Shown here piece after piece: positions 1 to 64,000 of a stretch of DNA of 64,000 bases. The notes below the pieces were generated by a model. The model saw only the letters and a program-made list of their open reading frames with translations, made no database searches and was not told where the DNA came from. Source of the stretch: Saccharomycopsis phalli (Eukaryota > Ascomycota > Saccharomycetes > Ascoideales > Saccharomycopsidaceae); contig CP073212.1 in NCBI GenBank assembly GCA_020342235.1, positions 1,426,001 to 1,490,000 on the forward strand, read 5' to 3'. Positions within the stretch are counted from its first letter, which is position 1, and every line of letters starts with the position of its first letter. Position numbers and translations under genes: made by a program.

Positions 1-957
1 CAAGCTGATATTGATAACCACACCCTTGGAAAAGAATTGACTAGTGTTTTCTATGTAGTCTCTGGCCGCAAAACCCACGGACCTCAAGAGGGTTCTTACG
101 GACTTGTCTTTTTTGAAGTGCCCAGGCACAAAGAACACCATGGATTCTGGCGAAACACCGTACTTCCTCCCTGCTGCCAATACTGCCACGCTGAATGGGT
201 GTGTATTCCGTTCTTCTTGCGCCAATAATGCCGTGTGCAGTTCTTTGGAGACCTTTACCATGGGCTCGTATTTGAACCGACTAGCGTAGATCGATGGTGG
301 GGCCAGAGTCGCCTGGTCAACAATATAGATAGCCACCCCAGCACCAGCAGGTGAAAGGTAATTGTAAGCGAACGACTTGAGACGTTTCACGGTTTCCGTG
401 ACGCTGGAGAGCCGATACAAGTTCCACGTAGAGTGTTCACGGTCGACGACATCAAAATGACTCATAACCCTGGTGTCGTTACGGTCCTGCGCGACAGCAG
501 AGACAAATTTATGGTTGCTAAGCGTCTGAGCGACATTGTCGAGAAAGTACCCATCAAACATCCGGTGACCACTAGCTTCGTACATGTGCGATAATTCAGC
601 ACCACCAACACCGGTATCGGATTTCTCCTTGAAGTAGTCTATCACACTTTTCTCCCTGACCTCTTGAAGAGCATTGGTCTGATTGGAATTCAATTCTGAG
701 AAGAATGCATCCAACTCGGCCGAGGCAATTCCTGCATTTAATTCAATAATGTACGAAAACGGAACGCGAATCGCCACGTTTACTTCATGAAACTTTTCAA
801 AATTAGTAGATAGGTCTGGATTTCCGGCTGTATTTGTTTGGTCATTTTGTGGATCCGGCTTGAGTGGCCCTAAAACTGAAAGCATACGCAGCGACAGTGA
901 GACCAGAATGCAGTGTATAGCTGCAATGAAGGCAATAAAGCATGCTGCGAGTCTCAT
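1..957 (-). CDS. cerevisin-like subtilase with altered active-site signatures (partial, off left edge)
   Basis: The frame is open from an ATG at 955-957 to position 1, 319 codons with no stop; the C-terminal part lies outside the window. Residues 1-30 are hydrophobic and look like a signal peptide (MRLAACFIAFIAAIHCILVS). Residues 67-160 fit an inhibitor-I9 propeptide (SYIIELNAG; YFLDNVAQTLSNHKFVSAV). The mature part resembles the PRB1 product in this same window: WNLYRLSS against WGLARIS, YNYLSPAGAGVAIYIVD against YKYLYDDEGGEGVTSYIID, and a match around GRKYGVSP. Asp214 sits where the catalytic Asp belongs, but DTG reads DQA. His253 may be the catalytic His, but HGTH reads HPFS. The catalytic Ser is off-window. 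It is therefore either a strongly diverged secreted or vacuolar protease or a pseudo-protease. A LINE has inserted in its upstream region. The family call is firm; activity is unknown. Confidence 0.75.
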   Translation of the reverse strand, partial: MRLAACFIAFIAAIHCILVSLSLRMLSVLGPLKPDPQNDQTNTAGNPDLSTNFEKFHEVNVAIRVPFSYIIELNAGIASAELDAFFSELNSNQTNALQEVREKSVIDYFKEKSDTGVGGAELSHMYEASGHRMFDGYFLDNVAQTLSNHKFVSAVAQDRNDTRVMSHFDVVDREHSTWNLYRLSSVTETVKRLKSFAYNYLSPAGAGVAIYIVDQATLAPPSIYASRFKYEPMVKVSKELHTALLAQEERNTHPFSVAVLAAGRKYGVSPESMVFFVPGHFKKDKSVRTLLRSVGFAARDYIENTSQFFSKGVVINISL

Positions 958-993
958 TGATGATGTTGATAATAATTCAGACCATTTGTCTCC

Positions 994-999
994 TATATA
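994..999 (-). promoter_or_regulatory. TATA box of the subtilase-like gene
   Basis: TATATA on the minus strand, 37 bp before the start codon at 957. It lies between that gene and the LINE, so the LINE left the core promoter in place but separated it from anything upstream of 1199. Confidence 0.5.
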
Positions 1000-1198
1000 T
1001 AGCCATAAAAGTTATGCAACGCATACCAAAGATCAAAGGCGTTGATAGCCATAAGGCTAGTTGAAACAGCTTGCATCCATGTTATTCAAAAGTCAGCTGC
1101 AGACCTCAAAATAGCATATAAACTCATTTAATATTGCAGAGTAATTTTACAAATAGACACCATTAATCCACCAACATATTAAGTTTTTATCTACTTAG

Positions 1199-1210
1199 TT
1201 TTCGTATGTC
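1199..1210. repeat. left target-site duplication of the LINE
   Basis: The 12-mer TTTTCGTATGTC is repeated exactly at 3671-3682. The pair brackets 1211-3670, as target-primed reverse transcription produces. Confidence 0.92.
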
Positions 1211-3670
1211 AAGATGGCATTACCGCATGATGACCAGGTGAAATTATTCGGCGATACCTTTTACCCACAGATTTCTGTGGGTGAAAGCCTTTCCTCGAAC
1301 ACCTTCACCCCGCACAAAGTTGATAGCAACTCTATAAGCCCAATAACCAAAGAGGAGATATATAACACCCTACGCTACTTGAAATTAAAGAAGGCCCCAG
1401 GGCCGGACAGAGTAACGGTGGGGCAGATCAGAGAACTATGGAAAGGATCCAATTTCCTGGACCAACTTGAAGCCATCTACAATGCATGCCTCTCCTTAGG
1501 CACATGCCCGAACCAGTGGAAGGAAAGTATCACAGTAGTGATCCCCAAACCGGGTAAACCTGATTACAACAAAGCCAAGGCTTATCGACCGATAAGTCTC
1601 TTGAATATCATGGGGAAAATCTTTGAATCAATCATGACGCAGCGTTTGGCAGCTACGATTAGACTACCGAATCAACAGTACGGAGGCCGGGCAGGATACT
1701 GTGCGACTGATGCTGTTATGAAACTCATCAACGATGCTGATATGCACAGAAATAGGCAAAAGAAGCGTGAACTACGACAGTACCAGAAGGGCGTCAGCAC
1801 CCCTCCATCACAGCACAAGCACATGGGTGCAGTGCTAGTCGATATCAAAGGAGCTTTCAACAACATGAACCACCCCATCCTCTTATCGAAGATGAAAGAA
1901 GTTGGGGCCCCGGGCGAAATAATCAATTGGACCAGCAGCTTCCTAACCAATAGGAAAACAAAACTCCGGATCAACAACAAGCTCTCAGAGAAGTGGATAC
2001 CAGTGACCTTTGGAGTGCCTCAGGGCTCGCCGATCTCTCCTATCCTTTTCATGATCTATACCCACGACCTCTATAAGCGACTACGAGACCATAGGGTCAA
2101 AGTAATTGGCTTTATCGATGACATAACCATATACAAGACAAGCGGACAGCGGACAATCCAGAGGGCGCTCTCACAGAGTCTCAGCATATGCCACCAGTGG
2201 GCCCAAGAAAACTACACAGGCTTTGACTACGGGGAAAAACTACAATACATCAGATTCTTTGCAAAATCACGCGGCTCAATTCTCCACCTTCCAGACGGAA
2301 CAATAAAGGAAGAGTCCACAGAGGTGAAGCTACTAGGGATATCCTTAGACTCAAAACTTAGTTTCAGACAACACATTGGGACCATGACACTTCGTTTGAA
2401 GAGAACCACTGGACGGATACAGGCCATTAGTCGCATCACCAATGGAACCCGAGGGAAGACCACGCTAATCTTGTTTAAGACATGCGCGCTACCCCTCATC
2501 ACATATGGACTAGAGATTTTCTACCATAAGCTAACCAAGTCCCAGATCGAAGCCATCAGAGTATGTTACAACATTTCATTGCGTAATGCACTTGGCATGT
2601 TGAAACCGACCCTGACCGGAATCCTCAATATCGAAGCAGGGATGCTTCCGATCCAACTTCTTTTAAAACGAGCCGCAATAGAAAAGTGTGTGAGATGGTT
2701 CACTAACACTAACATAAAAAACCCTCTACAAGATAGCATCAATAAGCAAATAGTACTCGGGGTCACAAACCGGGACGCCTACTCATACCCTCTCATACGA
2801 GAATCCTTTGAAAGTCTTGGCATAAGTGCACCCTACCAAAGATCATTTAAAGAAGCTGCATCAAATATAGACCATCATGCAGAAGTGTTAGTCCAAACCC
2901 ATTCGGAACTGTCAGATAGTCAGAGTTCAGCCCTGCAGGGACGAAAGAAATGGGCCCTTAAAGACCAAATAAACACAAAGATGACCAAGGAATGGCAAAA
3001 ACTAGTGGACACTGGCGAGATTACTCTCCCAGCCCACTATAGAACTCTACGCGGAACGGATTCACCGGTGGTTACCACCGCTAAAGATAAACTCCTACTA
3101 GCCGAGGCCTTAGCCGGCCCAAAGAATATTTTGAGCCTGATAAGCCAACTCCTAAGTGGAAAAAGCTTGGTATCATGTACCATCAAGAAACAATTCAACC
3201 CTGAGTGTGATCCGAAGTGCCCTAGGTGCGACAACCCCTCCCCAACAATATTCCATGACCTATCATGCCCATGTTTAGAGGTATTCAGAACTCAGGAAAC
3301 AATCGGCGAAGGCCTCACAACCAGAGCGCAGATTCGCCGCCTCTTTACAGATGCAAAATCAGTTCATTCTCTTATAGGTTTCTACACGTTAGTGCTGAAC
3401 GGGTAGATTCCTTTTCCTTTTGCAGCACACAAGAAGGGCGGCCGGGCAGGTAGTCCCCCTCGGGGGGCGAGACTCCATAGCCCTTTCTGAGTCATTTCTC
3501 TTAAACAGTTTCTTAAAGATCAAGTCGAAAGTTTTTATCCCCATTCAAAGGGTTTTCTCTCGACTCCAACATTAGCGGCGCCGTCCTTAGTTTTTTAGAC
3601 GGTGAAATATCAATCTCACCCTTCTGGGGAGCCTAGTATAGCTATAGAAGTAAATAAACATTATTATTAT
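1211..3670 (+). mobile_element. LINE (non-LTR retrotransposon), 5'-truncated, RT frame intact
   Basis: The element is bounded by perfect 12-bp direct repeats (1199-1210, 3671-3682). It holds one long reverse-transcriptase frame, about 260 bp of 3' untranslated sequence and a short TTA-repeat tail at about 3660-3670. The left end falls 3 bp before the first ATG of the frame and no endonuclease domain precedes the RT, so this is most simply an insertion truncated within ORF2. There are no terminal repeats. The 3' end has a hairpin (CCGTC 3581-3585 with GACGG 3598-3602) followed by GCCTAGTATAGCTATAG; both recur in two relics at 57.4 and 61.3 kb. The exact duplication and the unbroken 730-codon frame suggest a recent insertion. 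The clade (I/Tad-like or other) is not settled from sequence alone. Confidence 0.92.
1214..3406 (+). CDS. LINE reverse transcriptase (ORF2 remnant)
   Basis: A 730-residue protein. RT motifs in order: KKAPGPDRVTV near residue 58, AYRPISLLNIMGKIFE near 122, motif A VLVDIKGAFNN near 207, motif B GVPQGSPISPILF near 267 and motif C FIDD near 301, where most LINEs have F/YADD. KLLGISLDSKLSF follows. Near residues 662-688 is a C-terminal cysteine/histidine cluster (CDPKCPRC, then HDLSC) like those ending many LINE ORF2 proteins. Neither an AP-endonuclease domain before the RT nor an RNase H domain after it is visible. An in-frame TAG lies at 1196-1198, so the frame does not extend left. Without its endonuclease this copy is probably unable to move by itself, although RT activity cannot be excluded. 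Confidence 0.93.
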   Translation: MALPHDDQVKLFGDTFYPQISVGESLSSNTFTPHKVDSNSISPITKEEIYNTLRYLKLKKAPGPDRVTVGQIRELWKGSNFLDQLEAIYNACLSLGTCPNQWKESITVVIPKPGKPDYNKAKAYRPISLLNIMGKIFESIMTQRLAATIRLPNQQYGGRAGYCATDAVMKLINDADMHRNRQKKRELRQYQKGVSTPPSQHKHMGAVLVDIKGAFNNMNHPILLSKMKEVGAPGEIINWTSSFLTNRKTKLRINNKLSEKWIPVTFGVPQGSPISPILFMIYTHDLYKRLRDHRVKVIGFIDDITIYKTSGQRTIQRALSQSLSICHQWAQENYTGFDYGEKLQYIRFFAKSRGSILHLPDGTIKEESTEVKLLGISLDSKLSFRQHIGTMTLRLKRTTGRIQAISRITNGTRGKTTLILFKTCALPLITYGLEIFYHKLTKSQIEAIRVCYNISLRNALGMLKPTLTGILNIEAGMLPIQLLLKRAAIEKCVRWFTNTNIKNPLQDSINKQIVLGVTNRDAYSYPLIRESFESLGISAPYQRSFKEAASNIDHHAEVLVQTHSELSDSQSSALQGRKKWALKDQINTKMTKEWQKLVDTGEITLPAHYRTLRGTDSPVVTTAKDKLLLAEALAGPKNILSLISQLLSGKSLVSCTIKKQFNPECDPKCPRCDNPSPTIFHDLSCPCLEVFRTQETIGEGLTTRAQIRRLFTDAKSVHSLIGFYTLVLNG

Positions 3671-3682
3671 TTTTCGTATGTC
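3671..3682. repeat. right target-site duplication of the LINE
   Basis: Exact copy of the 12-mer at 1199-1210, directly after the TTA-rich tail. Confidence 0.92.
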
Positions 3683-4502
3683 CAGTTTTCATCTATGCAC
3701 TTTTTAATTTATTTCTTGAACATGAAAAATTCTGTATCCTACGTAGCTACATTTCTTGTACGTGATATCCGTGCTCTAGGATATTGTGGATATACTTAGT
3801 ACCATAGTTTTGGTAGATATGATCATATCGATATGCATTACCACGCCATAAAATTTACTCTAAAACTAGTTTTTAAGAAAATTTCTTACTAAAAAGTATC
3901 GATTAGCTTTCAAATGCAGCCTCGCCCTTGCCAGAGAGCCGTTTGGAGATTCCTCCGTAATCACTTCGAGCCTCAAATGTTAGCAACTATTCTATTGTCG
4001 ATCTCGGAATAACTCGCTTTATGGTAAAAAAAAAAAAAAGCTGGCTATTACCGGTTATCAAGCGAGAAACCTCGTTTTATTATTGCAGTAGCCATCTTTT
4101 GGGTACCCAATTACATATTACACAGCCGGAATTTTACCTATTGAATTAGCCGTGAATTGGATAAACTATACAAATATTTCTTGATTCCCTTGTCGAGTAT
4201 CTAAATAAGTGGGAATTTCCCTCCATAACAACCAGAGCTACTTTTGCATCACCATTGTGATGTCTAAGCCACCTTGATCCTCAGGGAAATAGGATCTGTG
4301 TAGTTTACATGATAAATCTCCACCAAAAACTTATAACTAATTCATGGTAGTATATGAAGTCCCATTGGCATTTGTGCTGCCTTACCATACTGCATACAGC
4401 AATAAGTAATAACACAGCCACCCCTTACGCAAACTATAATCACGTTGTAAATACATTTATAATTACATTTAATCGCAGCCTAATCTCAGCCTGCTCAGCA
4501 CG
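3683..4502. other. intergenic, no gene seen
   Basis: AT-rich sequence between the LINE and the 3' end of WBP1, with a poly-A run near 4025-4038. No open frame longer than about 65 codons, no RNA gene and no repeat that I recognise. Confidence 0.6.
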
Positions 4503-5963
4503 TTAAATATTCTTCTTACTGACAGTAGCCTTGCCAGGGTTTCCGCCATACAAGAACACATGTACAAACACAAGCCAGCCAGCAATCAACGTGACAATCG
4601 AAGTCAAATACACCCAGGAATTGACAATCTGCCACGACTTCTCAAATTCATCGCTTGCCAAGTTTCGAATGGCCATGACGTTCTCGGCAGTCAAGAAACT
4701 GTAACCCGGCTTACGGTACTCGATCTTGAACTTGAACATGCCGTGCTGGTCTGGGAGTCGGAATTTCGTGGAGTAGAACTGAGTGTTTTCTGGCAAAGAA
4801 TCGCGGCTCTTAAAGAACGTGGTATTGCTCTCAGAGCCCTGTAACTCAGGGTTATGCTGTGACAATCTCTCAGAGTCGGAGGCCACTTTTTCAAGTGTCA
4901 AGCGGTAGTATGGGTCCAACATGGAAAACTCCAATTGCACGTCTTCTCCGGAGTAAGGACTCCATTGTCCGTTCTTGTACTCACTAATGGCCAAATTGTA
5001 AACCACTTCGTCCTTGACTTTAAGTGTGTCGTGCGCCAACTTAGGGTTGAACAGATTGTTGCTGGTCTTGTAAAACTCAACGTAGTCGATACGCAACTTA
5101 TTCTTTTCCTGACTGGTCCAGCGCACCAAGTCATTGAAAACCTTCTCGTTCTTATAATTGCTGGCCTTGTAGCTCTCATCGGACAAAAACTTGGTGCTGC
5201 CAATCCACGAAACTCGCGAGTTCTCCAATGTCTGCACGGCAACAATCAAGTAATTTTGCTCACCCAACCCCCAGTAGTTTTCCTCGTTCAAGTACTTTCC
5301 ATCCTCGTCACTCTGCTTCTTTCCAACACGCTTTGGATTGTAGTTGTACGATGTCTTAGATCCACGAGCAATTGGAACCAACAATTCGTTGTTGCTCAAT
5401 AAAGCAGAAGCTCCTTCGTAAACCAACTTGTCCTGCTTCAATGTGCTGTCAATAACGACGCTTTCCAACACATTTTCAATCTCCAAGACGTCACCCTGCG
5501 AAAAGCTGTCGTGCACTTTGTAGCCTTTTGGAGATGGGAAAATGCCCAATTGGTTCAAGAAAATTCTCACATCGTCGGAGATTCCATTTTCATCACTGAC
5601 AACCACCACGTTACCGTTTTCATTCCGAGAAAACTTGAGCAACTCGTTGGCATTCAATTTCTTGGTGAGTGCTTTTCCAGTGAGTGGGAAAATGATCAAG
5701 TTTTTGTAAAGATTCTGCTTCGAGTCCAAGTCAGAGACAAGCTGGATCTTGTCAGAGACGCTCTTGATATTCTCAAACTCCAAATCGACAAAGTTCTTGT
5801 TCAAGTCCTTTAAAAGCAAAGAGTACAGCGCTTCGTCGTCAAGCAACCCGTCGTGGATCACCAAGGTCCGCAGGGTAAGTGCTTCGTCGGTTTTGAGGAG
5901 CAAGGAGCTACCAACGACAAATCGCACGAGCCAGAACAAGTAGAAATACACACTCAATTGCAT
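4503..5963 (-). CDS. WBP1: oligosaccharyltransferase subunit Wbp1 (OST48)
   Basis: Essential non-catalytic subunit of the ER oligosaccharyltransferase, which moves the core glycan onto Asn in N-X-S/T. I prefer the ATG at 5963 over the in-frame one at 6026 because it begins a clean signal peptide (MQLSVYFYLFWLVRF). The protein is 486 residues. It matches yeast Wbp1 along its length: IFLNQLGIFPSPKG, the segment around PYYRLTLEK, and RNLASDEFEKSWQIVNSWVY before one C-terminal membrane span. The last residues are KKNI, a KKXX ER-retrieval signal as in yeast (KKTN). It is divergent from the small coiled-coil gene at 6071, which starts 45-108 bp away depending on the start used. Two CACGTG sites (6012, 6028) lie in or beside the shared promoter. 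Confidence 0.93.
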   Translation of the reverse strand: MQLSVYFYLFWLVRFVVGSSLLLKTDEALTLRTLVIHDGLLDDEALYSLLLKDLNKNFVDLEFENIKSVSDKIQLVSDLDSKQNLYKNLIIFPLTGKALTKKLNANELLKFSRNENGNVVVVSDENGISDDVRIFLNQLGIFPSPKGYKVHDSFSQGDVLEIENVLESVVIDSTLKQDKLVYEGASALLSNNELLVPIARGSKTSYNYNPKRVGKKQSDEDGKYLNEENYWGLGEQNYLIVAVQTLENSRVSWIGSTKFLSDESYKASNYKNEKVFNDLVRWTSQEKNKLRIDYVEFYKTSNNLFNPKLAHDTLKVKDEVVYNLAISEYKNGQWSPYSGEDVQLEFSMLDPYYRLTLEKVASDSERLSQHNPELQGSESNTTFFKSRDSLPENTQFYSTKFRLPDQHGMFKFKIEYRKPGYSFLTAENVMAIRNLASDEFEKSWQIVNSWVYLTSIVTLIAGWLVFVHVFLYGGNPGKATVSKKNI

Positions 5964-6070
5964 GGTCGGATGTTTGCAAATACGTGTGAAGTTGCCCTTT
6001 TCCACCTGACGCACGTGATTTTTCATACACGTGATACAAGAACAAGGCGAGGCAGTAGTGAGGAAGAATC

Positions 6071-6322
6071 ATGTCAAATATTGCCGAGACTTATAAGCTG
6101 TTGAATGATACAGAAAAGGCGTTGGATTGTGTAGATGAATTGCTTGATTCAATAGATGAGAACATGAACCAGTTGTTGCTGGCTATTGAGGGCGGAATGG
6201 ACCCTGAAGTTGCAAGAAACGACCCAAAGTTTCGGCATTTGATGGACTTGACAAACGATATACATGCCAATGTAAAGGCCCTTGAAAAAGAAAATGAGGA
6301 GAGACAGGAGCAAATAAAATGA
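6071..6322 (+). CDS. small coiled-coil protein, 83 aa, not identified
   Basis: An 83-residue acidic protein, almost wholly helical with heptad spacing of Leu/Ile (YKLLNDTEKALDCVDELL; FRHLMDLTNDIHANVKALEK) and a charged tail. No signal peptide, membrane span or Cys motif. Size and character fit subunits of small helical complexes such as BLOC-1 or the DASH kinetochore ring, but I do not recognise a specific family. The ATG, the divergent position 45-108 bp from WBP1 and the biased codons argue that it is real rather than chance. Confidence 0.65.
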   Translation: MSNIAETYKLLNDTEKALDCVDELLDSIDENMNQLLLAIEGGMDPEVARNDPKFRHLMDLTNDIHANVKALEKENEERQEQIK

Positions 6323-6942
6323 CGGAAGTACAAGGATTTATGTGAGATAGATGTAGTGTGGTTATAAATATATTAGGAGCATCTGTAGAAGTTGCATTTG
6401 GGAGTATTTGCACATGCCGGTATTAAAGAATATGTAATATAGTAACTAGGATACGAGTGGTAAAATAGCTAAAATATATTCACTTGACTATTCAAAGAAA
6501 AGTCTGACTATTTATACTTGATAATAAAGGGCTTATGATCGGAGTCAAGTGGAGTTGAACCGGTTGGGGCAACTTCACTTAAGGAGGAGCAAGAGCCAGA
6601 TAGGAAATAACAATTAAAAAGGGAAAGTCCTAATCCTCTAAAAGGAATTCAAGGACGATCCGAGTTACAAAAATTAAGGGTAAACCTTCTTCTTCATTAC
6701 AGAATATCAGATAATGACATTTCATCATTTGGTTGCATGTAACAGTAAACAGAAGCCTAGTGGTGTGCAATTATACATGGCAGAAATTTAACCATGAATA
6801 CAACTGCTGACAAATTTTTATGAATTTCCAACGAGTGATTTTGCCGACATTTCAAATGAGAACCTCGTCGTTTCTCATCCTACAGTCCGTTTACACAATT
6901 CAATTATCATTAACATTCAAAATACACTCTATAATACATGCA
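6323..6942. other. intergenic holding one dispersed repeat copy
   Basis: This stretch lies between two converging transcripts (the coiled-coil gene and INP51). It contains copy A of the dispersed repeat (6436-6523). The rest is AT-rich with no gene. Confidence 0.6.
6436..6523 (+). repeat. dispersed repeat, copy A
   Basis: About 88 bp beginning near AATATAGTAACTAGGATACG and ending TTTATACTTGAT. A near-identical inverted copy lies at 12051-12138, and weaker copies at 10298, 16514 and 17060. No frame and no clear terminal repeats. It could be the remnant of an LTR or another short mobile element; the class is unknown. Confidence 0.75.
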
Positions 6943-9900
6943 TTATTCCGCCTTTTTAGGATAGATAAAATCCAGCTCTTCGTTAAACACAAACGGATTC
7001 TCTGGCCGATTCTCATTAATGTACATCCCCTGCTCATACACAAACTCCCCATTAGGATTGCTGTTCTCCTTTACTTCAATCTCCCGAATATCCAGCACGT
7101 TGCTGAACAACTCCACCGTTGCTAATTGCCCATTATTAAACCACCACTTGGATTTGTCGGTTGATGGAGGCGGTAGCGACTTTTCACCGTCCACAGTATC
7201 AATGCTCATCATCTGTTGCAAGTTCTTGGCTAGAATAAAGTCCTCATTGCCAAACTTTGCCCGCCGCTTCACATACAAATCGTTTGAAAGCATATCCTTC
7301 ACCTTCTCATTGATGACAATAACATCAGCATTAAACAACGCATACACCGGTCGATGGTCGGAAAACTGAATGTCATATGTGCTACCATAACTCAACTGTC
7401 GCATGGTGCCTCTGGTGACAATCCGGTCACACCAGGCGGGGATCCGCATTTTCTCCGACAAATCGTAAGTGTCCTCGTTGTGATTAAACTTGTATGTTGG
7501 CCTGAAGGCAATCTTGTGCTCCTCGTAGTAAGGAAATGACTCACCGGACTCCATCTGATTGTTTAACTGATCTTTTTTGAACAAGGTTTCCAATTTGTTT
7601 TCGGCAATGAGACCACGAACCTCCTCATTCTTCATCTCAATACGGTAATTGAAATCGCCCAACCATATGATATTGTCATGATTTTTAATCGTGCGGTTTC
7701 CCGAGAATCTGAGCCCCGTACTTAGGCTCTTGTAGTTCTGATGCCGCTCATCAATGTTGTTCAAGCCAGCAGCTAAATGGCACGTAATGAAGCAGAACGA
7801 GGTATTGGAGTATTGGAAGCTCACAGCAATGCCGCCTTTGTTTGCTGCCATGCCTCCTAATCCGGTTTTTTTCATGCTTTCTTCGATCTTGTTGATGAAC
7901 TTGACCTGGTCGTCACGCATGAAGATCATTGACAATAATCCCCCAAGAGACCCTGACCAAAGCAAGATGTACTTGTGTTTGTTCTTGTTGATTTCCCTGA
8001 GGATTTTCTTCTCCCAGAAGCGGCGCTTTGTCGCGTCGATATTCATCATCTTGCCTGCAGACAACTCGATAATCTCCTGGAGGCCGACAAAAAACACATC
8101 TTCCTCGAACGTTGAGTTTGCAAACAACCAGCTGCTTAAATCACCGTCGTAGCAAATGCCGTTGACATTAAATGTGCCGCTGTATATGCTAATCTGTTTC
8201 TTGGACATATAACGGGAGCTCAATTTCTTCAACTCAGAACGAACGTAGTCATTTATCGGGTCGTATAGCGATATGCGGCGGATAAGGTTCCCGTTATAGT
8301 CGATGGATTCCTTCCCAAGTATGACGTTTAAGTCGGAGTTGTGTTTGTCCAAGTCATTCAATAACTCTTTGTAGTTGGACAAGTTGAACAATTTCTTGCT
8401 TGTGCTTACGGTTATCCCGGTGAAGCTGTTGAACAAATTTGTTTTCTTCTTCTCCAGCACATGCAGCTCCTCTTTATGGCGGTCTTTCTTGTCCAATTGC
8501 TTCAACTCCGAGTTGTACTTGCCAAAGATCTTGTTGATTGCACCGTTGTTCGCCTTCCAAAGCATGTCCATCTTGTCATAGAGATCCTGGTTGTACGGTG
8601 AGAAGTAGCAGTCTCGAGAGTCATACAAGTAACTGTCAGTTAATGAGTCGAACATGACCTGCTTGCTGATAATCTTGCATAACTCGTTGCATTTGTCCAT
8701 AACATTGAACGAGCTCACACGGAATATCCCCGACTGCTTGTTGAGATAGTTGTGATTGGTGTTGTCATATGTGAGCGTGGCAAAGTTATTGATTGACTGC
8801 TTGATTTCATGGAGAATCGTGTCGACAGCACGGGTGTTTTTCGCCAAGTCGTTTAGCGAAAAGTTGAAGTTGCGCATGCTGAGAAAGTCTCTATACTTTT
8901 TTGACTCCCAGAGCTTGAGATAATGTTCGTAGTACCGTCGATACATGTCGAATTCAATGCCTTTGTTCTTACTCTGGCGCATGAGTAACTCTTCGACTGT
9001 AATCGACGACGACAACTCATTCACAATAGCAACCTCGCCAAATTCGCTGCACAAACCATCAAAGTGTTTCTTGAAAGCCTCCTGTGTCGCTTCAAACGGC
9101 CGATTGATGGAAATCTTCTTCAATAACGACGACGATTGTTGGTTGTCGATTTCAAAGTAGATTGGCACGTTCCCGCGAACAATCGTGTAGGAAATCGTGT
9201 AGCTCTCATTGTAGAAAATAACCTCAGTTTCCACATAATTACCCACCTTCCCACTGTCATCAAGTCCGCTGGGTCCAATGATCTTGCCAGCTTTATCCAT
9301 CCCAATCTTACTGATTAACGTAATGAGCGATTCCTGCTGTCCGTTGCTAAGATTCACCACAGTGTTAAGCGTCTGGGCAAAACCTCGGATGAGAATCCCC
9401 AAGAACCGGCATGTGTCGAATTTCTGTCGCCGAGAGGCATCCAAGCGGTTTCGGAACCCAATCAAGTCGTCAATAAAGAGCTGGTTCCACAAGAACTGCT
9501 TGTTCACATTCAACGGCCCATGAACTTCCTCGTCGCTCTGTGCATCCCGGTTCTGGATGTTGTTGGTCAAGTCAAACGTCGTGCTAAAGTAGAAGTTTCC
9601 CTTGACAAAGAGCTTCTTCATGTCACTCCATGGGTAGCTAAATTCTCCTTCCTCATCCGTCGCTTCATCACCAGCTTGTCTGTGCACAAACACCCGATCA
9701 TACGCACTGCTGTTCAAACAGATAAACTCAAGGTCCTGTATCTGGTGCACTTTTTCCCTTGCCCTAGGACTGGCGACTTCCAATGCTTGGGTCACGACAA
9801 CAAGAAAACTATACAGGTTTATACTGACCAAACCCAACACTCCAAGACACCTGATGTTGTAGTTTTCAGTGATGTTGATGTACAGATCCAATTGCAATTT

Positions 9901-10083
9901 GCCCTTGTCCACCAATTCCACGACACACCGCCTCACGCTGTTGACATTTGTCGCCTCATGCTGGGTGTTGCTCAGAAAAGACTGTTTATGTGGCACGTAG
10001 TACTCCGGGTCACGAATTAGGAGTGCACTGTCACCAGAAATCAACGCCAAAGACCGCGGATTGGCGTTTATAAGTATCCTCAT
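6943..10083 (-). CDS. INP51: synaptojanin-like inositol-polyphosphate 5-phosphatase
   Basis: 1046 residues. It hydrolyses the 5-phosphate of PI(4,5)P2 at the plasma membrane. The N-terminal half is a SAC1 domain; at its catalytic loop (about residues 450-465) active relatives have CX5R inside RTNCLDCLDRTN, but this protein reads RVSSFNVMDKCN. The SAC1 site is therefore dead, as known for Inp51 and unlike Inp52/Inp53. The C-terminal half is the 5-phosphatase: SGTFNVNG near 636, AANKGGIAVSF, WLGDFNYRI near 806, PAWCDRI near 884 and SDHRP near 908. A late NPF motif (about 1032, RPENPFVF) matches the EH-domain ligand by which yeast Inp51 binds Irs4/Tax4. CACGTG lies 41 bp before the ATG (10124-10129). 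Confidence 0.92.
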   Translation of the reverse strand: MRILINANPRSLALISGDSALLIRDPEYYVPHKQSFLSNTQHEATNVNSVRRCVVELVDKGKLQLDLYINITENYNIRCLGVLGLVSINLYSFLVVVTQALEVASPRAREKVHQIQDLEFICLNSSAYDRVFVHRQAGDEATDEEGEFSYPWSDMKKLFVKGNFYFSTTFDLTNNIQNRDAQSDEEVHGPLNVNKQFLWNQLFIDDLIGFRNRLDASRRQKFDTCRFLGILIRGFAQTLNTVVNLSNGQQESLITLISKIGMDKAGKIIGPSGLDDSGKVGNYVETEVIFYNESYTISYTIVRGNVPIYFEIDNQQSSSLLKKISINRPFEATQEAFKKHFDGLCSEFGEVAIVNELSSSITVEELLMRQSKNKGIEFDMYRRYYEHYLKLWESKKYRDFLSMRNFNFSLNDLAKNTRAVDTILHEIKQSINNFATLTYDNTNHNYLNKQSGIFRVSSFNVMDKCNELCKIISKQVMFDSLTDSYLYDSRDCYFSPYNQDLYDKMDMLWKANNGAINKIFGKYNSELKQLDKKDRHKEELHVLEKKKTNLFNSFTGITVSTSKKLFNLSNYKELLNDLDKHNSDLNVILGKESIDYNGNLIRRISLYDPINDYVRSELKKLSSRYMSKKQISIYSGTFNVNGICYDGDLSSWLFANSTFEEDVFFVGLQEIIELSAGKMMNIDATKRRFWEKKILREINKNKHKYILLWSGSLGGLLSMIFMRDDQVKFINKIEESMKKTGLGGMAANKGGIAVSFQYSNTSFCFITCHLAAGLNNIDERHQNYKSLSTGLRFSGNRTIKNHDNIIWLGDFNYRIEMKNEEVRGLIAENKLETLFKKDQLNNQMESGESFPYYEEHKIAFRPTYKFNHNEDTYDLSEKMRIPAWCDRIVTRGTMRQLSYGSTYDIQFSDHRPVYALFNADVIVINEKVKDMLSNDLYVKRRAKFGNEDFILAKNLQQMMSIDTVDGEKSLPPPSTDKSKWWFNNGQLATVELFSNVLDIREIEVKENSNPNGEFVYEQGMYINENRPENPFVFNEELDFIYPKKAE

Positions 10084-10297
10084 CTAACTTGTTGGTACAA
10101 AATTCCTGGTAAGTAGGTATGGTCACGTGGTTGCGGTATAAGGTACAACATGACACGATACAATCTAGGATGCAATGATTCTACAATAGCAGTGAGTACA
10201 ATGGTTTTTATAATTGAGTGCATGGTGGTTTTCTAGTTTTTTCTATTTGTGTGTGCTTTTTTTAGTTTTTCACATTTTTCATTCCATGGCTTGTTGT

Positions 10298-10374
10298 AGC
10301 ATAGAGCTAGGATATGCCGGTGAAATAGTTGAAACATATTCCCTTTACTATTCAAGTCTGACTATTTATACTTG
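10298..10374 (+). repeat. dispersed repeat, copy C
   Basis: A diverged relative of copy A: GAGCTAGGATATGCC, then GTGAAATAGTTGAAACATATTC, then CTGACTATTTATACTTGA, in the same order and spacing. Confidence 0.65.
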
Positions 10375-10757
10375 AAAAAAAAGGACGAGAGTAGTTTTAG
10401 CAGATATGAAATAGCCCAATAGTGCTTAATTCGTATTTGGCAAGATGGCTATTTCCGCGAGAAATAGAACGAAATTTACGAGATAAGAAGGTGCGTGATT
10501 TCTGTAGCTATCAAAAAGAAAAGTGAGACATTGTTTTTATTACAACTTTCCTTTTATAGATTATGCGAATTTTCACAATGGGTTTCACTGTAACGTTTAT
10601 TATTAGTTTATTGTCATTACGTTTCCAATTTCAATCTTTTTTATTCTTTTTGGCGAATATTATTTACATTTTATATGATATCACCAACTTTAGTAGTGCG
10701 TTTACAATCTTCTTGGTGATTTATTTATTTGCTAGTCTATTTCTATATTAGTAAATT

Positions 10758-10813
10758 TCTTTGATACAATTTGGTACACTCTTTGATACAATTTGGTACA
10801 CTCTTTGATACAC
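10758..10813. repeat. 22-bp tandem repeat
   Basis: Two and a half copies of a 22-bp unit containing TTTGATACAATTTGGTACAC. Confidence 0.85.
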
Positions 10814-11023
10814 CTCTTTACACACACCATAACACCTTCTTCAATCCTACATATATTCTTCACTTGTATTCTCGCATCTTAATCCACTATAATAACTTGA
10901 CAAACCCTTTCTCTTTTCGACTTCTGCCTCCAACGTATTCCAGCACGTCTTGCTTGTTCTGCAGACTCGTCTCGCCATTCTTTACCATCTCGCACCATTC
11001 TCCACTACTAGCTCCTCAAGTAT

Positions 11024-11520
11024 TTATTCAGTACGTACTATCTTCACCCCAGTTTGTTTCTACGGTTAGTCCCTTCTATACTCAATAATACTTACCTTCC
11101 AATTGTCAAACTCTTTATGGGTCAGAACCAACTCCTTGGACAATGCATCCAACGCCTTCATTATCTAAGTTAGAAAACATTCTGAACATTCCATACTCAC
11201 ATTGTCGGCCTTGACTGTTAACACGGGCTTGGTTTTCTCCACAGTCTCTGATATAAGAATACCACCAACCATTCTATAAGTCTTGCGGTCTTCTGGGGCC
11301 TTTTCCAAAGTATCAATGACGATTCTGGGTTAGCATGTGGGTGAATAGCGGAGATATGCTTACAAATGTTCGTCGTAATCCTGGCGCAATTGGCTGATTT
11401 TATCTGATAATTGGTTTATCGTAGACTGGAAGTCATTGTATCTTTCCTGGAGCTCTAATGTTAATAAAGCGGTTAGACGCAGCTGGACTCACCTTTTTGC
11501 TTTTCTTCTTTGCTCGACAT
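11024..11520 (-). CDS. PFD2/GIM4: prefoldin subunit 2, five exons with four introns of 36-39 nt
   Basis: Subunit of the hexameric prefoldin chaperone that passes nascent actin and tubulin to the TRiC/CCT chaperonin. I assembled it by hand on the minus strand. Exons: 11493-11520, 11364-11454, 11201-11324, 11096-11164, 11024-11059, total 348 nt or 115 residues. Introns are 38, 39, 36 and 36 nt; all start GTGAGT or GTAAG and end AG, with CTAAC, or TTAAC in the first, close to the acceptor. The spliced product reads MSSKEEKQKELQERYNDFQ, then DEHLIVIDTLEKAPEDRKTY and RMVGGILISETVEKTKPVLT, then KELVLTHKEFDNWK. It matches yeast Gim4 (DEHTIVIKTLKDAEPTRKCY, RMIGGALVES). All exon phases close exactly. 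Unspliced, the gene is invisible as a long frame. Confidence 0.9.
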
Positions 11521-11674
11521 GTTGAACTGCCGTTGATGAAAATTTACGTATTTATGATTATGTAAGCGGCCTACTGTATGCTGGGTGAATGCATAAATGT
11601 GGATTTCCAATGGAAGTATAGGTGTGGTTGTTTAACTTCAATGTACGTTATTAGTATTGCAGGATAGCAAATAT

Positions 11675-11780
11675 TATGTTACTATGTTACCAAATACTAT
11701 GTTACTATGTTACCAAATACTATGTTACTATGTTACCAAATACTATGCTACCATTACCATGTACTATGTTACCAACTTAC
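11675..11780. repeat. 23-bp tandem repeat
   Basis: Three perfect copies of a 23-bp unit (starts 11675, 11698, 11721) containing TATGTTACTATGTTACC, followed by decayed copies. Confidence 0.88.
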
Positions 11781-12050
11781 TATCGTGCCAAGCTACCGTC
11801 TTATTATTATCGTTGTAATGAAAAAGCAGAAAGGTTTACCCTAAAATTCTGTTTACCGTCTGTTCCGCTTGCAGGAAATGGTCTAGCCAAGTCCATTTCC
11901 ACAGCACAGTAACGCCGCGTTTTCTCATGACTCTAATCCTTGTCAAGCTCTTCATTGCTCTCGTTGAAACTTTGTCTTTTTTGATTCAATATCCTAGTCA
12001 ATGGCAATGACCTAACCAAGTCCATTTCCTTGGGCCCAAGAAGTCTTACT

Positions 12051-12138
12051 TCAGATGTAAATAGTCAGATTATTATTTGAATAGTCAAGCGAATATATTT
12101 CGCTATTTTACCACTCGTATCCTAGTTACTATATTACA
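12051..12138 (-). repeat. dispersed repeat, copy B (inverted relative to A)
   Basis: Its reverse complement is nearly identical to 6436-6523 through AGTAACTAGGATACGAGTGG and GACTATTCAAA. A and B thus form an imperfect inverted pair about 5.5 kb apart. Confidence 0.78.
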
Positions 12139-12144
12139 ATCGTA

Positions 12145-12346
12145 CTATGTACTATTATCTTACTGTTTTATTATCACACTGTCTTATTATCTTATTATCT
12201 TATTATCTTACTGTCTTATTATTTTACTGTCTTATTATCTTACTGTCTTATTATTTTACTATCTTATTATTTTACTGTCTTATTATCTTACTGTCTTATT
12301 ATCTCACTGTCTTATTATCTCACTGTCTTATCTTATTATCTCACAT
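12145..12346. repeat. pyrimidine-rich tandem array downstream of ADI1
   Basis: About 200 bp built from CTTATTATCTTACTGT and variants with periods of about 8 and 16 bp. It ends about 60 bp beyond the ADI1 stop codon. Confidence 0.85.
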
Positions 12347-12407
12347 TATCCACTTTTACATCTCACCACACACATACCCACCAGTGCCTCTTGTGACCCA
12401 CGTTCAG

Positions 12408-12935
12408 TCACTCAACACCAATACTGGTGACGTACGCTTGTCGGAATTTATTCCCCTCCACGGGCCGATTCAAGGCCACCCACTGTGGCTCATCCTTAAA
12501 CAATCGCAAAGCTGTCACAGAATTGCTAGTGTCCAATGTGAAACGATGGTATATCCCTGCAGGAAGGATCAAAAGATCGTTCTTGACCACCTTGTTTCGG
12601 ATCCAGCGATCATTCGAGTCGCGCACATCGAAAAACCCACTTCCCAGGACAATGTAGCGGATCTCTTCGTCCTCATGGAGATGTTCCTTGATGAAAATAT
12701 CAAGCTTCTCACGCAAGGCTGCCGCACCTCCCGGAAAGTTGTCCTTGGAAAGTACCACTGTGTCCCTATTCTTGTATTCGCGCTGCTTGGCAAGCGCATT
12801 GACCTCATCTAGCGACTCCAAGTGGTAGTACAACACCCCAATATCATTGAGCTGCTGCACCGTGACAGGCTCGCCCGAATCGTGATCATTCTGGTAGTCT
12901 GACAGGTCGGTTTCGTCGTAGTAATATGACTTCAT
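12408..12935 (-). CDS. ADI1: acireductone dioxygenase (methionine salvage)
   Basis: 175 residues, the usual family size. Converts acireductone to formate and the 2-keto acid precursor of methionine in the salvage pathway. The cupin metal ligands are plain: EHLHEDEEIRYIVLGSGFFD gives His, His and Glu, and PAGIYHRFTL gives the fourth His. AKQREYKNRDTVV and ALRLFKDEPQWVALNR match yeast Adi1 nearly residue for residue. It is divergent from the OPT transporter at 13395. CACGTG at 12993-12998 lies 58 bp upstream; in other yeasts Cbf1 binds this motif at sulfur-metabolism genes, so control by sulfur supply is a reasonable inference. Confidence 0.95.
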   Translation of the reverse strand: MKSYYYDETDLSDYQNDHDSGEPVTVQQLNDIGVLYYHLESLDEVNALAKQREYKNRDTVVLSKDNFPGGAAALREKLDIFIKEHLHEDEEIRYIVLGSGFFDVRDSNDRWIRNKVVKNDLLILPAGIYHRFTLDTSNSVTALRLFKDEPQWVALNRPVEGNKFRQAYVTSIGVE

Positions 12936-13394
12936 TGACTCCTAATTGTGCGGATTCACTTTTCAAGCTACCCACATGGGCCGCCTGCTCGGCACGTGAG
13001 TGTGGCTCATTGAATATGCCACACTGTGTAAGAGGCGAACCCGTAATAAGCTCGTGCGACGAAAATTAACGACAATCGCTCCATGGCCATCGGCCATTAA
13101 TTAGGTATTGCCCAATTCAAGAAATGCCAAGCGCCAAGACCAGCGCAGCGAGGAAAATTCCGGGCCCCGCGATTTTGAAACCCAATCCACAGTGCCTCAC
13201 CGCCAAAGCTTTTTTAATATCCGACCTTGCTTATCATGAGACCTTGGTGCCGTCAGCGATGTCACGTGCAATATCGCTATCATTAGACGTGCGTTTCTGT
13301 GCATTGTCACTGGGTTGTGCCATGCCGCGACCTATATATAAAGCGCAAAGGAATTGGGATATAGCACTTCTGATTCGAGTTTTGACATTTGAAA
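12936..13394. promoter_or_regulatory. divergent promoter of ADI1 and the OPT transporter
   Basis: 459 bp. CACGTG occurs at 12993-12998 and 13263-13268. A TATATATAAAG box at 13333-13343 serves the transporter, 52 bp before its ATG. No other gene is visible. Confidence 0.65.
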
Positions 13395-15692
13395 ATGGCG
13401 AAATTGGAATTCAGTTCCCATGATTTAGACGACTCGCCAAAGACGGAAAAGTTCGACGTCGTCCACGAGAGTGACTCGCTTGGCGAGTTGATTGAGATCC
13501 CTCCAGACGACGGTAAGATCTATGAACAAAACCCAAGCTTGCTCGACAACTCCCCCTATCCTGAGGTCCGTGCAGTGGTGCCAGTTACTGATGAAGAAGT
13601 GCGGCTCAACCACTGGAGAACCTGGTTCCTAGTGACGGTGTTTGTCGTGGTGTTTGCCGGCGTGAACCAGTTCTTTTCCCTACGGTTCCCATCGCTCAGC
13701 ATCAACTTCATTGTGGCGCAAGTTGTTGCTTTCCCAGTGGGCAAGGCCTTGTCGCTTCTTCCTGACATCAAAGGCCCAATTCCCTTCTTCGATTTGAATC
13801 CTGATGGCCAGTTTTCCAAGAAGGAACACGCAGTCATCACCATCTGCGTGGCCCTCACATCCTCCACAGCCTACGCCATGAACATTCTCATTGCTCAGAC
13901 AAATTTTTACAACATGGATTTGAACTTTGGATACATGATCTTGCTTGTAATGACAACCCAAATGGCTGGATACGGCCTTGCAGGCATGACGCGGCGCTGG
14001 GTGGTGTACCCTGCTGCAGCAATCTGGCCCCAGACGCTTATTTCAGTTTCGTTGTTCGATGCATTAAACGATAAGAAAATCGATAATGCAATTGTCAACG
14101 GCTGGAAGGCCTCCCGCTACAAGTTCTTTATCATTGCATTTTCCATATCGTTTGTGTGGTACTGGTTCCCCGGATTCATTTTCACAGGTCTCTCGTCGTT
14201 CACCATCGTTCTCTGGGGTCCCCTTACGAGAAACAGCCGTGTCTTGAATAGTCTTTTTGGGGTAAACTCAGGCATTGGTATACTTCCATTGTCCTTTGAC
14301 TACACGCAAATCTCCCAAGCAATGACTGGTTCGGTATTTGCTACCCCATACTGGGTTATCGCAAACACCTACGGCTCGGTGTTTCTTTTTTTCATTGTGT
14401 TGCTTCCAATCCTTTACTACACAAACACATGGGACTCCAAGTACATGCCAATGATCAGCACTAGCACTTTTGATAATCATCAGAAACCTTACAACGTCTC
14501 TCGGATCCTCAACCCAGACTACACCATCAACTTCGAGAAATACAAGGCCTATTCGCCGCTCTTTGTGCCATTCTCTTATCTCCTTTCGTACGCATTGAAC
14601 TTTGCAGCAGTTCTTGGCCTTTTCACTCACACATATCTCTACCACGGCAAGGACATTTATCAGAAGCTCAAGGATGCTGCTGCTGGAGGCGAGGACGTGC
14701 ACAAGCGATCAATGAACAAGTATAAGGAGGCCCCAGACTGGTGGTACGCCATCATCTTCGTGCTCATGTTGGGCCTTTCGTTTGTGTGTGTTTGCGTTTG
14801 GCAAAAACAGTTCCCTGCCTGGGCTTTGATCGTGGCATTTTTGATTGCCATTGTCAACTTTGTGCCACAGGGGCTCTTGGAAAGTATCACCAACCAACAC
14901 ATTGGCTTGAACATCATCACTGAGCTCATTGCAGGTTACATGCTCCCACTAAAGCCAATGGCAAACTTGCTCTTCAAGTTGTATGGCTTCATTGTCATGA
15001 GACAGGGCCTTGAGTTGTCGCGTGACTTGAAGCTCGGCCAGTACATGAAAATCCCTCCTCGAATCTTGTTTTTTACCCAGATATGGTCCACAATCATTGC
15101 CTCGTTCGTTAACGTCGGTATCCAGGAGTGGATGCGTCACAATATCAAGGAAATTTGCACCAGTAACCAGCCCGACGGCTTCACCTGTGCTCTGGGTAGA
15201 ACAGTGTTCAATGCGTCAATCATTTGGTCCTTACCAAAATACTTGTTTTCTCCAGGGCAGCGATACAACGCCATCACATGGTTTTTCCTCATTGGTACAT
15301 TTGTCCCTGTTGGCACATGGTTACTATGGCGACGCTACCCAAACAAGTGGTATGGAAAACTCAGTGCCCCAGTGTTTTTTACGGGCCCTGGTAACATTCC
15401 TCCGTCAACAGTCTACAACTACTCGCTCTACTTTATGGCCTCCTATTTTCTCCACAAATTCATCAAGGGAAGATGGCCACATTGGCACGCAAAGTACAAT
15501 TTTGTCATGGGTGCTGCAATTGAGTCTGGGGTTGCATTTGCGGGGGTGGTTATCTTCCTCTGTGTGACTTTCCCAGGAGGAAAGTTGAACTGGTGGGGTA
15601 ACACCGTCTATAAGAACACTCTCGACTGGAAGTCGACTCCATATTACAAGCTACCAGCTGGCTCCACGTTTGGCCCTGATAAATGGTGGTAG
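13395..15692 (+). CDS. oligopeptide transporter, OPT family
   Basis: 765 residues counted from the first ATG, at 13395. Proton-coupled importer of small peptides (tetra- and pentapeptides, glutathione in some members) in the plasma membrane. A hydrophilic, acidic N-tail of about 70 residues ends in the family signature SPYPEVRAVVPVTDE. It is followed by 12-14 hydrophobic spans with OPT landmarks: FFSLRFPSLSI, TTQMAGYGLAGMTRRWVVYP, WYWFPGFIF, and NYSLYFMASYFLHKFIKGR near the C-terminus. A TATA box lies 52 bp upstream. The substrate cannot be told from sequence. Its divergent neighbour ADI1 and the shared CACGTG sites are compatible with sulfur or nitrogen control, but that is inference. Confidence 0.93.
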   Translation: MAKLEFSSHDLDDSPKTEKFDVVHESDSLGELIEIPPDDGKIYEQNPSLLDNSPYPEVRAVVPVTDEEVRLNHWRTWFLVTVFVVVFAGVNQFFSLRFPSLSINFIVAQVVAFPVGKALSLLPDIKGPIPFFDLNPDGQFSKKEHAVITICVALTSSTAYAMNILIAQTNFYNMDLNFGYMILLVMTTQMAGYGLAGMTRRWVVYPAAAIWPQTLISVSLFDALNDKKIDNAIVNGWKASRYKFFIIAFSISFVWYWFPGFIFTGLSSFTIVLWGPLTRNSRVLNSLFGVNSGIGILPLSFDYTQISQAMTGSVFATPYWVIANTYGSVFLFFIVLLPILYYTNTWDSKYMPMISTSTFDNHQKPYNVSRILNPDYTINFEKYKAYSPLFVPFSYLLSYALNFAAVLGLFTHTYLYHGKDIYQKLKDAAAGGEDVHKRSMNKYKEAPDWWYAIIFVLMLGLSFVCVCVWQKQFPAWALIVAFLIAIVNFVPQGLLESITNQHIGLNIITELIAGYMLPLKPMANLLFKLYGFIVMRQGLELSRDLKLGQYMKIPPRILFFTQIWSTIIASFVNVGIQEWMRHNIKEICTSNQPDGFTCALGRTVFNASIIWSLPKYLFSPGQRYNAITWFFLIGTFVPVGTWLLWRRYPNKWYGKLSAPVFFTGPGNIPPSTVYNYSLYFMASYFLHKFIKGRWPHWHAKYNFVMGAAIESGVAFAGVVIFLCVTFPGGKLNWWGNTVYKNTLDWKSTPYYKLPAGSTFGPDKWW

Positions 15693-16513
15693 AAGCCCTG
15701 GATGAAATGATAATGTACAGAACGTACGGCAATGACTGAATACGTGCAGGCTGTACGGTATCCTGCATTAAAAATTGTGTGCATTTACACTATGCATGAC
15801 TTGTATAGCAATTGAAATTTGCTTGCAGCTTATGATACTTTAGATGACGTAATTTACATATTCTGATAATATATCGTCACATTTACTGTTTGTTTCTGTA
15901 GCTATTAGTTAATTTAGTTCATTTGAACCTTCACTATTTCGGATTTCCTTCACCGTTTCTTGTCCTTTACCGTTCCTGATTGGCGTACGGCTCAACTAAG
16001 CGAAACTCTACAAAGGGGCTGAAACTTGCTAAAAACTTGCAACTTGTTTATCCACAGCATTGTCGATCCGCTAGTTTAATCAGCTACTAGCTATTGGCCA
16101 CAGCCTTTGGTTTTTGCTTTGGCTCTCAAATCTCCATTATTCTGCACTCTTCTGGAAACACTTTCTGGAAACACTTCTCGAGGTCTAACGACATGGTTAA
16201 ACAGATACATTATCGGTGTCTTGTATCTACCAGAGAATCAAGCAATAATATGATTTGAATATTGACTGCCAAAATGCTTTATCGATAGCTCGACAAGTTG
16301 GGCACCATCGAACATCTTATAAGGTTCACATTATCTGAAAAGATGATAATACTACCTGCGAATGTACAAGGATATCTTGATACCTAACCGAGTGGTGGAC
16401 ATGCACCATTTATTTAAAAACAATAGGAATCAACGGTAGACAATGCCAACAGGACCCAAAAAGACCACTATATGAAGAGTTGGACCGCGAGTTTACAGAT
16501 ACTTACCATAGTG

Positions 16514-16598
16514 CAATATACTAACCAAGACATGAGTAAGTGAAATAGCTAAACTATCTTTCAGCTATTCAAAGAAAAGTTTAACTGTTTACATTTGA
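16514..16598 (+). repeat. dispersed repeat, copy D (diverged)
   Basis: TATACTAACCAAGACATGAG, then GTGAAATAGCTAAACTATCTTT, then CTATTCAAAGAAAAGTTTAACT, in the same order as copy A. Old copy. Confidence 0.6.
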
Positions 16599-17059
16599 GC
16601 AAGAGATTCGTACGTTTGGAATAATGCAAGTATACCTGATTTAATCGACTCCATTAAGAGAACCCGTCTACAAGAAAATAATAACTATAAAGGAGGGACA
16701 TTTTCTGTTATGGGATAAACAAGTATTAAATACACTTTGCTATTGATTCAATTGTTCAAGTTTAAAGGAACAGTCAAATACATAGGCTTGTATTCTTTAG
16801 TTTAAAGTATGTCTTCTTCTTAACTTAACCACGCAAATGATAATCACTTATTATAACACTGATGAAACCGAAGTCCAATCAATAAACTGAAGACCTATGT
16901 GAGTAGCAGTCTCTCTACTCTGTTCGCGACCTTGCACTGGTAGATGGTAGATAAACAAATACCAGATAAATATAATGAGCACAAGGATGTACGTAGGTAA
17001 TAGCGATAGTACCTGACTATGGTACTAATGTAAAGTTATATATATTTAAACTAAGGTGT

Positions 17060-17119
17060 AGTATAGTAGCTAAGATACATGTTGATAAGATAGTTAGAAT
17101 ATATTCGCTTGACCTATTA
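17060..17119 (+). repeat. dispersed repeat, copy E (diverged, short)
   Basis: GTATAGTAGCTAAGATACAT, then GATAGTTAGAATATATTCGC, then TTGACCTATT, matching the first 60 bp of copy A. Confidence 0.6.
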
Positions 17120-17458
17120 GCGGGGCGAGATTGGCTATATAAGTGGTGACGGAGTCAGTAAAGGAGAGACGCGAACGTACGTCACGGATGCCTTAGTATT
17201 GCCCCAACTGGTCAAAGGGATGTGTTTAGGGCAATTATCTAATACTAATCGTGTGAGTTTGAGTCTTGTATCAGAAAGAATTAAGGTAGGTACGGACTTT
17301 ATTACATAAGGATTAAAATATGTCAATATATTTCTTTGTATATCCACGCATTTTACATTCTCAATCTTGTACTACCATAATCAATTCATGTTTCATGGAG
17401 GGATAGATCAACAGTCTTGTTTCTAGTATTGCGTAGTCCATCGACCTTGTGGTTGATC

Positions 17459-17487
17459 TTTTGTATCATACCCTGTATGATACAAAA
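17459..17487. repeat. perfect 13-bp inverted repeat with 3-nt loop
   Basis: TTTTGTATCATAC (17459-17471), loop CCT, GTATGATACAAAA (17475-17487). No mismatch. No gene on either side to make it a terminator. Confidence 0.9.
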
Positions 17488-18203
17488 TGCCAATCAACAA
17501 CTGAAGTCCAAATAATAAACTCATTCCAACATGCCATGATGACCAGAGTAAAACTATATACATTAAGAAGATCTGCTCCCTTGCCCCATTGCATCAGACT
17601 TAAAAAGCCTTCTATTCATACTAATAAAATGAAAAGATAATGAGATGTCTCGACATAACATTACTTCATGAGAATCCGAAATAACAAAAGCTTGAAATCA
17701 CTATTAGATAGGAACCGCTTTCATCGGTTTGGCGTTGCTATTGATTATGATACAGATGATACAACTAGTCTGTTTAAACTGCATCTACATACGAGATTTC
17801 TAGGATTTGCGGTACATTGGTGAAATGTACTTGTCCTACCAGAGCTCTTGGTCCCATGACATTGATGATAACCGGATGTGGGAGTATTACCCTGCCCGAA
17901 CCATTCTTATAAGAGGGGCTTTATCCATGCAAGATATTTTGTTCAATCGTTTTACACAGAATGTTTATTACGGTAGCGATTACCGTATTGTACGATAATT
18001 ATATTAGCTACTGATACTTCTGTGCTCGGAACTATGTTATAACTATGACACAAACCAAGATCATGGGCTTTAAGTATTGAGTTTTTCCTTGTGACTCCTC
18101 ATACTCCAAGGTTTTTCATTGCCACCTGACGAAGGCCTAAGGTACTTGAATATCATGTGGCCTTTGCCAAGATCAATTTTATATTTCTAGTAATTTATTT
18201 TAT

Positions 18204-18525
18204 TTGGAATGTCAGTCATCATAGAAATGGTTGATTAGAGTATCCTTTTTGTGTATCCATAATGTGGAGCATTTTATTTGTGGAGCAATTTAGTTGCGCA
18301 TCCATTAAGTGGACCACTTCATTTACTTGGAATGTCAGTCACCATATAAATGGTTGATTAGAGTATCCTTTTTGTGTATCCATAATGTGGAGCATTTTAT
18401 TTGTGGAGCAATTTAGTTGCGCATCCATTAAGTGGACCACTTTATTTACTTGGAATGTCAGTCACCATATAAATGGTTGATTAGAGTATCCTTTTTATTT
18501 ATATCCACTTTGTGGAGGGCCTTTA
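18204..18525. repeat. 123-bp tandem repeat, about 2.6 units
   Basis: Units begin at 18204, 18327 and 18450 with TTGGAATGTCAGTCA. The first two are almost identical; the third diverges after GAGTATCCTTTTT. This is the longest repeat unit in the window. Confidence 0.9.
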
Positions 18526-20146
18526 TTTTATCTTTTTTTTTGAGTACGCACTATTTTATTAACAGCCACAGATCTAGATTGTTAGTGTGTGTACTATGGT
18601 ATACCATGTTCAAGTGACGACTTGAAATTATGTTAGGATCGTGCTTTTACTAGCGATGAGCGGGACGTGTTCGTAACAGAGCATACGTACGTTATCTGAC
18701 CTAGTAGGGTGGCTAGTTGGTTGGTCCCAGTTGGCAGCTTCAACTGCTGAAAACTGACGTTCTTATCATCACCACCTGCAAACTGCTATTCACCGATAAT
18801 TGGTTTTCAGTTGGGGTGCAGTAGAAGTAAAGTACATTAGGATCTTAACGGTCAGTGTTTTAGTTTTTGCTTTATAACTAATCATTGCCTTCAGACGTTG
18901 GACTATCATGAGGAAGTGCACCCAATATTGATAGAGGAATGTTCTGTATAGTACGGGTTTTTTAGTGGGTTATGATTTCGGTCATGAGTCCTACTCGAAC
19001 TGCAGTGGGCTGAGCGCTTCTGGCCCCTGTGGAAAGTCTCCTTAGAGAGTTCCTTCCCGTCGAATGATTCGCGCGAACAGAGTGATCATCTTTAGCAAAG
19101 TAATGCCTTCGGCCAAAGACATTAGTTTGCTTTAAAGAAGGTGTGATGTTGTGATAGCCAGACGTACTAGGTTATAAGGCTTGGTATTACTTGTGAAAGA
19201 TTAGACAATCAGTCACTAACCGGAAAGTAGCTGCTATAGTTACATGAAGGTGAATGTCGGTAATTACCTGGTTTTTTGACCAAGACCAATCTGCTTGAAC
19301 AACTATATAAGACCAGGTAGAAAACTACCTGGGACGCCTAACGTTAAGGATCTCTGGGATGTTTTATCAATCATTCAAATGCAAAGGAACAACAAAATAT
19401 ATAGATTATTTATAGTCCTGATTAACGCGCAAAATTTACTGCCAGCATTATCAGAGCCGGTGATCATGATAGTTCACAACGTAATAGGCTTCTGGACATT
19501 TTTCTTAACCGGAATAGTAGCTATTATGGTTGGCTACATGATGGTTAATTCCAGTAATAGTCTAGTTTTCTGCCAAAACAAAAGGGTAAACAGTCCATTA
19601 CTTTTCATTCTGGTTTTTAGTTGAGAATGTCATTTTTTATAGTTACAGTCTTGTTTATATTTGATATATGATCTTTGTTTGTGCTTAAAATACAAACCTT
19701 GGAGGCTTGGTTAAATCTGCAAGTTGCCAAATTACTTTTAGTCTCTTGATAATCTCAACGGTGATCGGCCTAGGTTAAGGCTGAAGTACAGCAAAGCCTT
19801 CAAAGATTTGCCTGAGAAATTTCATGGACCGGTTTCTACAACATGAGCCAGTTTTCCAGAGACCAAAGGAGTTTTCTCCTTTAGAGTGGTTGCGATAGCT
19901 CGACAAATAAAATTTACAGCAGCCACAACCGTCAATAGTTAAATTAAGACTTTGTTTGAGTAACCCAAACAAGACATATTTTGTAAGCTGCGCAAATTGT
20001 CCAAAAATTGTACAAAATACATACACTGGATCGGCAAAAACGCAACTAAATTGATTGTAGTTTGTCAGCGTGAAACACGCACACACACGTGATCAACATG
20101 GCACGTAACCACTATATCTTTTTGGATTCCGTCTAGTTAAGTAGCA

Positions 20147-21286
20147 ATGTTGAACACAAAATTCGGACTTGTGGTGACGTTTTTCGTGCTTTCCCTCATT
20201 TCGTTTGTTATTCAGACGGAATCCACGTCCTACATATATTCTATTGGCTTTGATCAGCCGTACCTTCTTCTCTTTCTTACCCATGGCTCTTGGACGTTCA
20301 TTTGGCCACTTCAGATGGCCATTGCAAGTGTTTTAAAGCTTGCTCGGCCTTCAGGATACACTAGTTTGGACGGCGAGGCCAAAGAGATGTCCTGGATTGA
20401 GAAGTTCCGACTCCAAATGAGCAGGGAGCTCATGCAAGTGTATGAGACGTCTCGGTTGATCTACCATGAATCGGGGAGATCCAACGACCAGAATTTGGAT
20501 GAACCCGGCTGGAAGCCCTTCTTGACCAGCAATGTTATGGTGTATATTTTCAAAGTGTCTGTTGTGGACACAGTTCTCCTCACTTTGGCTGCTCTTACGT
20601 GGTATGTTGCCATGGGTTATTCATTTTCCAATGACGTGACGGCTATATACAATTGCAGTGCGTTTTTTGCGTACATGTTTGCGGTTCCAATACTCCATGA
20701 GAAATTCTCGCTTGTGAAACTCTCTAGTGTTATCATAGCGGTGTTTGGTGTGTTTATTGTCGTGTACTCTGGCAAGCAGCAGCTGGAGGAGAAGCCGCAC
20801 CGAATGTTTGGGAACGTTCTTATTGCAGTGGGGTCGGTTATGTATGGGTACTATGACGTCTTTTACAAGCGATATTTGTGCCCACCGGCACACATGGTTG
20901 ACGCAAAGACCCAGGCGTTGTACTCGAACTTCATTTGCACTTTGGTGGGTTTTTCGTCATCCGTGATTTTGTTTGTGCTTCTCTGCTTTGTAGCCTTGAC
21001 CGGAGGCAAGGTTGATCTCAATCTCTCTGGAGAAATCTGGTTCTATGGCATCATGTCGGTGTTTGCCAATCTTCTCTTCTTTGCTTCGATGCTTATCCTC
21101 ATGACGCTCACAAGTCCTGTTCTAGGAGCAGTGTCTTCTCTCACTACCATTTTTTTGGTTGGGTTGTTTGAGTGGATTGTTTTTGGCAATGGATTGAGTG
21201 GTAGTCAATTGTTTGGAGATGTGTTGGTCTGTACGGGATTTGGAATACTCAGTTGGGCTTACTGGAATGAGATTATGGAGAAATGA
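20147..21286 (+). CDS. DMT-superfamily transporter (Thi74/YML018C, SLC35F-like)
   Basis: 379 residues with about ten hydrophobic spans and two long cytosolic stretches, typical of the EamA/SLC35F branch of drug/metabolite transporters. Landmarks: NTKFGLVVTFFVLSLISFVI in the first span, SNDVTAIYNCSAFFAYMFAV and GVFIVVYSG in the first repeat, GSVMYGYYDVFYKRY and SPVLGAVSSLTTIFLVGLFE in the second. The layout fits yeast Thi74 (mitochondrial) and its paralogue YML018C (vacuolar), for which no substrate is firmly known; I assign none. CACGTG lies at 20086-20091. A 14-bp minisatellite starts about 105 bp after the stop. Confidence 0.8.
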   Translation: MLNTKFGLVVTFFVLSLISFVIQTESTSYIYSIGFDQPYLLLFLTHGSWTFIWPLQMAIASVLKLARPSGYTSLDGEAKEMSWIEKFRLQMSRELMQVYETSRLIYHESGRSNDQNLDEPGWKPFLTSNVMVYIFKVSVVDTVLLTLAALTWYVAMGYSFSNDVTAIYNCSAFFAYMFAVPILHEKFSLVKLSSVIIAVFGVFIVVYSGKQQLEEKPHRMFGNVLIAVGSVMYGYYDVFYKRYLCPPAHMVDAKTQALYSNFICTLVGFSSSVILFVLLCFVALTGGKVDLNLSGEIWFYGIMSVFANLLFFASMLILMTLTSPVLGAVSSLTTIFLVGLFEWIVFGNGLSGSQLFGDVLVCTGFGILSWAYWNEIMEK

Positions 21287-21820
21287 TGTATTGCATGGAG
21301 AAGAAGATTTGAAGACTAATGGCCTAGGCGAAATGCGATTATGGAATGGTCGAGAATTTTCAATTTATAGTATAATGTATTGGATGTTGGAGGATATATT
21401 GGACAGGATATATTGGACAGGATATATTGGACAGGATATATTGGAGGGATATATTGGGACGAGATATATTGGAAATGAATATATTAAAATGGAATATTGT
21501 AAAACAGCGCGCACTCATTAAGACTTACATTTGTTCTGAGAACAGGGTCTGACAACCTGTATCGCGCAACAAAATTAAGTGACAGCACACATGCATTGAT
21601 TCAATTATATATATTTATTTTATCATACTCAGTAAACAATAATTGCGCAACGAAGCTGTGTTAAAAATAGTGAGACACTCAGTGCTAATAATAGTGATAA
21701 AAATTGAGATCTAAAACACGCCGAGAAAAAGCCTCTATACGGAATCTTGCCTGGAACGGTGTCGCCAGGGCACGCAATCGGGTTTTCTAAGTTTGTGATT
21801 GTGCAATTGAATATCATTTG
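21287..21820. other. intergenic, minisatellite and ANY1-like promoter
   Basis: Holds the 14-bp array at 21392-21473. The rest is AT-rich promoter sequence with no further gene. Confidence 0.6.
21392..21473. repeat. 14-bp tandem repeat
   Basis: GGATATATTGGACA repeated four times, then decayed copies. Confidence 0.9.
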
Positions 21821-22789
21821 ATGAATGTGCTACTGGATATAACAGAAGCTCTGATACCCAAAAGCGTGCTGGCTCTTCCTGAATGGTTAACTGTTCAGTT
21901 TATCGTGAACAATGCCATCAGCTTTGCGCCTTTGTTTTCGTATGGAAGCGCGGTTTACAGCATTTACAGGGCCCAATCGAGTTACGGGTTCTCTATAGAT
22001 ATATGTTGCTCAATGATGCTTGCCTCGATCTTGCGAATCAACTACTACATCATTGCGCCGTTTGAATACACCCTCCTCAAACAGGCGCTAGCCATGATCT
22101 TTATCCATGTGATACTTCTTCGGATCAGTTTGTCGTACAAATTGAAAGAAGACGTCGTGGAACGTAAATCAGTCGACATGACGGTGTCGTCGGAGCTTAA
22201 GATCCTATACCAAAACGGAGGGGAATTGGGTATTGTTGTGGGAACGGCTGACATTATTCTTAGAAGCTTCCTTCGCTTTTTTGATCCGGTGTACCAGCGA
22301 CCGTTTGATTTCTGGCAGTGGCGGCAGGAGTACCGTTACTGGAGGTTTCTTGCTGAGTTCTTTGGTGTGAGTTTGGTGTTGACGTTTTTCTTCAAAGGCT
22401 GGTCCATGTACGGCGACACTGTGGGGATGCTCAGTCTCTTAACCGAGAGCTTGCTTCCTCTTCCCCAAATCTTGCTCTTGAACCGCATTAAGACAACAAC
22501 AGGGTTCAAGTCTGTCATGTTGCTCAGCTGGTATTGTGGCGATATCACCAAAATTTCGTACTTGATGTTTGGTGTGGAAACCCCAATCTCCGTGTTGTTT
22601 ATTGTGTTTGCGGTGTTCCAGATGGCATTGGATATGGTAATCGGTGGGCAATATGTATATTATAAATACTATTATCGGGCCAAGTATGAGGAAAAGAAGG
22701 TGTTGCGGCCGCTTCAGACGCTTGTCACGCTCGAGAGGGCTATGGTGAACAAGGGTGTAGGAAGAAGACGGGCACATTCTTTGGTATAG
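21821..22789 (+). CDS. PQ-loop membrane protein (ANY1/SLC66A2-like)
   Basis: 322 residues from the ATG at 21821. Seven hydrophobic spans with two PQ-loop-type repeats: NAISFAPLFSYGSAVYSIYR leading into SYGFSIDICCSMMLASILRI, and SLLPLPQILLLNRIK leading into GFKSVMLLSWYCGDITKISY. Between them is RPFDFWQWRQEYRYWRF, like the WQW block of yeast Any1 (YMR010W) and human SLC66A2. Any1-type proteins act in late Golgi and endosomes as scramblases or antagonists of Neo1/Drs2 flippases. The PQ-loop family is sure; the ANY1 orthologue is likely. Confidence 0.8.
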   Translation: MNVLLDITEALIPKSVLALPEWLTVQFIVNNAISFAPLFSYGSAVYSIYRAQSSYGFSIDICCSMMLASILRINYYIIAPFEYTLLKQALAMIFIHVILLRISLSYKLKEDVVERKSVDMTVSSELKILYQNGGELGIVVGTADIILRSFLRFFDPVYQRPFDFWQWRQEYRYWRFLAEFFGVSLVLTFFFKGWSMYGDTVGMLSLLTESLLPLPQILLLNRIKTTTGFKSVMLLSWYCGDITKISYLMFGVETPISVLFIVFAVFQMALDMVIGGQYVYYKYYYRAKYEEKKVLRPLQTLVTLERAMVNKGVGRRRAHSLV

Positions 22790-23773
22790 AATATAGATAT
22801 TGGTGGGGATAAATATAGAGTAGCGATTGAGTGAGTGAATGTAAACCGTAAGATATGTATACATGGCCAGACATGTTAGAAAAGCACTCGAGATGCATTA
22901 AAGATTTAATAAATTGAAACAGTTTTGAAGAGGGTTGAGCAATTTCTTGTGTTAGACTTAAGATTGCACAAGGTTGTGGTGGCTTTGGGTAATTTGGGAA
23001 TACGATACTAGCTGACGTCATTGATGGTGATTGAAAATAATTTCTGCAAAGTCTAGAGAGCAGGTTGAATCCAAGTCTTGTGAATTGGCCTAAAAGAAGA
23101 TACAAGGCGACCTAAAACCAACCAACTTCTTACTAGGGATATAAAACCAATTGGTTTCTTACTAGTGTTACTCTAAATCCAAATGGATTGTTGATACGAG
23201 GAATGTTTTGTTTTAGTTTAGCGCAAATTTCAATTTAACTAGACAGTATCATGATTTGTGCTTTGAATGGATCAAGGAAACTTAGAACGTCAGCTATAAT
23301 TACTGTACTTTAGACGGTGATTCAACAAATATACCTTTACTTGGGAAAATCACAAGATAGAAATGACAACCTATTGTCATTTCGTTTATGCCTGGAATAA
23401 AAACCTGTATGAGAGTTGTGTTAGGGTACTATGCTCCATGACGTTCTGAAAAACACAATGAGTAGATTAATTTGTAATTAGCAAAACGGCGTATGTTGCT
23501 TGTTCCACTGGAAGAGTTGGGTATTTCATTAATTTGGGAAAGAATTTGCGGACTGTGACATACAATATTCATTGTGTGAGGATGTTGTTGCGTAATTCTG
23601 GTGATGATAGGCTGATATAGTACTGAGGAGATGGTGGTGATATAGAATGATGATTGATGTTGATTTAAAGGCTTGATTTTCGGCATATGTGGATATTAGA
23701 GTCGGTGTAAAAGCCAATGTAAAAGACGGGCAACGAAGGCAGAAGAGGACAGTAAATTAGGCGATAGTAATGA

Positions 23774-23827
23774 GTAGAGCAGGCAATGATAGTAGAGCAG
23801 GCAATGATAGTAGAGCAGGCAATGATA
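23774..23827. repeat. 18-bp tandem repeat
   Basis: Three copies of GTAGAGCAGGCAATGATA. Confidence 0.9.
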
Positions 23828-24354
23828 GCGAATTAGATAGATGCTTAGATAGTGGCTTAGATATTGATAGTAGATTAGGTAATTGGCAGTGATTGTGGAT
23901 TAGGCAATAGATAAGACATCGGACTACACATTAGGCAATTATAGATCCATTAATAGACAATACAATGGATTCGGTAATATATTAGACAATCCACAAGACA
24001 ATAGATCTGGTAATAAAAATAGAAAAAATTTTTCTAGTCAGACATGAATCATGATTGGGCAGATAAGTCGGGCAACAGTAATATTAGGCAGGATGATTAC
24101 GCGGACGGTAGACCAAGCAATGCAGCGGGGAATGTGTTCAAGTAATTTGCTCAGGTAGCTTGCTCAGGTAATTTGCTCAGGTACTAGTTTGAGTCAGCAG
24201 CAGAGAAGGACTTGCATGGTAAACTCGGATAGTCGGTCATGACCGGTTAAAGTATTCAGAAGCGACGCTAAGGTAGGATAGAAAAGAAGGGAAAAACCAA
24301 GTGGGCAAGCAAAAGACTTTGCATATAAAAGTAATGAAATGCAGAGGCCAATAG

Positions 24355-24485
24355 TGGAGTTAAGAGGAGTCTAAGAGTAGCCCAAGAGGAGTTAAGAGGA
24401 GTCTAAGAGGAGTCTAAGAGTAGTCCAAGAGGAGTTAAAGAGTAGTCCAAGAGGAGTTAAAGAGTAGTCCAAGAATAGCCCAAGA
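24355..24485. repeat. purine-rich tandem repeat
   Basis: Alternating GAGGAGTTAAGA, GGAGTCTAAGA and GTAGTCCAAGA units of 11-12 bp, with strand asymmetry (few C). Confidence 0.8.
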
Positions 24486-24779
24486 GATGTTCAAGAGTAG
24501 AGTCAAAGATGTAGTCGAACGAGACACAGTTTGAAACATTGGTAGAGTACCAGAACATCTCATGACGGTAGTTTGTGAATACATTGCGGAATATTCTCGC
24601 GACAGAGCAATAGTACGATGAATTGAGTACATTAGCGAATTGCAATACGGTAATCATATACTAGTCAGACGCTAGTCGATAATATGCACTAAGCCAAGAG
24701 GGAATCTAATATACAAGACCGTTGTACTAGATCTTGTCACATGTCCAAATACACTCCAGCCGTATATACAGTCAAACAA

Positions 24780-24880
24780 TGTGAGCGACACTCTGACATA
24801 CAACTCAGTTACAATGAGCGACACTCAGGCATACATTTAGCTACAATGAGCGACACTCACTCCGGCATACACTCAGGCCA
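24780..24880. repeat. interspersed GAGCGACACTC repeat
   Basis: GAGCGACACTC occurs three times at intervals of about 35 bp, followed by CAGGCATACA-type sequence. Confidence 0.75.
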
Positions 24881-25013
24881 TGTGAGTGTCAATGCAAATG
24901 CCATGCACTTGGACTACTGATAATAAACTGTATATGCAACACGAAATGAACTTATGTATGATGAATAATTTACAACGACTGATCGGAGCGGGTACTCAAT
25001 GGCGGAACCGAAG

Positions 25014-25475
25014 TCAGGGATACCCATTTCGAACCTTCTTCCAGTACGCGGTAGAGTCGCCGACGGCCTTGGGCGACATGGAAGGACTGTACTTTGACCC
25101 GGAGGCCTTGCCTTTTTTCTCCATTGTCATCAATTCCTTGTAATACTGGTGCGCGGTGTTTGGAAATGCCAACGGACTACTGCTGCTGCCGTGGGACGTT
25201 GGCAGCGTGTTGTTGTTGATTGCTGATAGCGAGTAATCGTGATACGAGACCGGAGACAGGCGGCTGGTGGGCGAAATGACGCCGGAGCCCTGGGGGTCGT
25301 AGTATTTTCCGTATTGGACAAAATGGGCACTGGCCCGGCGAGAACTTGTGTTGGTGTTGACGTACAAGTCCTTTTGCTGGCACTCCTTGGAGCAGTAAAT
25401 TCCATTGACCATGTCGACAATGCGACGTTCGCAGTATGAGCAGTATTCGTTGAAGCTGGAGTCGTATTCAAGCAT
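25014..25475 (-). CDS. Ecl1-family small zinc-binding protein
   Basis: 153 residues from the ATG at 25475; there is no ATG farther upstream in this frame. The N-terminus holds EYCSYCERRIVDMVNGIYCS followed by KEC, the C-X2-C...YCS-X2-C signature of the Ecl1 family. Those proteins extend chronological lifespan and link sulfur or zinc starvation to the transcriptional response in fission yeast. The rest is Ser/Thr/Asn-rich and disordered, with SPTSRLSP and SPSMSP suggesting proline-directed phosphorylation. It is divergent from the GH76 gene. The family call rests on the cysteine motif alone. Confidence 0.7.
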   Translation of the reverse strand: MLEYDSSFNEYCSYCERRIVDMVNGIYCSKECQQKDLYVNTNTSSRRASAHFVQYGKYYDPQGSGVISPTSRLSPVSYHDYSLSAINNNTLPTSHGSSSSPLAFPNTAHQYYKELMTMEKKGKASGSKYSPSMSPKAVGDSTAYWKKVRNGYP

Positions 25476-26263
25476 GGTGTTAGGGGGATGGAAAATACAT
25501 GGGGAACGGCTACCTATATACAAGTGGGCAATACGTCATAATAGGAGAAGTATGTGCATGGCATAAACATGATCCGGCCAAACGTGAACGGAAAGACTAC
25601 CAGATGGCCAAAACGGGCCAGGGGAAGGTCGGGGACACGTTCCCGCTAAGAACATCGCCTTGTGATTACCTACTCATGCACACATTGATCCGCTATGGCA
25701 CTTATCTATGACTAATGCTGTCACAATTGAGGTGTAGATGTTGGTCGCTGATAAGGCCCCGCTGCATCCATGCTAAAACCACACATCCGTACACCGCAAA
25801 AATGACTAATGCGGTCCCACACACTCAGGCGGTCACATGATGTGCCACGTGGAGTGGGGGGTGGTCTGGTTACCGTGACCTGGTAGGGTGACCTGGTAGG
25901 GTGACTTGGGTACCGTGATTGACGAGGTGGACTTGGCCATAATATAACAATGAGTCCACCGTGGAATAGTCGACCGTAGAACAATGGGTCCACCGTAGAT
26001 AGTCGACCGTGGAACAATGGACTGCAATAGGCGACGCATATCTGCTTTCACGACGATATGCTTTCACGACGATATACTTGCACGATATTTGAAATTCGGG
26101 GCCCTCGTGTATTATTTTTTCCGCAAGTCTCAGTGTGCGTACTCATATGTGGTTGCAACTTGACATCCGAGTATGCTATTTATGGCACCCCGTCAAACTG
26201 CTGAGTATGTTTGCCAATTGGTATATAATCCGTAGAAAACCCAACCGACTATACACCCACACA
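25476..26263. promoter_or_regulatory. divergent intergenic region, Ecl1-like / GH76
   Basis: 788 bp. CACGTG at 25846-25851, short direct repeats (GACCTGGTAGGGT near 25878; AATAGTCGACCGT and ACAATGGGTCCACC near 25965-26020), and TATATAA near 26222, 42 bp before the GH76 start. No gene. Confidence 0.55.
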
Positions 26264-27436
26264 ATGCAAATCAGCTCTTTTTTTCTTACGTTTTCGCTTG
26301 CATGGGCTGTTGATCTCGACACCTCGTCGTCGTCGAGCATTTGCGACGCTGCAGGTACTGTCGCGCAGGGACTCCTAAACTACTACGAAGGCACACGCTA
26401 CGGAGGAACCGTGGGGATGTTTTCTCCGCCATATTACTGGTGGCAAGCCGGAGAGGCCTTTGGAGGGCTTTTGGACTATGTGTCGTTCTGCAACAACGAC
26501 ACGATCCGGTCGCTTGTGTACGAGGGCGTGACCACGCAGTTGGGCGACCACTTTGACTTGATGGTGTCGAACTTCTCGTCGTCTGAAGGAAACGACGACC
26601 AGGGAGTCTGGGCGCTCACCATCATGTCTGCTGCGGAAAAGGGGTTCCAGGACCCAAAGGACCACTCGTGGGCCGAGATTGGAGCCAACATTTTCAACTC
26701 GATGTTTTCGCGGTGGGACTCGGAGTGTAAGGGCGGGATCCGGTGGCAGATATTCCCAAACAACAACAACGGCTACACCTACAAGAACTCGATTGCCAAC
26801 GGGGCGCTTTTCACGCTTGCTGCGCGACTCGCGCGGTTCAACGACGACAAACGGTATGCGTACATTGCCGACTTTGTGTGGAACTGGACCGAGGACGTGG
26901 AGTTTTTGGTCGAGAGCAGCAACGGCATCACCATCTACGATGGAGGAAACACCCAGCACAACTGCCAGGACCGGACCGAGAAGCACTGGACCTACAACTA
27001 CGGCATCTACCTCCTTGGTTCGGCATATCTCTATGACTATACTCAGGACCAGAAGTGGCTCGACCGCTCAGAGAAGCTCTTGAACTCGATCGAGTCGCTT
27101 TTCTTCAACAACGGTGTCATGTACGAGTCCGAGTGCCAGGACGCAGGCCTGTGCAACAATGATCAACGGTCGTTCAAGGCCATGTTGACCCGGTCGTTGG
27201 CTGGTACCAGTCTCTTGATTCCGTCGTTGGCCGACAAGATCAATGGGCTCATCAAGTCGTCGGCTTCCGCTGCGGCACAGAGCTGTTCGGGAGGAAGCGA
27301 CCATGTCACCTGTGGGTTGGACTGGTCTCATGATGGATGGGATGGAAAGTACGGGTTAGGCGAGCAGTTGAATGCCCTTGAGGTGATTCAGAATTTGTTG
27401 GTGAAGAGTGTTCCTCTTAAGAAGGGGAAGAACTAA
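26264..27436 (+). CDS. GH76 endo-1,6-alpha-mannosidase-like cell-wall protein (Dfg5/Dcw1 family)
   Basis: I chose the ATG at 26264 because it opens a signal peptide (MQISSFFLTFSLAWAV) and follows a TATA box by 42 bp; the frame upstream is open by chance. The protein is 390 residues. GH76 landmarks: GMFSPPYYWWQAGEAFGGLL near residue 51, the catalytic Asp pair in EGNDDQGVW (D111/D112), CKGGIRWQ, and the YKNSIANGALFTLAARLARF helix. Dfg5/Dcw1 transfer GPI proteins onto beta-glucan in the wall and are themselves GPI-anchored. This one ends LLVKSVPLKKGKN with no hydrophobic GPI signal, so it is probably secreted or held non-covalently. Several N-X-S/T sites are present. Confidence 0.9.
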   Translation: MQISSFFLTFSLAWAVDLDTSSSSSICDAAGTVAQGLLNYYEGTRYGGTVGMFSPPYYWWQAGEAFGGLLDYVSFCNNDTIRSLVYEGVTTQLGDHFDLMVSNFSSSEGNDDQGVWALTIMSAAEKGFQDPKDHSWAEIGANIFNSMFSRWDSECKGGIRWQIFPNNNNGYTYKNSIANGALFTLAARLARFNDDKRYAYIADFVWNWTEDVEFLVESSNGITIYDGGNTQHNCQDRTEKHWTYNYGIYLLGSAYLYDYTQDQKWLDRSEKLLNSIESLFFNNGVMYESECQDAGLCNNDQRSFKAMLTRSLAGTSLLIPSLADKINGLIKSSASAAAQSCSGGSDHVTCGLDWSHDGWDGKYGLGEQLNALEVIQNLLVKSVPLKKGKN

Positions 27437-27858
27437 TTGCCAAATGAGTCTGTCTAGGCGTGTATGGCTGGGATATGGATATTGCATAGGAATAGCATAG
27501 CATGGATATTGTATATGAATAGCATAGCATGGATATTGTATATGAATAGCATAGCATGGATATTGTATATGAATCACTGTAGAGTAAGAATTTGAAATCG
27601 CAGAGGTGTTGACCATGCCATGTAGCATATGCTAGAAAAGGCAATTGACAATGGGCTGTTCTAGTCTTGATTTTACGTTACAATGTATATTTCCTCAACT
27701 TGTTCTCACTCATTGACTTTATTTTCGATAATTTATATCCTCCTTTCCCTTGTATCCCTTTTATTTTTTATTCCATATTCCATTCCTTATACTTATACTT
27801 GTCTATTCTCGCATATTGCCAATTACCTGCATCCACGCTGCATTTACACTCACTCATT
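27437..27858. other. intergenic, minisatellite and YEA4 promoter
   Basis: A 27-bp array at 27470-27574 starts 34 bp after the GH76 stop. T-rich promoter sequence follows to the YEA4 start. Confidence 0.6.
27470..27574. repeat. 27-bp tandem repeat
   Basis: Three copies of a 27-bp unit containing AGCATAGCATGGATATTG, plus one partial copy. Confidence 0.9.
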
Positions 27859-28773
27859 ATGTCCAGCGTGGGCCTCATCTTTGGTGGTTGCTGTACCAAC
27901 GTCATCACGTTGGAGGCATTGCTATCGGACGCACCGATCACCACACTCATCACCTTTGTCCAGTTCCTCTTCATCTCTTTGGAAAACTTCCCGCGTCGCT
28001 TCCTCCGCCCCGCGACTCCACTCAAGAGATGGCTCCTCCACGTGGCGCTCTTCTTCACGACGTCCTACCTCAACAACTACGCCATCTCGTTCAGCGACGT
28101 GTCTGTGCCGATCCACGCCGTCTTCCGCTCCTCTGGCACGATTTTCACCATTGCAATCGGCAGTGTCTTGGGCCAGAGGTACAATTTGTACCAGGTCTCG
28201 GCTGCGGTGATTCTCACGCTTGGATTGGTGGTCACTACGCTCGGCACAAACCCAGACATTGTTCTCGACGTGTCGGGCATCTACAAAAGCAAGGGTGTGC
28301 TTCTTTTGCTCTTCTCGTCGGTGCTCATCTCGATCAACGGGTTTTTGATCAAGGACACCTACGCCAAGTACCCAGCCACACGGTATCAGGAGTCGCTCTT
28401 TTACCAGCACTTTCTTGCGCTCCCGGTGTTTCTTGTGCTCTTCCCCACAGAATTGCGTGCCCAATTTGCGGCCATGGCCAGCTTATCGTGGCGCGGCGTG
28501 CTTCTTGTGCTGGCCAATGTGCTCACGCAGTCCTTGTGCGCACGCGGCGTGAATAAGTTTCTGAGCGAGGCACAGCCGGTCACGGTGAGCGTGGTGTTGC
28601 TTCTTCGGAAGTTTGTCAGTTTGCTTGTGAGCGTGGTGTTGTTTAAGAACTCGTTGAACCTGTGGTGCTGGGTGGGCACGATGCTAGTGTTTGCTGGCAG
28701 TGGCTTGTACAGTTTTGGGGAGAATAAAAAGAGGAGGGTGGATACAAAGGAGGAGGAAAAGAAAAATAGATGA
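27859..28773 (+). CDS. YEA4: UDP-N-acetylglucosamine transporter (Yea4 / SLC35B4-like)
   Basis: ER/Golgi nucleotide-sugar transporter that supplies UDP-GlcNAc, needed for chitin synthesis in yeast. The start at 27859 is chosen because the protein then begins MSSVGLIFGGCCTNVITLEA, matching the first span of yeast Yea4 (LVFGGCCSNVITFE). The open frame continues upstream, but that part is low-complexity. 304 residues, about ten spans; SVPIHAVFRSSGTIFTIAIG and WCWVGTMLVFAGSGLYSFG are family blocks. The tail is highly charged (ENKKRRVDTKEEEKKNR); KKNR could act in ER retrieval. The stop codon lies inside the first unit of the minisatellite that follows. Confidence 0.9.
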   Translation: MSSVGLIFGGCCTNVITLEALLSDAPITTLITFVQFLFISLENFPRRFLRPATPLKRWLLHVALFFTTSYLNNYAISFSDVSVPIHAVFRSSGTIFTIAIGSVLGQRYNLYQVSAAVILTLGLVVTTLGTNPDIVLDVSGIYKSKGVLLLLFSSVLISINGFLIKDTYAKYPATRYQESLFYQHFLALPVFLVLFPTELRAQFAAMASLSWRGVLLVLANVLTQSLCARGVNKFLSEAQPVTVSVVLLLRKFVSLLVSVVLFKNSLNLWCWVGTMLVFAGSGLYSFGENKKRRVDTKEEEKKNR

Positions 28774-28958
28774 GGATGCAATGGAGAAAGAGAATAGATG
28801 AGGATGCAATGGAGAAAGAGAATAGATGAGGATACAATGAAAGAAAATAGATGAAGAATACAATGAAAGAAAATAGATGAAGAATACAATGAAAGAAAAT
28901 AGATGAAGAATACAATGAAAGAAAATAGATAAAGGATACAATGAAAGATAATAGATGA
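28761..28958. repeat. 26/28-bp tandem array overlapping the YEA4 stop codon
   Basis: Units of 28 bp (ATAGATGAGGATGCAATGGA...) pass into 26-bp units (ATAGATGAAGAATACAATGA...), about seven in all. The TGA stop at 28771-28773 is part of the first unit. Confidence 0.88.
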
Positions 28959-29713
28959 TGGACGTATAGAATTCAATAGTCGGCATCACGACTGAATGTA
29001 GTGGGCTCTAGAGCCCAAGTCACGCTAGATGAAAGTGGCACCGGTGTAATTGAGGGGACTTCCAGATTCATGACAGTACACGGCACCTGTACATTTGCAC
29101 AATTAAATTGACCAGCCATGGACAGGCAAACAATGGATCTATGACAGGACTGTGTGCTGCAGATGCAAATGACAACCAGGAAGAGAATTCAACACCTGTC
29201 GTGCATTTGGCAGCGGAAGCAATAATGTATACGTAGACTTGCTCATGGCCAAGCAGAGTTGCTCATTAGACAAGCCGGCTTGTTCATTAGACAAGCCGAC
29301 TCGCGACTGTATCTACAGTATGCAGCCGATCAATTGACAATCTCAAAAGGGTACGGCACTAGACGAAAATGAATTCGGAATTGGCATTCAGAATAACCGA
29401 ATTAGACTGCAGAGCTGCAGATGTGATTGCAGATGTGAATCTGGGAGGATTCCAGATTGGATAGGGCTGGGTGTGATGGTCAATTCCTGTGGCATCATGT
29501 GGTACTTGATCTCAAGCCAATGATTGTCAATGATAGTCAATGATAGTCAATGATAGTCAATGATATATAATGGTATATAATGATATAATGATATAATGGT
29601 ATAATGGTATAATCATATAATCATATAATATAATATAATCTCATCATAACACTGTCAGGCGACTTTCCAGGGTGCATCCACCCTCATGTTTTGAAAAATT
29701 TCTTCTTCACACA
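28959..29713. other. intergenic before MZM1
   Basis: Includes an array of GATAGTCAAT grading into ATAATGATAT repeats (29518-29640) just upstream of MZM1. No gene seen in the remainder. Confidence 0.6.
29518..29640. repeat. 10-bp tandem repeat grading into AT-rich repeats
   Basis: GATAGTCAAT repeated about four times, then ATAATGGTAT and ATAATCATAT variants, ending about 75 bp before the MZM1 start. Confidence 0.85.
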
Positions 29714-30037
29714 ATGTCAGCACTAGCGGCTTATAGAAACGCTCTCCGGGCGACCCGAATTGCATTTAATCACGATACTGCTGTTCTTGCGGCCTCGCGG
29801 GACAGAATCCGCCAGGGGTTCCGGAACCCGGACCAGTCTAAGCCGGTGGAGCAACGAGTGGCTGAGATGAATGAGATTCTGACGTTTCTCAAGCGCAACG
29901 TGGTCCAAGGGACAAAGAAGGAGGGGAAGTATGCGCTAAATATTCATAAATACACGGAGTTGGGCGACAACGAGAGTTTGAAGAGTCCGATTCCACTTGG
30001 CCAGGGCGGATGTTGCGGTGGAAGCAAGGGTACATAG
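29714..30037 (+). CDS. MZM1: LYR-motif assembly factor for complex III (Rieske protein chaperone)
   Basis: 107 residues from the ATG at 29714. Mzm1 (LYRM7) binds the Rieske subunit in the mitochondrial matrix and stabilises it until insertion into complex III. AAYRNALRATRIAFNHDTAV near the N-terminus carries the LYR-type motif as AYR and matches yeast Mzm1 (NAYRHGLRATRIAFRNDAEV). Further on, FLKRNVVQG and YALNIHKYTELGDNESL align with FLRRNLVQG and YHLNIHKDTELGDNETI. The C-terminus GGCCGGSKGT is short and Gly/Cys-rich, unlike yeast. Confidence 0.93.
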   Translation: MSALAAYRNALRATRIAFNHDTAVLAASRDRIRQGFRNPDQSKPVEQRVAEMNEILTFLKRNVVQGTKKEGKYALNIHKYTELGDNESLKSPIPLGQGGCCGGSKGT

Positions 30038-30105
30038 TAATTTACATTGGTGTAATTTGGCACGTATACTCACACGACATGTAGTGATGGCTGAGATGAT
30101 AAAAT

Positions 30106-30162
30106 GGAAACCAAATGGAAACCAAATGGAACCAAATGGAACCAAATGGAAACCAAATGGAA
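30106..30162. repeat. AACCAAATGGA tandem repeat
   Basis: Five units of 10-11 bp, about 70 bp after the MZM1 stop. Confidence 0.88.
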
Positions 30163-30237
30163 AGAGCATCTTGGCTGAGTTTGACACTGGCTGAGTTTGA
30201 CACTCTGGCAGAGATGACTTGGCTAATATTTAATCAA

Positions 30238-30310
30238 CCTGTGAGTTATCCTGTGAGTTAACCTGTGAGTTATCCTGTGAGTTAACCTGTGAGTTATCCT
30301 GTGAGTCAAC
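30238..30310. repeat. 12-bp tandem repeat
   Basis: CCTGTGAGTTAT alternating with CCTGTGAGTTAA, six units. Confidence 0.9.
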
Positions 30311-30510
30311 AACTTGGTGATCCCCTGACTCCGACTGAAATGTCCAATGTGTTCCATGTAGCTAATTCAGGATTGCCCAACCACCCGACTCACTACACAC
30401 AACCACACCACTGCTTTATTACACTTATACTTTATACAACTCGGCCCTACATCAACGTGTGCGCAACAAAATAACTGACATCAAACAACATTATCCATCC
30501 ACTCTATACC

Positions 30511-31194
30511 CTACTCCAACTCGCCAAACACCCCTTCGTCTGCATCGTAGTCCTCCTCCTCCTTGGCCACCTCGCTCTTCTCCTTCTTCAGAAGATGGTT
30601 CTCGTTTCTTGGCGCATCCACGTACCCACTGGTGATTGGTTTCAGGTAACTCAGCGGCGGCGACAACATCTGGTCTGGTGACTTGGAAAGCGTAGGCGAC
30701 ATGTGCTGGCTGGTGTGGCTATGCTTGTCATTTTCGTTCATCGACACTAGAATGCTGGCAGCCTCCAACAACTGGACCTGCTGGTGCTTGGAGATTAACA
30801 ACTTCTTGGTGTAGTTCCACTCGGCAGTATGCTCCCAGAGATGCTTGGCGAGCGACGAAATGTGCTTGTATCCTTTTCCACAGGCCTCACACTTGAGTTC
30901 CTGCTTCACCCTCCCGCTCTCCCCCTCGCTGATCCGCCGTACCACAAACTCCCGCGTCAAGAGCGGCACAGTGTCCCCCGTCTGGTGGTGGTTTTTCGGC
31001 ATGCTATTGTGGAACCGAGGGTTGTAGCTCTGTGACTGCCGGTTCTCGGGAATATTGTATGGCTGGGCGTTGATGGAATTCGACCGTGACCGTGACGGAA
31101 TCGCATACGGCGACAGCGACGAATTCCGGCGATGGCTCGCAAAATGGTGCTGCGTGTTGGCGTTTGCATTGTGGGTAGACGAATACGACGTCAT
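30511..31194 (-). CDS. single C2H2 zinc-finger protein, function unknown
   Basis: 227 residues, mostly disordered (Asn/His/Ser-rich N-terminus with SRSRSNS; acidic C-terminus EEEDYDADEGVFGELE). One classical C2H2 finger, CEACGKGYKHISSLAKHLWE followed by H (C-X2-C-X12-H-X3-H), lies near residues 102-122 and is followed by TAEW. Fungal proteins with this finger and an HT-[AP]-EW tail exist but I cannot give a gene name. A single finger can bind DNA, RNA or protein, so calling it a transcription factor would be a guess. Confidence 0.75.
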   Translation of the reverse strand: MTSYSSTHNANANTQHHFASHRRNSSLSPYAIPSRSRSNSINAQPYNIPENRQSQSYNPRFHNSMPKNHHQTGDTVPLLTREFVVRRISEGESGRVKQELKCEACGKGYKHISSLAKHLWEHTAEWNYTKKLLISKHQQVQLLEAASILVSMNENDKHSHTSQHMSPTLSKSPDQMLSPPLSYLKPITSGYVDAPRNENHLLKKEKSEVAKEEEDYDADEGVFGELE

Positions 31195-31774
31195 GTCTAG
31201 CTGTCAGTAAAGTGTCAAAAGGTCAAGTCAAGTCAAAAAAAAATTTATAATATATTTTTATAAAATATACCACTCGGGACCGGGCGATCCCTCTTCTTCT
31301 GCTCTTTTTTTCCGCCTTCAACTTACTGGTACTTGATCCTCACGTCTTGCCTTTTATAAAAAATTTTTTTTTTTCCAAACTTGGGTTTTTCAAGAGATGG
31401 TTTTTTTTTTTTTTTTTTTTCTGGTGCCATTGCAAATTATACTTACGCGAGGCTGTTGCGGGTTGCGTGCCCGGGTACGCCATCCACCCTATCACCAGGG
31501 GCATGACTGTGTGACGGGATAACCTCAATGCACCTCAAAACCCACTTGAAATTCTCGTCACGTGTGAGGCCACATTACAACATCGTAGCCATGACGTTTC
31601 TGCCTCACCTCTCCGCTGGATAAAAACACTTGTTTACCGATTATTTCCCATGACACACCGCGCCCCTTGCACAGCCCACACCACTCACATCCGGTCATGA
31701 GCCCTGTGCGATTTCTGACATGTCACGTGATATTACGGTATAAAAGCACGGGGCCCCGAGACAGTTTCCTGCCA
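31195..31774. promoter_or_regulatory. divergent promoter region, C2H2 gene / PRX1
   Basis: Poly-T runs near 31363-31376 and 31400-31420. CACGTG at 31559-31564 and 31724-31729, then GTATAAAAGC at 31739, 36 bp before the PRX1 start. No gene. Confidence 0.6.
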
Positions 31775-32491
31775 ATGTTTCGCTTCAGACCAGTCCAGCA
31801 AATTAGAGGAATCAAGACGTTTGATTTCGCCAAGCAGCCTCGCTTGAGAATCTTCAGCGAGGCGCCAAACTTCCAAGCCCTCACCACCAAGGGACAAATC
31901 GACTTCCACAAGTACATCCAAGGCAACTGGGCAGTGCTATTTTCCCATCCAAAGGATTTCACCCCGGTTTGCACCACGGAATTGGGCGCCTTTTCTGCCC
32001 TCAAGCCGGAATTCGACAAGCGTGGCGTGAAGTTGATTGGTCTTTCTGCACAGGACATTGGCAACCACGAAAAATGGATCAAGGATATCGAGGAAGTGGC
32101 CACCCCAGACAATTCAAAGTTCTCGTACCCAATCATTGCCGACACCGATCGGGAGGTTGCGTTCCTCTACGACATGGTCGATGAAGAGGGGTTCAAGAAC
32201 CTCAACAATGGTATCGTCCAGACCATTCGCTCGGTTTTCATCATTGACCCGGCCAAGAAAATCAGATTGATCTTGACGTACCCTGCGTCGGTTGGACGAA
32301 ACTCCACCGAGGTGTTGCGGGTCGTTGATGCTTTGCAGACTGGCGACAAGAACGGGGTCGTTACTCCAATCAACTGGACTGTTGGTGAGGATGTGATTAT
32401 CCCACCAACGGTGAGTGACGATGCTGCCAAGGAGAAGTTTGGTGAGTTTAAAAAGGTCAAGCCGTACCTCCGATTCACCAACTTGAAGTAG
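31775..32491 (+). CDS. PRX1: mitochondrial 1-Cys peroxiredoxin
   Basis: Thiol peroxidase that removes hydroperoxides in the mitochondrial matrix. Start at 31775 is chosen because it follows TATAAAA by about 30 bp and opens a basic leader without acidic residues (MFRFRPVQQIRGIKTFDFAK), as expected for a presequence. 238 residues. HPKDFTPVCTTELGAF carries the peroxidatic Cys66. RSVFIIDPAKKIRLILTYPA and VGRNSTEVLRVVDALQ are the 1-Cys (Prx6-type) continuation. The protein has no other Cys after residue 66, consistent with the 1-Cys class. A 16-bp minisatellite starts within 10-15 bp of the stop codon. Confidence 0.95.
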   Translation: MFRFRPVQQIRGIKTFDFAKQPRLRIFSEAPNFQALTTKGQIDFHKYIQGNWAVLFSHPKDFTPVCTTELGAFSALKPEFDKRGVKLIGLSAQDIGNHEKWIKDIEEVATPDNSKFSYPIIADTDREVAFLYDMVDEEGFKNLNNGIVQTIRSVFIIDPAKKIRLILTYPASVGRNSTEVLRVVDALQTGDKNGVVTPINWTVGEDVIIPPTVSDDAAKEKFGEFKKVKPYLRFTNLK

Positions 32492-32498
32492 ACGGACA

Positions 32499-32700
32499 AT
32501 GGTATTGTATTTCAATTGTATTTCAATGGTATTGTATTTCAATGGTATTGTATTTCAATGGTATTGTATTTCAATGGTATTGTATTTCAATGGTATTGTA
32601 TTTCAATGGTGATGTATTTCAATGGTGATGTATTTCAATGGTAATGTACTGTATTCAATGGTAAGGTGTACTGTCTTGGTCCAAGAATAATGTACGCTAG
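32499..32700. repeat. 16-bp tandem repeat after PRX1
   Basis: Unit CAATGGTATTGTATTT, about eight copies. Degenerate CAATGGTAATGT-type units continue to about 33050. Confidence 0.9.
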
Positions 32701-33378
32701 ATCTGTTAATCCAATGGTAATGTGCACTGTATCAGTCTAATGGCAATGTACTGTATTTTCCAATGGTAATGTGTATTATATTGGTCCAATGGCAATGTGC
32801 GATATATCTGTTTGTCCAATGGCAATGTGTATTGTATTAGTCAATGGTAATGTATTGTATTAGTCAATGGTAATGTACTGTATTTTCCAATGCTAATCTG
32901 TACTGTATTTTCCAATAGTAATGTGCACTCTATTAGTTTAATAGTGTATGCCATATCTGTTTGTCCAATGGTACACCACTCTATTACTTCAATAGTACAT
33001 CATTCTATTTCTTCAATAGTACACCATTCCCTATCCAATGGAATGTACACTGTAGATTCAACCTGAAAAAGGGGTATACCATTAAACATTGCAGTGAAAA
33101 TGGCCTTCCAAATCAAATACCAGCCATTCACACAAACAGCAGAGGCACGAGAAAAACTCCCTAAATTAGATATATAATATTGGCTGGTCATCGCTTTTTA
33201 TGCCATCGTTTCTTGTTATGGCCTCCCGAGGGACGCTTGCTATTTCACGAATAGGCATGACAAGGCATGCAACTGTCCCATTTGAGCCATATTAAACCAC
33301 GAGCTACAGTGTGTTATACCCATAAAAATAATATTTCATAAACCAAATATACTGGAAAGCGCAATTCATTAGGAAAAT
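32701..33378. other. intergenic between converging PRX1 and PRB1
   Basis: The first 350 bp are decayed units of the preceding array. The remainder is AT-rich with no gene. Confidence 0.6.
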
Positions 33379-34917
33379 CTATAACAAGCTTTCTTTCAAT
33401 GCCTCGAATTCAGATTTAAAGTTGTCGAGCGAAAACCCAGCCTTGCCCGACTCGGCCTTCCAAAACTCGCCAATGTCTCCTCCGGCACCATTGTACACCA
33501 ACACGTTTGGTGACCCTTCGCCAACGTCGCTCAACACCCCAGTCGACCCATATGCAATCAAGTTCTTCTTCAACTGTGCCGGGGTGATCTTCGACGCCGA
33601 GCCGAACTCAGACTTGGAGCCTGGGAGCAACGACAAGTAGTACGCCAACAACCCAGCAACATGTGGTGACGCCATCGAAGTACCCGACAAGGTCGCAGTG
33701 GCATAGTTCGAGCCAATGTATGTAGACAAGATGTTCAAGCCCGGGGCAAAGATGTCAACACACTTTCCCCAATTGGAGAAGTATGCACGCGAGTCAGAAA
33801 TCGTAGATGCCCCAACAGTAATGGCTCCTTCCGCCGACGCCGGCGAAGTGTTGCACGCATCTTGGTTCTCGTTACCAGCAGCAACGGCAAAGTTCAAGCC
33901 CGTCTTGACTGCTGCGTTCACAGCCAAGTCCAACGATGGCGACTTTCCTCCGCCCAAGGACATATTGGCCGAGGCTCCCTTGGCGTTTTTGCCGTTCTTG
34001 GTCCGCTCAATGTGGTCCTTGGCAGCAACCTCCACACCCTTGACGACATCGGACATTGATCCGCTACCATTGGCACCCAAGACCTTGACTCCGCGGATTG
34101 TGACCTTCTTGGCAACACCATAGGTCTTCGAGCCAATGGTACCGGAACAGTGGGTTCCGTGTCCGTTTCCATCAAGGGCTCCGTCATTTGGAATGTCGGC
34201 AATGAGCTTTGCCCGGCCTTCAAACTCCTTGTGGGTGTCCAAGACACCAGTGTCGATGATGTACGAGGTGACACCTTCGCCGCCCTCATCATCATACAAG
34301 TATTTGTTGAAGCTGCCCAAGTTCAATGGGTCTCTGTGGGAGATTCTAGCCAACCCCCATGGCGCACCGTGCTGGACTTCAAATTCATCGGCATAGACAA
34401 CCGAGTCCTGTTCAATGAACTTGACCAACGGCGACTTGCGCAACATCTCAATGGTGGAGTCCAAAAAGTACCCTGCGTAGCCCGAGACAAGCCCCTCAAA
34501 GTCGTGCAAGATGCCGCCAAGTGGACTGACCTTGCCCTCGCTTGCAAAGAAGAACAGGTGCATTGGGTCTGTCTCGCTCAACTTGTAAGCGGCGTTGGTC
34601 TGCTCCGAGAGAACAAACTCTTTATGGAAGTTGATTTCGTCGAGCGAAACGCCATCCTTGAACACAATAATGTACCGATGTGGGATGACGTCGTGCGAGC
34701 TGGCTGTGTACACCGGAGCCTCGTTAGAGTCGTGGTTTGAAAAGACTGGCGCCGCCGACTCCTTTGGAGCAAGCACAACGACGTTTCTGGCCACCTCCGG
34801 GATGTTGTTCTCGAGGAAGGCCATCAAGTCCTGCTCATCCTCGATGGATGGCAATACCAAGGAGGAGGCAAGAGTGGCAAAAGCAACACTAGCCAAGACC
34901 GAAGTAGAAAGTCTCAT
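33379..34917 (-). CDS. PRB1: cerevisin, vacuolar serine protease B
   Basis: 512 residues. Signal peptide MRLSTSVLASVAFATLASSL, then an I9 propeptide (RYIIVFKDGVSLDEI near 81; YFLDSTIEMLRKSPLVKFIE near 150), then the S8 peptidase. The complete triad is Asp222 in IIDTGVLDTH, His253 in GNGHGTHCSGT and Ser414 in SGTSMASPHV; the oxyanion Asn is in AAGNENQDAC. In yeast the proenzyme is cleaved by itself and by Pep4 in the vacuole and drives turnover under starvation. A TATAAA lies at 35034-35039, 117 bp upstream of the ATG. The left-edge gene is a diverged relative. Confidence 0.95.
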   Translation of the reverse strand: MRLSTSVLASVAFATLASSLVLPSIEDEQDLMAFLENNIPEVARNVVVLAPKESAAPVFSNHDSNEAPVYTASSHDVIPHRYIIVFKDGVSLDEINFHKEFVLSEQTNAAYKLSETDPMHLFFFASEGKVSPLGGILHDFEGLVSGYAGYFLDSTIEMLRKSPLVKFIEQDSVVYADEFEVQHGAPWGLARISHRDPLNLGSFNKYLYDDEGGEGVTSYIIDTGVLDTHKEFEGRAKLIADIPNDGALDGNGHGTHCSGTIGSKTYGVAKKVTIRGVKVLGANGSGSMSDVVKGVEVAAKDHIERTKNGKNAKGASANMSLGGGKSPSLDLAVNAAVKTGLNFAVAAGNENQDACNTSPASAEGAITVGASTISDSRAYFSNWGKCVDIFAPGLNILSTYIGSNYATATLSGTSMASPHVAGLLAYYLSLLPGSKSEFGSASKITPAQLKKNLIAYGSTGVLSDVGEGSPNVLVYNGAGGDIGEFWKAESGKAGFSLDNFKSEFEALKESLL

Positions 34918-35352
34918 GGTGTTTATTGAAGTAAATTGGAATGGGAGAAAATATCTTTACAATCTTTAATGGTGATTAAAGGTTGTTGTAAAGACTGAGA
35001 AAATAAGAGCAAGACTGGTTTACTTTTCCCGCATTTATACCTGTCCGCAGTTGGTGCAGAGATGATCTCATCGTGCGGGGGCACACAACCTTACTGAAAT
35101 GGGCGCCCCTATTTTGAGGAGGGTGCGACAAGGTCTTGACAAACGGAAAATGGCATGAGGTCGTTCATATATTTCGTAGACGCTTGTGGATATTTGGATA
35201 TAAATACTATTAACACCTGTATATAGCAAAAAGTCGAGGTCTGGGCTCGGCCGGGTGGGGAAGTATCATTGACATACAAGTGGGATGACGCGATAAGACC
35301 ATGTGACCTTATCTGAGATGCGGAGATGACTAGTTTCGTGGAATCGTAACCC
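34918..35352. other. PRB1 promoter and intergenic
   Basis: PRB1 promoter with a TATA box at 35034-35039. Beyond about 35100 no gene or repeat is seen before the next stop codon. Confidence 0.55.
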
Positions 35353-36627
35353 CTATGAGGCAGTGGCTAAAATCTCAGGGCTGAGGCTTTGGAAGATCTT
35401 ACTCAAAGAGTAACGAGGGCGTTTTGAGTATTGGTGCACGGCTTTTGCCATGGTAGAAACTTCCGGAACCTCGGGACACCGTCGGTTAGCTAGCGACGTG
35501 TACTGGTCTAGCAACTGCTCAATAATAGGCCAGCAGGTCTTTTTGTGAGTGCCACACAGTCTAAGTAGCATTGAAAGACATCCGCACTGGAGCATTTGGA
35601 ACCGGTCAAACGAGGTCGAATTTTCCACAAGGAGCAGTATTATGGAAATAACCGGCGTCCGCATGTTGCTTTTTGTGGCAAGGACCTTGCCAAAGCCAGC
35701 AAAAAGCTGCGGAAGCTTGTCAATGTAGATGATGCTCATGAGGGCTGAGCTGTCACGTGACTGGATAATGGTGCTCAAGATGGATGTGATTGCGTCAGTG
35801 TGGTTTTCGCCGTAGAAATCAATCAAGAGACCAATTACAGTGCTGTTGCTGACGAGTAGCTTTGCTAATCGACCATCTAGTATAATGAGCTGGCTGATAA
35901 TGTCAACGATTGTCAGCACACGATGCTTGTCTCCAAAAAGCAGCTCGCACAAGATCTGGACAAGGATATCGTTGATTTCAATGTTTAGAAGCGACTGCAC
36001 GTAGTCCGGGTGGTGTGCAATGTTCTGGAAAAGCCCCAACAACGACTCCACACAGTCCTGGTCACATGTGATGTTGAGCAATTTCGCACACAACTTCATG
36101 GTTTCATGGCTGCCAATAAGTCGCTCCGGGTGCTTCTGGTATATGGTCGATATCAAGTCAACGCTTGTCAAATGGAAATTCGGCTCGTGACGGTTCAATG
36201 AGAGAAGCGTGCAAAGCAAAATGTCAAGTGATTTCGTGTCCATGTCCACATGGTTAAGACACTTGAGGATACTGTTGATCATAATACACTTTCTGTATCT
36301 TCCCTCGGCGGAAACTCTGAGGATTTCCACGACGTTTGTCACAATCCCAAGTTCCAGCATGCATTGGCTGATCCTTTGGTCCTGGAACTGGATGACCTCT
36401 TTGAGGGCCAAAATCCCATGGAGCTTTGTCCATGAAGCGTCACAGAGCACTGCCTGGTTCAATAGTTGCATCAGCAACATTGGATTGTCGAGAATCTGAG
36501 CCTTTGCATGTTCCTGTTTGGTTTCGTTGACAAGAGCACGGTATATGTTCACAACGATTTTCTCCAAGTCTATGGTGCTGTTATTTGCACAAGTTGGTGT
36601 TATTGGGGTATTTACCAAGACTTCCAT
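35353..36627 (-). CDS. helical-repeat (armadillo-like) protein, unidentified
   Basis: 424 residues. Leu/Ile-rich amphipathic helices run throughout in the spacing of ARM/HEAT-type solenoids (SLDILLCTLLSLNR; MKLCAKLLNITC; CVESLLGLFQNIAHH; ILVQILCELLF; AITSILSTIIQS; MLQCGCLSMLLRLCG). No signal peptide or membrane span. The C-terminus is basic and Ser-rich (YSKRPRYSLSKIFQSLSP). I do not recognise a family; a scaffold role is only what such folds usually have. A single long frame over 424 codons with a sensible ATG makes the gene certain. Confidence 0.8.
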   Translation of the reverse strand: MEVLVNTPITPTCANNSTIDLEKIVVNIYRALVNETKQEHAKAQILDNPMLLMQLLNQAVLCDASWTKLHGILALKEVIQFQDQRISQCMLELGIVTNVVEILRVSAEGRYRKCIMINSILKCLNHVDMDTKSLDILLCTLLSLNRHEPNFHLTSVDLISTIYQKHPERLIGSHETMKLCAKLLNITCDQDCVESLLGLFQNIAHHPDYVQSLLNIEINDILVQILCELLFGDKHRVLTIVDIISQLIILDGRLAKLLVSNSTVIGLLIDFYGENHTDAITSILSTIIQSRDSSALMSIIYIDKLPQLFAGFGKVLATKSNMRTPVISIILLLVENSTSFDRFQMLQCGCLSMLLRLCGTHKKTCWPIIEQLLDQYTSLANRRCPEVPEVSTMAKAVHQYSKRPRYSLSKIFQSLSPEILATAS

Positions 36628-37348
36628 TTCGCTTGGGGTGTGCGGCTAAAGAGGATCATGGGTGATTATATAGGCAGGCCGCATGTGGTATCTTATTTTG
36701 GCACATTATGGATCCTTAACTTGCAGAATTATGGAATTGATAGGTTTGCTATAGTTGCGTTTTATCTTGAGACAGTATTGTGGTGCTGTTTCATGATGCA
36801 TCATGAAACACCTAATCCAAGGGTCTCTGAAAATAGTGCATTGTCATGAGTACCCAATATCCAACGAGTTTTAGTAATAATGGCGTATGATCCATTATTT
36901 TCTTTGATTGATTCAGCAGTTTATCCGTTAAACCCCATGGCCTGATTTCCAGGGTAGAGTTTTGACTTGCGTTTTGAGTTGCTCTGGGTTTAAGTTGCAG
37001 TTGCAGTTGCGGATTTACACTATTTTATATTACAGTTGATATTTCGGGTTTGGTTTTGTATTCTGAGTGTAGATTTATATCATAGGCTTGTATTTATATT
37101 TTCTGCTTGGCAGCTGAATTGCTTGGTTGTATAATGGTCATCTGGAAGCCAAGACACTTTCTACATGCTCATGTGTGTCTCACATCTCACAGGCTAGTAG
37201 TACATTTTACAAACTACAACAAAGCACGCATCATGACTCGCAAATAGATACGAAACACAGCCAAGCCTGGGAATTCATTGTCAAGTTTTGTATAATATAG
37301 TATATATATGAAATGGGTATCGTAAAGGCATTGGGGGTATGCTCACCA
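36628..37348. other. intergenic, no feature seen
   Basis: Promoter of the helical-repeat gene and 3' flank of the coiled-coil gene. No repeats and no gene. Confidence 0.55.
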
Positions 37349-39577
37349 TTATAAACTATTCTTCTTGGTAAATGAATTTCTAAAAATTGTTTTCATGTTT
37401 CGTAAACTTCTTGGACTCTCCATTTTCTCCTGCTTTAAGCTCTCATGCAACCTCTGTGAATTGCCCAACCTCAATTGATTGGATGGAATCGTGGTAAACA
37501 TCTTTGCCCCTGGAGATGTGCCAGTAACAGATTGGTAAGAGTCCTCGACCGAGTCTTTGGCCACAGGATGTAAAATCTCAGGCAGTTCCTCGGGCAGCAT
37601 CTCGGGAAGTTCTTCTGGAAGCTGGCGCTCGACTCGTGGCGACAAGGACAGAACCCCCTTGGCAACAAAATTGTTGGAGTTCAACGTCTCAGTCAGACTA
37701 GACATGTACTCCTTCAAATGGTCATCGTGGAATTTCTTTTCGGCCATATCCTCGCTGATTGTTGCGTCATCCTTGACGCTTTTCCGCCGCTCCATCACTT
37801 CGCGGCGAAGCGGTGTTATCAAGGCATCAACTTCGCCAGGGTGGTATGATTCCAACACCGAAGACTCGGTTACGTCGTCGGGAACAAGGTTCAGAAACCG
37901 TTCACGGTGCCGGACAAAGTGCTGTTCTCTTTCCAGCTCTTCCTTGGATGCTGCTTCTGTGTTCTTGGCCTTGAGCAACTCGTGGAGCATGATATAGTCG
38001 TTGCGCAACTCGTTGATTTCCTTATTTTTCGAGTCGATCAACAGCCGCAACACGTGTGTGTGTTCTTTCAACAGAAGATCAATCAACTGCTTGTTGTGCT
38101 CGTTGTTTTGGGTAATGGCTTCTCTGACTAGGTCTTCGTTTGCGGCGATCTTCATGGCAATATCGTTGTCGATCAACTGGCGGTCGGTTCGGCTTTGGTA
38201 GCGAACGAGCAATTTCCATTTGGTGTCGAGGGACTCGAATTTGAAGTTGAGATCGGCTAGTTTTGCAGTGAGTGTTTCCACCTGGTGCTGAAGTGATTCG
38301 TTTTCAGTTGTCTCCTTTTCCTGGTTTACTTTGTCATTTAGTTTGTCATTCACTTTCGCATGATTTAATTTCTTGTCATTTACTCTCTCATCATTTAATT
38401 TCTTGTCATTTACTCTCTCATCATTTAATTTCTTGTCATTCACTTTCTCATTCACTCCCTCATCATCATTCAATCTTTCGTCATCATTCATTCTCTCATT
38501 CACAGTTTCATTCACTTTCTCATCCACCTTCTCATCCACTCTTTCATTCACAGTCTCATCATTCAATCTCTCATAATCATTCACCCGGTCACTCACTCTA
38601 TCATTCACCCTCCCACCATTGACCTTCTTTACATCCTTCACATTCAATTCATTTCCTTGTACCATGGTCTCCTCTGGAATTTTCTCAATCACATTATCCA
38701 TTTGTACCTGGTACAGAGCCGAATGCCTGCGAACCTGACTGCTGATAACCCGGTCCTGCCACTCTTTAAACGCCTTGAGCTTCATGTCCTGCTTGCTGAG
38801 CTGATCATTCACCCTGTAAATCTCCTGGTTAATCATCCCCAACTTGCTGATCATCTCATGGGTTATGCCCTGCTTGCTGTGCAGCTCAAAAACATCGCTT
38901 CCTGTTGACCGCCGCTTGCTAATGGAAAAAGTCAGGCTGGCAATCGACAGGGAGCTCAAGTTGTGTGCCGAATCATCAGCCACCAACCCATTGGCCGTTG
39001 ATTCATCGGCCACAACTTCGCCCAGAGTGTTATTGGCTGGCACATGTAAACCCTCAAAGTCAAAACGCTCGGACGAGACGGATTTCCGTGGTGAGATTGT
39101 CTTTTTGGGAGAATCAGATGGCCCCGGTGTGTCGCTCTCAGGGACACTGTGAAGTCGACTGGGCTTATTGGTGGTGCCAATTGTACCGGCCTTGACTTGC
39201 CATTGGTTGTCCTTTATTTGCCACTGGTTATCCTGGATTGCTTGCTGGGTTTTGTCTTCTGTTTCCGCTGCGCACGTCGTGTCGTCTATCGTTCCAGCTG
39301 GCTCGTTGTTTCTGTCAGCCGAGACCGGCTCTACATTTTTGACTCGTTTCCTGGAGTCAATACAGTACTTGACCATGAGCGACTCCAAGTTGGTTATCCG
39401 ACGGTCGTAATCATCCTGGATTATCTTGACACGGCTCTCGATGATTCCCTGGATCACGGTGATGTTGATTTGCTCGTCAAAGGTATCAAAGTAGTTGGAG
39501 CTGCTGCTGGACTCTGGCGACCACTTTTGGCACTTGAAGCTGCCCGGGAACTCACTGACTTTGGTTTTACTATACAT
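37349..39577 (-). CDS. coiled-coil protein with an Asn-Asp/Lys-Leu repeat tract, unidentified
   Basis: 742 residues. The N-terminus has a Ser-rich stretch and a short coiled coil (IIESRVKIIQDDYDRRITNL). Residues 80-220 are disordered with SP sites (SPKKTISPRKS). About residues 325-415 form a degenerate repeat of VND/LND/VNE with E, R, K and D (KLNDERVNDKKLNDERVN), encoded by 38330-38600. A long coiled coil follows (about 415-560). The C-terminal third contains a Pro-Glu-Leu repeat (LPEELPEMLPEELPEIL) and a basic end. This architecture resembles spindle-pole or cortical scaffolds, but I recognise no family. Confidence 0.75.
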   Translation of the reverse strand: MYSKTKVSEFPGSFKCQKWSPESSSSSNYFDTFDEQINITVIQGIIESRVKIIQDDYDRRITNLESLMVKYCIDSRKRVKNVEPVSADRNNEPAGTIDDTTCAAETEDKTQQAIQDNQWQIKDNQWQVKAGTIGTTNKPSRLHSVPESDTPGPSDSPKKTISPRKSVSSERFDFEGLHVPANNTLGEVVADESTANGLVADDSAHNLSSLSIASLTFSISKRRSTGSDVFELHSKQGITHEMISKLGMINQEIYRVNDQLSKQDMKLKAFKEWQDRVISSQVRRHSALYQVQMDNVIEKIPEETMVQGNELNVKDVKKVNGGRVNDRVSDRVNDYERLNDETVNERVDEKVDEKVNETVNERMNDDERLNDDEGVNEKVNDKKLNDERVNDKKLNDERVNDKKLNHAKVNDKLNDKVNQEKETTENESLQHQVETLTAKLADLNFKFESLDTKWKLLVRYQSRTDRQLIDNDIAMKIAANEDLVREAITQNNEHNKQLIDLLLKEHTHVLRLLIDSKNKEINELRNDYIMLHELLKAKNTEAASKEELEREQHFVRHRERFLNLVPDDVTESSVLESYHPGEVDALITPLRREVMERRKSVKDDATISEDMAEKKFHDDHLKEYMSSLTETLNSNNFVAKGVLSLSPRVERQLPEELPEMLPEELPEILHPVAKDSVEDSYQSVTGTSPGAKMFTTIPSNQLRLGNSQRLHESLKQEKMESPRSLRNMKTIFRNSFTKKNSL
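38330..38600 (-). repeat. in-frame minisatellite in the coiled-coil gene
   Basis: The plus strand shows TTTAATTTCTTGTCATT and ACTCTCTCATCA units repeated with periods of 15-30 bp, all multiples of three, coding for ERVND/KKLND units. Confidence 0.85.
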
Positions 39578-40899
39578 TTCATCAGCTTGTCATAAAAATT
39601 TGTCGTCAGTTTAAGTTGGATTTTGTCTCATTTTATTGTCTGAGTATCACGCCCCCCTGTATATTAGACGGGACCTGTCGGACTTTTGCAGAATTAGACC
39701 TACACCAACCCCCGGCTAGCCAATCTGAAAAGTGCCCCTGGCCGTCTACTGTGCATTAGCTGGCACACATCTTTGTACAATACTGCACAACTGCAATCGT
39801 TGTATATTACTGAGGAACTACATGTAAATATTGCCGTTTGCTTACGAGAATATGGCTATAAAACAAGGGTGTGAACCGTGGCCAGGCAGCAGCAGAATGT
39901 GCCTTCCCTTGCATATCTCATCTGCAGCAGCATTGCTCACTTGTTCACGACATTACTCAACAAGCTAGAGCTGCTTGGTCAAGGCTGCTGATGAATATTA
40001 GCGTCCAGTGGAGATCTTGTAGATGCACAGATTCTGCCTAGGCCGTCGCCCAGAGCATGTAGCAATGTAGTCTAATGAGAAGCGCAATCTAGACGGTGAG
40101 TATTCTAGGAACTAGTGAATACAGAGTGAGTATCTCGAGTGAATATACAGTAGATATACAGTGTGTCTAGTGTGCCCAGAGTACTGTTGTGCCAGAGTAT
40201 CATTGTGCCAGAGTATCGATATTCCAGAGTATCGTTGTATGCCCTTTTACCTGGAAACACGTGGGAAAACAAGGGTTCTTGCCGATCGGCAGCAGTGTCC
40301 ACACTCTTATTGGCACTGAAACTCTGGTAGGCTATCAATCTGGTTCATTCCTCAGCCATACTGTCCATGTTGCGTCATGCCTGTTCATACCTGTTTCAAA
40401 CGTGCGATTATCGCCGTCGTAAACAATCGATCATATCTGACTCAAACTAGCAATTTCAACTCAAACTGGTAATTCCACCTCAAATTGGCCAGGAGCGGCA
40501 AATCAGGTGGATGGGATATCCCAAATGGCGCCTGAATGGGTATTCCAATCCAAGACATTGGCTTCAAGTGACGATTACTAGGCCATGTGCTCCACTAGAC
40601 GTTGAATTGAGTCAAGGGACATTGCTTTGTGAGGGTTTGGCATTGGGCAGCTTACGGGACTTGGTCTTGAAGAGTGACGTGAAAGTGACTTGAATGGTCT
40701 TGAGTGACGTGAAAGTTACTTGAATGGTCTTGAAGAGTTGGTAGAGTGACGCATGAAAATGTCTTGAAAATGCAACATGTAGGTTCGGTAACTATGATAG
40801 TCGTAGCACTTGATGGTGGTATTAGATTGGAAGCTGGAAGTTGAGAATTGCAATAATAAGAACTCCCAAGAACTTCCAATAAATTAAAAACCCTCACAA
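39578..40899. other. intergenic, no gene seen
   Basis: Includes the promoter of the coiled-coil gene, short repeats near 40170-40230 (CCAGAGTATCGTTG, three variants) and CACGTG at 40258-40263. A GAGTGACGTGAAAGT direct repeat lies near 40672-40712. Confidence 0.55.
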
Positions 40900-41290
40900 G
40901 CACATAATCAATACTATTGTAAATATAGGCAATACTATTGCAAACATAATCAATACTATTGTAAATATAGGCAATACTATTGCAAACATAATCAATACTA
41001 TTGCAAGCATAATCAATACTATTGTAAATATAGGCAATACTATTGCAAACATAATCAATACTATTGCAAACATAGTAAACACTATTGCAAGCATAATCAA
41101 TACTATTGTAAAAATAGACAATAATATTGCAGGCACATTGACAATACTATTCCAAACATTATCAATACTATTTCAAACATCAATACTATTCAAACATTAT
41201 CAATACTATTTCAAACATCAATACTATTCAAACATAATCAATAATATTCCAAATTAGTAAACACTATTACAAACCAGTAAACCATACAGT
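40900..41290. repeat. compound tandem array
   Basis: Units of 18-21 bp (AATACTATTGCAAACATAATC, AATACTATTGTAAATATAGGC) in higher-order alternation of about 40 bp, then shorter AATACTATTTCAAACATC variants. It ends about 95 bp before the stop of the receptor gene. Confidence 0.9.
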
Positions 41291-41381
41291 TAATTAATGA
41301 CACTCTCAATCCAATTCCCATCCATCTATCCATCTATCCATCCTGTCTACACCATCCTCTCCTCACTCTCCTCCCCACCAT

Positions 41382-42989
41382 TCACGGCGGCCCCTGCTTG
41401 AGAAAGTCGATAAAATCCATGTCCTCCTCCGATGTAGGCTTGTGAAACGGATCATGCGACGTCTCTGTCACAGTCGGCACCTCGCGCAACTCATACTCGT
41501 TGGGAAAGACATGCCTCTGTGAGATACTCACACCCGACTTCTTTGCCTTGGCCTGATAAAAGTCAGACGTGGAAATGACGGTCCCAGACCGCTGTTCAGG
41601 CCCGTCGGAAAAAGGGTTGGAGCCACGAAAGTCAGTTTCGTTGAATCCGCCGAGAATCGCGCTAAAGTCGTGGTTGCCCGAGCGCATGACCTCGCTAGGG
41701 TTTTCCGCTGGCGGGGAGAAGTTGTAGGAGGAGTCTGGGATGTAAAACAACGGGAGCCACTGGAGGTACTTGCGCCAAGTTTCGTGGGTGTCGTAGTAGT
41801 CTGCGAAGCGGTCGTTGTCGTAGAGCAAACCGCGGTTTTCGCGGATCCGCTGAGTGACCTTGAGCACGGTGAATTGCCATGGGGTTTCACGAAGCAAAAA
41901 CACCAAGGTGTCGACGGTGCAGTTGAAGGGCTGCATGAAGGCGCTGATGGCGGTGAGCCAGTACACTGGTCCGTGGCGCAACTCCCAGTCATACTGGATG
42001 CACTGGAGCGCGAACGGGGCGAGCCAGAGGAAGATGTATGAGATTGGGTAGATGAAGATGGACTTCATTTGCTTCTCAATCTGGCTACGGCGCGTGTCGA
42101 ACGCGTCGAGTGTGGCCTCATGGAGGGAACGCAGGAGCTTTGAGGGGTCGTCCTGCTTGCACTCTACGTCGGAGGACGCGGTGGAGGACGCAGACGCATG
42201 GCCGACGCGCATGTACTCGCGGAGCAAGTACCAGCAATTTGTAAACAAGTGGCGGTCGAAACTGACGCGCCGGGCGTCGCGGTTATTTAGTTCCTCGTGG
42301 ATGCGGAGGATGCGGTTGAACTGGCGGATCACGTGGAAGTATATGGCGGCATAGATGGCGAGGATGATGACCACGATGATGTAGCGCGGGATCCAGCTGA
42401 GCACCAAGCGGTACCACTTGGGCCGTTCGGGGAGATAGCACCAGCACTTGAGCGGCACGTAGCCCGTTTTCTGCACAAACGCGAGCGACGCAAGCACAAT
42501 TGGGGCCACAAACCCGACAAGGAGCACGATCCGGCGGTACGGGAAGAGGCCGCCCTCGATCTTGTCGCCGTTCTTGTACTTCTTGTTTGGCCGGAATATA
42601 AGCAACGCCGTGTGGATCGCAAACGAGAAGATCGCCAAGTCCGCGCCCTCGATCGCCATGGCAGTGAAAAACCCAACAATGTCGCAGAAGTTGGAGTTGT
42701 AGTACGCGGTCTTGACCAACGCCACGCGCGCAGGGTAGAAGAGGAGCGTCACTGCCTTGAGAAAGTCAAACCCAATCAAAAAGAATATAAGGTGGTGCCG
42801 GAACACCCGCCGCCGCGCGTCGATGGCCGCAAGCATGTAGAACCCCACAAGCCCGGCAAATATCAGCGTCACCGACGACGAGATCGCAGCGTACCGGAGC
42901 GTCTGGCTCTGCGCCTCGCTGAGCCGGTCGAGCGACGACGGCTGTGCGTCTGCGTCTCTCACAAACACGTACACTGGGGTCGACTCCAT
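41382..42989 (-). CDS. Git3/Gpr1-type G-protein-coupled receptor
   Basis: 535 residues from the ATG at 42989 (the frame extends upstream without another ATG). Seven hydrophobic spans: AAISSSVTLIFAGLVGFYML, LIFFLIGFDFLKAVTLLFY, a third with FFTAMAIEGADLAIF, RIVLLVGFVAPIVLASLAFV, RYIIVVIILAIYAAIYF, then KSIFIYPISYIFLWLAPFAL and VYWLTAISAFMQPFNCTVDT. The sixth span is preceded by RRSQIEKQM, the start of the Git3 C-terminal domain found in fungal glucose and amino-acid sensing receptors that act through Gpa2 and cAMP. The third loop is only about 100 residues, much shorter than in yeast Gpr1. The ligand is unknown. Confidence 0.82.
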   Translation of the reverse strand: MESTPVYVFVRDADAQPSSLDRLSEAQSQTLRYAAISSSVTLIFAGLVGFYMLAAIDARRRVFRHHLIFFLIGFDFLKAVTLLFYPARVALVKTAYYNSNFCDIVGFFTAMAIEGADLAIFSFAIHTALLIFRPNKKYKNGDKIEGGLFPYRRIVLLVGFVAPIVLASLAFVQKTGYVPLKCWCYLPERPKWYRLVLSWIPRYIIVVIILAIYAAIYFHVIRQFNRILRIHEELNNRDARRVSFDRHLFTNCWYLLREYMRVGHASASSTASSDVECKQDDPSKLLRSLHEATLDAFDTRRSQIEKQMKSIFIYPISYIFLWLAPFALQCIQYDWELRHGPVYWLTAISAFMQPFNCTVDTLVFLLRETPWQFTVLKVTQRIRENRGLLYDNDRFADYYDTHETWRKYLQWLPLFYIPDSSYNFSPPAENPSEVMRSGNHDFSAILGGFNETDFRGSNPFSDGPEQRSGTVISTSDFYQAKAKKSGVSISQRHVFPNEYELREVPTVTETSHDPFHKPTSEEDMDFIDFLKQGPP

Positions 42990-43374
42990 GGTAGTGCTGG
43001 GCAGAGGCGGTGAAAATCGAGTAAGCAGGGGTACCCTGTCTACATGTGATGCCGATACTGTCAAGGCAGGACGGCGTGCCGGTACATGGGTGAGGCTGTT
43101 TGAGTGGGTAATTGGCGGATGCCAACATCCTGTGTTTTTTATTGCTGTTGCTGTTGGTTGATGGCATTGGTTGTTGGACTATGGCAAGTTTCTGTTGGAC
43201 TATGGCATTGGCTGTCAGTCGATGGCAATAGACTGCCAATTGGCTGGAAATGGGTGTCTGATATCGCGGAACCAGAGTGTAGGTGTGCCTTGAATGGTAT
43301 TTACAAGTGCAAGACTGGCAATAGCACGTATTACATGGCATTGGACTGAGTGCAACTCATATAGCACATATTAC

Positions 43375-43545
43375 ATGGAATATAGCCATGCAGAAATGGA
43401 ATGTAGCTATGCAGAAATGGAAGCTATACAGAAATGGAAAGTAACTATGCAAAATGGAAGCTATACAGAAATGGAATGTAACTATGCAAAATGGAAGCTA
43501 TACAGAAATGGGATAGTTTCGCAGAAATGATACAACTATACAAAA
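43375..43545. repeat. tandem repeat of ATGCAGAAATGGA-type units
   Basis: Units ATGCAGAAATGGAATGTA and ATGCAAAATGGAAGCTATAC alternate, about seven in all. Confidence 0.85.
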
Positions 43546-43689
43546 TGGAGTTTAATAAAGTCTCGTTGCCGTGATGTTCAGAGCAGCTACAACTGAAGCA
43601 GTGGCCATGGACGGTTTAAATGTAATGCCATTGGTTGGTCCGCTATGTAGCCAATGAAATGGATGGGTAATAGCCATGACAATAGGGAT

Positions 43690-43795
43690 AGACAATAGAG
43701 ATAGGCAATGGAGAATATAATAGAGAATACAATGGAGAATACAATGGAGAATACAATGGAGAATACAATGGAGAATACAATGGAGAATAGGCAAT
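43690..43795. repeat. 12-bp tandem repeat
   Basis: GAGAATACAATG repeated six times with a few variants. Confidence 0.9.
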
Positions 43796-44778
43796 AACCG
43801 GAAAGTCGATGATGAAATGGACAAAAAAACAAATAAACAATGAAAAGTCGGAAATTAAAATCCATGAATGAAATGGCCTGAAAATAGGATAGAAATGGGA
43901 TAGAAATGGCATGAAAAATGTACAATGAAAATGTACATCAAAATGCACCTTGAAAAATTACTATGAAAAATACACTCCTCAATCGGTAAAACGGAAAGCC
44001 TGTACAGCAACAGTCTAGTAGTCTCGTAAAACTCATGAAAGTTATCCAGTAATGTAATAATATCCTTGAAACAGTTACTTGAAACAATCACTTGAAACAG
44101 TCACCTGGCAGTCACTTGACACATTACTTGACACAATTACGTAAAACAAACCACTTACAACACTGACCAACATAACACTAACCAACGTAAAAAATTCACT
44201 CGCTATCAGCACATCGCTTCCCTTCACGACACATCTTTGACTGGTCTAATCGCCCATCCTATTCTCCACCACATTCAAACCTACAATACGTAGCACTACC
44301 ATATTCATCCACCAAGCAAATGACCGTATTCCAGTAAATAATGGCCAACTTGAATTTTCAATATTTAGCGACCCAGGTCCCAATTGCTACATTACAATAT
44401 TCATGTTCAACACGACTTTATCTTCTCTATATCCATCTTCTACACCCTCTAGATTGCCTGCACATCCTGTATTCATATCCAACTGCCCTGACTGATCACG
44501 GATATTCGGTTACATCTGCATATTCACATTGCTGCCATGCCATTAGCCAGTCATGTCCACCAATACTCGTCACCATCTCACAAAAAAGGCCTCCATATAG
44601 TTTCCATATTTTATTTCCCTCCTCTTCTCCCTCCTCTCCTCCATCATTCCTCTCTCTCTCCCTCCTCTCCCTCCCTCCTCTCCATCTTCGTACGACCCTG
44701 GGCCATTGGCTTACGCGACATCGCATATATAGCCTACCTCCAACGTATAAGTAACCTCCTTGGAAATCGCAATCCAAA

Positions 44779-46362
44779 ATGCCCCTCACCATCGACCAAG
44801 TGAAGCAGCACCTGACCAAGGACGACTGCTGGATCATCATCCACGGCAAAGTCTACGACGTCACTCGGTTTTTGGGCCAGCATCCTGGCGGTGCCAAGAT
44901 CATCCTAAAGTTGGCCGGGAAAGATGCAACTGCCCAGTTTGACAAGTTCCATGCCTTGGATATCTTGCAAAGCTACATCTACGACAAGAAAATCGACGAG
45001 GTCGGTAGCTTGGACGACGCAGCAGCATCTGCAGCTGCTGCGGCAGCAAGCCAAGTCGCCAAGAAAGAGGCCGAGGAAGAGGAGTCGGTCATCAACAAGT
45101 ACGAGCCCGAGCGGCTCGAGGCACTCAAGAACAAGCCTCCGTTGAACGAGGTCATGAACTTGTACGACTTTGAGTACATTGCCAACAAGACCCTCGAGCC
45201 GATTGCCAGAAACTACTACAGCTCGGGAGTCGACGACGAGGTCACATGCCACGAGAACCACTTTGCCTATACTCGGGTGTACTTCAACCCTCGGGTGCTA
45301 CGTGACGTCACCGAGTGCGACATCTCGACCACGCTTCTTGGGTCGCCAAGCTCGGCTCCGTTTTACGTGTCGTCGACAGCAATGCAAAAGTACGCCCATC
45401 CCGAAGGGGAGAAGGTGTTTGCCCGCGGGTGTATCAAGGAGAAGATCATCCAGATGATCCCGTGCCTTCTGTCCTTCCCCTATGAAGAAATCACCCACGA
45501 GATCCCCAAGGGCACGCCCTTTTGGTACCAGTTGTATCCGTCGCAGCACGACCAGTTGAACGCCGACATCATCCGAAAGGTCGAGGCCTCGGGCTGCAAG
45601 GGCTTGTTTGTCACCGTCGATAACGTCTACGGCGGAAACCGTGAGAAGGACCGCAGAACCAAGGCCGTGGTCAACAGACTTGTCCAGGAGGAGCGCCAGA
45701 AACACACCTTGAACGAGAACAGCTTGAAATCGTTGATCCTTATTGCCCACGACGACACAAGCTACAAGGAGGGAAGCGAAGGCAGCGAGTCGCTTGGCCG
45801 GAGGGCTGTTACCTGGCTCACCTGGGACAAGATGCGCGAGTACAAGAAGGTCAGTAAGATGCCATTTATCATCAAGGGCGTACAGTGCATGGCTGACGTC
45901 GAGCTAGCCATTAAAAACGGCATGGATGGCGTGGTGCTTTCAAACCATGGTGGAAGACAGGCCGACTACTCCAAGGCCCCATTGGAGCTTCTTGCCGACG
46001 CACACAAGCTAGGGTACCACGAGAAGATCAACATCTTTGTCGACGGGGGAATCCGTCGTGGTACCGACGTCATCAAGGCCTTGTGTCTTGGCGCCAAGGG
46101 AGTGGGATTGGGACGTGGTCTTTTGTACCCAGTGGCCACCTATGGTGAAGCCGGGCTTGTCCATGCCATTCGCATGCTCAAGGAGGAGATTATTGCCACG
46201 ATGCGGAACATTGGCGTGACAAAACTCAGCGAGTTGGATGCTTCCTACGTGGACTTGGAGAATATCAAGTGTCGTGGGTTGAACGAGGGTAATGACAAGG
46301 ACTTGTATCACCGTGCAACACTCCCGTTGTTGTTTCCGGGATTTGGTCAGATTAAGTTGTAA
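44779..46362 (+). CDS. CYB2: L-lactate dehydrogenase (cytochrome b2-type), no presequence visible
   Basis: 527 residues. Oxidises L-lactate to pyruvate and passes electrons through heme b2 to cytochrome c. The N-terminal cytochrome b5 domain has heme ligands in FLGQHPGGAKI and FDKFHALDIL. The FMN-binding alpha-hydroxyacid oxidase domain has YYSSGVDDE, QLYPSQHDQ, the catalytic His-Arg block SNHGGRQADYSKAP and the FMN phosphate loop DGGIRRGTDVIKALCLGAKG. Yeast Cyb2 carries an 80-residue bipartite presequence for the intermembrane space. Here the protein starts at the b5 domain (MPLTIDQVKQH) and an in-frame TAA lies at 44752-44754, so no presequence is encoded contiguously. An upstream mini-exon or a different location are the alternatives. 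Confidence 0.92.
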   Translation: MPLTIDQVKQHLTKDDCWIIIHGKVYDVTRFLGQHPGGAKIILKLAGKDATAQFDKFHALDILQSYIYDKKIDEVGSLDDAAASAAAAAASQVAKKEAEEEESVINKYEPERLEALKNKPPLNEVMNLYDFEYIANKTLEPIARNYYSSGVDDEVTCHENHFAYTRVYFNPRVLRDVTECDISTTLLGSPSSAPFYVSSTAMQKYAHPEGEKVFARGCIKEKIIQMIPCLLSFPYEEITHEIPKGTPFWYQLYPSQHDQLNADIIRKVEASGCKGLFVTVDNVYGGNREKDRRTKAVVNRLVQEERQKHTLNENSLKSLILIAHDDTSYKEGSEGSESLGRRAVTWLTWDKMREYKKVSKMPFIIKGVQCMADVELAIKNGMDGVVLSNHGGRQADYSKAPLELLADAHKLGYHEKINIFVDGGIRRGTDVIKALCLGAKGVGLGRGLLYPVATYGEAGLVHAIRMLKEEIIATMRNIGVTKLSELDASYVDLENIKCRGLNEGNDKDLYHRATLPLLFPGFGQIKL

Positions 46363-47950
46363 AATGGAATAGGTACTGTCAAAATTGTAGGCTGTGGCAC
46401 ATCCCACCAAGGCATGTAGGAGCGTATGCTGTCATGTATGGCTTTTATGATGAGTCTAATGTTAGGTTGCAGAGGCTGACTTTCAACATGTTCAAATTCC
46501 AATGCTGAGCTATGTAGCTAGGAATTGATAATTTCTCGAGTTTTTTGGCAATCCATTGGAAGCCAATTGTAGAAACTTGTCTGGCAAGGCTGGTCTGGTG
46601 GTATCATTTACGATGCACGATACAATGTCCAACATGACTTTAATGCTGGTGATTATTCAGTCAATGGTACTACAATCTTGGTTATATGTAATATATTTAT
46701 CAGAGCCACATGTGTATGTTCGGATAAATCTCCACCAGGATGTGACAAGTCCAGTAATGTGACAATGACATTTCAAAGAGCCAGTAATGACGATCTGGCG
46801 AGTTGGGCAAGAAATTTCACGAGACTGTTGATGTGAGAGTATTATGTGAGACTATTATGTGAGAGAATTATGTGAGAGTATTATGTGAGAGTATATTGTG
46901 TGGGAATATTGAGAGAGTATATAATGCTATGACAACAAAGTGAGTACATGTCAAATACATGACGTAGAATGCCCTAGACAAAATGAGAGAAGACGCAGTA
47001 GGAGTGATTATAAATTTCCAGAAACCGAGTACAAGGCTGATTGAGTGAAATATTGACAAGACTGATTGAGTGAAATATTGTTCAGGCTAGAGAAGAAATA
47101 GCAAGAAGCCCAGGATGGAAGACGCCAGGATTAGACTTGTACAGGTGGGATTGGGCTAAAGAAGAGCTAGAACAACGTAAAAATTCTTCTGGCAAAAGTC
47201 CAGGCTGGTGAATAAAGAACGACGCGGATTTCATTGCTCAACCGGAGGTGTACGAATGGCATTGCAAGGTTGGAGGAGATTTTCAAAGAGGGTCTGAAAA
47301 ATTCAGCCGCGGCACGGAGACATAAAAGGGCAAGAGGAAATTTTGTTGGGGTATTACAAGGATTATAGATGGGGCTGAAGGGCTGAAGGAGTGAATAAAT
47401 TGGGGGAATAGGAGAAATGGAAAAATGGGAGAGAGAAATGGGAGACTGGGAGAAATGGGAGACAAAGAGCAATGGGACAAGTACCTTGAGTCAATTTCCA
47501 CCTTGACATGACAGCACATCCGATGGAGCACGGCAGTCGGGATGAGACTGTGAGTACTTGTAACATTTGCTGGAGCTTGGCAAATGAACCGATGAAGTAT
47601 GCAGGCAACAACGGTGGTGCCTAGACGACAAGAGGCGATATGTTTCGGCTGGATATTTATGACACGAGGAGGAATGTAATCATGTAACTTGATTTGTAGC
47701 GAGCGCATGTGGGTGCATGGAGCAGGATAAAAGGGCGAATATAAATGGATAATAAACGGAGGGTATTTAAGCCCGGGGATATTGTAGGATAAAATGTATG
47801 GTTGGAACGTTGGCGCACTACGTGGCCGTGTAGTGTTTCAGATTGGGTTTTTCAGGAAGGAGGTCCATCCGTACCACAGGGATTTTCAAATTTGAACTAC
47901 CCATTGTACAAGTACCATAGACGACTTGCACGGACACTACTACAAGAAAC
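46363..47950. other. 1.6-kb divergent or promoter intergenic region
   Basis: A GTGAGAGTATTAT repeat (46830-46910), purine-rich stretches (47090-47480) and TATA-like sequence near 47740. No gene seen. Confidence 0.55.
46830..46910. repeat. 16-17-bp tandem repeat
   Basis: ATTATGTGAGAGTATT-type units, five copies. Confidence 0.85.
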
Positions 47951-50341
47951 ATGGTGTCGTCATTAATGTCGTTACGACGCTCGTCGTCGTTGACCAGAAG
48001 CGACAGCAAAAAAAACGCATCCAAGGACAGTGTCCTTAGTCTTCTCAGTCCCAAGATGGACGAATCGTTGCGGCGATCCAACAGCAACTCGTCGGACCAC
48101 TCTGTTGCCCGGTCCAACACTCCGTCGCCGGTGGATGAGTACGAAGACGAGGACGGCGATGTTTTGGTCCAGGACCCCCCTTTGCTGCCTCCAAAGGAGC
48201 TTCACCCCGGACGGTTGTATGCGCTCTACGAGTTCTCGGGGCCTGATCCGTCGCAGTGCGACCTTGAGTACGACGACGCAGTGGTGCTTTTGAACGATGA
48301 CGATTCGTACTGGTGGTTGATCAAGCGCACCAAGGACGGCAAGATTGGGTTTGCGCCGGCAGAGTGTCTAGAGACGCCAGGGGAGCGGCTTGCGCGGCTC
48401 AATTGCTGGAAGAACGAGGAGCTCGAGCGGATCGCCAAGGAGGAGAGCAGGAAGCGGCTGAAAAGCTTGCTCAGTCTCTCGCGCAAAGCCAGCAAGTTGA
48501 GCAGCAGCGACGCGGTCTCGCGCAAGAAAAACGGATCCAAGACCGTGGTGTTTGCCGAACAGGTCACGTATTCTGCCCCAGAGTTTGTGAGTGACAGCGA
48601 GGACGAGTACGAATTTGACGACATTCCGCCGCCAATCGATGACGTGGTGGATTACAGCGACGATGTGGACGATGATAGCGATACAGGGCCGTTGGTGGTG
48701 CTGAAGATCCGCAAGAAGACCGAGGGCCTGAAGATGTTCAAGGCAAAAAACTTGACAATCGACAAGCTGACCAAGGAGCAGCAGAACAAGCTCCTCGAGC
48801 CGACGCCGACGTCGCTGAAGCGCAGCAGCATGATCAGCATCTCCGACGACGACGCATCGCTCTACAACCGTACCTCAGTGCTCTACGACGAACGTCGGCT
48901 GCACGACTTGGAGTCGTTGCTCGCCCAGGCGGTTAGCAGCCCTGCGATTCCACCGGGGAAGCGCAGCACCTCAACGTCGACAATTAAGACAATGTCGCTG
49001 AGTTACTCCATTGGGGACTATTCGCCGTCGTCGTCAGAGTTTGAGAGCGACACCCAGACGCCTACCAAGTTCACTGCGCTCAGCTCGCTCCAGCTCTCAA
49101 ACAGTACCATCAACGGACTCAAAGGCAAGTTGAGCAGTACTAGCAGCATCAAGAAGGTTATCCATGACGACGACGACCTCGACGAAATCGCCCCGCTTCT
49201 GCCGTCAAACTTGTTTGACAGCGACATTGCCCTGGACACCCTTTCGGAGATTGACAAGCAGTTGGAGAACCTCAAGAAGCCGGGCAAGTTGCTCCTCAGT
49301 CCGTCAAAGAGCCTTTCCAAGTCGAAGAACAACCGCCTCCAGACCGATTTGGACCTCAACATTGACGATATCGACGGCGATAATGATACTTTGGGCAGAA
49401 CTCTGCCCATGTCCCCAATACGCGCACATCCGCTGTTGGGCTCAGGGACGTTTGACCAGGGTCAGGGTGGTCCGTTTGACGGCCAGACGGGATTATTTGG
49501 TCGATCGCAAGGTCAGCAAGGTCAGAGTGAGGCGCTGTTTCAGTCTAAGGAGTATTCGCAGTATCCAGAGCAGTTTCAGTCCAAGGAGTATTCGCAGTAT
49601 TCGGAGGAGTATTCGCAGCATCCAGAACAGTTTCAGTCCAAGGATGTGCAGTCTCAATCCAAGGATGTACAGTCTCAGTCCAAGGATGTGCAGTCTCAAT
49701 CCAAGGATGTACAGTCTCAGTCCAAGGATGTACAGTTTCAGTCCAAGGATGTACAGTCTCAATCCAAGGATATACAGTCTCAGTTAAAAGATATACAGTC
49801 TCAGTCCAAGGCTACACAGTCTCAATCCAAGGATATCCAATCTCAATCCAAGGATATCCAATCTCAGTTCAAGACTACACAGGGCACACAGGGAAAAATC
49901 GCACAGGGAAAAATCATACAAGGCATCGCACAAGGCACACAAACCACACAAACCACACAAACAACACAAACAACACACTCACATGGCCAAAACCAAACAG
50001 CCCCAGACAACCAAAACATCCAGTTGTCCTCCCCAAACTCCTCATTTACTAGCTCCACATCGTCGCTCCAAAAGAAAACAGACAAACAGCCCACGGACTC
50101 ACACATCACACCAGTGACGTCAACCCTGGTCGACAGCGACATACACAAGAATCTCCGACAGCAACTGGACCCTGAGTCCGGATCAAACAGCACAAGCATC
50201 ATCATGAACACCAACGAGTCGTTCAGCAGCTTACTCGAGGACTACCACCCGGACATCAACCAGTTGTTCTACCCGCTCTTCTCCAAGGCCGACGTCTTGA
50301 CGTCCCAGTTGGAGGACTTGAAACGCTTGCTAGTGGGCTAA
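47951..50341 (+). CDS. BUD14: BUD14-like SH3 protein with a heptapeptide repeat array
   Basis: 796 residues. An SH3 domain lies near residues 82-150 (RLYALYEFSGPDPSQCDLEY, then DSYWWLIKR and GFAPAECLE), followed by a conserved basic helix and KTVVFAEQVTY near 197, which resembles the V-x-F PP1-docking element. This order matches Bud14, which directs protein phosphatase Glc7 to polarity sites, restrains the formin Bnr1 and helps anchor microtubules. Acidic stretches (DSEDEYEFDD) follow. Residues of about 545-645 are a tandem array of SQSKDVQ heptads, then Gln/Thr repeats (TTQTTQTTQ). The C-terminus YHPDINQLFYPLFSKADVLT is a conserved-looking block. CTG codons are unusually common here. Confidence 0.8.
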   Translation: MVSSLMSLRRSSSLTRSDSKKNASKDSVLSLLSPKMDESLRRSNSNSSDHSVARSNTPSPVDEYEDEDGDVLVQDPPLLPPKELHPGRLYALYEFSGPDPSQCDLEYDDAVVLLNDDDSYWWLIKRTKDGKIGFAPAECLETPGERLARLNCWKNEELERIAKEESRKRLKSLLSLSRKASKLSSSDAVSRKKNGSKTVVFAEQVTYSAPEFVSDSEDEYEFDDIPPPIDDVVDYSDDVDDDSDTGPLVVLKIRKKTEGLKMFKAKNLTIDKLTKEQQNKLLEPTPTSLKRSSMISISDDDASLYNRTSVLYDERRLHDLESLLAQAVSSPAIPPGKRSTSTSTIKTMSLSYSIGDYSPSSSEFESDTQTPTKFTALSSLQLSNSTINGLKGKLSSTSSIKKVIHDDDDLDEIAPLLPSNLFDSDIALDTLSEIDKQLENLKKPGKLLLSPSKSLSKSKNNRLQTDLDLNIDDIDGDNDTLGRTLPMSPIRAHPLLGSGTFDQGQGGPFDGQTGLFGRSQGQQGQSEALFQSKEYSQYPEQFQSKEYSQYSEEYSQHPEQFQSKDVQSQSKDVQSQSKDVQSQSKDVQSQSKDVQFQSKDVQSQSKDIQSQLKDIQSQSKATQSQSKDIQSQSKDIQSQFKTTQGTQGKIAQGKIIQGIAQGTQTTQTTQTTQTTHSHGQNQTAPDNQNIQLSSPNSSFTSSTSSLQKKTDKQPTDSHITPVTSTLVDSDIHKNLRQQLDPESGSNSTSIIMNTNESFSSLLEDYHPDINQLFYPLFSKADVLTSQLEDLKRLLVG
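49630..49880 (+). repeat. 21-bp in-frame minisatellite in BUD14-like gene
   Basis: About twelve 21-bp units coding SQSKDVQ or SQSKDIQ, preceded by QSKEYSQYPEQF-type units from about 49550. The unit length is a multiple of three, so copy-number change would keep the frame. Confidence 0.92.
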
Positions 50342-50344
50342 GGT

Positions 50345-50350
50345 CACGTG
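50345..50350. promoter_or_regulatory. CACGTG site between BUD14-like and Mpv17-family genes
   Basis: It lies 4 bp after the BUD14-like stop and 50 bp before the next ATG. The 58-bp gap is the tightest same-strand spacing in the window. Confidence 0.5.
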
Positions 50351-50399
50351 ATATGAATAGGTTAAATATACTTTTTTTGGCACATGTAAATAGATAAAC

Positions 50400-51095
50400 A
50401 TGAACAACAAGTACTTGTCCCACTTGTCCAGCCACCCGCTCCTCACAAAATCTATAACCGCAGCGGCTTTGGCTTCACTAAACGAGATCATTGCTCTGCT
50501 CATCGCCAAGGAGTTCCCAGTCACATCGCTCACCATCGCTTCCCGTCAAGTCGCCCTTATCAATCCGTGCAACCTCAAGATCCCGTTGTTGGCGCTCTTT
50601 GGCTTCCTTATCCAGGGGCCGTTGGGGCATTATGCCTATAAGCTATTGAATAGCATCAAGTACTTCAACAAACGGCCGCTTCCGTTGGCCAGAAAGTTGC
50701 TCCAGATCGCCCTCAGTCTCGTGACAATAACCCCACTTGTATGTGCAGTCAACGTCTCCTTCTTGGGGCTTGTCAACAACCAGGAGATTCTAAAGGCGTT
50801 GCAAGGCCTTGGCAACGAGAACACATGGCACCTTGCATATTCTGTCGTGAAGCAGAGCTTGAGCAAGAACTTGTTTAGCTTTTTAAAGTCCTCGTGGGTG
50901 TCGTCACCGCTCATTATGTTTGTTGCCCAGAACTACTTGGACCCAAACAGCTGGGTGGTGTTTTTCAATTTTGCCTACTTTGTGCTTGGGACGTTTCAAA
51001 ACACGTTGTTGAAGTTGAAGTTGCGTGAGAAGCTGAGAAAGCAGCAGTTGAAGAAGGAGGCCAAGGACGGCGAAAAGAGTGATAAGACTGACTGA
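50400..51095 (+). CDS. Mpv17/PMP22-family membrane protein
   Basis: 231 residues with four hydrophobic segments. Family blocks: HPLLTKSITAAALASLNEII at the N-terminus, FLIQGPLGHYAYKLL for the G-P-x-x-H-x-[WY]-Y signature, and FLKSSWVSSPLIMFVAQNYL then FFNFAYFVLGTFQNTLLK for the W-P-x-x-x-x-x-N-F block. Members sit in the inner mitochondrial membrane (Sym1/Mpv17) or the peroxisomal membrane (PXMP2-like) and may form small channels. The usual WPxxQ is SSPLIMF here, so this is a divergent member. The basic, Lys-rich C-tail (LRKQQLKKEAKDGEKSDKTD) has no tyrosine motif. The compartment is not determined. Confidence 0.8.
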   Translation: MNNKYLSHLSSHPLLTKSITAAALASLNEIIALLIAKEFPVTSLTIASRQVALINPCNLKIPLLALFGFLIQGPLGHYAYKLLNSIKYFNKRPLPLARKLLQIALSLVTITPLVCAVNVSFLGLVNNQEILKALQGLGNENTWHLAYSVVKQSLSKNLFSFLKSSWVSSPLIMFVAQNYLDPNSWVVFFNFAYFVLGTFQNTLLKLKLREKLRKQQLKKEAKDGEKSDKTD

Positions 51096-51933
51096 TGGGT
51101 TGAGGAAGTTTGGCGGTGTTGTACATTGGGTATTTGGAGGTTTGGGTAGGGTTATCATTGCACGTCACCGAGATCCATTTATATCAGTTGTGGTTGTTGA
51201 TGTAGAGAACAGTGAATTATAGTTGCGTGGTTATTGATGTAAATAATATAGTTTAATTATATTCAGTTGCGTGGTTATTGATGTAAATAATTACTTTTAT
51301 TTTCTAATCTCTTTGGTGTTGATTACATACATTTTGATCTTGTCATGTTATCAGTCACGTTATCATGCCGTTTTATCATGTCATGCTATCATCTGTCATT
51401 TTATTATCATACCATTTTATTATCTTGCAATGTTATAATGCCATTTTATCATTTTGTCATGCATCATCTATCACGTTATCATCTTGTCTTACCATGTTAT
51501 CATCTCATCTTCTTCTTATCCCATGTCTCATTTCATCTTCTTCTTATCCCATGTCTCATCTCATCTTCTTCTTATCCCATGTCTCATCTCATCTTCTTCT
51601 TATCCCATGTCTCATCTCATCTTCTTCTTATCCCATGTCTCATCGCATCTTCTTCTTATCTCATGTCTCATCTCATCTTCTTCTTATCCCATGTCTCATC
51701 GCATCTTCTTCTTATCTCATGTCTCATCGCATCATATCTCAGTCATTATCCACCCATCTTACCTGCTATGCCATCCTTACCCCTTATCTCCCTATCCAAT
51801 CATTCTTCCTCCACCATTGACGTGCACCCCCTTGTGGATCACCATCTGAAACCACTTAATATGCCACCCTGCGTCATTTCGAAAAATGGTAGGCACCATT
51901 CACTATATAAACCCACGATTTCTCACTCTTGCC
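51096..51933. other. intergenic, 28-bp minisatellite and IME4 promoter
   Basis: GTGGTTATTGATGTAAATAATA direct repeats near 51224-51290, the 28-bp array at 51503-51735, and TATATAAA near 51902, 25-30 bp before the likely IME4 start. No gene. Confidence 0.6.
51503..51735. repeat. 28-bp pyrimidine-rich tandem repeat
   Basis: About eight units of TCTCATCTCATCTTCTTCTT plus ATCCCATG. One strand is nearly all pyrimidine apart from CATG and CA steps. Confidence 0.92.
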
Positions 51934-53477
51934 ATGCTTCTACTCATTGACTTCCTTCTCACATGCGATATAAGCCAGCCGTTTCTAAACCGCGATTTGC
52001 GGTGTATCCACTACTATCACGGCAAGGAGCTCCAACAGGAAAGTTACGCTGGGTTGGAGAATGCAGTCAACCAGCTACGAGAAATCTCGCCGTCCATGAT
52101 CGAGCTTGCCGGAGCAAAAATCACGTTTGTCAGCCAGTTTGAGTTGCAAATACTAAAAAAAAAGCTACAAGGCGAGCCAATGGCCAGCGTTAGCCGTCCA
52201 GTGTGCCGGGATTTGCTTAGTCTTTTGAGCATTACAAACGAATATGACGAGTTCAAGGCGCGATTGGAGTCGCCTACGGCTCGGCAGGTGCTTTCAAAGG
52301 AATATTTCCACCTCACGACTGAGGTGAAGCCGTTTATTGAGGTGTGCCACAACCATGGGCACGCCAAACAAATCTCGGAGGTGTGCACGTTCAAAAACGG
52401 GCAAATCTACTTTGCGAATAAGGCGCTTGACGGGATGAAGTTTGGCAAGTGCCTTGAGTCGAAGATCCACTTTATTCCGATTATCAAAGGGAAGGCACTA
52501 GGCAAGGGCCGCAACTGCATTGGATCGACGTCGACGGATCTTTCGCTCGGCGACTGCTCGTACTTGGACACGTGCTTCAAGCTGAACAGCTCGTGCCGGT
52601 TTATCCACTACTACAAGTGGGTGCCAAAGGAGTACTTGAAGAGCCAGACTGCACAGGCGCACAAGAGTAACCAGGAGATTCGGCAGGTGGAGGTTGTGGC
52701 TGATTTTTGCTGGAGTGGGTCTGTAGGCGACAATATCCGACAGCCGGAGGCGGCGCAATGGATGAAGTGCGACATCAACAAGGTGAACTTTGCGTCGCTC
52801 GGGAAGTTTGCGGCGATAATCGCGGATCCAAACTGGAAGATCCACATGCAGATGCCGAATCCGAACTCGAACGACAGCGAGCTTTTGAACCTCAAGGTGG
52901 ATGTGCTCCAGGACGAAGGGATTATCTTTCTCTGGTGCACGGGCCGAGCGGTTGAGAACGGCAAGAAGTTGCTCCGGCATTGGGGCTACGACACGTACAG
53001 CGAGGTGATTTGGATCAAGACGAACCAGTTGGACCGGACGATCTGTACTGGGCGGACCGGCCACTGGTTGAACCACTCGAAGGAGACGTTGATTATTGGG
53101 TAAGTATGAGCGGGTGAAGGGCGACTGACCACAGCAAAAAAGGCGAGCCCAAGTGGCTCAATGCGGCGATTGACATTGACATTATTATTTCGTCGGTGCG
53201 GGAGGCTGGGCGGAAGCCGGACCAGGTGAGTATAATTGATTGTGGGCGAGCTAACTGGAGTTGTATGGGATGATTGACCGGCTTGTAGGGCGGCATGCGC
53301 GGAAGTTGGAGTTGTTTGGGCGGAGCCATAATTGTCGTGCTGGGTGGTTGAGTAAGTAATTTTTTGAGGGGCGTTCTAACGGTAGCGTTGGGCAACGAGT
53401 TGAAGGATACTCGGTTGAGTGTAGGGCAGGGTGTGGGAGGGTCTGGATATGAGGGAAAGGCGAGATATAGGTGTTGA
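51934..53477 (+). CDS. IME4: mRNA N6-adenosine methyltransferase Ime4, four exons with introns of 34-35 nt
   Basis: MT-A70-family enzyme (METTL3 homologue) that writes m6A on mRNA during meiotic entry in yeast. Exons: 51934-53099, 53135-53225, 53261-53351, 53386-53477, total 479 residues. Introns: 53100-53134 (35 nt), 53226-53260 (35) and 53352-53385 (34). Blocks matching yeast Ime4: [25 protein letters not shown]; the catalytic motif as DPNW (DPAW in yeast, DPPW in METTL3); [35 protein letters not shown]; and, across splice junctions, [25 protein letters not shown] and RAGWLTLGNEL. I take the ATG at 51934, after a TATA-like box; 51886 is also in frame. Retention of intron 1 gives a stop within four codons. 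The C-terminus is much shorter than yeast's. Confidence 0.92.
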
Positions 53478-53479
53478 GA

Positions 53480-53795
53480 ATGAGAGAAGGAAGGCATGTG
53501 TTGAGATGAGAGAAGGAGAGTATGTGTTGAGAATGAGGAAGGAAGGTATGTGTTGAGATGAGAGAAGGAGAGTATGTGTTGAGATGAGAGAAGGAGAGTA
53601 TGTGTTGAGAATGAGGAAGGAAGGTATGTGTTGAGATGAGAGAAGGAGAGTATGTGTTGAGATGAGGGAAGGAGAGTATGTGTTGAGATGAGGGAAGGAG
53701 AGTATGTGTTGAGATGAGGGAAGGAGAGTATGTGTTGAAATGAGAGAAGGAAGGCATTTGTTGAGATGAGAGAAGAAAGGCATTTGTTGAGATAT
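53480..53795. repeat. 26-bp purine-rich tandem repeat directly after IME4
   Basis: About eleven units of GAGATGAGAGAAGGAGAGTA plus TGTGTT, starting within 15 bp of the IME4 stop. Confidence 0.93.
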
Positions 53796-54241
53796 GGCGA
53801 GTGTAGGGCAAGGTATTAGTGGGCATGAGTATAAGCCAAGGTAGTTGAGATATAAGCTAGACATGAGCCGAGGTACATCAGTTCAAGTTCCAAGGTATAT
53901 CCAACTGGTGAGCTGTAAACGGTATCTCAGCTTGGCTGTTGTTTAGCTCAGCTGTTGTTTAGCTCAGCTGTTGTTTAGCTCAGCTGTTGTTTAGCTCAGC
54001 TGTTGTTTAGCTCAGCTGTTGTTTAGCTCAGCTGTTGTTTAGCTCAGCTGTCGTTAGCTCAGCTGTCTGTTTAGCTTAGCTGTCCTGTTAGCTCAGCTCC
54101 ATGGTAGGCCAAGGAGATGGGTCGGGTGACAAGTTTTTCAGCGATGAGAAAAAATTTTTTTATAGGCAGCTACATATCCCCGTGCGCGAGGACCACTACA
54201 TACCGGAATATATCTAAATTAGCTACCTGAGGGGATCGAGT
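53796..54241. other. intergenic between IME4 and KAP104
   Basis: Mostly the 16-bp TTAGCTCAGCTG array (53939-54070), then the KAP104 promoter with a T/A tract near 54150. No gene. Confidence 0.6.
53939..54070. repeat. 16-bp tandem repeat rich in CAGCTG
   Basis: TTGTTTAGCTCAGCTG repeated about seven times perfectly, then decaying. Each unit holds AGCTCAGCTG, an imperfect palindrome. Confidence 0.93.
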
Positions 54242-56887
54242 ATGTCCCATTGGCAGCCGAACCCGGAGAATGTGCTGCAGCTCCGCAGCATCTTTGCCGG
54301 CACGCTCTCCGCAAACAAGCAGCAACGGCACGACGCCAACGAGGCCTTGGAGGAGGCCCGGTTCGAGAGCGATCTCGACAACTACTTGTTGTACATTTTG
54401 CTAGACGACAAGGAGTCGCTGGCCGACGTGCGTGCGCTGGCCGGCGTGTTGCTCAAGAACAACGTGCTCCAGCCGGAGTTCCGGTTCATGGGCCACGAGG
54501 TGCAGCAAGTGATCAAGGAGAACATCATGCGCGGGCTCCTTGACGACAACGCGCTCGTGCGCAACATCACCGGCAACGTCGTCACCGCGATGTTCCAGCT
54601 CTGCGGCGTCGCCGAGTGGCCCCTGGCGCTAGGCGAGCTTCTTGACTTGGCCGGCGGCAGTGTGCAGGCTGCGCAGTTGGGCGCGATATCTGCGCTCGAG
54701 AAAATCTGCGAGGACTCGCTCACGAGCTTGGACCGCTCGTACGACGGCGAGGTCCCGTCGCAGTTCCTTGTGCCGCGGCTCCTCGGGCTCATGCAGGGCC
54801 CGGTCGCGGCGCCCGCGATCCAGTGCCTCAACCAGTTTGTCACAATCCAGTCGCCGAGCATCACCAGCCGCATGGAAGAGTTCCTCGGCCTGTTGTTCGC
54901 GCTCACGGGCGAATCCCTGTTGCCCGTGCGCAAGGCGGTGTGCACGTCCTTCTACTTGATCCTCGACACGTGCCCGGAGTTCCTCACCAGCCAGCTCGAG
55001 GGCATCACCAGCTACTGTCTCCACACCATTGCAGAGGTGCCCGAGGACGTGGCGCTTCCTGCATGCGAGTTTCTCCTTGTGCTTTCGGGGTTGAACGTCG
55101 AGCCGGAGACCATCAAGCGGCTCTTGCCGAGCGTAGTACCGCTCTTGTTGGACAAGATGGTGTACGCGCCGTCGGAGATTGAGCACTACGAGCAGATGGA
55201 CGCGTACGACGACGCCGACGTCGAGGACCGCGACGAGGACATCAAGCCCGTGTTGGCCAAGGCCCAGAAGGAAGACGACGACGACGACTTTGCCGCGTGG
55301 AGTCTCCGCAAGTGCGCGGCCGCGTCGCTCGACTTGTTTGCGACCGCGTACCCGGAGACCGTGGTCGGCGTGGCGTTGCCATTGCTCCAGAAGAGCATTG
55401 TGTCGCCCAAGTGGCCCGAGCGCGAGGCCGCGATTCTTGCGTTTGGCGCGGTCAGCGACGCCTGCATCGACTTGCAGTCGGACAAGCTCGCGTCGCTCGT
55501 TGAGTTCCTTGTGCAACGGTTGCACGACCACGAGCCCAGGGTGCGCCAGATCACGTGCTGGACGCTCTCGCGGTACTCCTCCTGGGTGTGCCGCCGGAGT
55601 GAGCAGTTCCTGCCGACAATGGAGGCGATCATGGCGTGTGCGTTGGACAACAAGAAAATCGTCCAGGAGAGCGCCCTGCTGGCGCTCCTGAACTACGTCG
55701 CTGCCGCCGACTACGAGGTCATTGCAAACTCCGTCGAGCCCATGCTCCTCCACTTTGCAAAGTGCTTTGCAAAGTACAAGCGCAAGAACTTGGTCATGCT
55801 CTACGACGCGGTGCAGACCTTTGTCGACAAGGTCGGTGACGTCATTGCATCCAACCCCTACTACGTCTCCATCCTCCTCCCGCCGCTCCTCGACAAGTGG
55901 CTGCAGCTTGCAGACGACGACCGCCACTTGTGGCCGCTCCTCGAGTGCATGTCCTCGGTCGCCGCCTCCTTGGGCGAGCTCTTCAGCCCGTACGCGGTCC
56001 AGACGTACCTGCGTGCTAAACGCATCCTCGCAAACTGCATCAACCTCGACAAAATGTGCAAGACTGACCCGGCCATTGACACCCCGGAAAAGGACTTTAT
56101 TGTCACCGCCGTCGACTTGATCGACGGCTTGGTCCAGGGCCTCGGCTCCCATGCCGCTGAGTTGATTCTCGCCGACCCTGACACCCACTTGCTCGACCTC
56201 CTCCTCACGTGTTTCCAGGACCCTGTCGACGAGGTCCGCCAGTCGGCATTTGCGCTTCTTGGTGACCTAGCCATCATGGTTCTCCGCCCAGTGGTGCTAC
56301 CGTACTTGGCGCCCGTAGTCCAGTGCATCGTCCACGAGATCAACCACCGCTCGTTCGAGTCCAGCGCAGTATGCAACAACGCAGCCTGGACCATGGGCGA
56401 GATTGCTCTTGTCTTGAACAGCGCCGAGTTGGAGCCGTTCTTGCCGGACGTCGTTGCCTGCCTCGTCTCCCTCATAAACTCCGTCGACTGCGAGCAAACT
56501 GCTCTTGAAAACGCCGCCATCGCCTTGGGGCGCTTGGGTAACCCGTGTAGCTCCGCCTTGGCAAAACACCTCCCGGAGTTTGGCTACAACTGGTGCAAGT
56601 ACATGAAGTACTTGGAGCCCAACGAGGAGAAGGAGTCCTCGTTCCGCGGCATGGCCAACATCGTCGCAGAAAACCCAACCGGCTTGGCCCATGTCCAACA
56701 GGGCGACAACGTCTTGGTGCTTTTCATTGAGTGCATCGCATCGTATACCCATCCTGGCGTCGAGTTGTGCTCCATGTTCGACAAGTTGGTCCATGGGTAC
56801 AAGGACATGTTGGGCGCAGACTGGCCCAACTTGCTTGCCAGCTTGAGCTCAGAGAGCCAGCAGGCCATCCAGGAGAGGTACTCCTGA
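54242..56887 (+). CDS. KAP104: karyopherin beta-2 (transportin)
   Basis: 881 residues of HEAT repeats. Imports PY-NLS cargo such as the mRNA-binding proteins Nab2 and Hrp1 through the nuclear pore. The opening WQPNPENVLQLRSIFAGTLS and the LAGVLLKNNV block match transportin. The acidic loop that RanGTP uses to eject cargo is present (YDDADVEDRDEDIKPV, then EDDDDDFAAW, about residues 320-355), followed by WSLRKCAAASLDLFA and RQITCWTLSRYSSWV. KDFIVTAVDLIDGLVQGLGS and EVRQSAFALLGDLA in the C-terminal half are close to both yeast and human. Third-position G/C and the use of CTC, CTG and GCG are much higher than in the left half of the window, suggesting high expression or a GC-rich isochore-like stretch. 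Confidence 0.95.
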   Translation: MSHWQPNPENVLQLRSIFAGTLSANKQQRHDANEALEEARFESDLDNYLLYILLDDKESLADVRALAGVLLKNNVLQPEFRFMGHEVQQVIKENIMRGLLDDNALVRNITGNVVTAMFQLCGVAEWPLALGELLDLAGGSVQAAQLGAISALEKICEDSLTSLDRSYDGEVPSQFLVPRLLGLMQGPVAAPAIQCLNQFVTIQSPSITSRMEEFLGLLFALTGESLLPVRKAVCTSFYLILDTCPEFLTSQLEGITSYCLHTIAEVPEDVALPACEFLLVLSGLNVEPETIKRLLPSVVPLLLDKMVYAPSEIEHYEQMDAYDDADVEDRDEDIKPVLAKAQKEDDDDDFAAWSLRKCAAASLDLFATAYPETVVGVALPLLQKSIVSPKWPEREAAILAFGAVSDACIDLQSDKLASLVEFLVQRLHDHEPRVRQITCWTLSRYSSWVCRRSEQFLPTMEAIMACALDNKKIVQESALLALLNYVAAADYEVIANSVEPMLLHFAKCFAKYKRKNLVMLYDAVQTFVDKVGDVIASNPYYVSILLPPLLDKWLQLADDDRHLWPLLECMSSVAASLGELFSPYAVQTYLRAKRILANCINLDKMCKTDPAIDTPEKDFIVTAVDLIDGLVQGLGSHAAELILADPDTHLLDLLLTCFQDPVDEVRQSAFALLGDLAIMVLRPVVLPYLAPVVQCIVHEINHRSFESSAVCNNAAWTMGEIALVLNSAELEPFLPDVVACLVSLINSVDCEQTALENAAIALGRLGNPCSSALAKHLPEFGYNWCKYMKYLEPNEEKESSFRGMANIVAENPTGLAHVQQGDNVLVLFIECIASYTHPGVELCSMFDKLVHGYKDMLGADWPNLLASLSSESQQAIQERYS

Positions 56888-57179
56888 TTCATTGAGATAC
56901 CGTGTATCTTGTGCATGTTCATATGAACTATATAGAGTATACGTAAATCATATATAGTACTTGTGTAGTGTTGTGAGGGGTGGACGTGTCGAATGGTGTA
57001 AAAAATGTGATTCATGTCTGAGCTTTTGTCAGAGGAAATGGTCTAGTCAAGTATTTCTTGCAAACTGTCTCTTCCAATTAAATGGTCTAGCCAAGTATTT
57101 CTTGCAAACTGTCTCTTCCAATTAAATGGCCAAGCACAGATATACCAAGAAATTACCACTGCTAATCAAGACCGCGTCT
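56888..57179. other. intergenic with a 44-bp duplication
   Basis: 3' flank of KAP104, then two direct 44-bp copies (57036-57079, 57080-57123). No gene. Confidence 0.6.
57036..57123. repeat. 44-bp tandem duplication beside a LINE relic
   Basis: Two copies beginning AAATGGTCTAG(T/C)CAAGTAT and differing at one base. The first 16 bp resemble sequences at 11877 and 12005. Confidence 0.9.
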
Positions 57180-57505
57180 TCAGATAAGGTAAAGCTTGAA
57201 AATTTTATACGATTCTACTCGTCTGTGCTGAACTAGTTTCCCTTTTTGCTACAGCACTTTAGGAGACTGCCCTGCTAGTATCCTGGGGTGGTTCAAGTCA
57301 CCATTAATATAGGCAAAAGCACACTGCTCCTCCAATGCCCATTCCTTTACATATTCACTAGCTCTAGTCGAAAGTTTATCTGTCGCAGAGTTTTCTTTCG
57401 ACGACTACATAGCACCGTCCTTGGTCGTAGACGGCAAAGTATAAATTCCCTCTGGGAGACTAGTATAGCTATGGCCTTGGATAAATATTATATTATTACT
57501 ATGTT
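57180..57505 (+). mobile_element. LINE relic, 3' end only
   Basis: It aligns to the last codons and the 3' untranslated part of the LINE at 1211-3670: GTGCTGAAC, CCTTTTTGCTACAGCAC and CTGCCCTGCTAGTATCC against CGGGCAGGTAGTCC. Then comes the hairpin (CCGTC 57415-57419, GACGG 57430-57434), then GGGAGACTAGTATAGCTATG and a TATTATATTATTA tail. Strongly 5'-truncated and diverged, same orientation as the 1.2-kb copy. No target duplication identified. Confidence 0.8.
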
Positions 57506-57817
57506 TGTTGTTTCAAATAATTGCGTACAATGTCAATGTACAAGAGATGCTACAGTTGACAAAGCTACGTATCCTTGAGCCTGAAATTTGTAGCATTATT
57601 GATTCTTAGCACATGGATAACCTTGTATGGTTGTTTTCCTAGATAATAATAATACTTATATTTGTATTTAACCATATTTCTCCGCCATTGCGGTTATTTG
57701 ACAAATAGACCTTCACTAAGGACCATCCTGAGCAGCAGTGCTGTTGAAGAAAATCCAAAGCTCTCAAATAGTTGCCTGGGATTAAACTTCAATGTGAGTG
57801 GTCGTGTTGATCCCGTC
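57506..57817. other. intergenic before the DAL1 stop
   Basis: AT-rich, with an AATAATAATAATA run near 57643. No gene seen. Confidence 0.55.
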
Positions 57818-59236
57818 CTAACGACGGTCCAAAATCAACTTCCCAAGGGGAGTCTCGCCATGGCCCTTGCCAATGGTAAACACGCTTTTCCCCCGGAGAA
57901 TCGTCTCGACAACCCTGCCCACCATTTGGAACCCGTTGTACGCAGTGATCTTGTTCTTAAAGTACAAGTCTTTGTTATCCAAGGTGTACGTGCAGTCTGG
58001 GTCGAATATCGCAAAGTCGGCGTCATAGCCCGGGCGAATGTACCCCTTTTGCTTGTCAAGACCAACCTGTTTTGCCGTGGCCTCGCAGGTCCACTTGACA
58101 ATCTCGGGGATTGACACTGGCGGGGACAATTTCAAGGCCTCGGTGTGGATGATTGACAAGCCGAGTCCGACGGACGAGATGCCGCCCCAGGCGCTGAGAA
58201 AGTCGCCGCGCGACAAGTCCTTGAGCTCGGGGGTACACGGGCTGTGGTCCGACACCACCGAGGTGATGGTGCCGTCTCTGAGGGCGTGCCAAAGCGCAAT
58301 GCGGTTGTCGTTGGAGCGTATTGGCGGGCAGCACTTGAAGTGCGTGGCCTTTGAGGGGATTTCCTCGGCACAAAGTGCCAAGTAGTGGTAGCACGTCTCG
58401 GCGGTGATTGGCAAGTTGCGGTATTGTGCGTCCTTGATGAGCGGGAGTGCTTCCTGAGACGCAAGGTGCACAATGTGCAACGGCACGGTTGGGTACTTGA
58501 GGGACTTTTCGACAATGGTCTGTACTGCCAATACCTCGAAGTCGTCTGGTCTTGAGGATAAAAACGAGTGATACAGCGTAGGGTCGCATGGATTTGCGGA
58601 TACCAGTGGGTGACCATCTGGACCTGAACCAGCTGGCTCGTTGGGCCTCTCCATCTCGGCGTGGAACATCACTACAGTGGACCGGCCCTGCACCGCGGCC
58701 AAGGCCCGTTCGATCCCGTCGGCATCAATCGCAGGGAATTCGTCCACCCCAGAATCAATGAGAAACGCCTTAAACCCCCGGACCCCAGCATCCATGAGAG
58801 GAACAAGGTCGCCGATATTGGAAGGGACGAGCCCTCCCCAGAACCCGACATCGACCCAGGTCTGGCCCTTTGCGGCTCTGATCTTGGTGTGTAAGTTGGC
58901 GACTGTGGTGGTGGGTGGGATGGCATTTAGCGGCATGTCAATGACAGTGGTGACACCGCCAGCCGCAGCGGCCCGTGTCCCGGTGGCAAAACCCTCCCAT
59001 TCTGTGCGGCCTGGCTCGTTCAAGTGGACGTGAGCGTCGACCAAGCCCGGCATGACAATGTATGGGGAAACGTCTGAGAAGCTGTGCACGTCGTACAACA
59101 GGAGGATCTTGTGGTCTGGAGCAAGCACTTTGCGTTCGACATGGAGGATCTTGCCGCTTTCTGGGGAATAAATGATTGTGGCAGGTACAATTGTGCCATC
59201 GAGCACGACTTTTGTAGAGGCAATGGCCTGGGACAT
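57818..59236 (-). CDS. DAL1: allantoinase
   Basis: 472 residues. Opens the hydantoin ring of allantoin to allantoate, the first step of allantoin use as a nitrogen source, in the cytosol. It is an amidohydrolase-fold enzyme with binuclear metal ligands visible: His69 and His71 in VDAHVHLNEPGRTEWEG, the probable carbamylated Lys156 in VRGFKAFLIDS, His192 in VMFHAEMER, His257 in PLHIVHLASQEALP, and Asp in VVSDHSPCTPELK. THFKCCPPIRSND is an allantoinase block that separates it from dihydropyrimidinases. No other DAL or DUR gene lies nearby, so it is not in a DAL cluster here. Transcribed towards KAP104, with a LINE relic between. Confidence 0.94.
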   Translation of the reverse strand: MSQAIASTKVVLDGTIVPATIIYSPESGKILHVERKVLAPDHKILLLYDVHSFSDVSPYIVMPGLVDAHVHLNEPGRTEWEGFATGTRAAAAGGVTTVIDMPLNAIPPTTTVANLHTKIRAAKGQTWVDVGFWGGLVPSNIGDLVPLMDAGVRGFKAFLIDSGVDEFPAIDADGIERALAAVQGRSTVVMFHAEMERPNEPAGSGPDGHPLVSANPCDPTLYHSFLSSRPDDFEVLAVQTIVEKSLKYPTVPLHIVHLASQEALPLIKDAQYRNLPITAETCYHYLALCAEEIPSKATHFKCCPPIRSNDNRIALWHALRDGTITSVVSDHSPCTPELKDLSRGDFLSAWGGISSVGLGLSIIHTEALKLSPPVSIPEIVKWTCEATAKQVGLDKQKGYIRPGYDADFAIFDPDCTYTLDNKDLYFKNKITAYNGFQMVGRVVETILRGKSVFTIGKGHGETPLGKLILDRR

Positions 59237-59901
59237 GAAGATTTACTGGGAAAGTTGCACTCGGGGAAGTTGCATTCGGAGAAGTCCGAGATAAGCTCTC
59301 GGGCGGGTCATGAGGGTGATTAGGAACTACGATGATGGCTTACGATGGATAATCTGGTTGGATAATCTGGTTGATAATCTGGTTGATAATCTGGTTGGAT
59401 AATCTGGTTGATAATCTGGTTGGATAATCTGGTTGATAATCTGCTTGTATAATCTGGATAGGACGTTTAGATTTATGGTTTCTATGGTCTACTGTGGTAT
59501 GCTGTATACGATGCTCATGAATCTAATGATAGACTTGATTATGTCATCCAACCACCGATACCCAATTATACCGACATCTGCCGTCCAATTATACCTGCAG
59601 TGACGATTCCAGCAAGACAATTTGCACTCATAATGTCCAACCTCAGTAACCAATTACCCCTCAGATGCATTACCCCTAAGATGCATTACATGGCCATTAC
59701 ATTTCTATTCATTCACCTATGCAAGGTAAAATAGGAATTTTGTCGTGGATATTAGCTACACACATCTAATTTGCTCACTCATGTACGATAATCAACATCT
59801 ACAACATCATCAATCAACCATCCACCACAAGATAATCAACATCTACAACATCACTTCAATTCCGAACATCTCATGTATATCCATTGGACTAATCATCCCA
59901 C
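59237..59901. other. intergenic between DAL1 and ETR1
   Basis: Contains the TAATCTGGTTGGA array (59346-59460) in the DAL1 promoter region and a 34-bp direct repeat (GATAATCAACATCTACAACA...) near 59787 and 59831. No GATAAG cluster was noted. No gene. Confidence 0.55.
59346..59460. repeat. 13-14-bp tandem repeat upstream of DAL1
   Basis: GATAATCTGGTTG(GATAATCTGGTT) units, about eight, with and without one extra G. Confidence 0.88.
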
Positions 59902-60990
59902 TCACTTGTAGACAATCAACTGCTTTCCGCTAGAGGAAAGCGCGTCCTTATACAACTTCAAGTACTCCTCATCACTGACATCCTGCGCAATCTCAGTGTG
60001 ATTCGACCCACTACCCACAAGCTTGCCCTCCTCAAAGTACTTCAACACAGTATTCACCACCCTGACCTTCTGCTCCGGGTCGTCAAAGTTGTTTTTGGTG
60101 ATCCAGTACCCCTTGGCAGTCAAGTTCTTGAATATAAACAACGACGTCGGAAACGTCACTGGCTGCTTCGACATGCCTCCGTACGTAGCAATATACCCGT
60201 TATGATCCAACTTCCGAGCAAGACTCGCTGAGCTCTTTCCACCGACGGAATTGAGCGCAAGCTTCACCTTGCTGCCCTTGGTCCACTCCTTGATGGTCTT
60301 GGAAAACTCCCGGCTGCTGTTTTCTTCCTCGGTGATCACCTTCGTGGCCCCAAGGTCCATCAACTCCTGCTTGAGCAGCTCAATGTTGGGCCGGTCCCGC
60401 ACCACGCTGATCGACTTGTAGCCAAGAAGCTTGCCAATCTGGACCGCAAAACGGCTCACGCCCGACGTGCCCGCGTTCTGGATAAACCAGTCGCCCGGCT
60501 CAAGACTTGTGATCGTGGTAAGAAGCTCATACGCAGTACATGCATTCACCGAGATGGTCGCAGCGTCGTCAACAGAAATCTTACCCTTGCCGAGGCTTAT
60601 GTAATCCTTGTCGCTGCCCAACGCGTGGCTGCGCCAGGTACCGTAATTGGGGAAATTTGGAATCACCCAGTCGCCAACCTTTAACGACGAGTCGGATCCG
60701 GCCTTGACAACCTCGGAAACACCCTCGTTTCCCGCAACAGCAATTGGTTCAGACGATCCCAACTCCGTGGTGAGTTCGGGACGCGACGGATACACCCCTT
60801 CGATCTGGTTAATGTCCGAGGGATTAATTGGGTGCGCCAATGTCCGGAGCACCACCTCGTGGGGCTTTGGCTCGGGAATGGTGTACTTGAACACTCTCAA
60901 GACTTCCAGAGGCTGTCCGTAGTCGGAGTATACGACTGCTCTGGCGGTCGTCATTCTTCGTTTGATTGTCTGGAAGGAATTGCGCAACAT
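59902..60990 (-). CDS. ETR1: mitochondrial trans-2-enoyl-thioester (enoyl-ACP) reductase
   Basis: 362 residues from the ATG at 60990. The last, NADPH-dependent step of mitochondrial type II fatty-acid synthesis, required for lipoate and respiration. The N-terminus MLRNSFQTIKRRMTTARAVV is basic without acids, as a presequence. The catalytic Tyr67 stands in SDINQIEGVYPSRPE, equivalent to the active Tyr of Candida Etr1 and human MECR. AVAGNEGVSEVVKAG, GDWVIPNFPNYGTWRSHAL, WFIQNAGTSGVSRFAVQIGK (nucleotide-binding loop) and LALNSVGGKSSASLARKL follow in family order. Confidence 0.94.
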   Translation of the reverse strand: MLRNSFQTIKRRMTTARAVVYSDYGQPLEVLRVFKYTIPEPKPHEVVLRTLAHPINPSDINQIEGVYPSRPELTTELGSSEPIAVAGNEGVSEVVKAGSDSSLKVGDWVIPNFPNYGTWRSHALGSDKDYISLGKGKISVDDAATISVNACTAYELLTTITSLEPGDWFIQNAGTSGVSRFAVQIGKLLGYKSISVVRDRPNIELLKQELMDLGATKVITEEENSSREFSKTIKEWTKGSKVKLALNSVGGKSSASLARKLDHNGYIATYGGMSKQPVTFPTSLFIFKNLTAKGYWITKNNFDDPEQKVRVVNTVLKYFEEGKLVGSGSNHTEIAQDVSDEEYLKLYKDALSSSGKQLIVYK

Positions 60991-61002
60991 GGGGAATAGC
61001 AA

Positions 61003-61690
61003 GTGGTGGGGAAGTAAAAGGACTGCTGACTAAGCCCGGTTTTTGAAGGGCTGCGATAGGCTGCGTTACAGGTATAATTGTAATATTTACGATAATTACA
61101 AAATTTACGATAATTATAATATTTTGATTCTAAGCATTGTAAATAATACCAGGATATATCTTTACGTAATTTTGTTTCAATTCCTACTATACATTGATTA
61201 TGTCTAGGTCCAATAATGCATTCACGAGTATATATCTTGACAACAACATAACACCATCCTTAGTCAGACGGCAATGTATAAATATCCTCTGAGAGCCTAG
61301 TATAGTTATAGCCTTAAATAATAATAATAATTATTAATATTATTTCATAAACACTGAATATTTAAAATGCTCAATTGATCATCAGATAACACAAGTGGAT
61401 GAAAAGACAAGCTAAACTAGACTTTGCATAACCAACATCGGCACATTTCCCTTGCACTTACCATGCTAAATAAAAAGATTCAAAATTCAGCTAGATGGAA
61501 TTGCCGCTTCTTAGCGCACATAATGATAAATCACCAACCACATTTGGTTACAATAGAACTAATCTTCTGGAACGTGCCAGTCAACAACCAGAAACCACAG
61601 TAGCTTTCTACATTAGTATATTTCATGTATTAATATTGTGCCATGTATGTATCACCATTCTCTACCATCTCATGAAATCATTAATTATCA
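61003..61690. other. intergenic holding a LINE relic
   Basis: ETR1 promoter, TTTACGATAATTA direct repeats near 61087-61120, then the LINE relic at 61212-61345. No gene. Confidence 0.6.
61212..61345 (+). mobile_element. LINE relic, last ~130 bp only
   Basis: ACACCATCCTTAGTCAGACGG matches the 3' hairpin of the full copy with one mispaired base (61254-61258 with 61267-61271). GAGAGCCTAGTATAGTTATA and an (ATA)n tail follow. Same orientation as the other two copies. Confidence 0.72.
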
Positions 61691-64000
61691 TTATACATTA
61701 GCCTCAAGGGAAGTTTCAAGGGAAGTTTCAATGGGAATATCAAAGGAATCAAATGCAGGGTACTGCTTGAAAAGCTGGGTCTTGAACTGCTCCAACAACT
61801 TCAACTGCTGCACAAAGTCGCTAGTACCGTGGTTGTTGCGCAACTCATTTTCAATGTTCTTTTCCAAGTAGAAATTGTCCAAGTTATTAAACTCGTCCAC
61901 CAACGGCCGTCCCTGTTCCGTGGTGCCTGAGTTCATGTCCCAGTACCCGAACCAAAGCTGGATGAGCCCGTAAAACTTGTTCAAGAATACGCTGCCCAAC
62001 TCACACTGGTTGATGTAGCCCTGTACCGAAAAGTCGGCGATGCACCGAGCAAAGAACCGCGACTCAAGCAAGTCGACCAAGAGGTATTGCCCGCTAGGAC
62101 TCGTCAAGTATATATTGTATAGGAATTGGTTGTTGCTCATTAGCCTGCTGAGCAACGCGTTTGCATCTATGTGTGACGCCTGGTCCAAGATACTGATCAT
62201 CTGCAGAAAGTTGTAGTCGTTGGCCAACATTACGCCAACAAAGTTGTACACTGAAGACTCGCCGAGACGCGAGATCTTGATCTGTGCACCTTCCAGTAAA
62301 CGGTTATGCTCGTCGAACGCTAAATACAGTTCCAATGGCTGGAGACTATTCTGTTGGATGCACAAGGCAATAAACAGGTCCAATGCAAGCAGGATGGAGT
62401 GGGGTTGGGTGTGGGTCTTTGGACATGTAATGAGAGCAGTCAAACTAAGTTTGACCTTGTCCTTGGTGTCAACGACCAGGAATCCAGGCATTTCATAGTT
62501 CAACAACGCGGTGTTATCGGCGATATACTTGTTGTAAATGTACTGAGACTTCTCCAAGTCATGCAACTCGCACGAACGCACGAGAAAGTTGATGTACAAC
62601 TGGTTGGTAATTGGGTTATTGGAGATTAAGTCGAACATGGTGAACTTCTCAAACAACTCCAACGATTTCTCCAAATTGCTGTCTATAAGCGACGTCAAGT
62701 AAAACGAAATCACCTTGTTGATTTCCATTACCTGGTTCACTTCGCCAGGATTCACCCGCACAAAGCTTGGTGGTGAGGCAGTGGTTTCAGGAGTGAAGTT
62801 GGAGGCTGGACTGTAACTGGAAGTGGGTGTGCTCATTTCAGAGACCAGAGATGCAGTAGAGGGCGTGGAGAAGCCATCACCTGAAGTGTGACCCAAGGAA
62901 TTGTCCAGACGGACGGCAATTAAAAGGCTATCCAAGATCTTTGTGGCGACGCTAATCTGGTTGACCTGGATCAAGGAATAGAGCAAGACGGCATAGACAT
63001 TGAATTGCTGTTTCAAGAGCAGGACGTTTGTCGTTGACTCCTGCTTGAATTCGTTGTATATGTTAATCAAAAACTTGTATGCCGAGGTCTTGTCTTCCTG
63101 TTGGTTGACAACAAATCGCATAAGGTTGATGTAGTAGACCTCGTTTTTGACAAAACACTTGGACGCGTTAAGGATGTTCAAAAACTGGATAAAGGACTCA
63201 GACTCGCTGAATTTGTAGTCGAACACATTTAAGCCAGTTAAAATCAGTTCATAAATCAGATGGTCCAACGAGTGGATTTTGGTCACGTTCCCGGCCATGA
63301 AAATATCCAACGCCAACTTGAAGTAGTTGCTCCCATTGTCGATCTTGTTTTGCACCACGGCACCACTTTCATTGACTGTGGTCTCCACCGACTGGTTCAC
63401 TAGGAAAATCTCATACAGCTTGAACGCACCTTGCAAAAGACTCGAGAGCACAATTTCATATGTGGTGGAGTTTGGCTTGAGCTGCAACGCAATCATGTCG
63501 GAATATATATTCAACATCGTCGTCAACTTCAGCTCCACGGACTCTCCCTCAATGTGCCGGTTTTTCGTGGCATTAAGCACGACATTAAATACCAGCACTG
63601 ACATTGGAAGCTCGTTGCGTTTCATGGCCTGGTACAATGCGTACACCCGCACATCGTCATCGTTTAGAAAACACTGGTATATCTCGGTCAATAAGCCCCG
63701 GTGAAGGTCTTTTGTCGCCAACTCGATTTCCTTTTTCAACTCGTCAATGCCCTTGGAAAACTTGGACTTTGTCACGGAAGACGGAACTTCCAATGCCGGT
63801 GGAGGCTCAAGGTACTGCTGGAGCAGAATCAACTCCTCTGAATCCTGGACCGTGGCATAATTACGGACATTGTGCTTCAAAAGTGCAGGAACCTCGACCT
63901 TATTCAAGGCCACCGTCTGGGGAAGCGTCTTGGTGCGTTTTCGGTTGAGCAAATTCTCGGAAAACAACTCGTTGTCCGCATATATTAGACTCCCGCGTCG
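61691..64000 (-). CDS. mitochondrial pentatricopeptide (PPR) protein, possibly Ccm1-like (partial, off right edge)
   Basis: The frame is open to the right edge. The visible 769 codons begin RRGSLIYADNELFSENLLNR, so the real start and any mitochondrial presequence lie beyond the window; there is no ATG near 63967. Helical pairs with PPR character are seen: VLVFNVVLNATKN, then MIALQLKPNSTTYEIVLSSL near residues 130-190, and weaker repeats later. Low-complexity Ser/Thr-Pro sequence (STPTSSYSPASNFTPETTAS) interrupts the middle. General organisation resembles yeast Ccm1 (15S rRNA stability and group I/II intron removal), but similarity is low and other yeast PPR proteins are possible. Confidence 0.65.
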   Translation of the reverse strand, partial: RRGSLIYADNELFSENLLNRKRTKTLPQTVALNKVEVPALLKHNVRNYATVQDSEELILLQQYLEPPPALEVPSSVTKSKFSKGIDELKKEIELATKDLHRGLLTEIYQCFLNDDDVRVYALYQAMKRNELPMSVLVFNVVLNATKNRHIEGESVELKLTTMLNIYSDMIALQLKPNSTTYEIVLSSLLQGAFKLYEIFLVNQSVETTVNESGAVVQNKIDNGSNYFKLALDIFMAGNVTKIHSLDHLIYELILTGLNVFDYKFSESESFIQFLNILNASKCFVKNEVYYINLMRFVVNQQEDKTSAYKFLINIYNEFKQESTTNVLLLKQQFNVYAVLLYSLIQVNQISVATKILDSLLIAVRLDNSLGHTSGDGFSTPSTASLVSEMSTPTSSYSPASNFTPETTASPPSFVRVNPGEVNQVMEINKVISFYLTSLIDSNLEKSLELFEKFTMFDLISNNPITNQLYINFLVRSCELHDLEKSQYIYNKYIADNTALLNYEMPGFLVVDTKDKVKLSLTALITCPKTHTQPHSILLALDLFIALCIQQNSLQPLELYLAFDEHNRLLEGAQIKISRLGESSVYNFVGVMLANDYNFLQMISILDQASHIDANALLSRLMSNNQFLYNIYLTSPSGQYLLVDLLESRFFARCIADFSVQGYINQCELGSVFLNKFYGLIQLWFGYWDMNSGTTEQGRPLVDEFNNLDNFYLEKNIENELRNNHGTSDFVQQLKLLEQFKTQLFKQYPAFDSFDIPIETSLETSLEANV

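Follow-up and report, generated by a model that had tools for sequence, protein, structure and literature searches.

Very short introns predicted in a prefoldin subunit 2 gene and an IME4/METTL3-like gene of a budding yeast

Two genes with short introns and their surroundings

A prefoldin subunit 2 gene (PFD2) occupies positions 11520–11024 on the minus strand of the window, the whole 64-kb stretch of Saccharomycopsis phalli DNA that was analysed, and comprises five exons and four introns (Table 1). After intron removal, the coding sequence measures 348 nt including the stop codon and encodes 115 amino acids. The spliced product matches the Pfam Prefoldin_2 profile over positions 2–98 of 106 (E 6.4e-19, 68.3 bits; cut-off, 27.6 bits), and its residues 15–112 align without gaps to human PFDN2 (E 6.9e-15). 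In a search of solved chains with the PFD2 protein, both of the matches at E ≤0.001 are named prefoldin subunit 2. The original prediction of a five-exon prefoldin 2 gene with introns of 36–39 nt is confirmed in its coordinates, strand, exon count and lengths. The introns are located at 8, 34, 70 and 90% of the coding sequence and are thus not confined to its 5´ end.

The junctions of PFD2 were assessed by scoring GT/GC–AG pairs of at least 18 nt against human PFDN2, with the other junctions held fixed. Donors within a distance of 60 nt were considered, as were acceptors as far as 60 nt past the proposed one; pair counts include the proposed pair, and pairs yielding fewer than 60 amino acids were dropped. 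The proposed pair ranks first of 12 scored for intron 2, first of 86 for intron 3 and first of 84 for intron 4, the last one narrowly (170, with the runner-up at 169 and the retained intron at 162). For intron 1, among the 6 pairs listed of 13 scored, one GC-donor pair scores higher and four tie with the proposed pair, which is the only one of these six with a GTRAG donor. The ties arise because this intron is upstream of the region aligned by homology. The putative first junction rests not on homology but on the reading frame, the consensus donor and branch motif, and the start codon; no other in-frame ATG was found between the stop codon of intron 1 and the conserved part. It had been claimed that every junction is backed by phase and by the match to Gim4, which was examined here through human PFDN2 and Pfam and not through yeast Gim4. 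Homology bears this out for junctions 2–4 but not for junction 1.

A second gene with short introns, which had been missed by the original prediction, is an IME4/METTL3 gene at 51886–53477 on the plus strand, where three introns of 35, 35 and 34 nt are needed. In the unspliced ORF (51886–53103, plus strand) the MT-A70 domain breaks off at position 105 of 172 (E 1.7e-27); with the introns removed it is complete, from 1 to 172 of 172 (E 6.9e-48). The spliced protein matches METTL3 up to residue 474 of 495 (E 2.3e-74) and is closer to METTL3 than to METTL14, with best chains at 2.3e-74 and 1.6e-17, respectively. The three introns are found at 82, 88 and 94% of the coding sequence. The catalytic motif of METTL3 is DPPW; in the alignment with the human protein the yeast sequence reads DPNW at this place, and the loop after it differs too. 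The product appears METTL3-like by sequence, and its methyltransferase activity is putative.

Table 1. Predicted exons and introns of PFD2 and IME4, with positions in the window
Feature	Position	Strand	Description
PFD2 exon 1	11493..11520	-	28 nt; ATG at 11520; basis: frame and start codon
PFD2 intron 1	11455..11492	-	38 nt; phase 1; GTGAGT...TTAAC-ATT-AG
PFD2 exon 2	11364..11454	-	91 nt
PFD2 intron 2	11325..11363	-	39 nt; phase 2; GTAAGC...CTAAC-CC-AG
PFD2 exon 3	11201..11324	-	124 nt
PFD2 intron 3	11165..11200	-	36 nt; phase 0; GTGAGT...CTAAC-TT-AG
PFD2 exon 4	11096..11164	-	69 nt
PFD2 intron 4	11060..11095	-	36 nt; phase 0; GTAAGT...CTAAC-CGT-AG
PFD2 exon 5	11024..11059	-	36 nt including stop TAA
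IME4 exon 1	51886..53099	+	Putative start codon; a later in-frame ATG is possible
IME4 intron 1	53100..53134	+	35 nt; phase 2; GTAAGT...CTGAC-CAC-AG; 1st of 62 scored pairs
IME4 exon 2	53135..53225	+	91 nt
IME4 intron 2	53226..53260	+	35 nt; phase 0; GTGAGT...CTAAC-TGG-AG (GAG acceptor); 1st of 81 scored pairs
IME4 exon 3	53261..53351	+	91 nt
IME4 intron 3	53352..53385	+	34 nt; phase 1; GTAAGT...CTAAC-GGT-AG; 1st of 179 scored pairs
IME4 exon 4	53386..53477	+	Includes stop TGA; no homology covers the final 21 residues

The window holds 25 counted genes with 32.6 kb of coding sequence, a count that leaves out a LINE-like ORF, ORFs running off the window ends and ORFs overlapping larger ones. 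The seven introns are confined to two of these 25 genes (0.21 introns per kb), and no such introns were found in the other 23 by scans of limited sensitivity. A codon-based scan for introns of 20–150 nt listed 18 rows and recovered three of the seven described introns, so its sensitivity is low. Its best other candidate, 51025–51104 (80 nt), which has a GAG end and is placed at the end of ORF 50400–51095, was set aside as a matter of judgement. Many candidate donor–branch–AG combinations emerged from a scan extending to 700 nt, and further introns, including longer ones and those in UTRs, may exist in the window. Two small ORFs considered as intron-cut, 29714–30037 and 6071–6322, both proved continuous.

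A Pfam match above the cut-off was not shown for 7 of the 25 genes: 6071–6322, 29714–30037, 30511–31194, 35353–36627, 37349–39577, 50400–51095 (by 0.1 bit) and 25014–25475, the last of which was outside the search. An RPM2 domain was detected in the window (E 1.7e-13); together with the standard code and the scarcity of introns it points to Saccharomycotina. Among the window proteins scanned with Pfam there was no match to U2AF1, U2AF2 or Prp40, nor was any splicing factor noted elsewhere in the analysis of the window. A tRNA scan (bacterial code) and an Rfam search at gathering score gave no match each over the window; the Rfam result leaves no U1 or U2 snRNA from the window for comparison. 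CUG reassignment was considered and the standard code was kept: CTG is rare (89 of the 9,718 codons in 18 long ORFs), and visual inspection places several at hydrophobic positions, as in an importin-like gene, where CTG plausibly encodes leucine.

Repeats are a further component of the window, with 60 tandem-repeat rows, some of them for the same array. Minisatellites with units of 16–28 nt are located at 11668–12331 and 51492–54098, near both intron-bearing genes, and the array at 53471–53793 starts 4 nt ahead of the IME4 stop codon. An SH3-domain gene (47951–50341) carries at 49627–49873 an array of a 21-nt unit, repeated about 12 times and read through in frame. A 730-codon ORF at 1214–3406 encodes a reverse transcriptase domain (RVT_1, E 5.9e-29) and is LINE-like by our reading. 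The 4.4 kb at 15693–20146 are without a recognised gene; positions 16001–18000, with 36.5% GC, are the most AT-rich of 16 two-kb windows sampled, and a 123-nt repeat is found at 18199–18496. Finally, a 507-codon open frame (54629–56152) runs antisense to the importin-like HEAT-repeat gene (54242–56887), perhaps as a by-product of codon bias.

Shared anatomy of the introns and the level expected by chance

All seven introns begin with a GTRAG donor (GTGAGT in three, GTAAGT in three and GTAAGC in one). Each of these donors has an A at +4, a trait associated with SNRNP27K and METTL16 (PMC10581693). The donors GTGAGT or GTAAG predicted for PFD2 were indeed found there, as GTGAGT, GTAAGC, GTGAGT and GTAAGT. 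Closest to the AG there is a YTRAC branch motif in every case (five CTAAC, one TTAAC and one CTGAC); PFD2 intron 1 has a further possible branch site in a CTAAC that precedes its TTAAC, and the TTAAC, 32 nt from the donor, is the predicted one. The acceptor is YAG in six introns and GAG in the remaining one. The gap between YTRAC and AG is 2–3 nt throughout, and the branch adenosine is intron nucleotide 28–34 in all seven. CTAAC or TTAAC had been correctly proposed as the branch motif of PFD2, but not its end at 5–6 nt before the AG: it is the branch adenosine that is 5–6 nt from the last base of the intron. Retention would bring an in-frame stop codon into six of the seven, a count made without a chance control. 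The U12 donor is RTATCC, and none of the seven introns starts with GTATCC or ATATCC. In the available part of a review, the minor spliceosome is described as lost in all Ascomycota (PMC5499181).

The combination GTRAG + YTAAC + YAG at 28–80 nt occurs at five sites on both strands of the 64 kb, and these are the four PFD2 introns and 53352–53385. With the looser branch motif YTRAY there are 20 sites in the window, taken as a count only. Furthermore, the pattern GTRAG-N18-35-YTAAC-N1-4-AG has six start sites in the window, whereas 200 dinucleotide shuffles average 1.49, an enrichment of about four-fold. Since 2 of the 200 shuffles reach six sites, the motif by itself gives modest support. The rate in the shuffles predicts about 0.006 sites for 497 nt of one strand, where four were observed. 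Four sites within 497 nt of one strand, combined with frame and homology, are not attributable to chance.

Taken on the strength of the sequence, the seven segments are very probably true spliceosomal introns of the U2 type. They would belong to a standard-code yeast with few introns, probably an early-branching budding yeast, whose spliceosome would be tolerant of very short donor–branch spacing. The finding of four very short introns in one gene, unusual for a yeast, is supported and extends to a second gene. It is real, and it represents a variant of ordinary splicing, no new kind of system.

Splicing mechanism and origin of the introns

In human extracts the useful minimum of donor–branch spacing is near 50 nt, and a spacing of 35 nt abolishes assembly on one human substrate in vitro; a donor–branch distance of about 52 nt has been estimated from the structure of the human B complex (all from the accessible portion of PMC6692369). 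By the human in vitro limit, the introns described here would fail unless the machinery differs. Spacings of 28–34 nt would thus point to a more permissive geometry in this yeast, with or without Smu1 and RED. According to the same portion of that study, these two factors are needed when donor–branch spacing is short, and yeast lacks them (PMC6692369); the helpers called upon below may therefore not exist in this species.

The proposed mechanism is that each intron would be recognised as a single unit by intron definition. U1 would pair with the strong donor, while SF1 and the small subunit of U2AF would bind the fused branch/AG block; short branch–AG spacing has been linked to U2AF1 in the consulted part of the review (PMC5499181). 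The spliceosome would then be activated despite a donor–branch gap smaller than the ~52 nt of the human B complex, possibly assisted, where the species possesses them, by factors of the Smu1 and RED type. As six of the seven introns carry an in-frame stop, nonsense-mediated decay would eliminate most of those that are retained. A broader version of this mechanism is put forward tentatively, at somewhat below even chances: nearly all introns of this yeast would measure about 33–40 nt with a fixed donor–branch spacing of 28–34 nt, below that thought to be needed in human extracts, and the spliceosome of this budding yeast would have been retuned, in an otherwise intron-sparse genome, to use length itself as a recognition feature.

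With regard to origin, the introns are rather likely to be old ones kept in two genes and lost elsewhere, for example by gene-by-gene cDNA recombination. Budding yeasts have lost most of their ancestral introns, according to the part of the review available (PMC5499181). All seven introns fall in 2 of 25 genes, and only 13 of 200,000 length-weighted random placements confine them to two genes or fewer, a clumping consistent with an intron-rich ancestor having lost its introns one gene at a time. However, the introns of IME4 are located at 82–94% of the coding sequence, where cDNA-mediated loss should act first, and these 3´ positions do not fit that route; introns in other genes may also have escaped the scans. 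The retention account concerns the origin of the introns and does not conflict with the splicing mechanism proposed above.

Recent gain through the copying of one short, introner-like element would explain the equal lengths, and the inner parts of the introns resemble one another slightly more than shuffled sequences do, with a summed pair score reached by 8 of 300 shuffles. The three best of the 21 intron pairs give p values of 0.011, 0.027 and 0.04, but none of the 21 survives multiple-test correction, and a base composition common around IME4 could yield such a similarity signal. Elsewhere in the window, introns aside, matches extend over only 9–14 nt (E ≥0.32), and the 6-nt intron flanks show no duplication longer than 2 nt by eye. 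An introner-like origin is not favoured by these comparisons and seems very unlikely. Even less credible is the suggestion that the segments are unspliced insertions or frameshifts in pseudogenes: three of the four PFD2 segments (39, 36 and 36 nt) are multiples of three and minisatellites are found near both genes, but every segment has the common donor/branch/acceptor layout and excision restores the frame and the full domain in two unrelated genes.

If spliced as predicted, the seven segments would bear on several questions. How much donor–branch distance is required is a matter of spliceosome structure, and a yeast able to remove 34-nt introns at a spacing of 28 nt would offer a simple natural system for testing the roles of Smu1, RED, U2AF1 and Prp16. 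Their clumping in two genes bears on how yeasts lose introns. The interest of the case hinges on whether the whole genome shares the pattern.

Comparison with known short introns

The lengths observed had been described as near the physical minimum for the spliceosome, which is overstated, as shorter introns of 15–23 nt are in print. Introns of 15 nt in Stentor, 18 nt in Bigelowiella and 23 nt in Trichomonas are reported in the available text of PMC12316389, so 34–39 nt represents no physical limit. In Encephalitozoon, introns range from 22 to 76 nt, as given in the accessible part of PMC3629993.

Among yeasts, Yarrowia lipolytica has a similar layout, with a GTGAGT donor and a branch site and 3´ splice site forming one unit (PMC2911113, PMC2483917; both available in part). 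Its branch motif is separated from the 3´ site by about 1 nt on average (PMC2911113), with a branch–AG distance given as 2 nt (PMC2483917); likewise, the motif is almost fused to the AG in the seven introns described here, with a gap of 2–3 nt in all of them. However, Y. lipolytica introns measure 41 to 3,478 nt in the portion of PMC2911113 available, and none of the seven, at 34–39 nt, reaches that minimum. Compared with those of Y. lipolytica, the introns described here are spread over the coding sequence.

Encephalitozoon cuniculi resembles this yeast in being an intron-poor member of the fungal lineage, with short introns and a conserved donor and branch motif. Its introns average 35.8 nt and carry conserved motifs (PMC2483917, in the part available). 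It differs in being a reduced parasite, with many components of the spliceosome lost and with poor splicing (PMC2483917, PMC3629993, from the same partial texts), with 81% of Encephalitozoon junctions spliced below 50% (PMC3629993). In Cryptococcus neoformans, also a yeast, many introns shorter than 60 nt are removed by a normal spliceosome, but the average intron measures 56 nt, and the few introns below 40 nt are those most often retained (PMC11913375, as far as its available text goes). The short human introns that depend on Smu1 and RED pose the same short-spacing problem at activation, at a limit of about 50 nt versus the 28–34 nt found here (PMC6692369, in part).

No budding yeast with a comparable intron range was found in the literature searched, in which subscription papers are thinly covered. 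As far as these searches reach, it is unusual for all the introns observed in a genome of the budding-yeast type to be as short as these. In the available part of their work, Irimia and Roy described intron-poor lineages as having regular motifs and the genomes with the shortest introns as intron-dense, and they named two lineages, E. cuniculi and Trichomonas, whose introns are both short and regular (PMC2483917). The yeast described here would join these two lineages in having introns that are sparse, regular and short at once.
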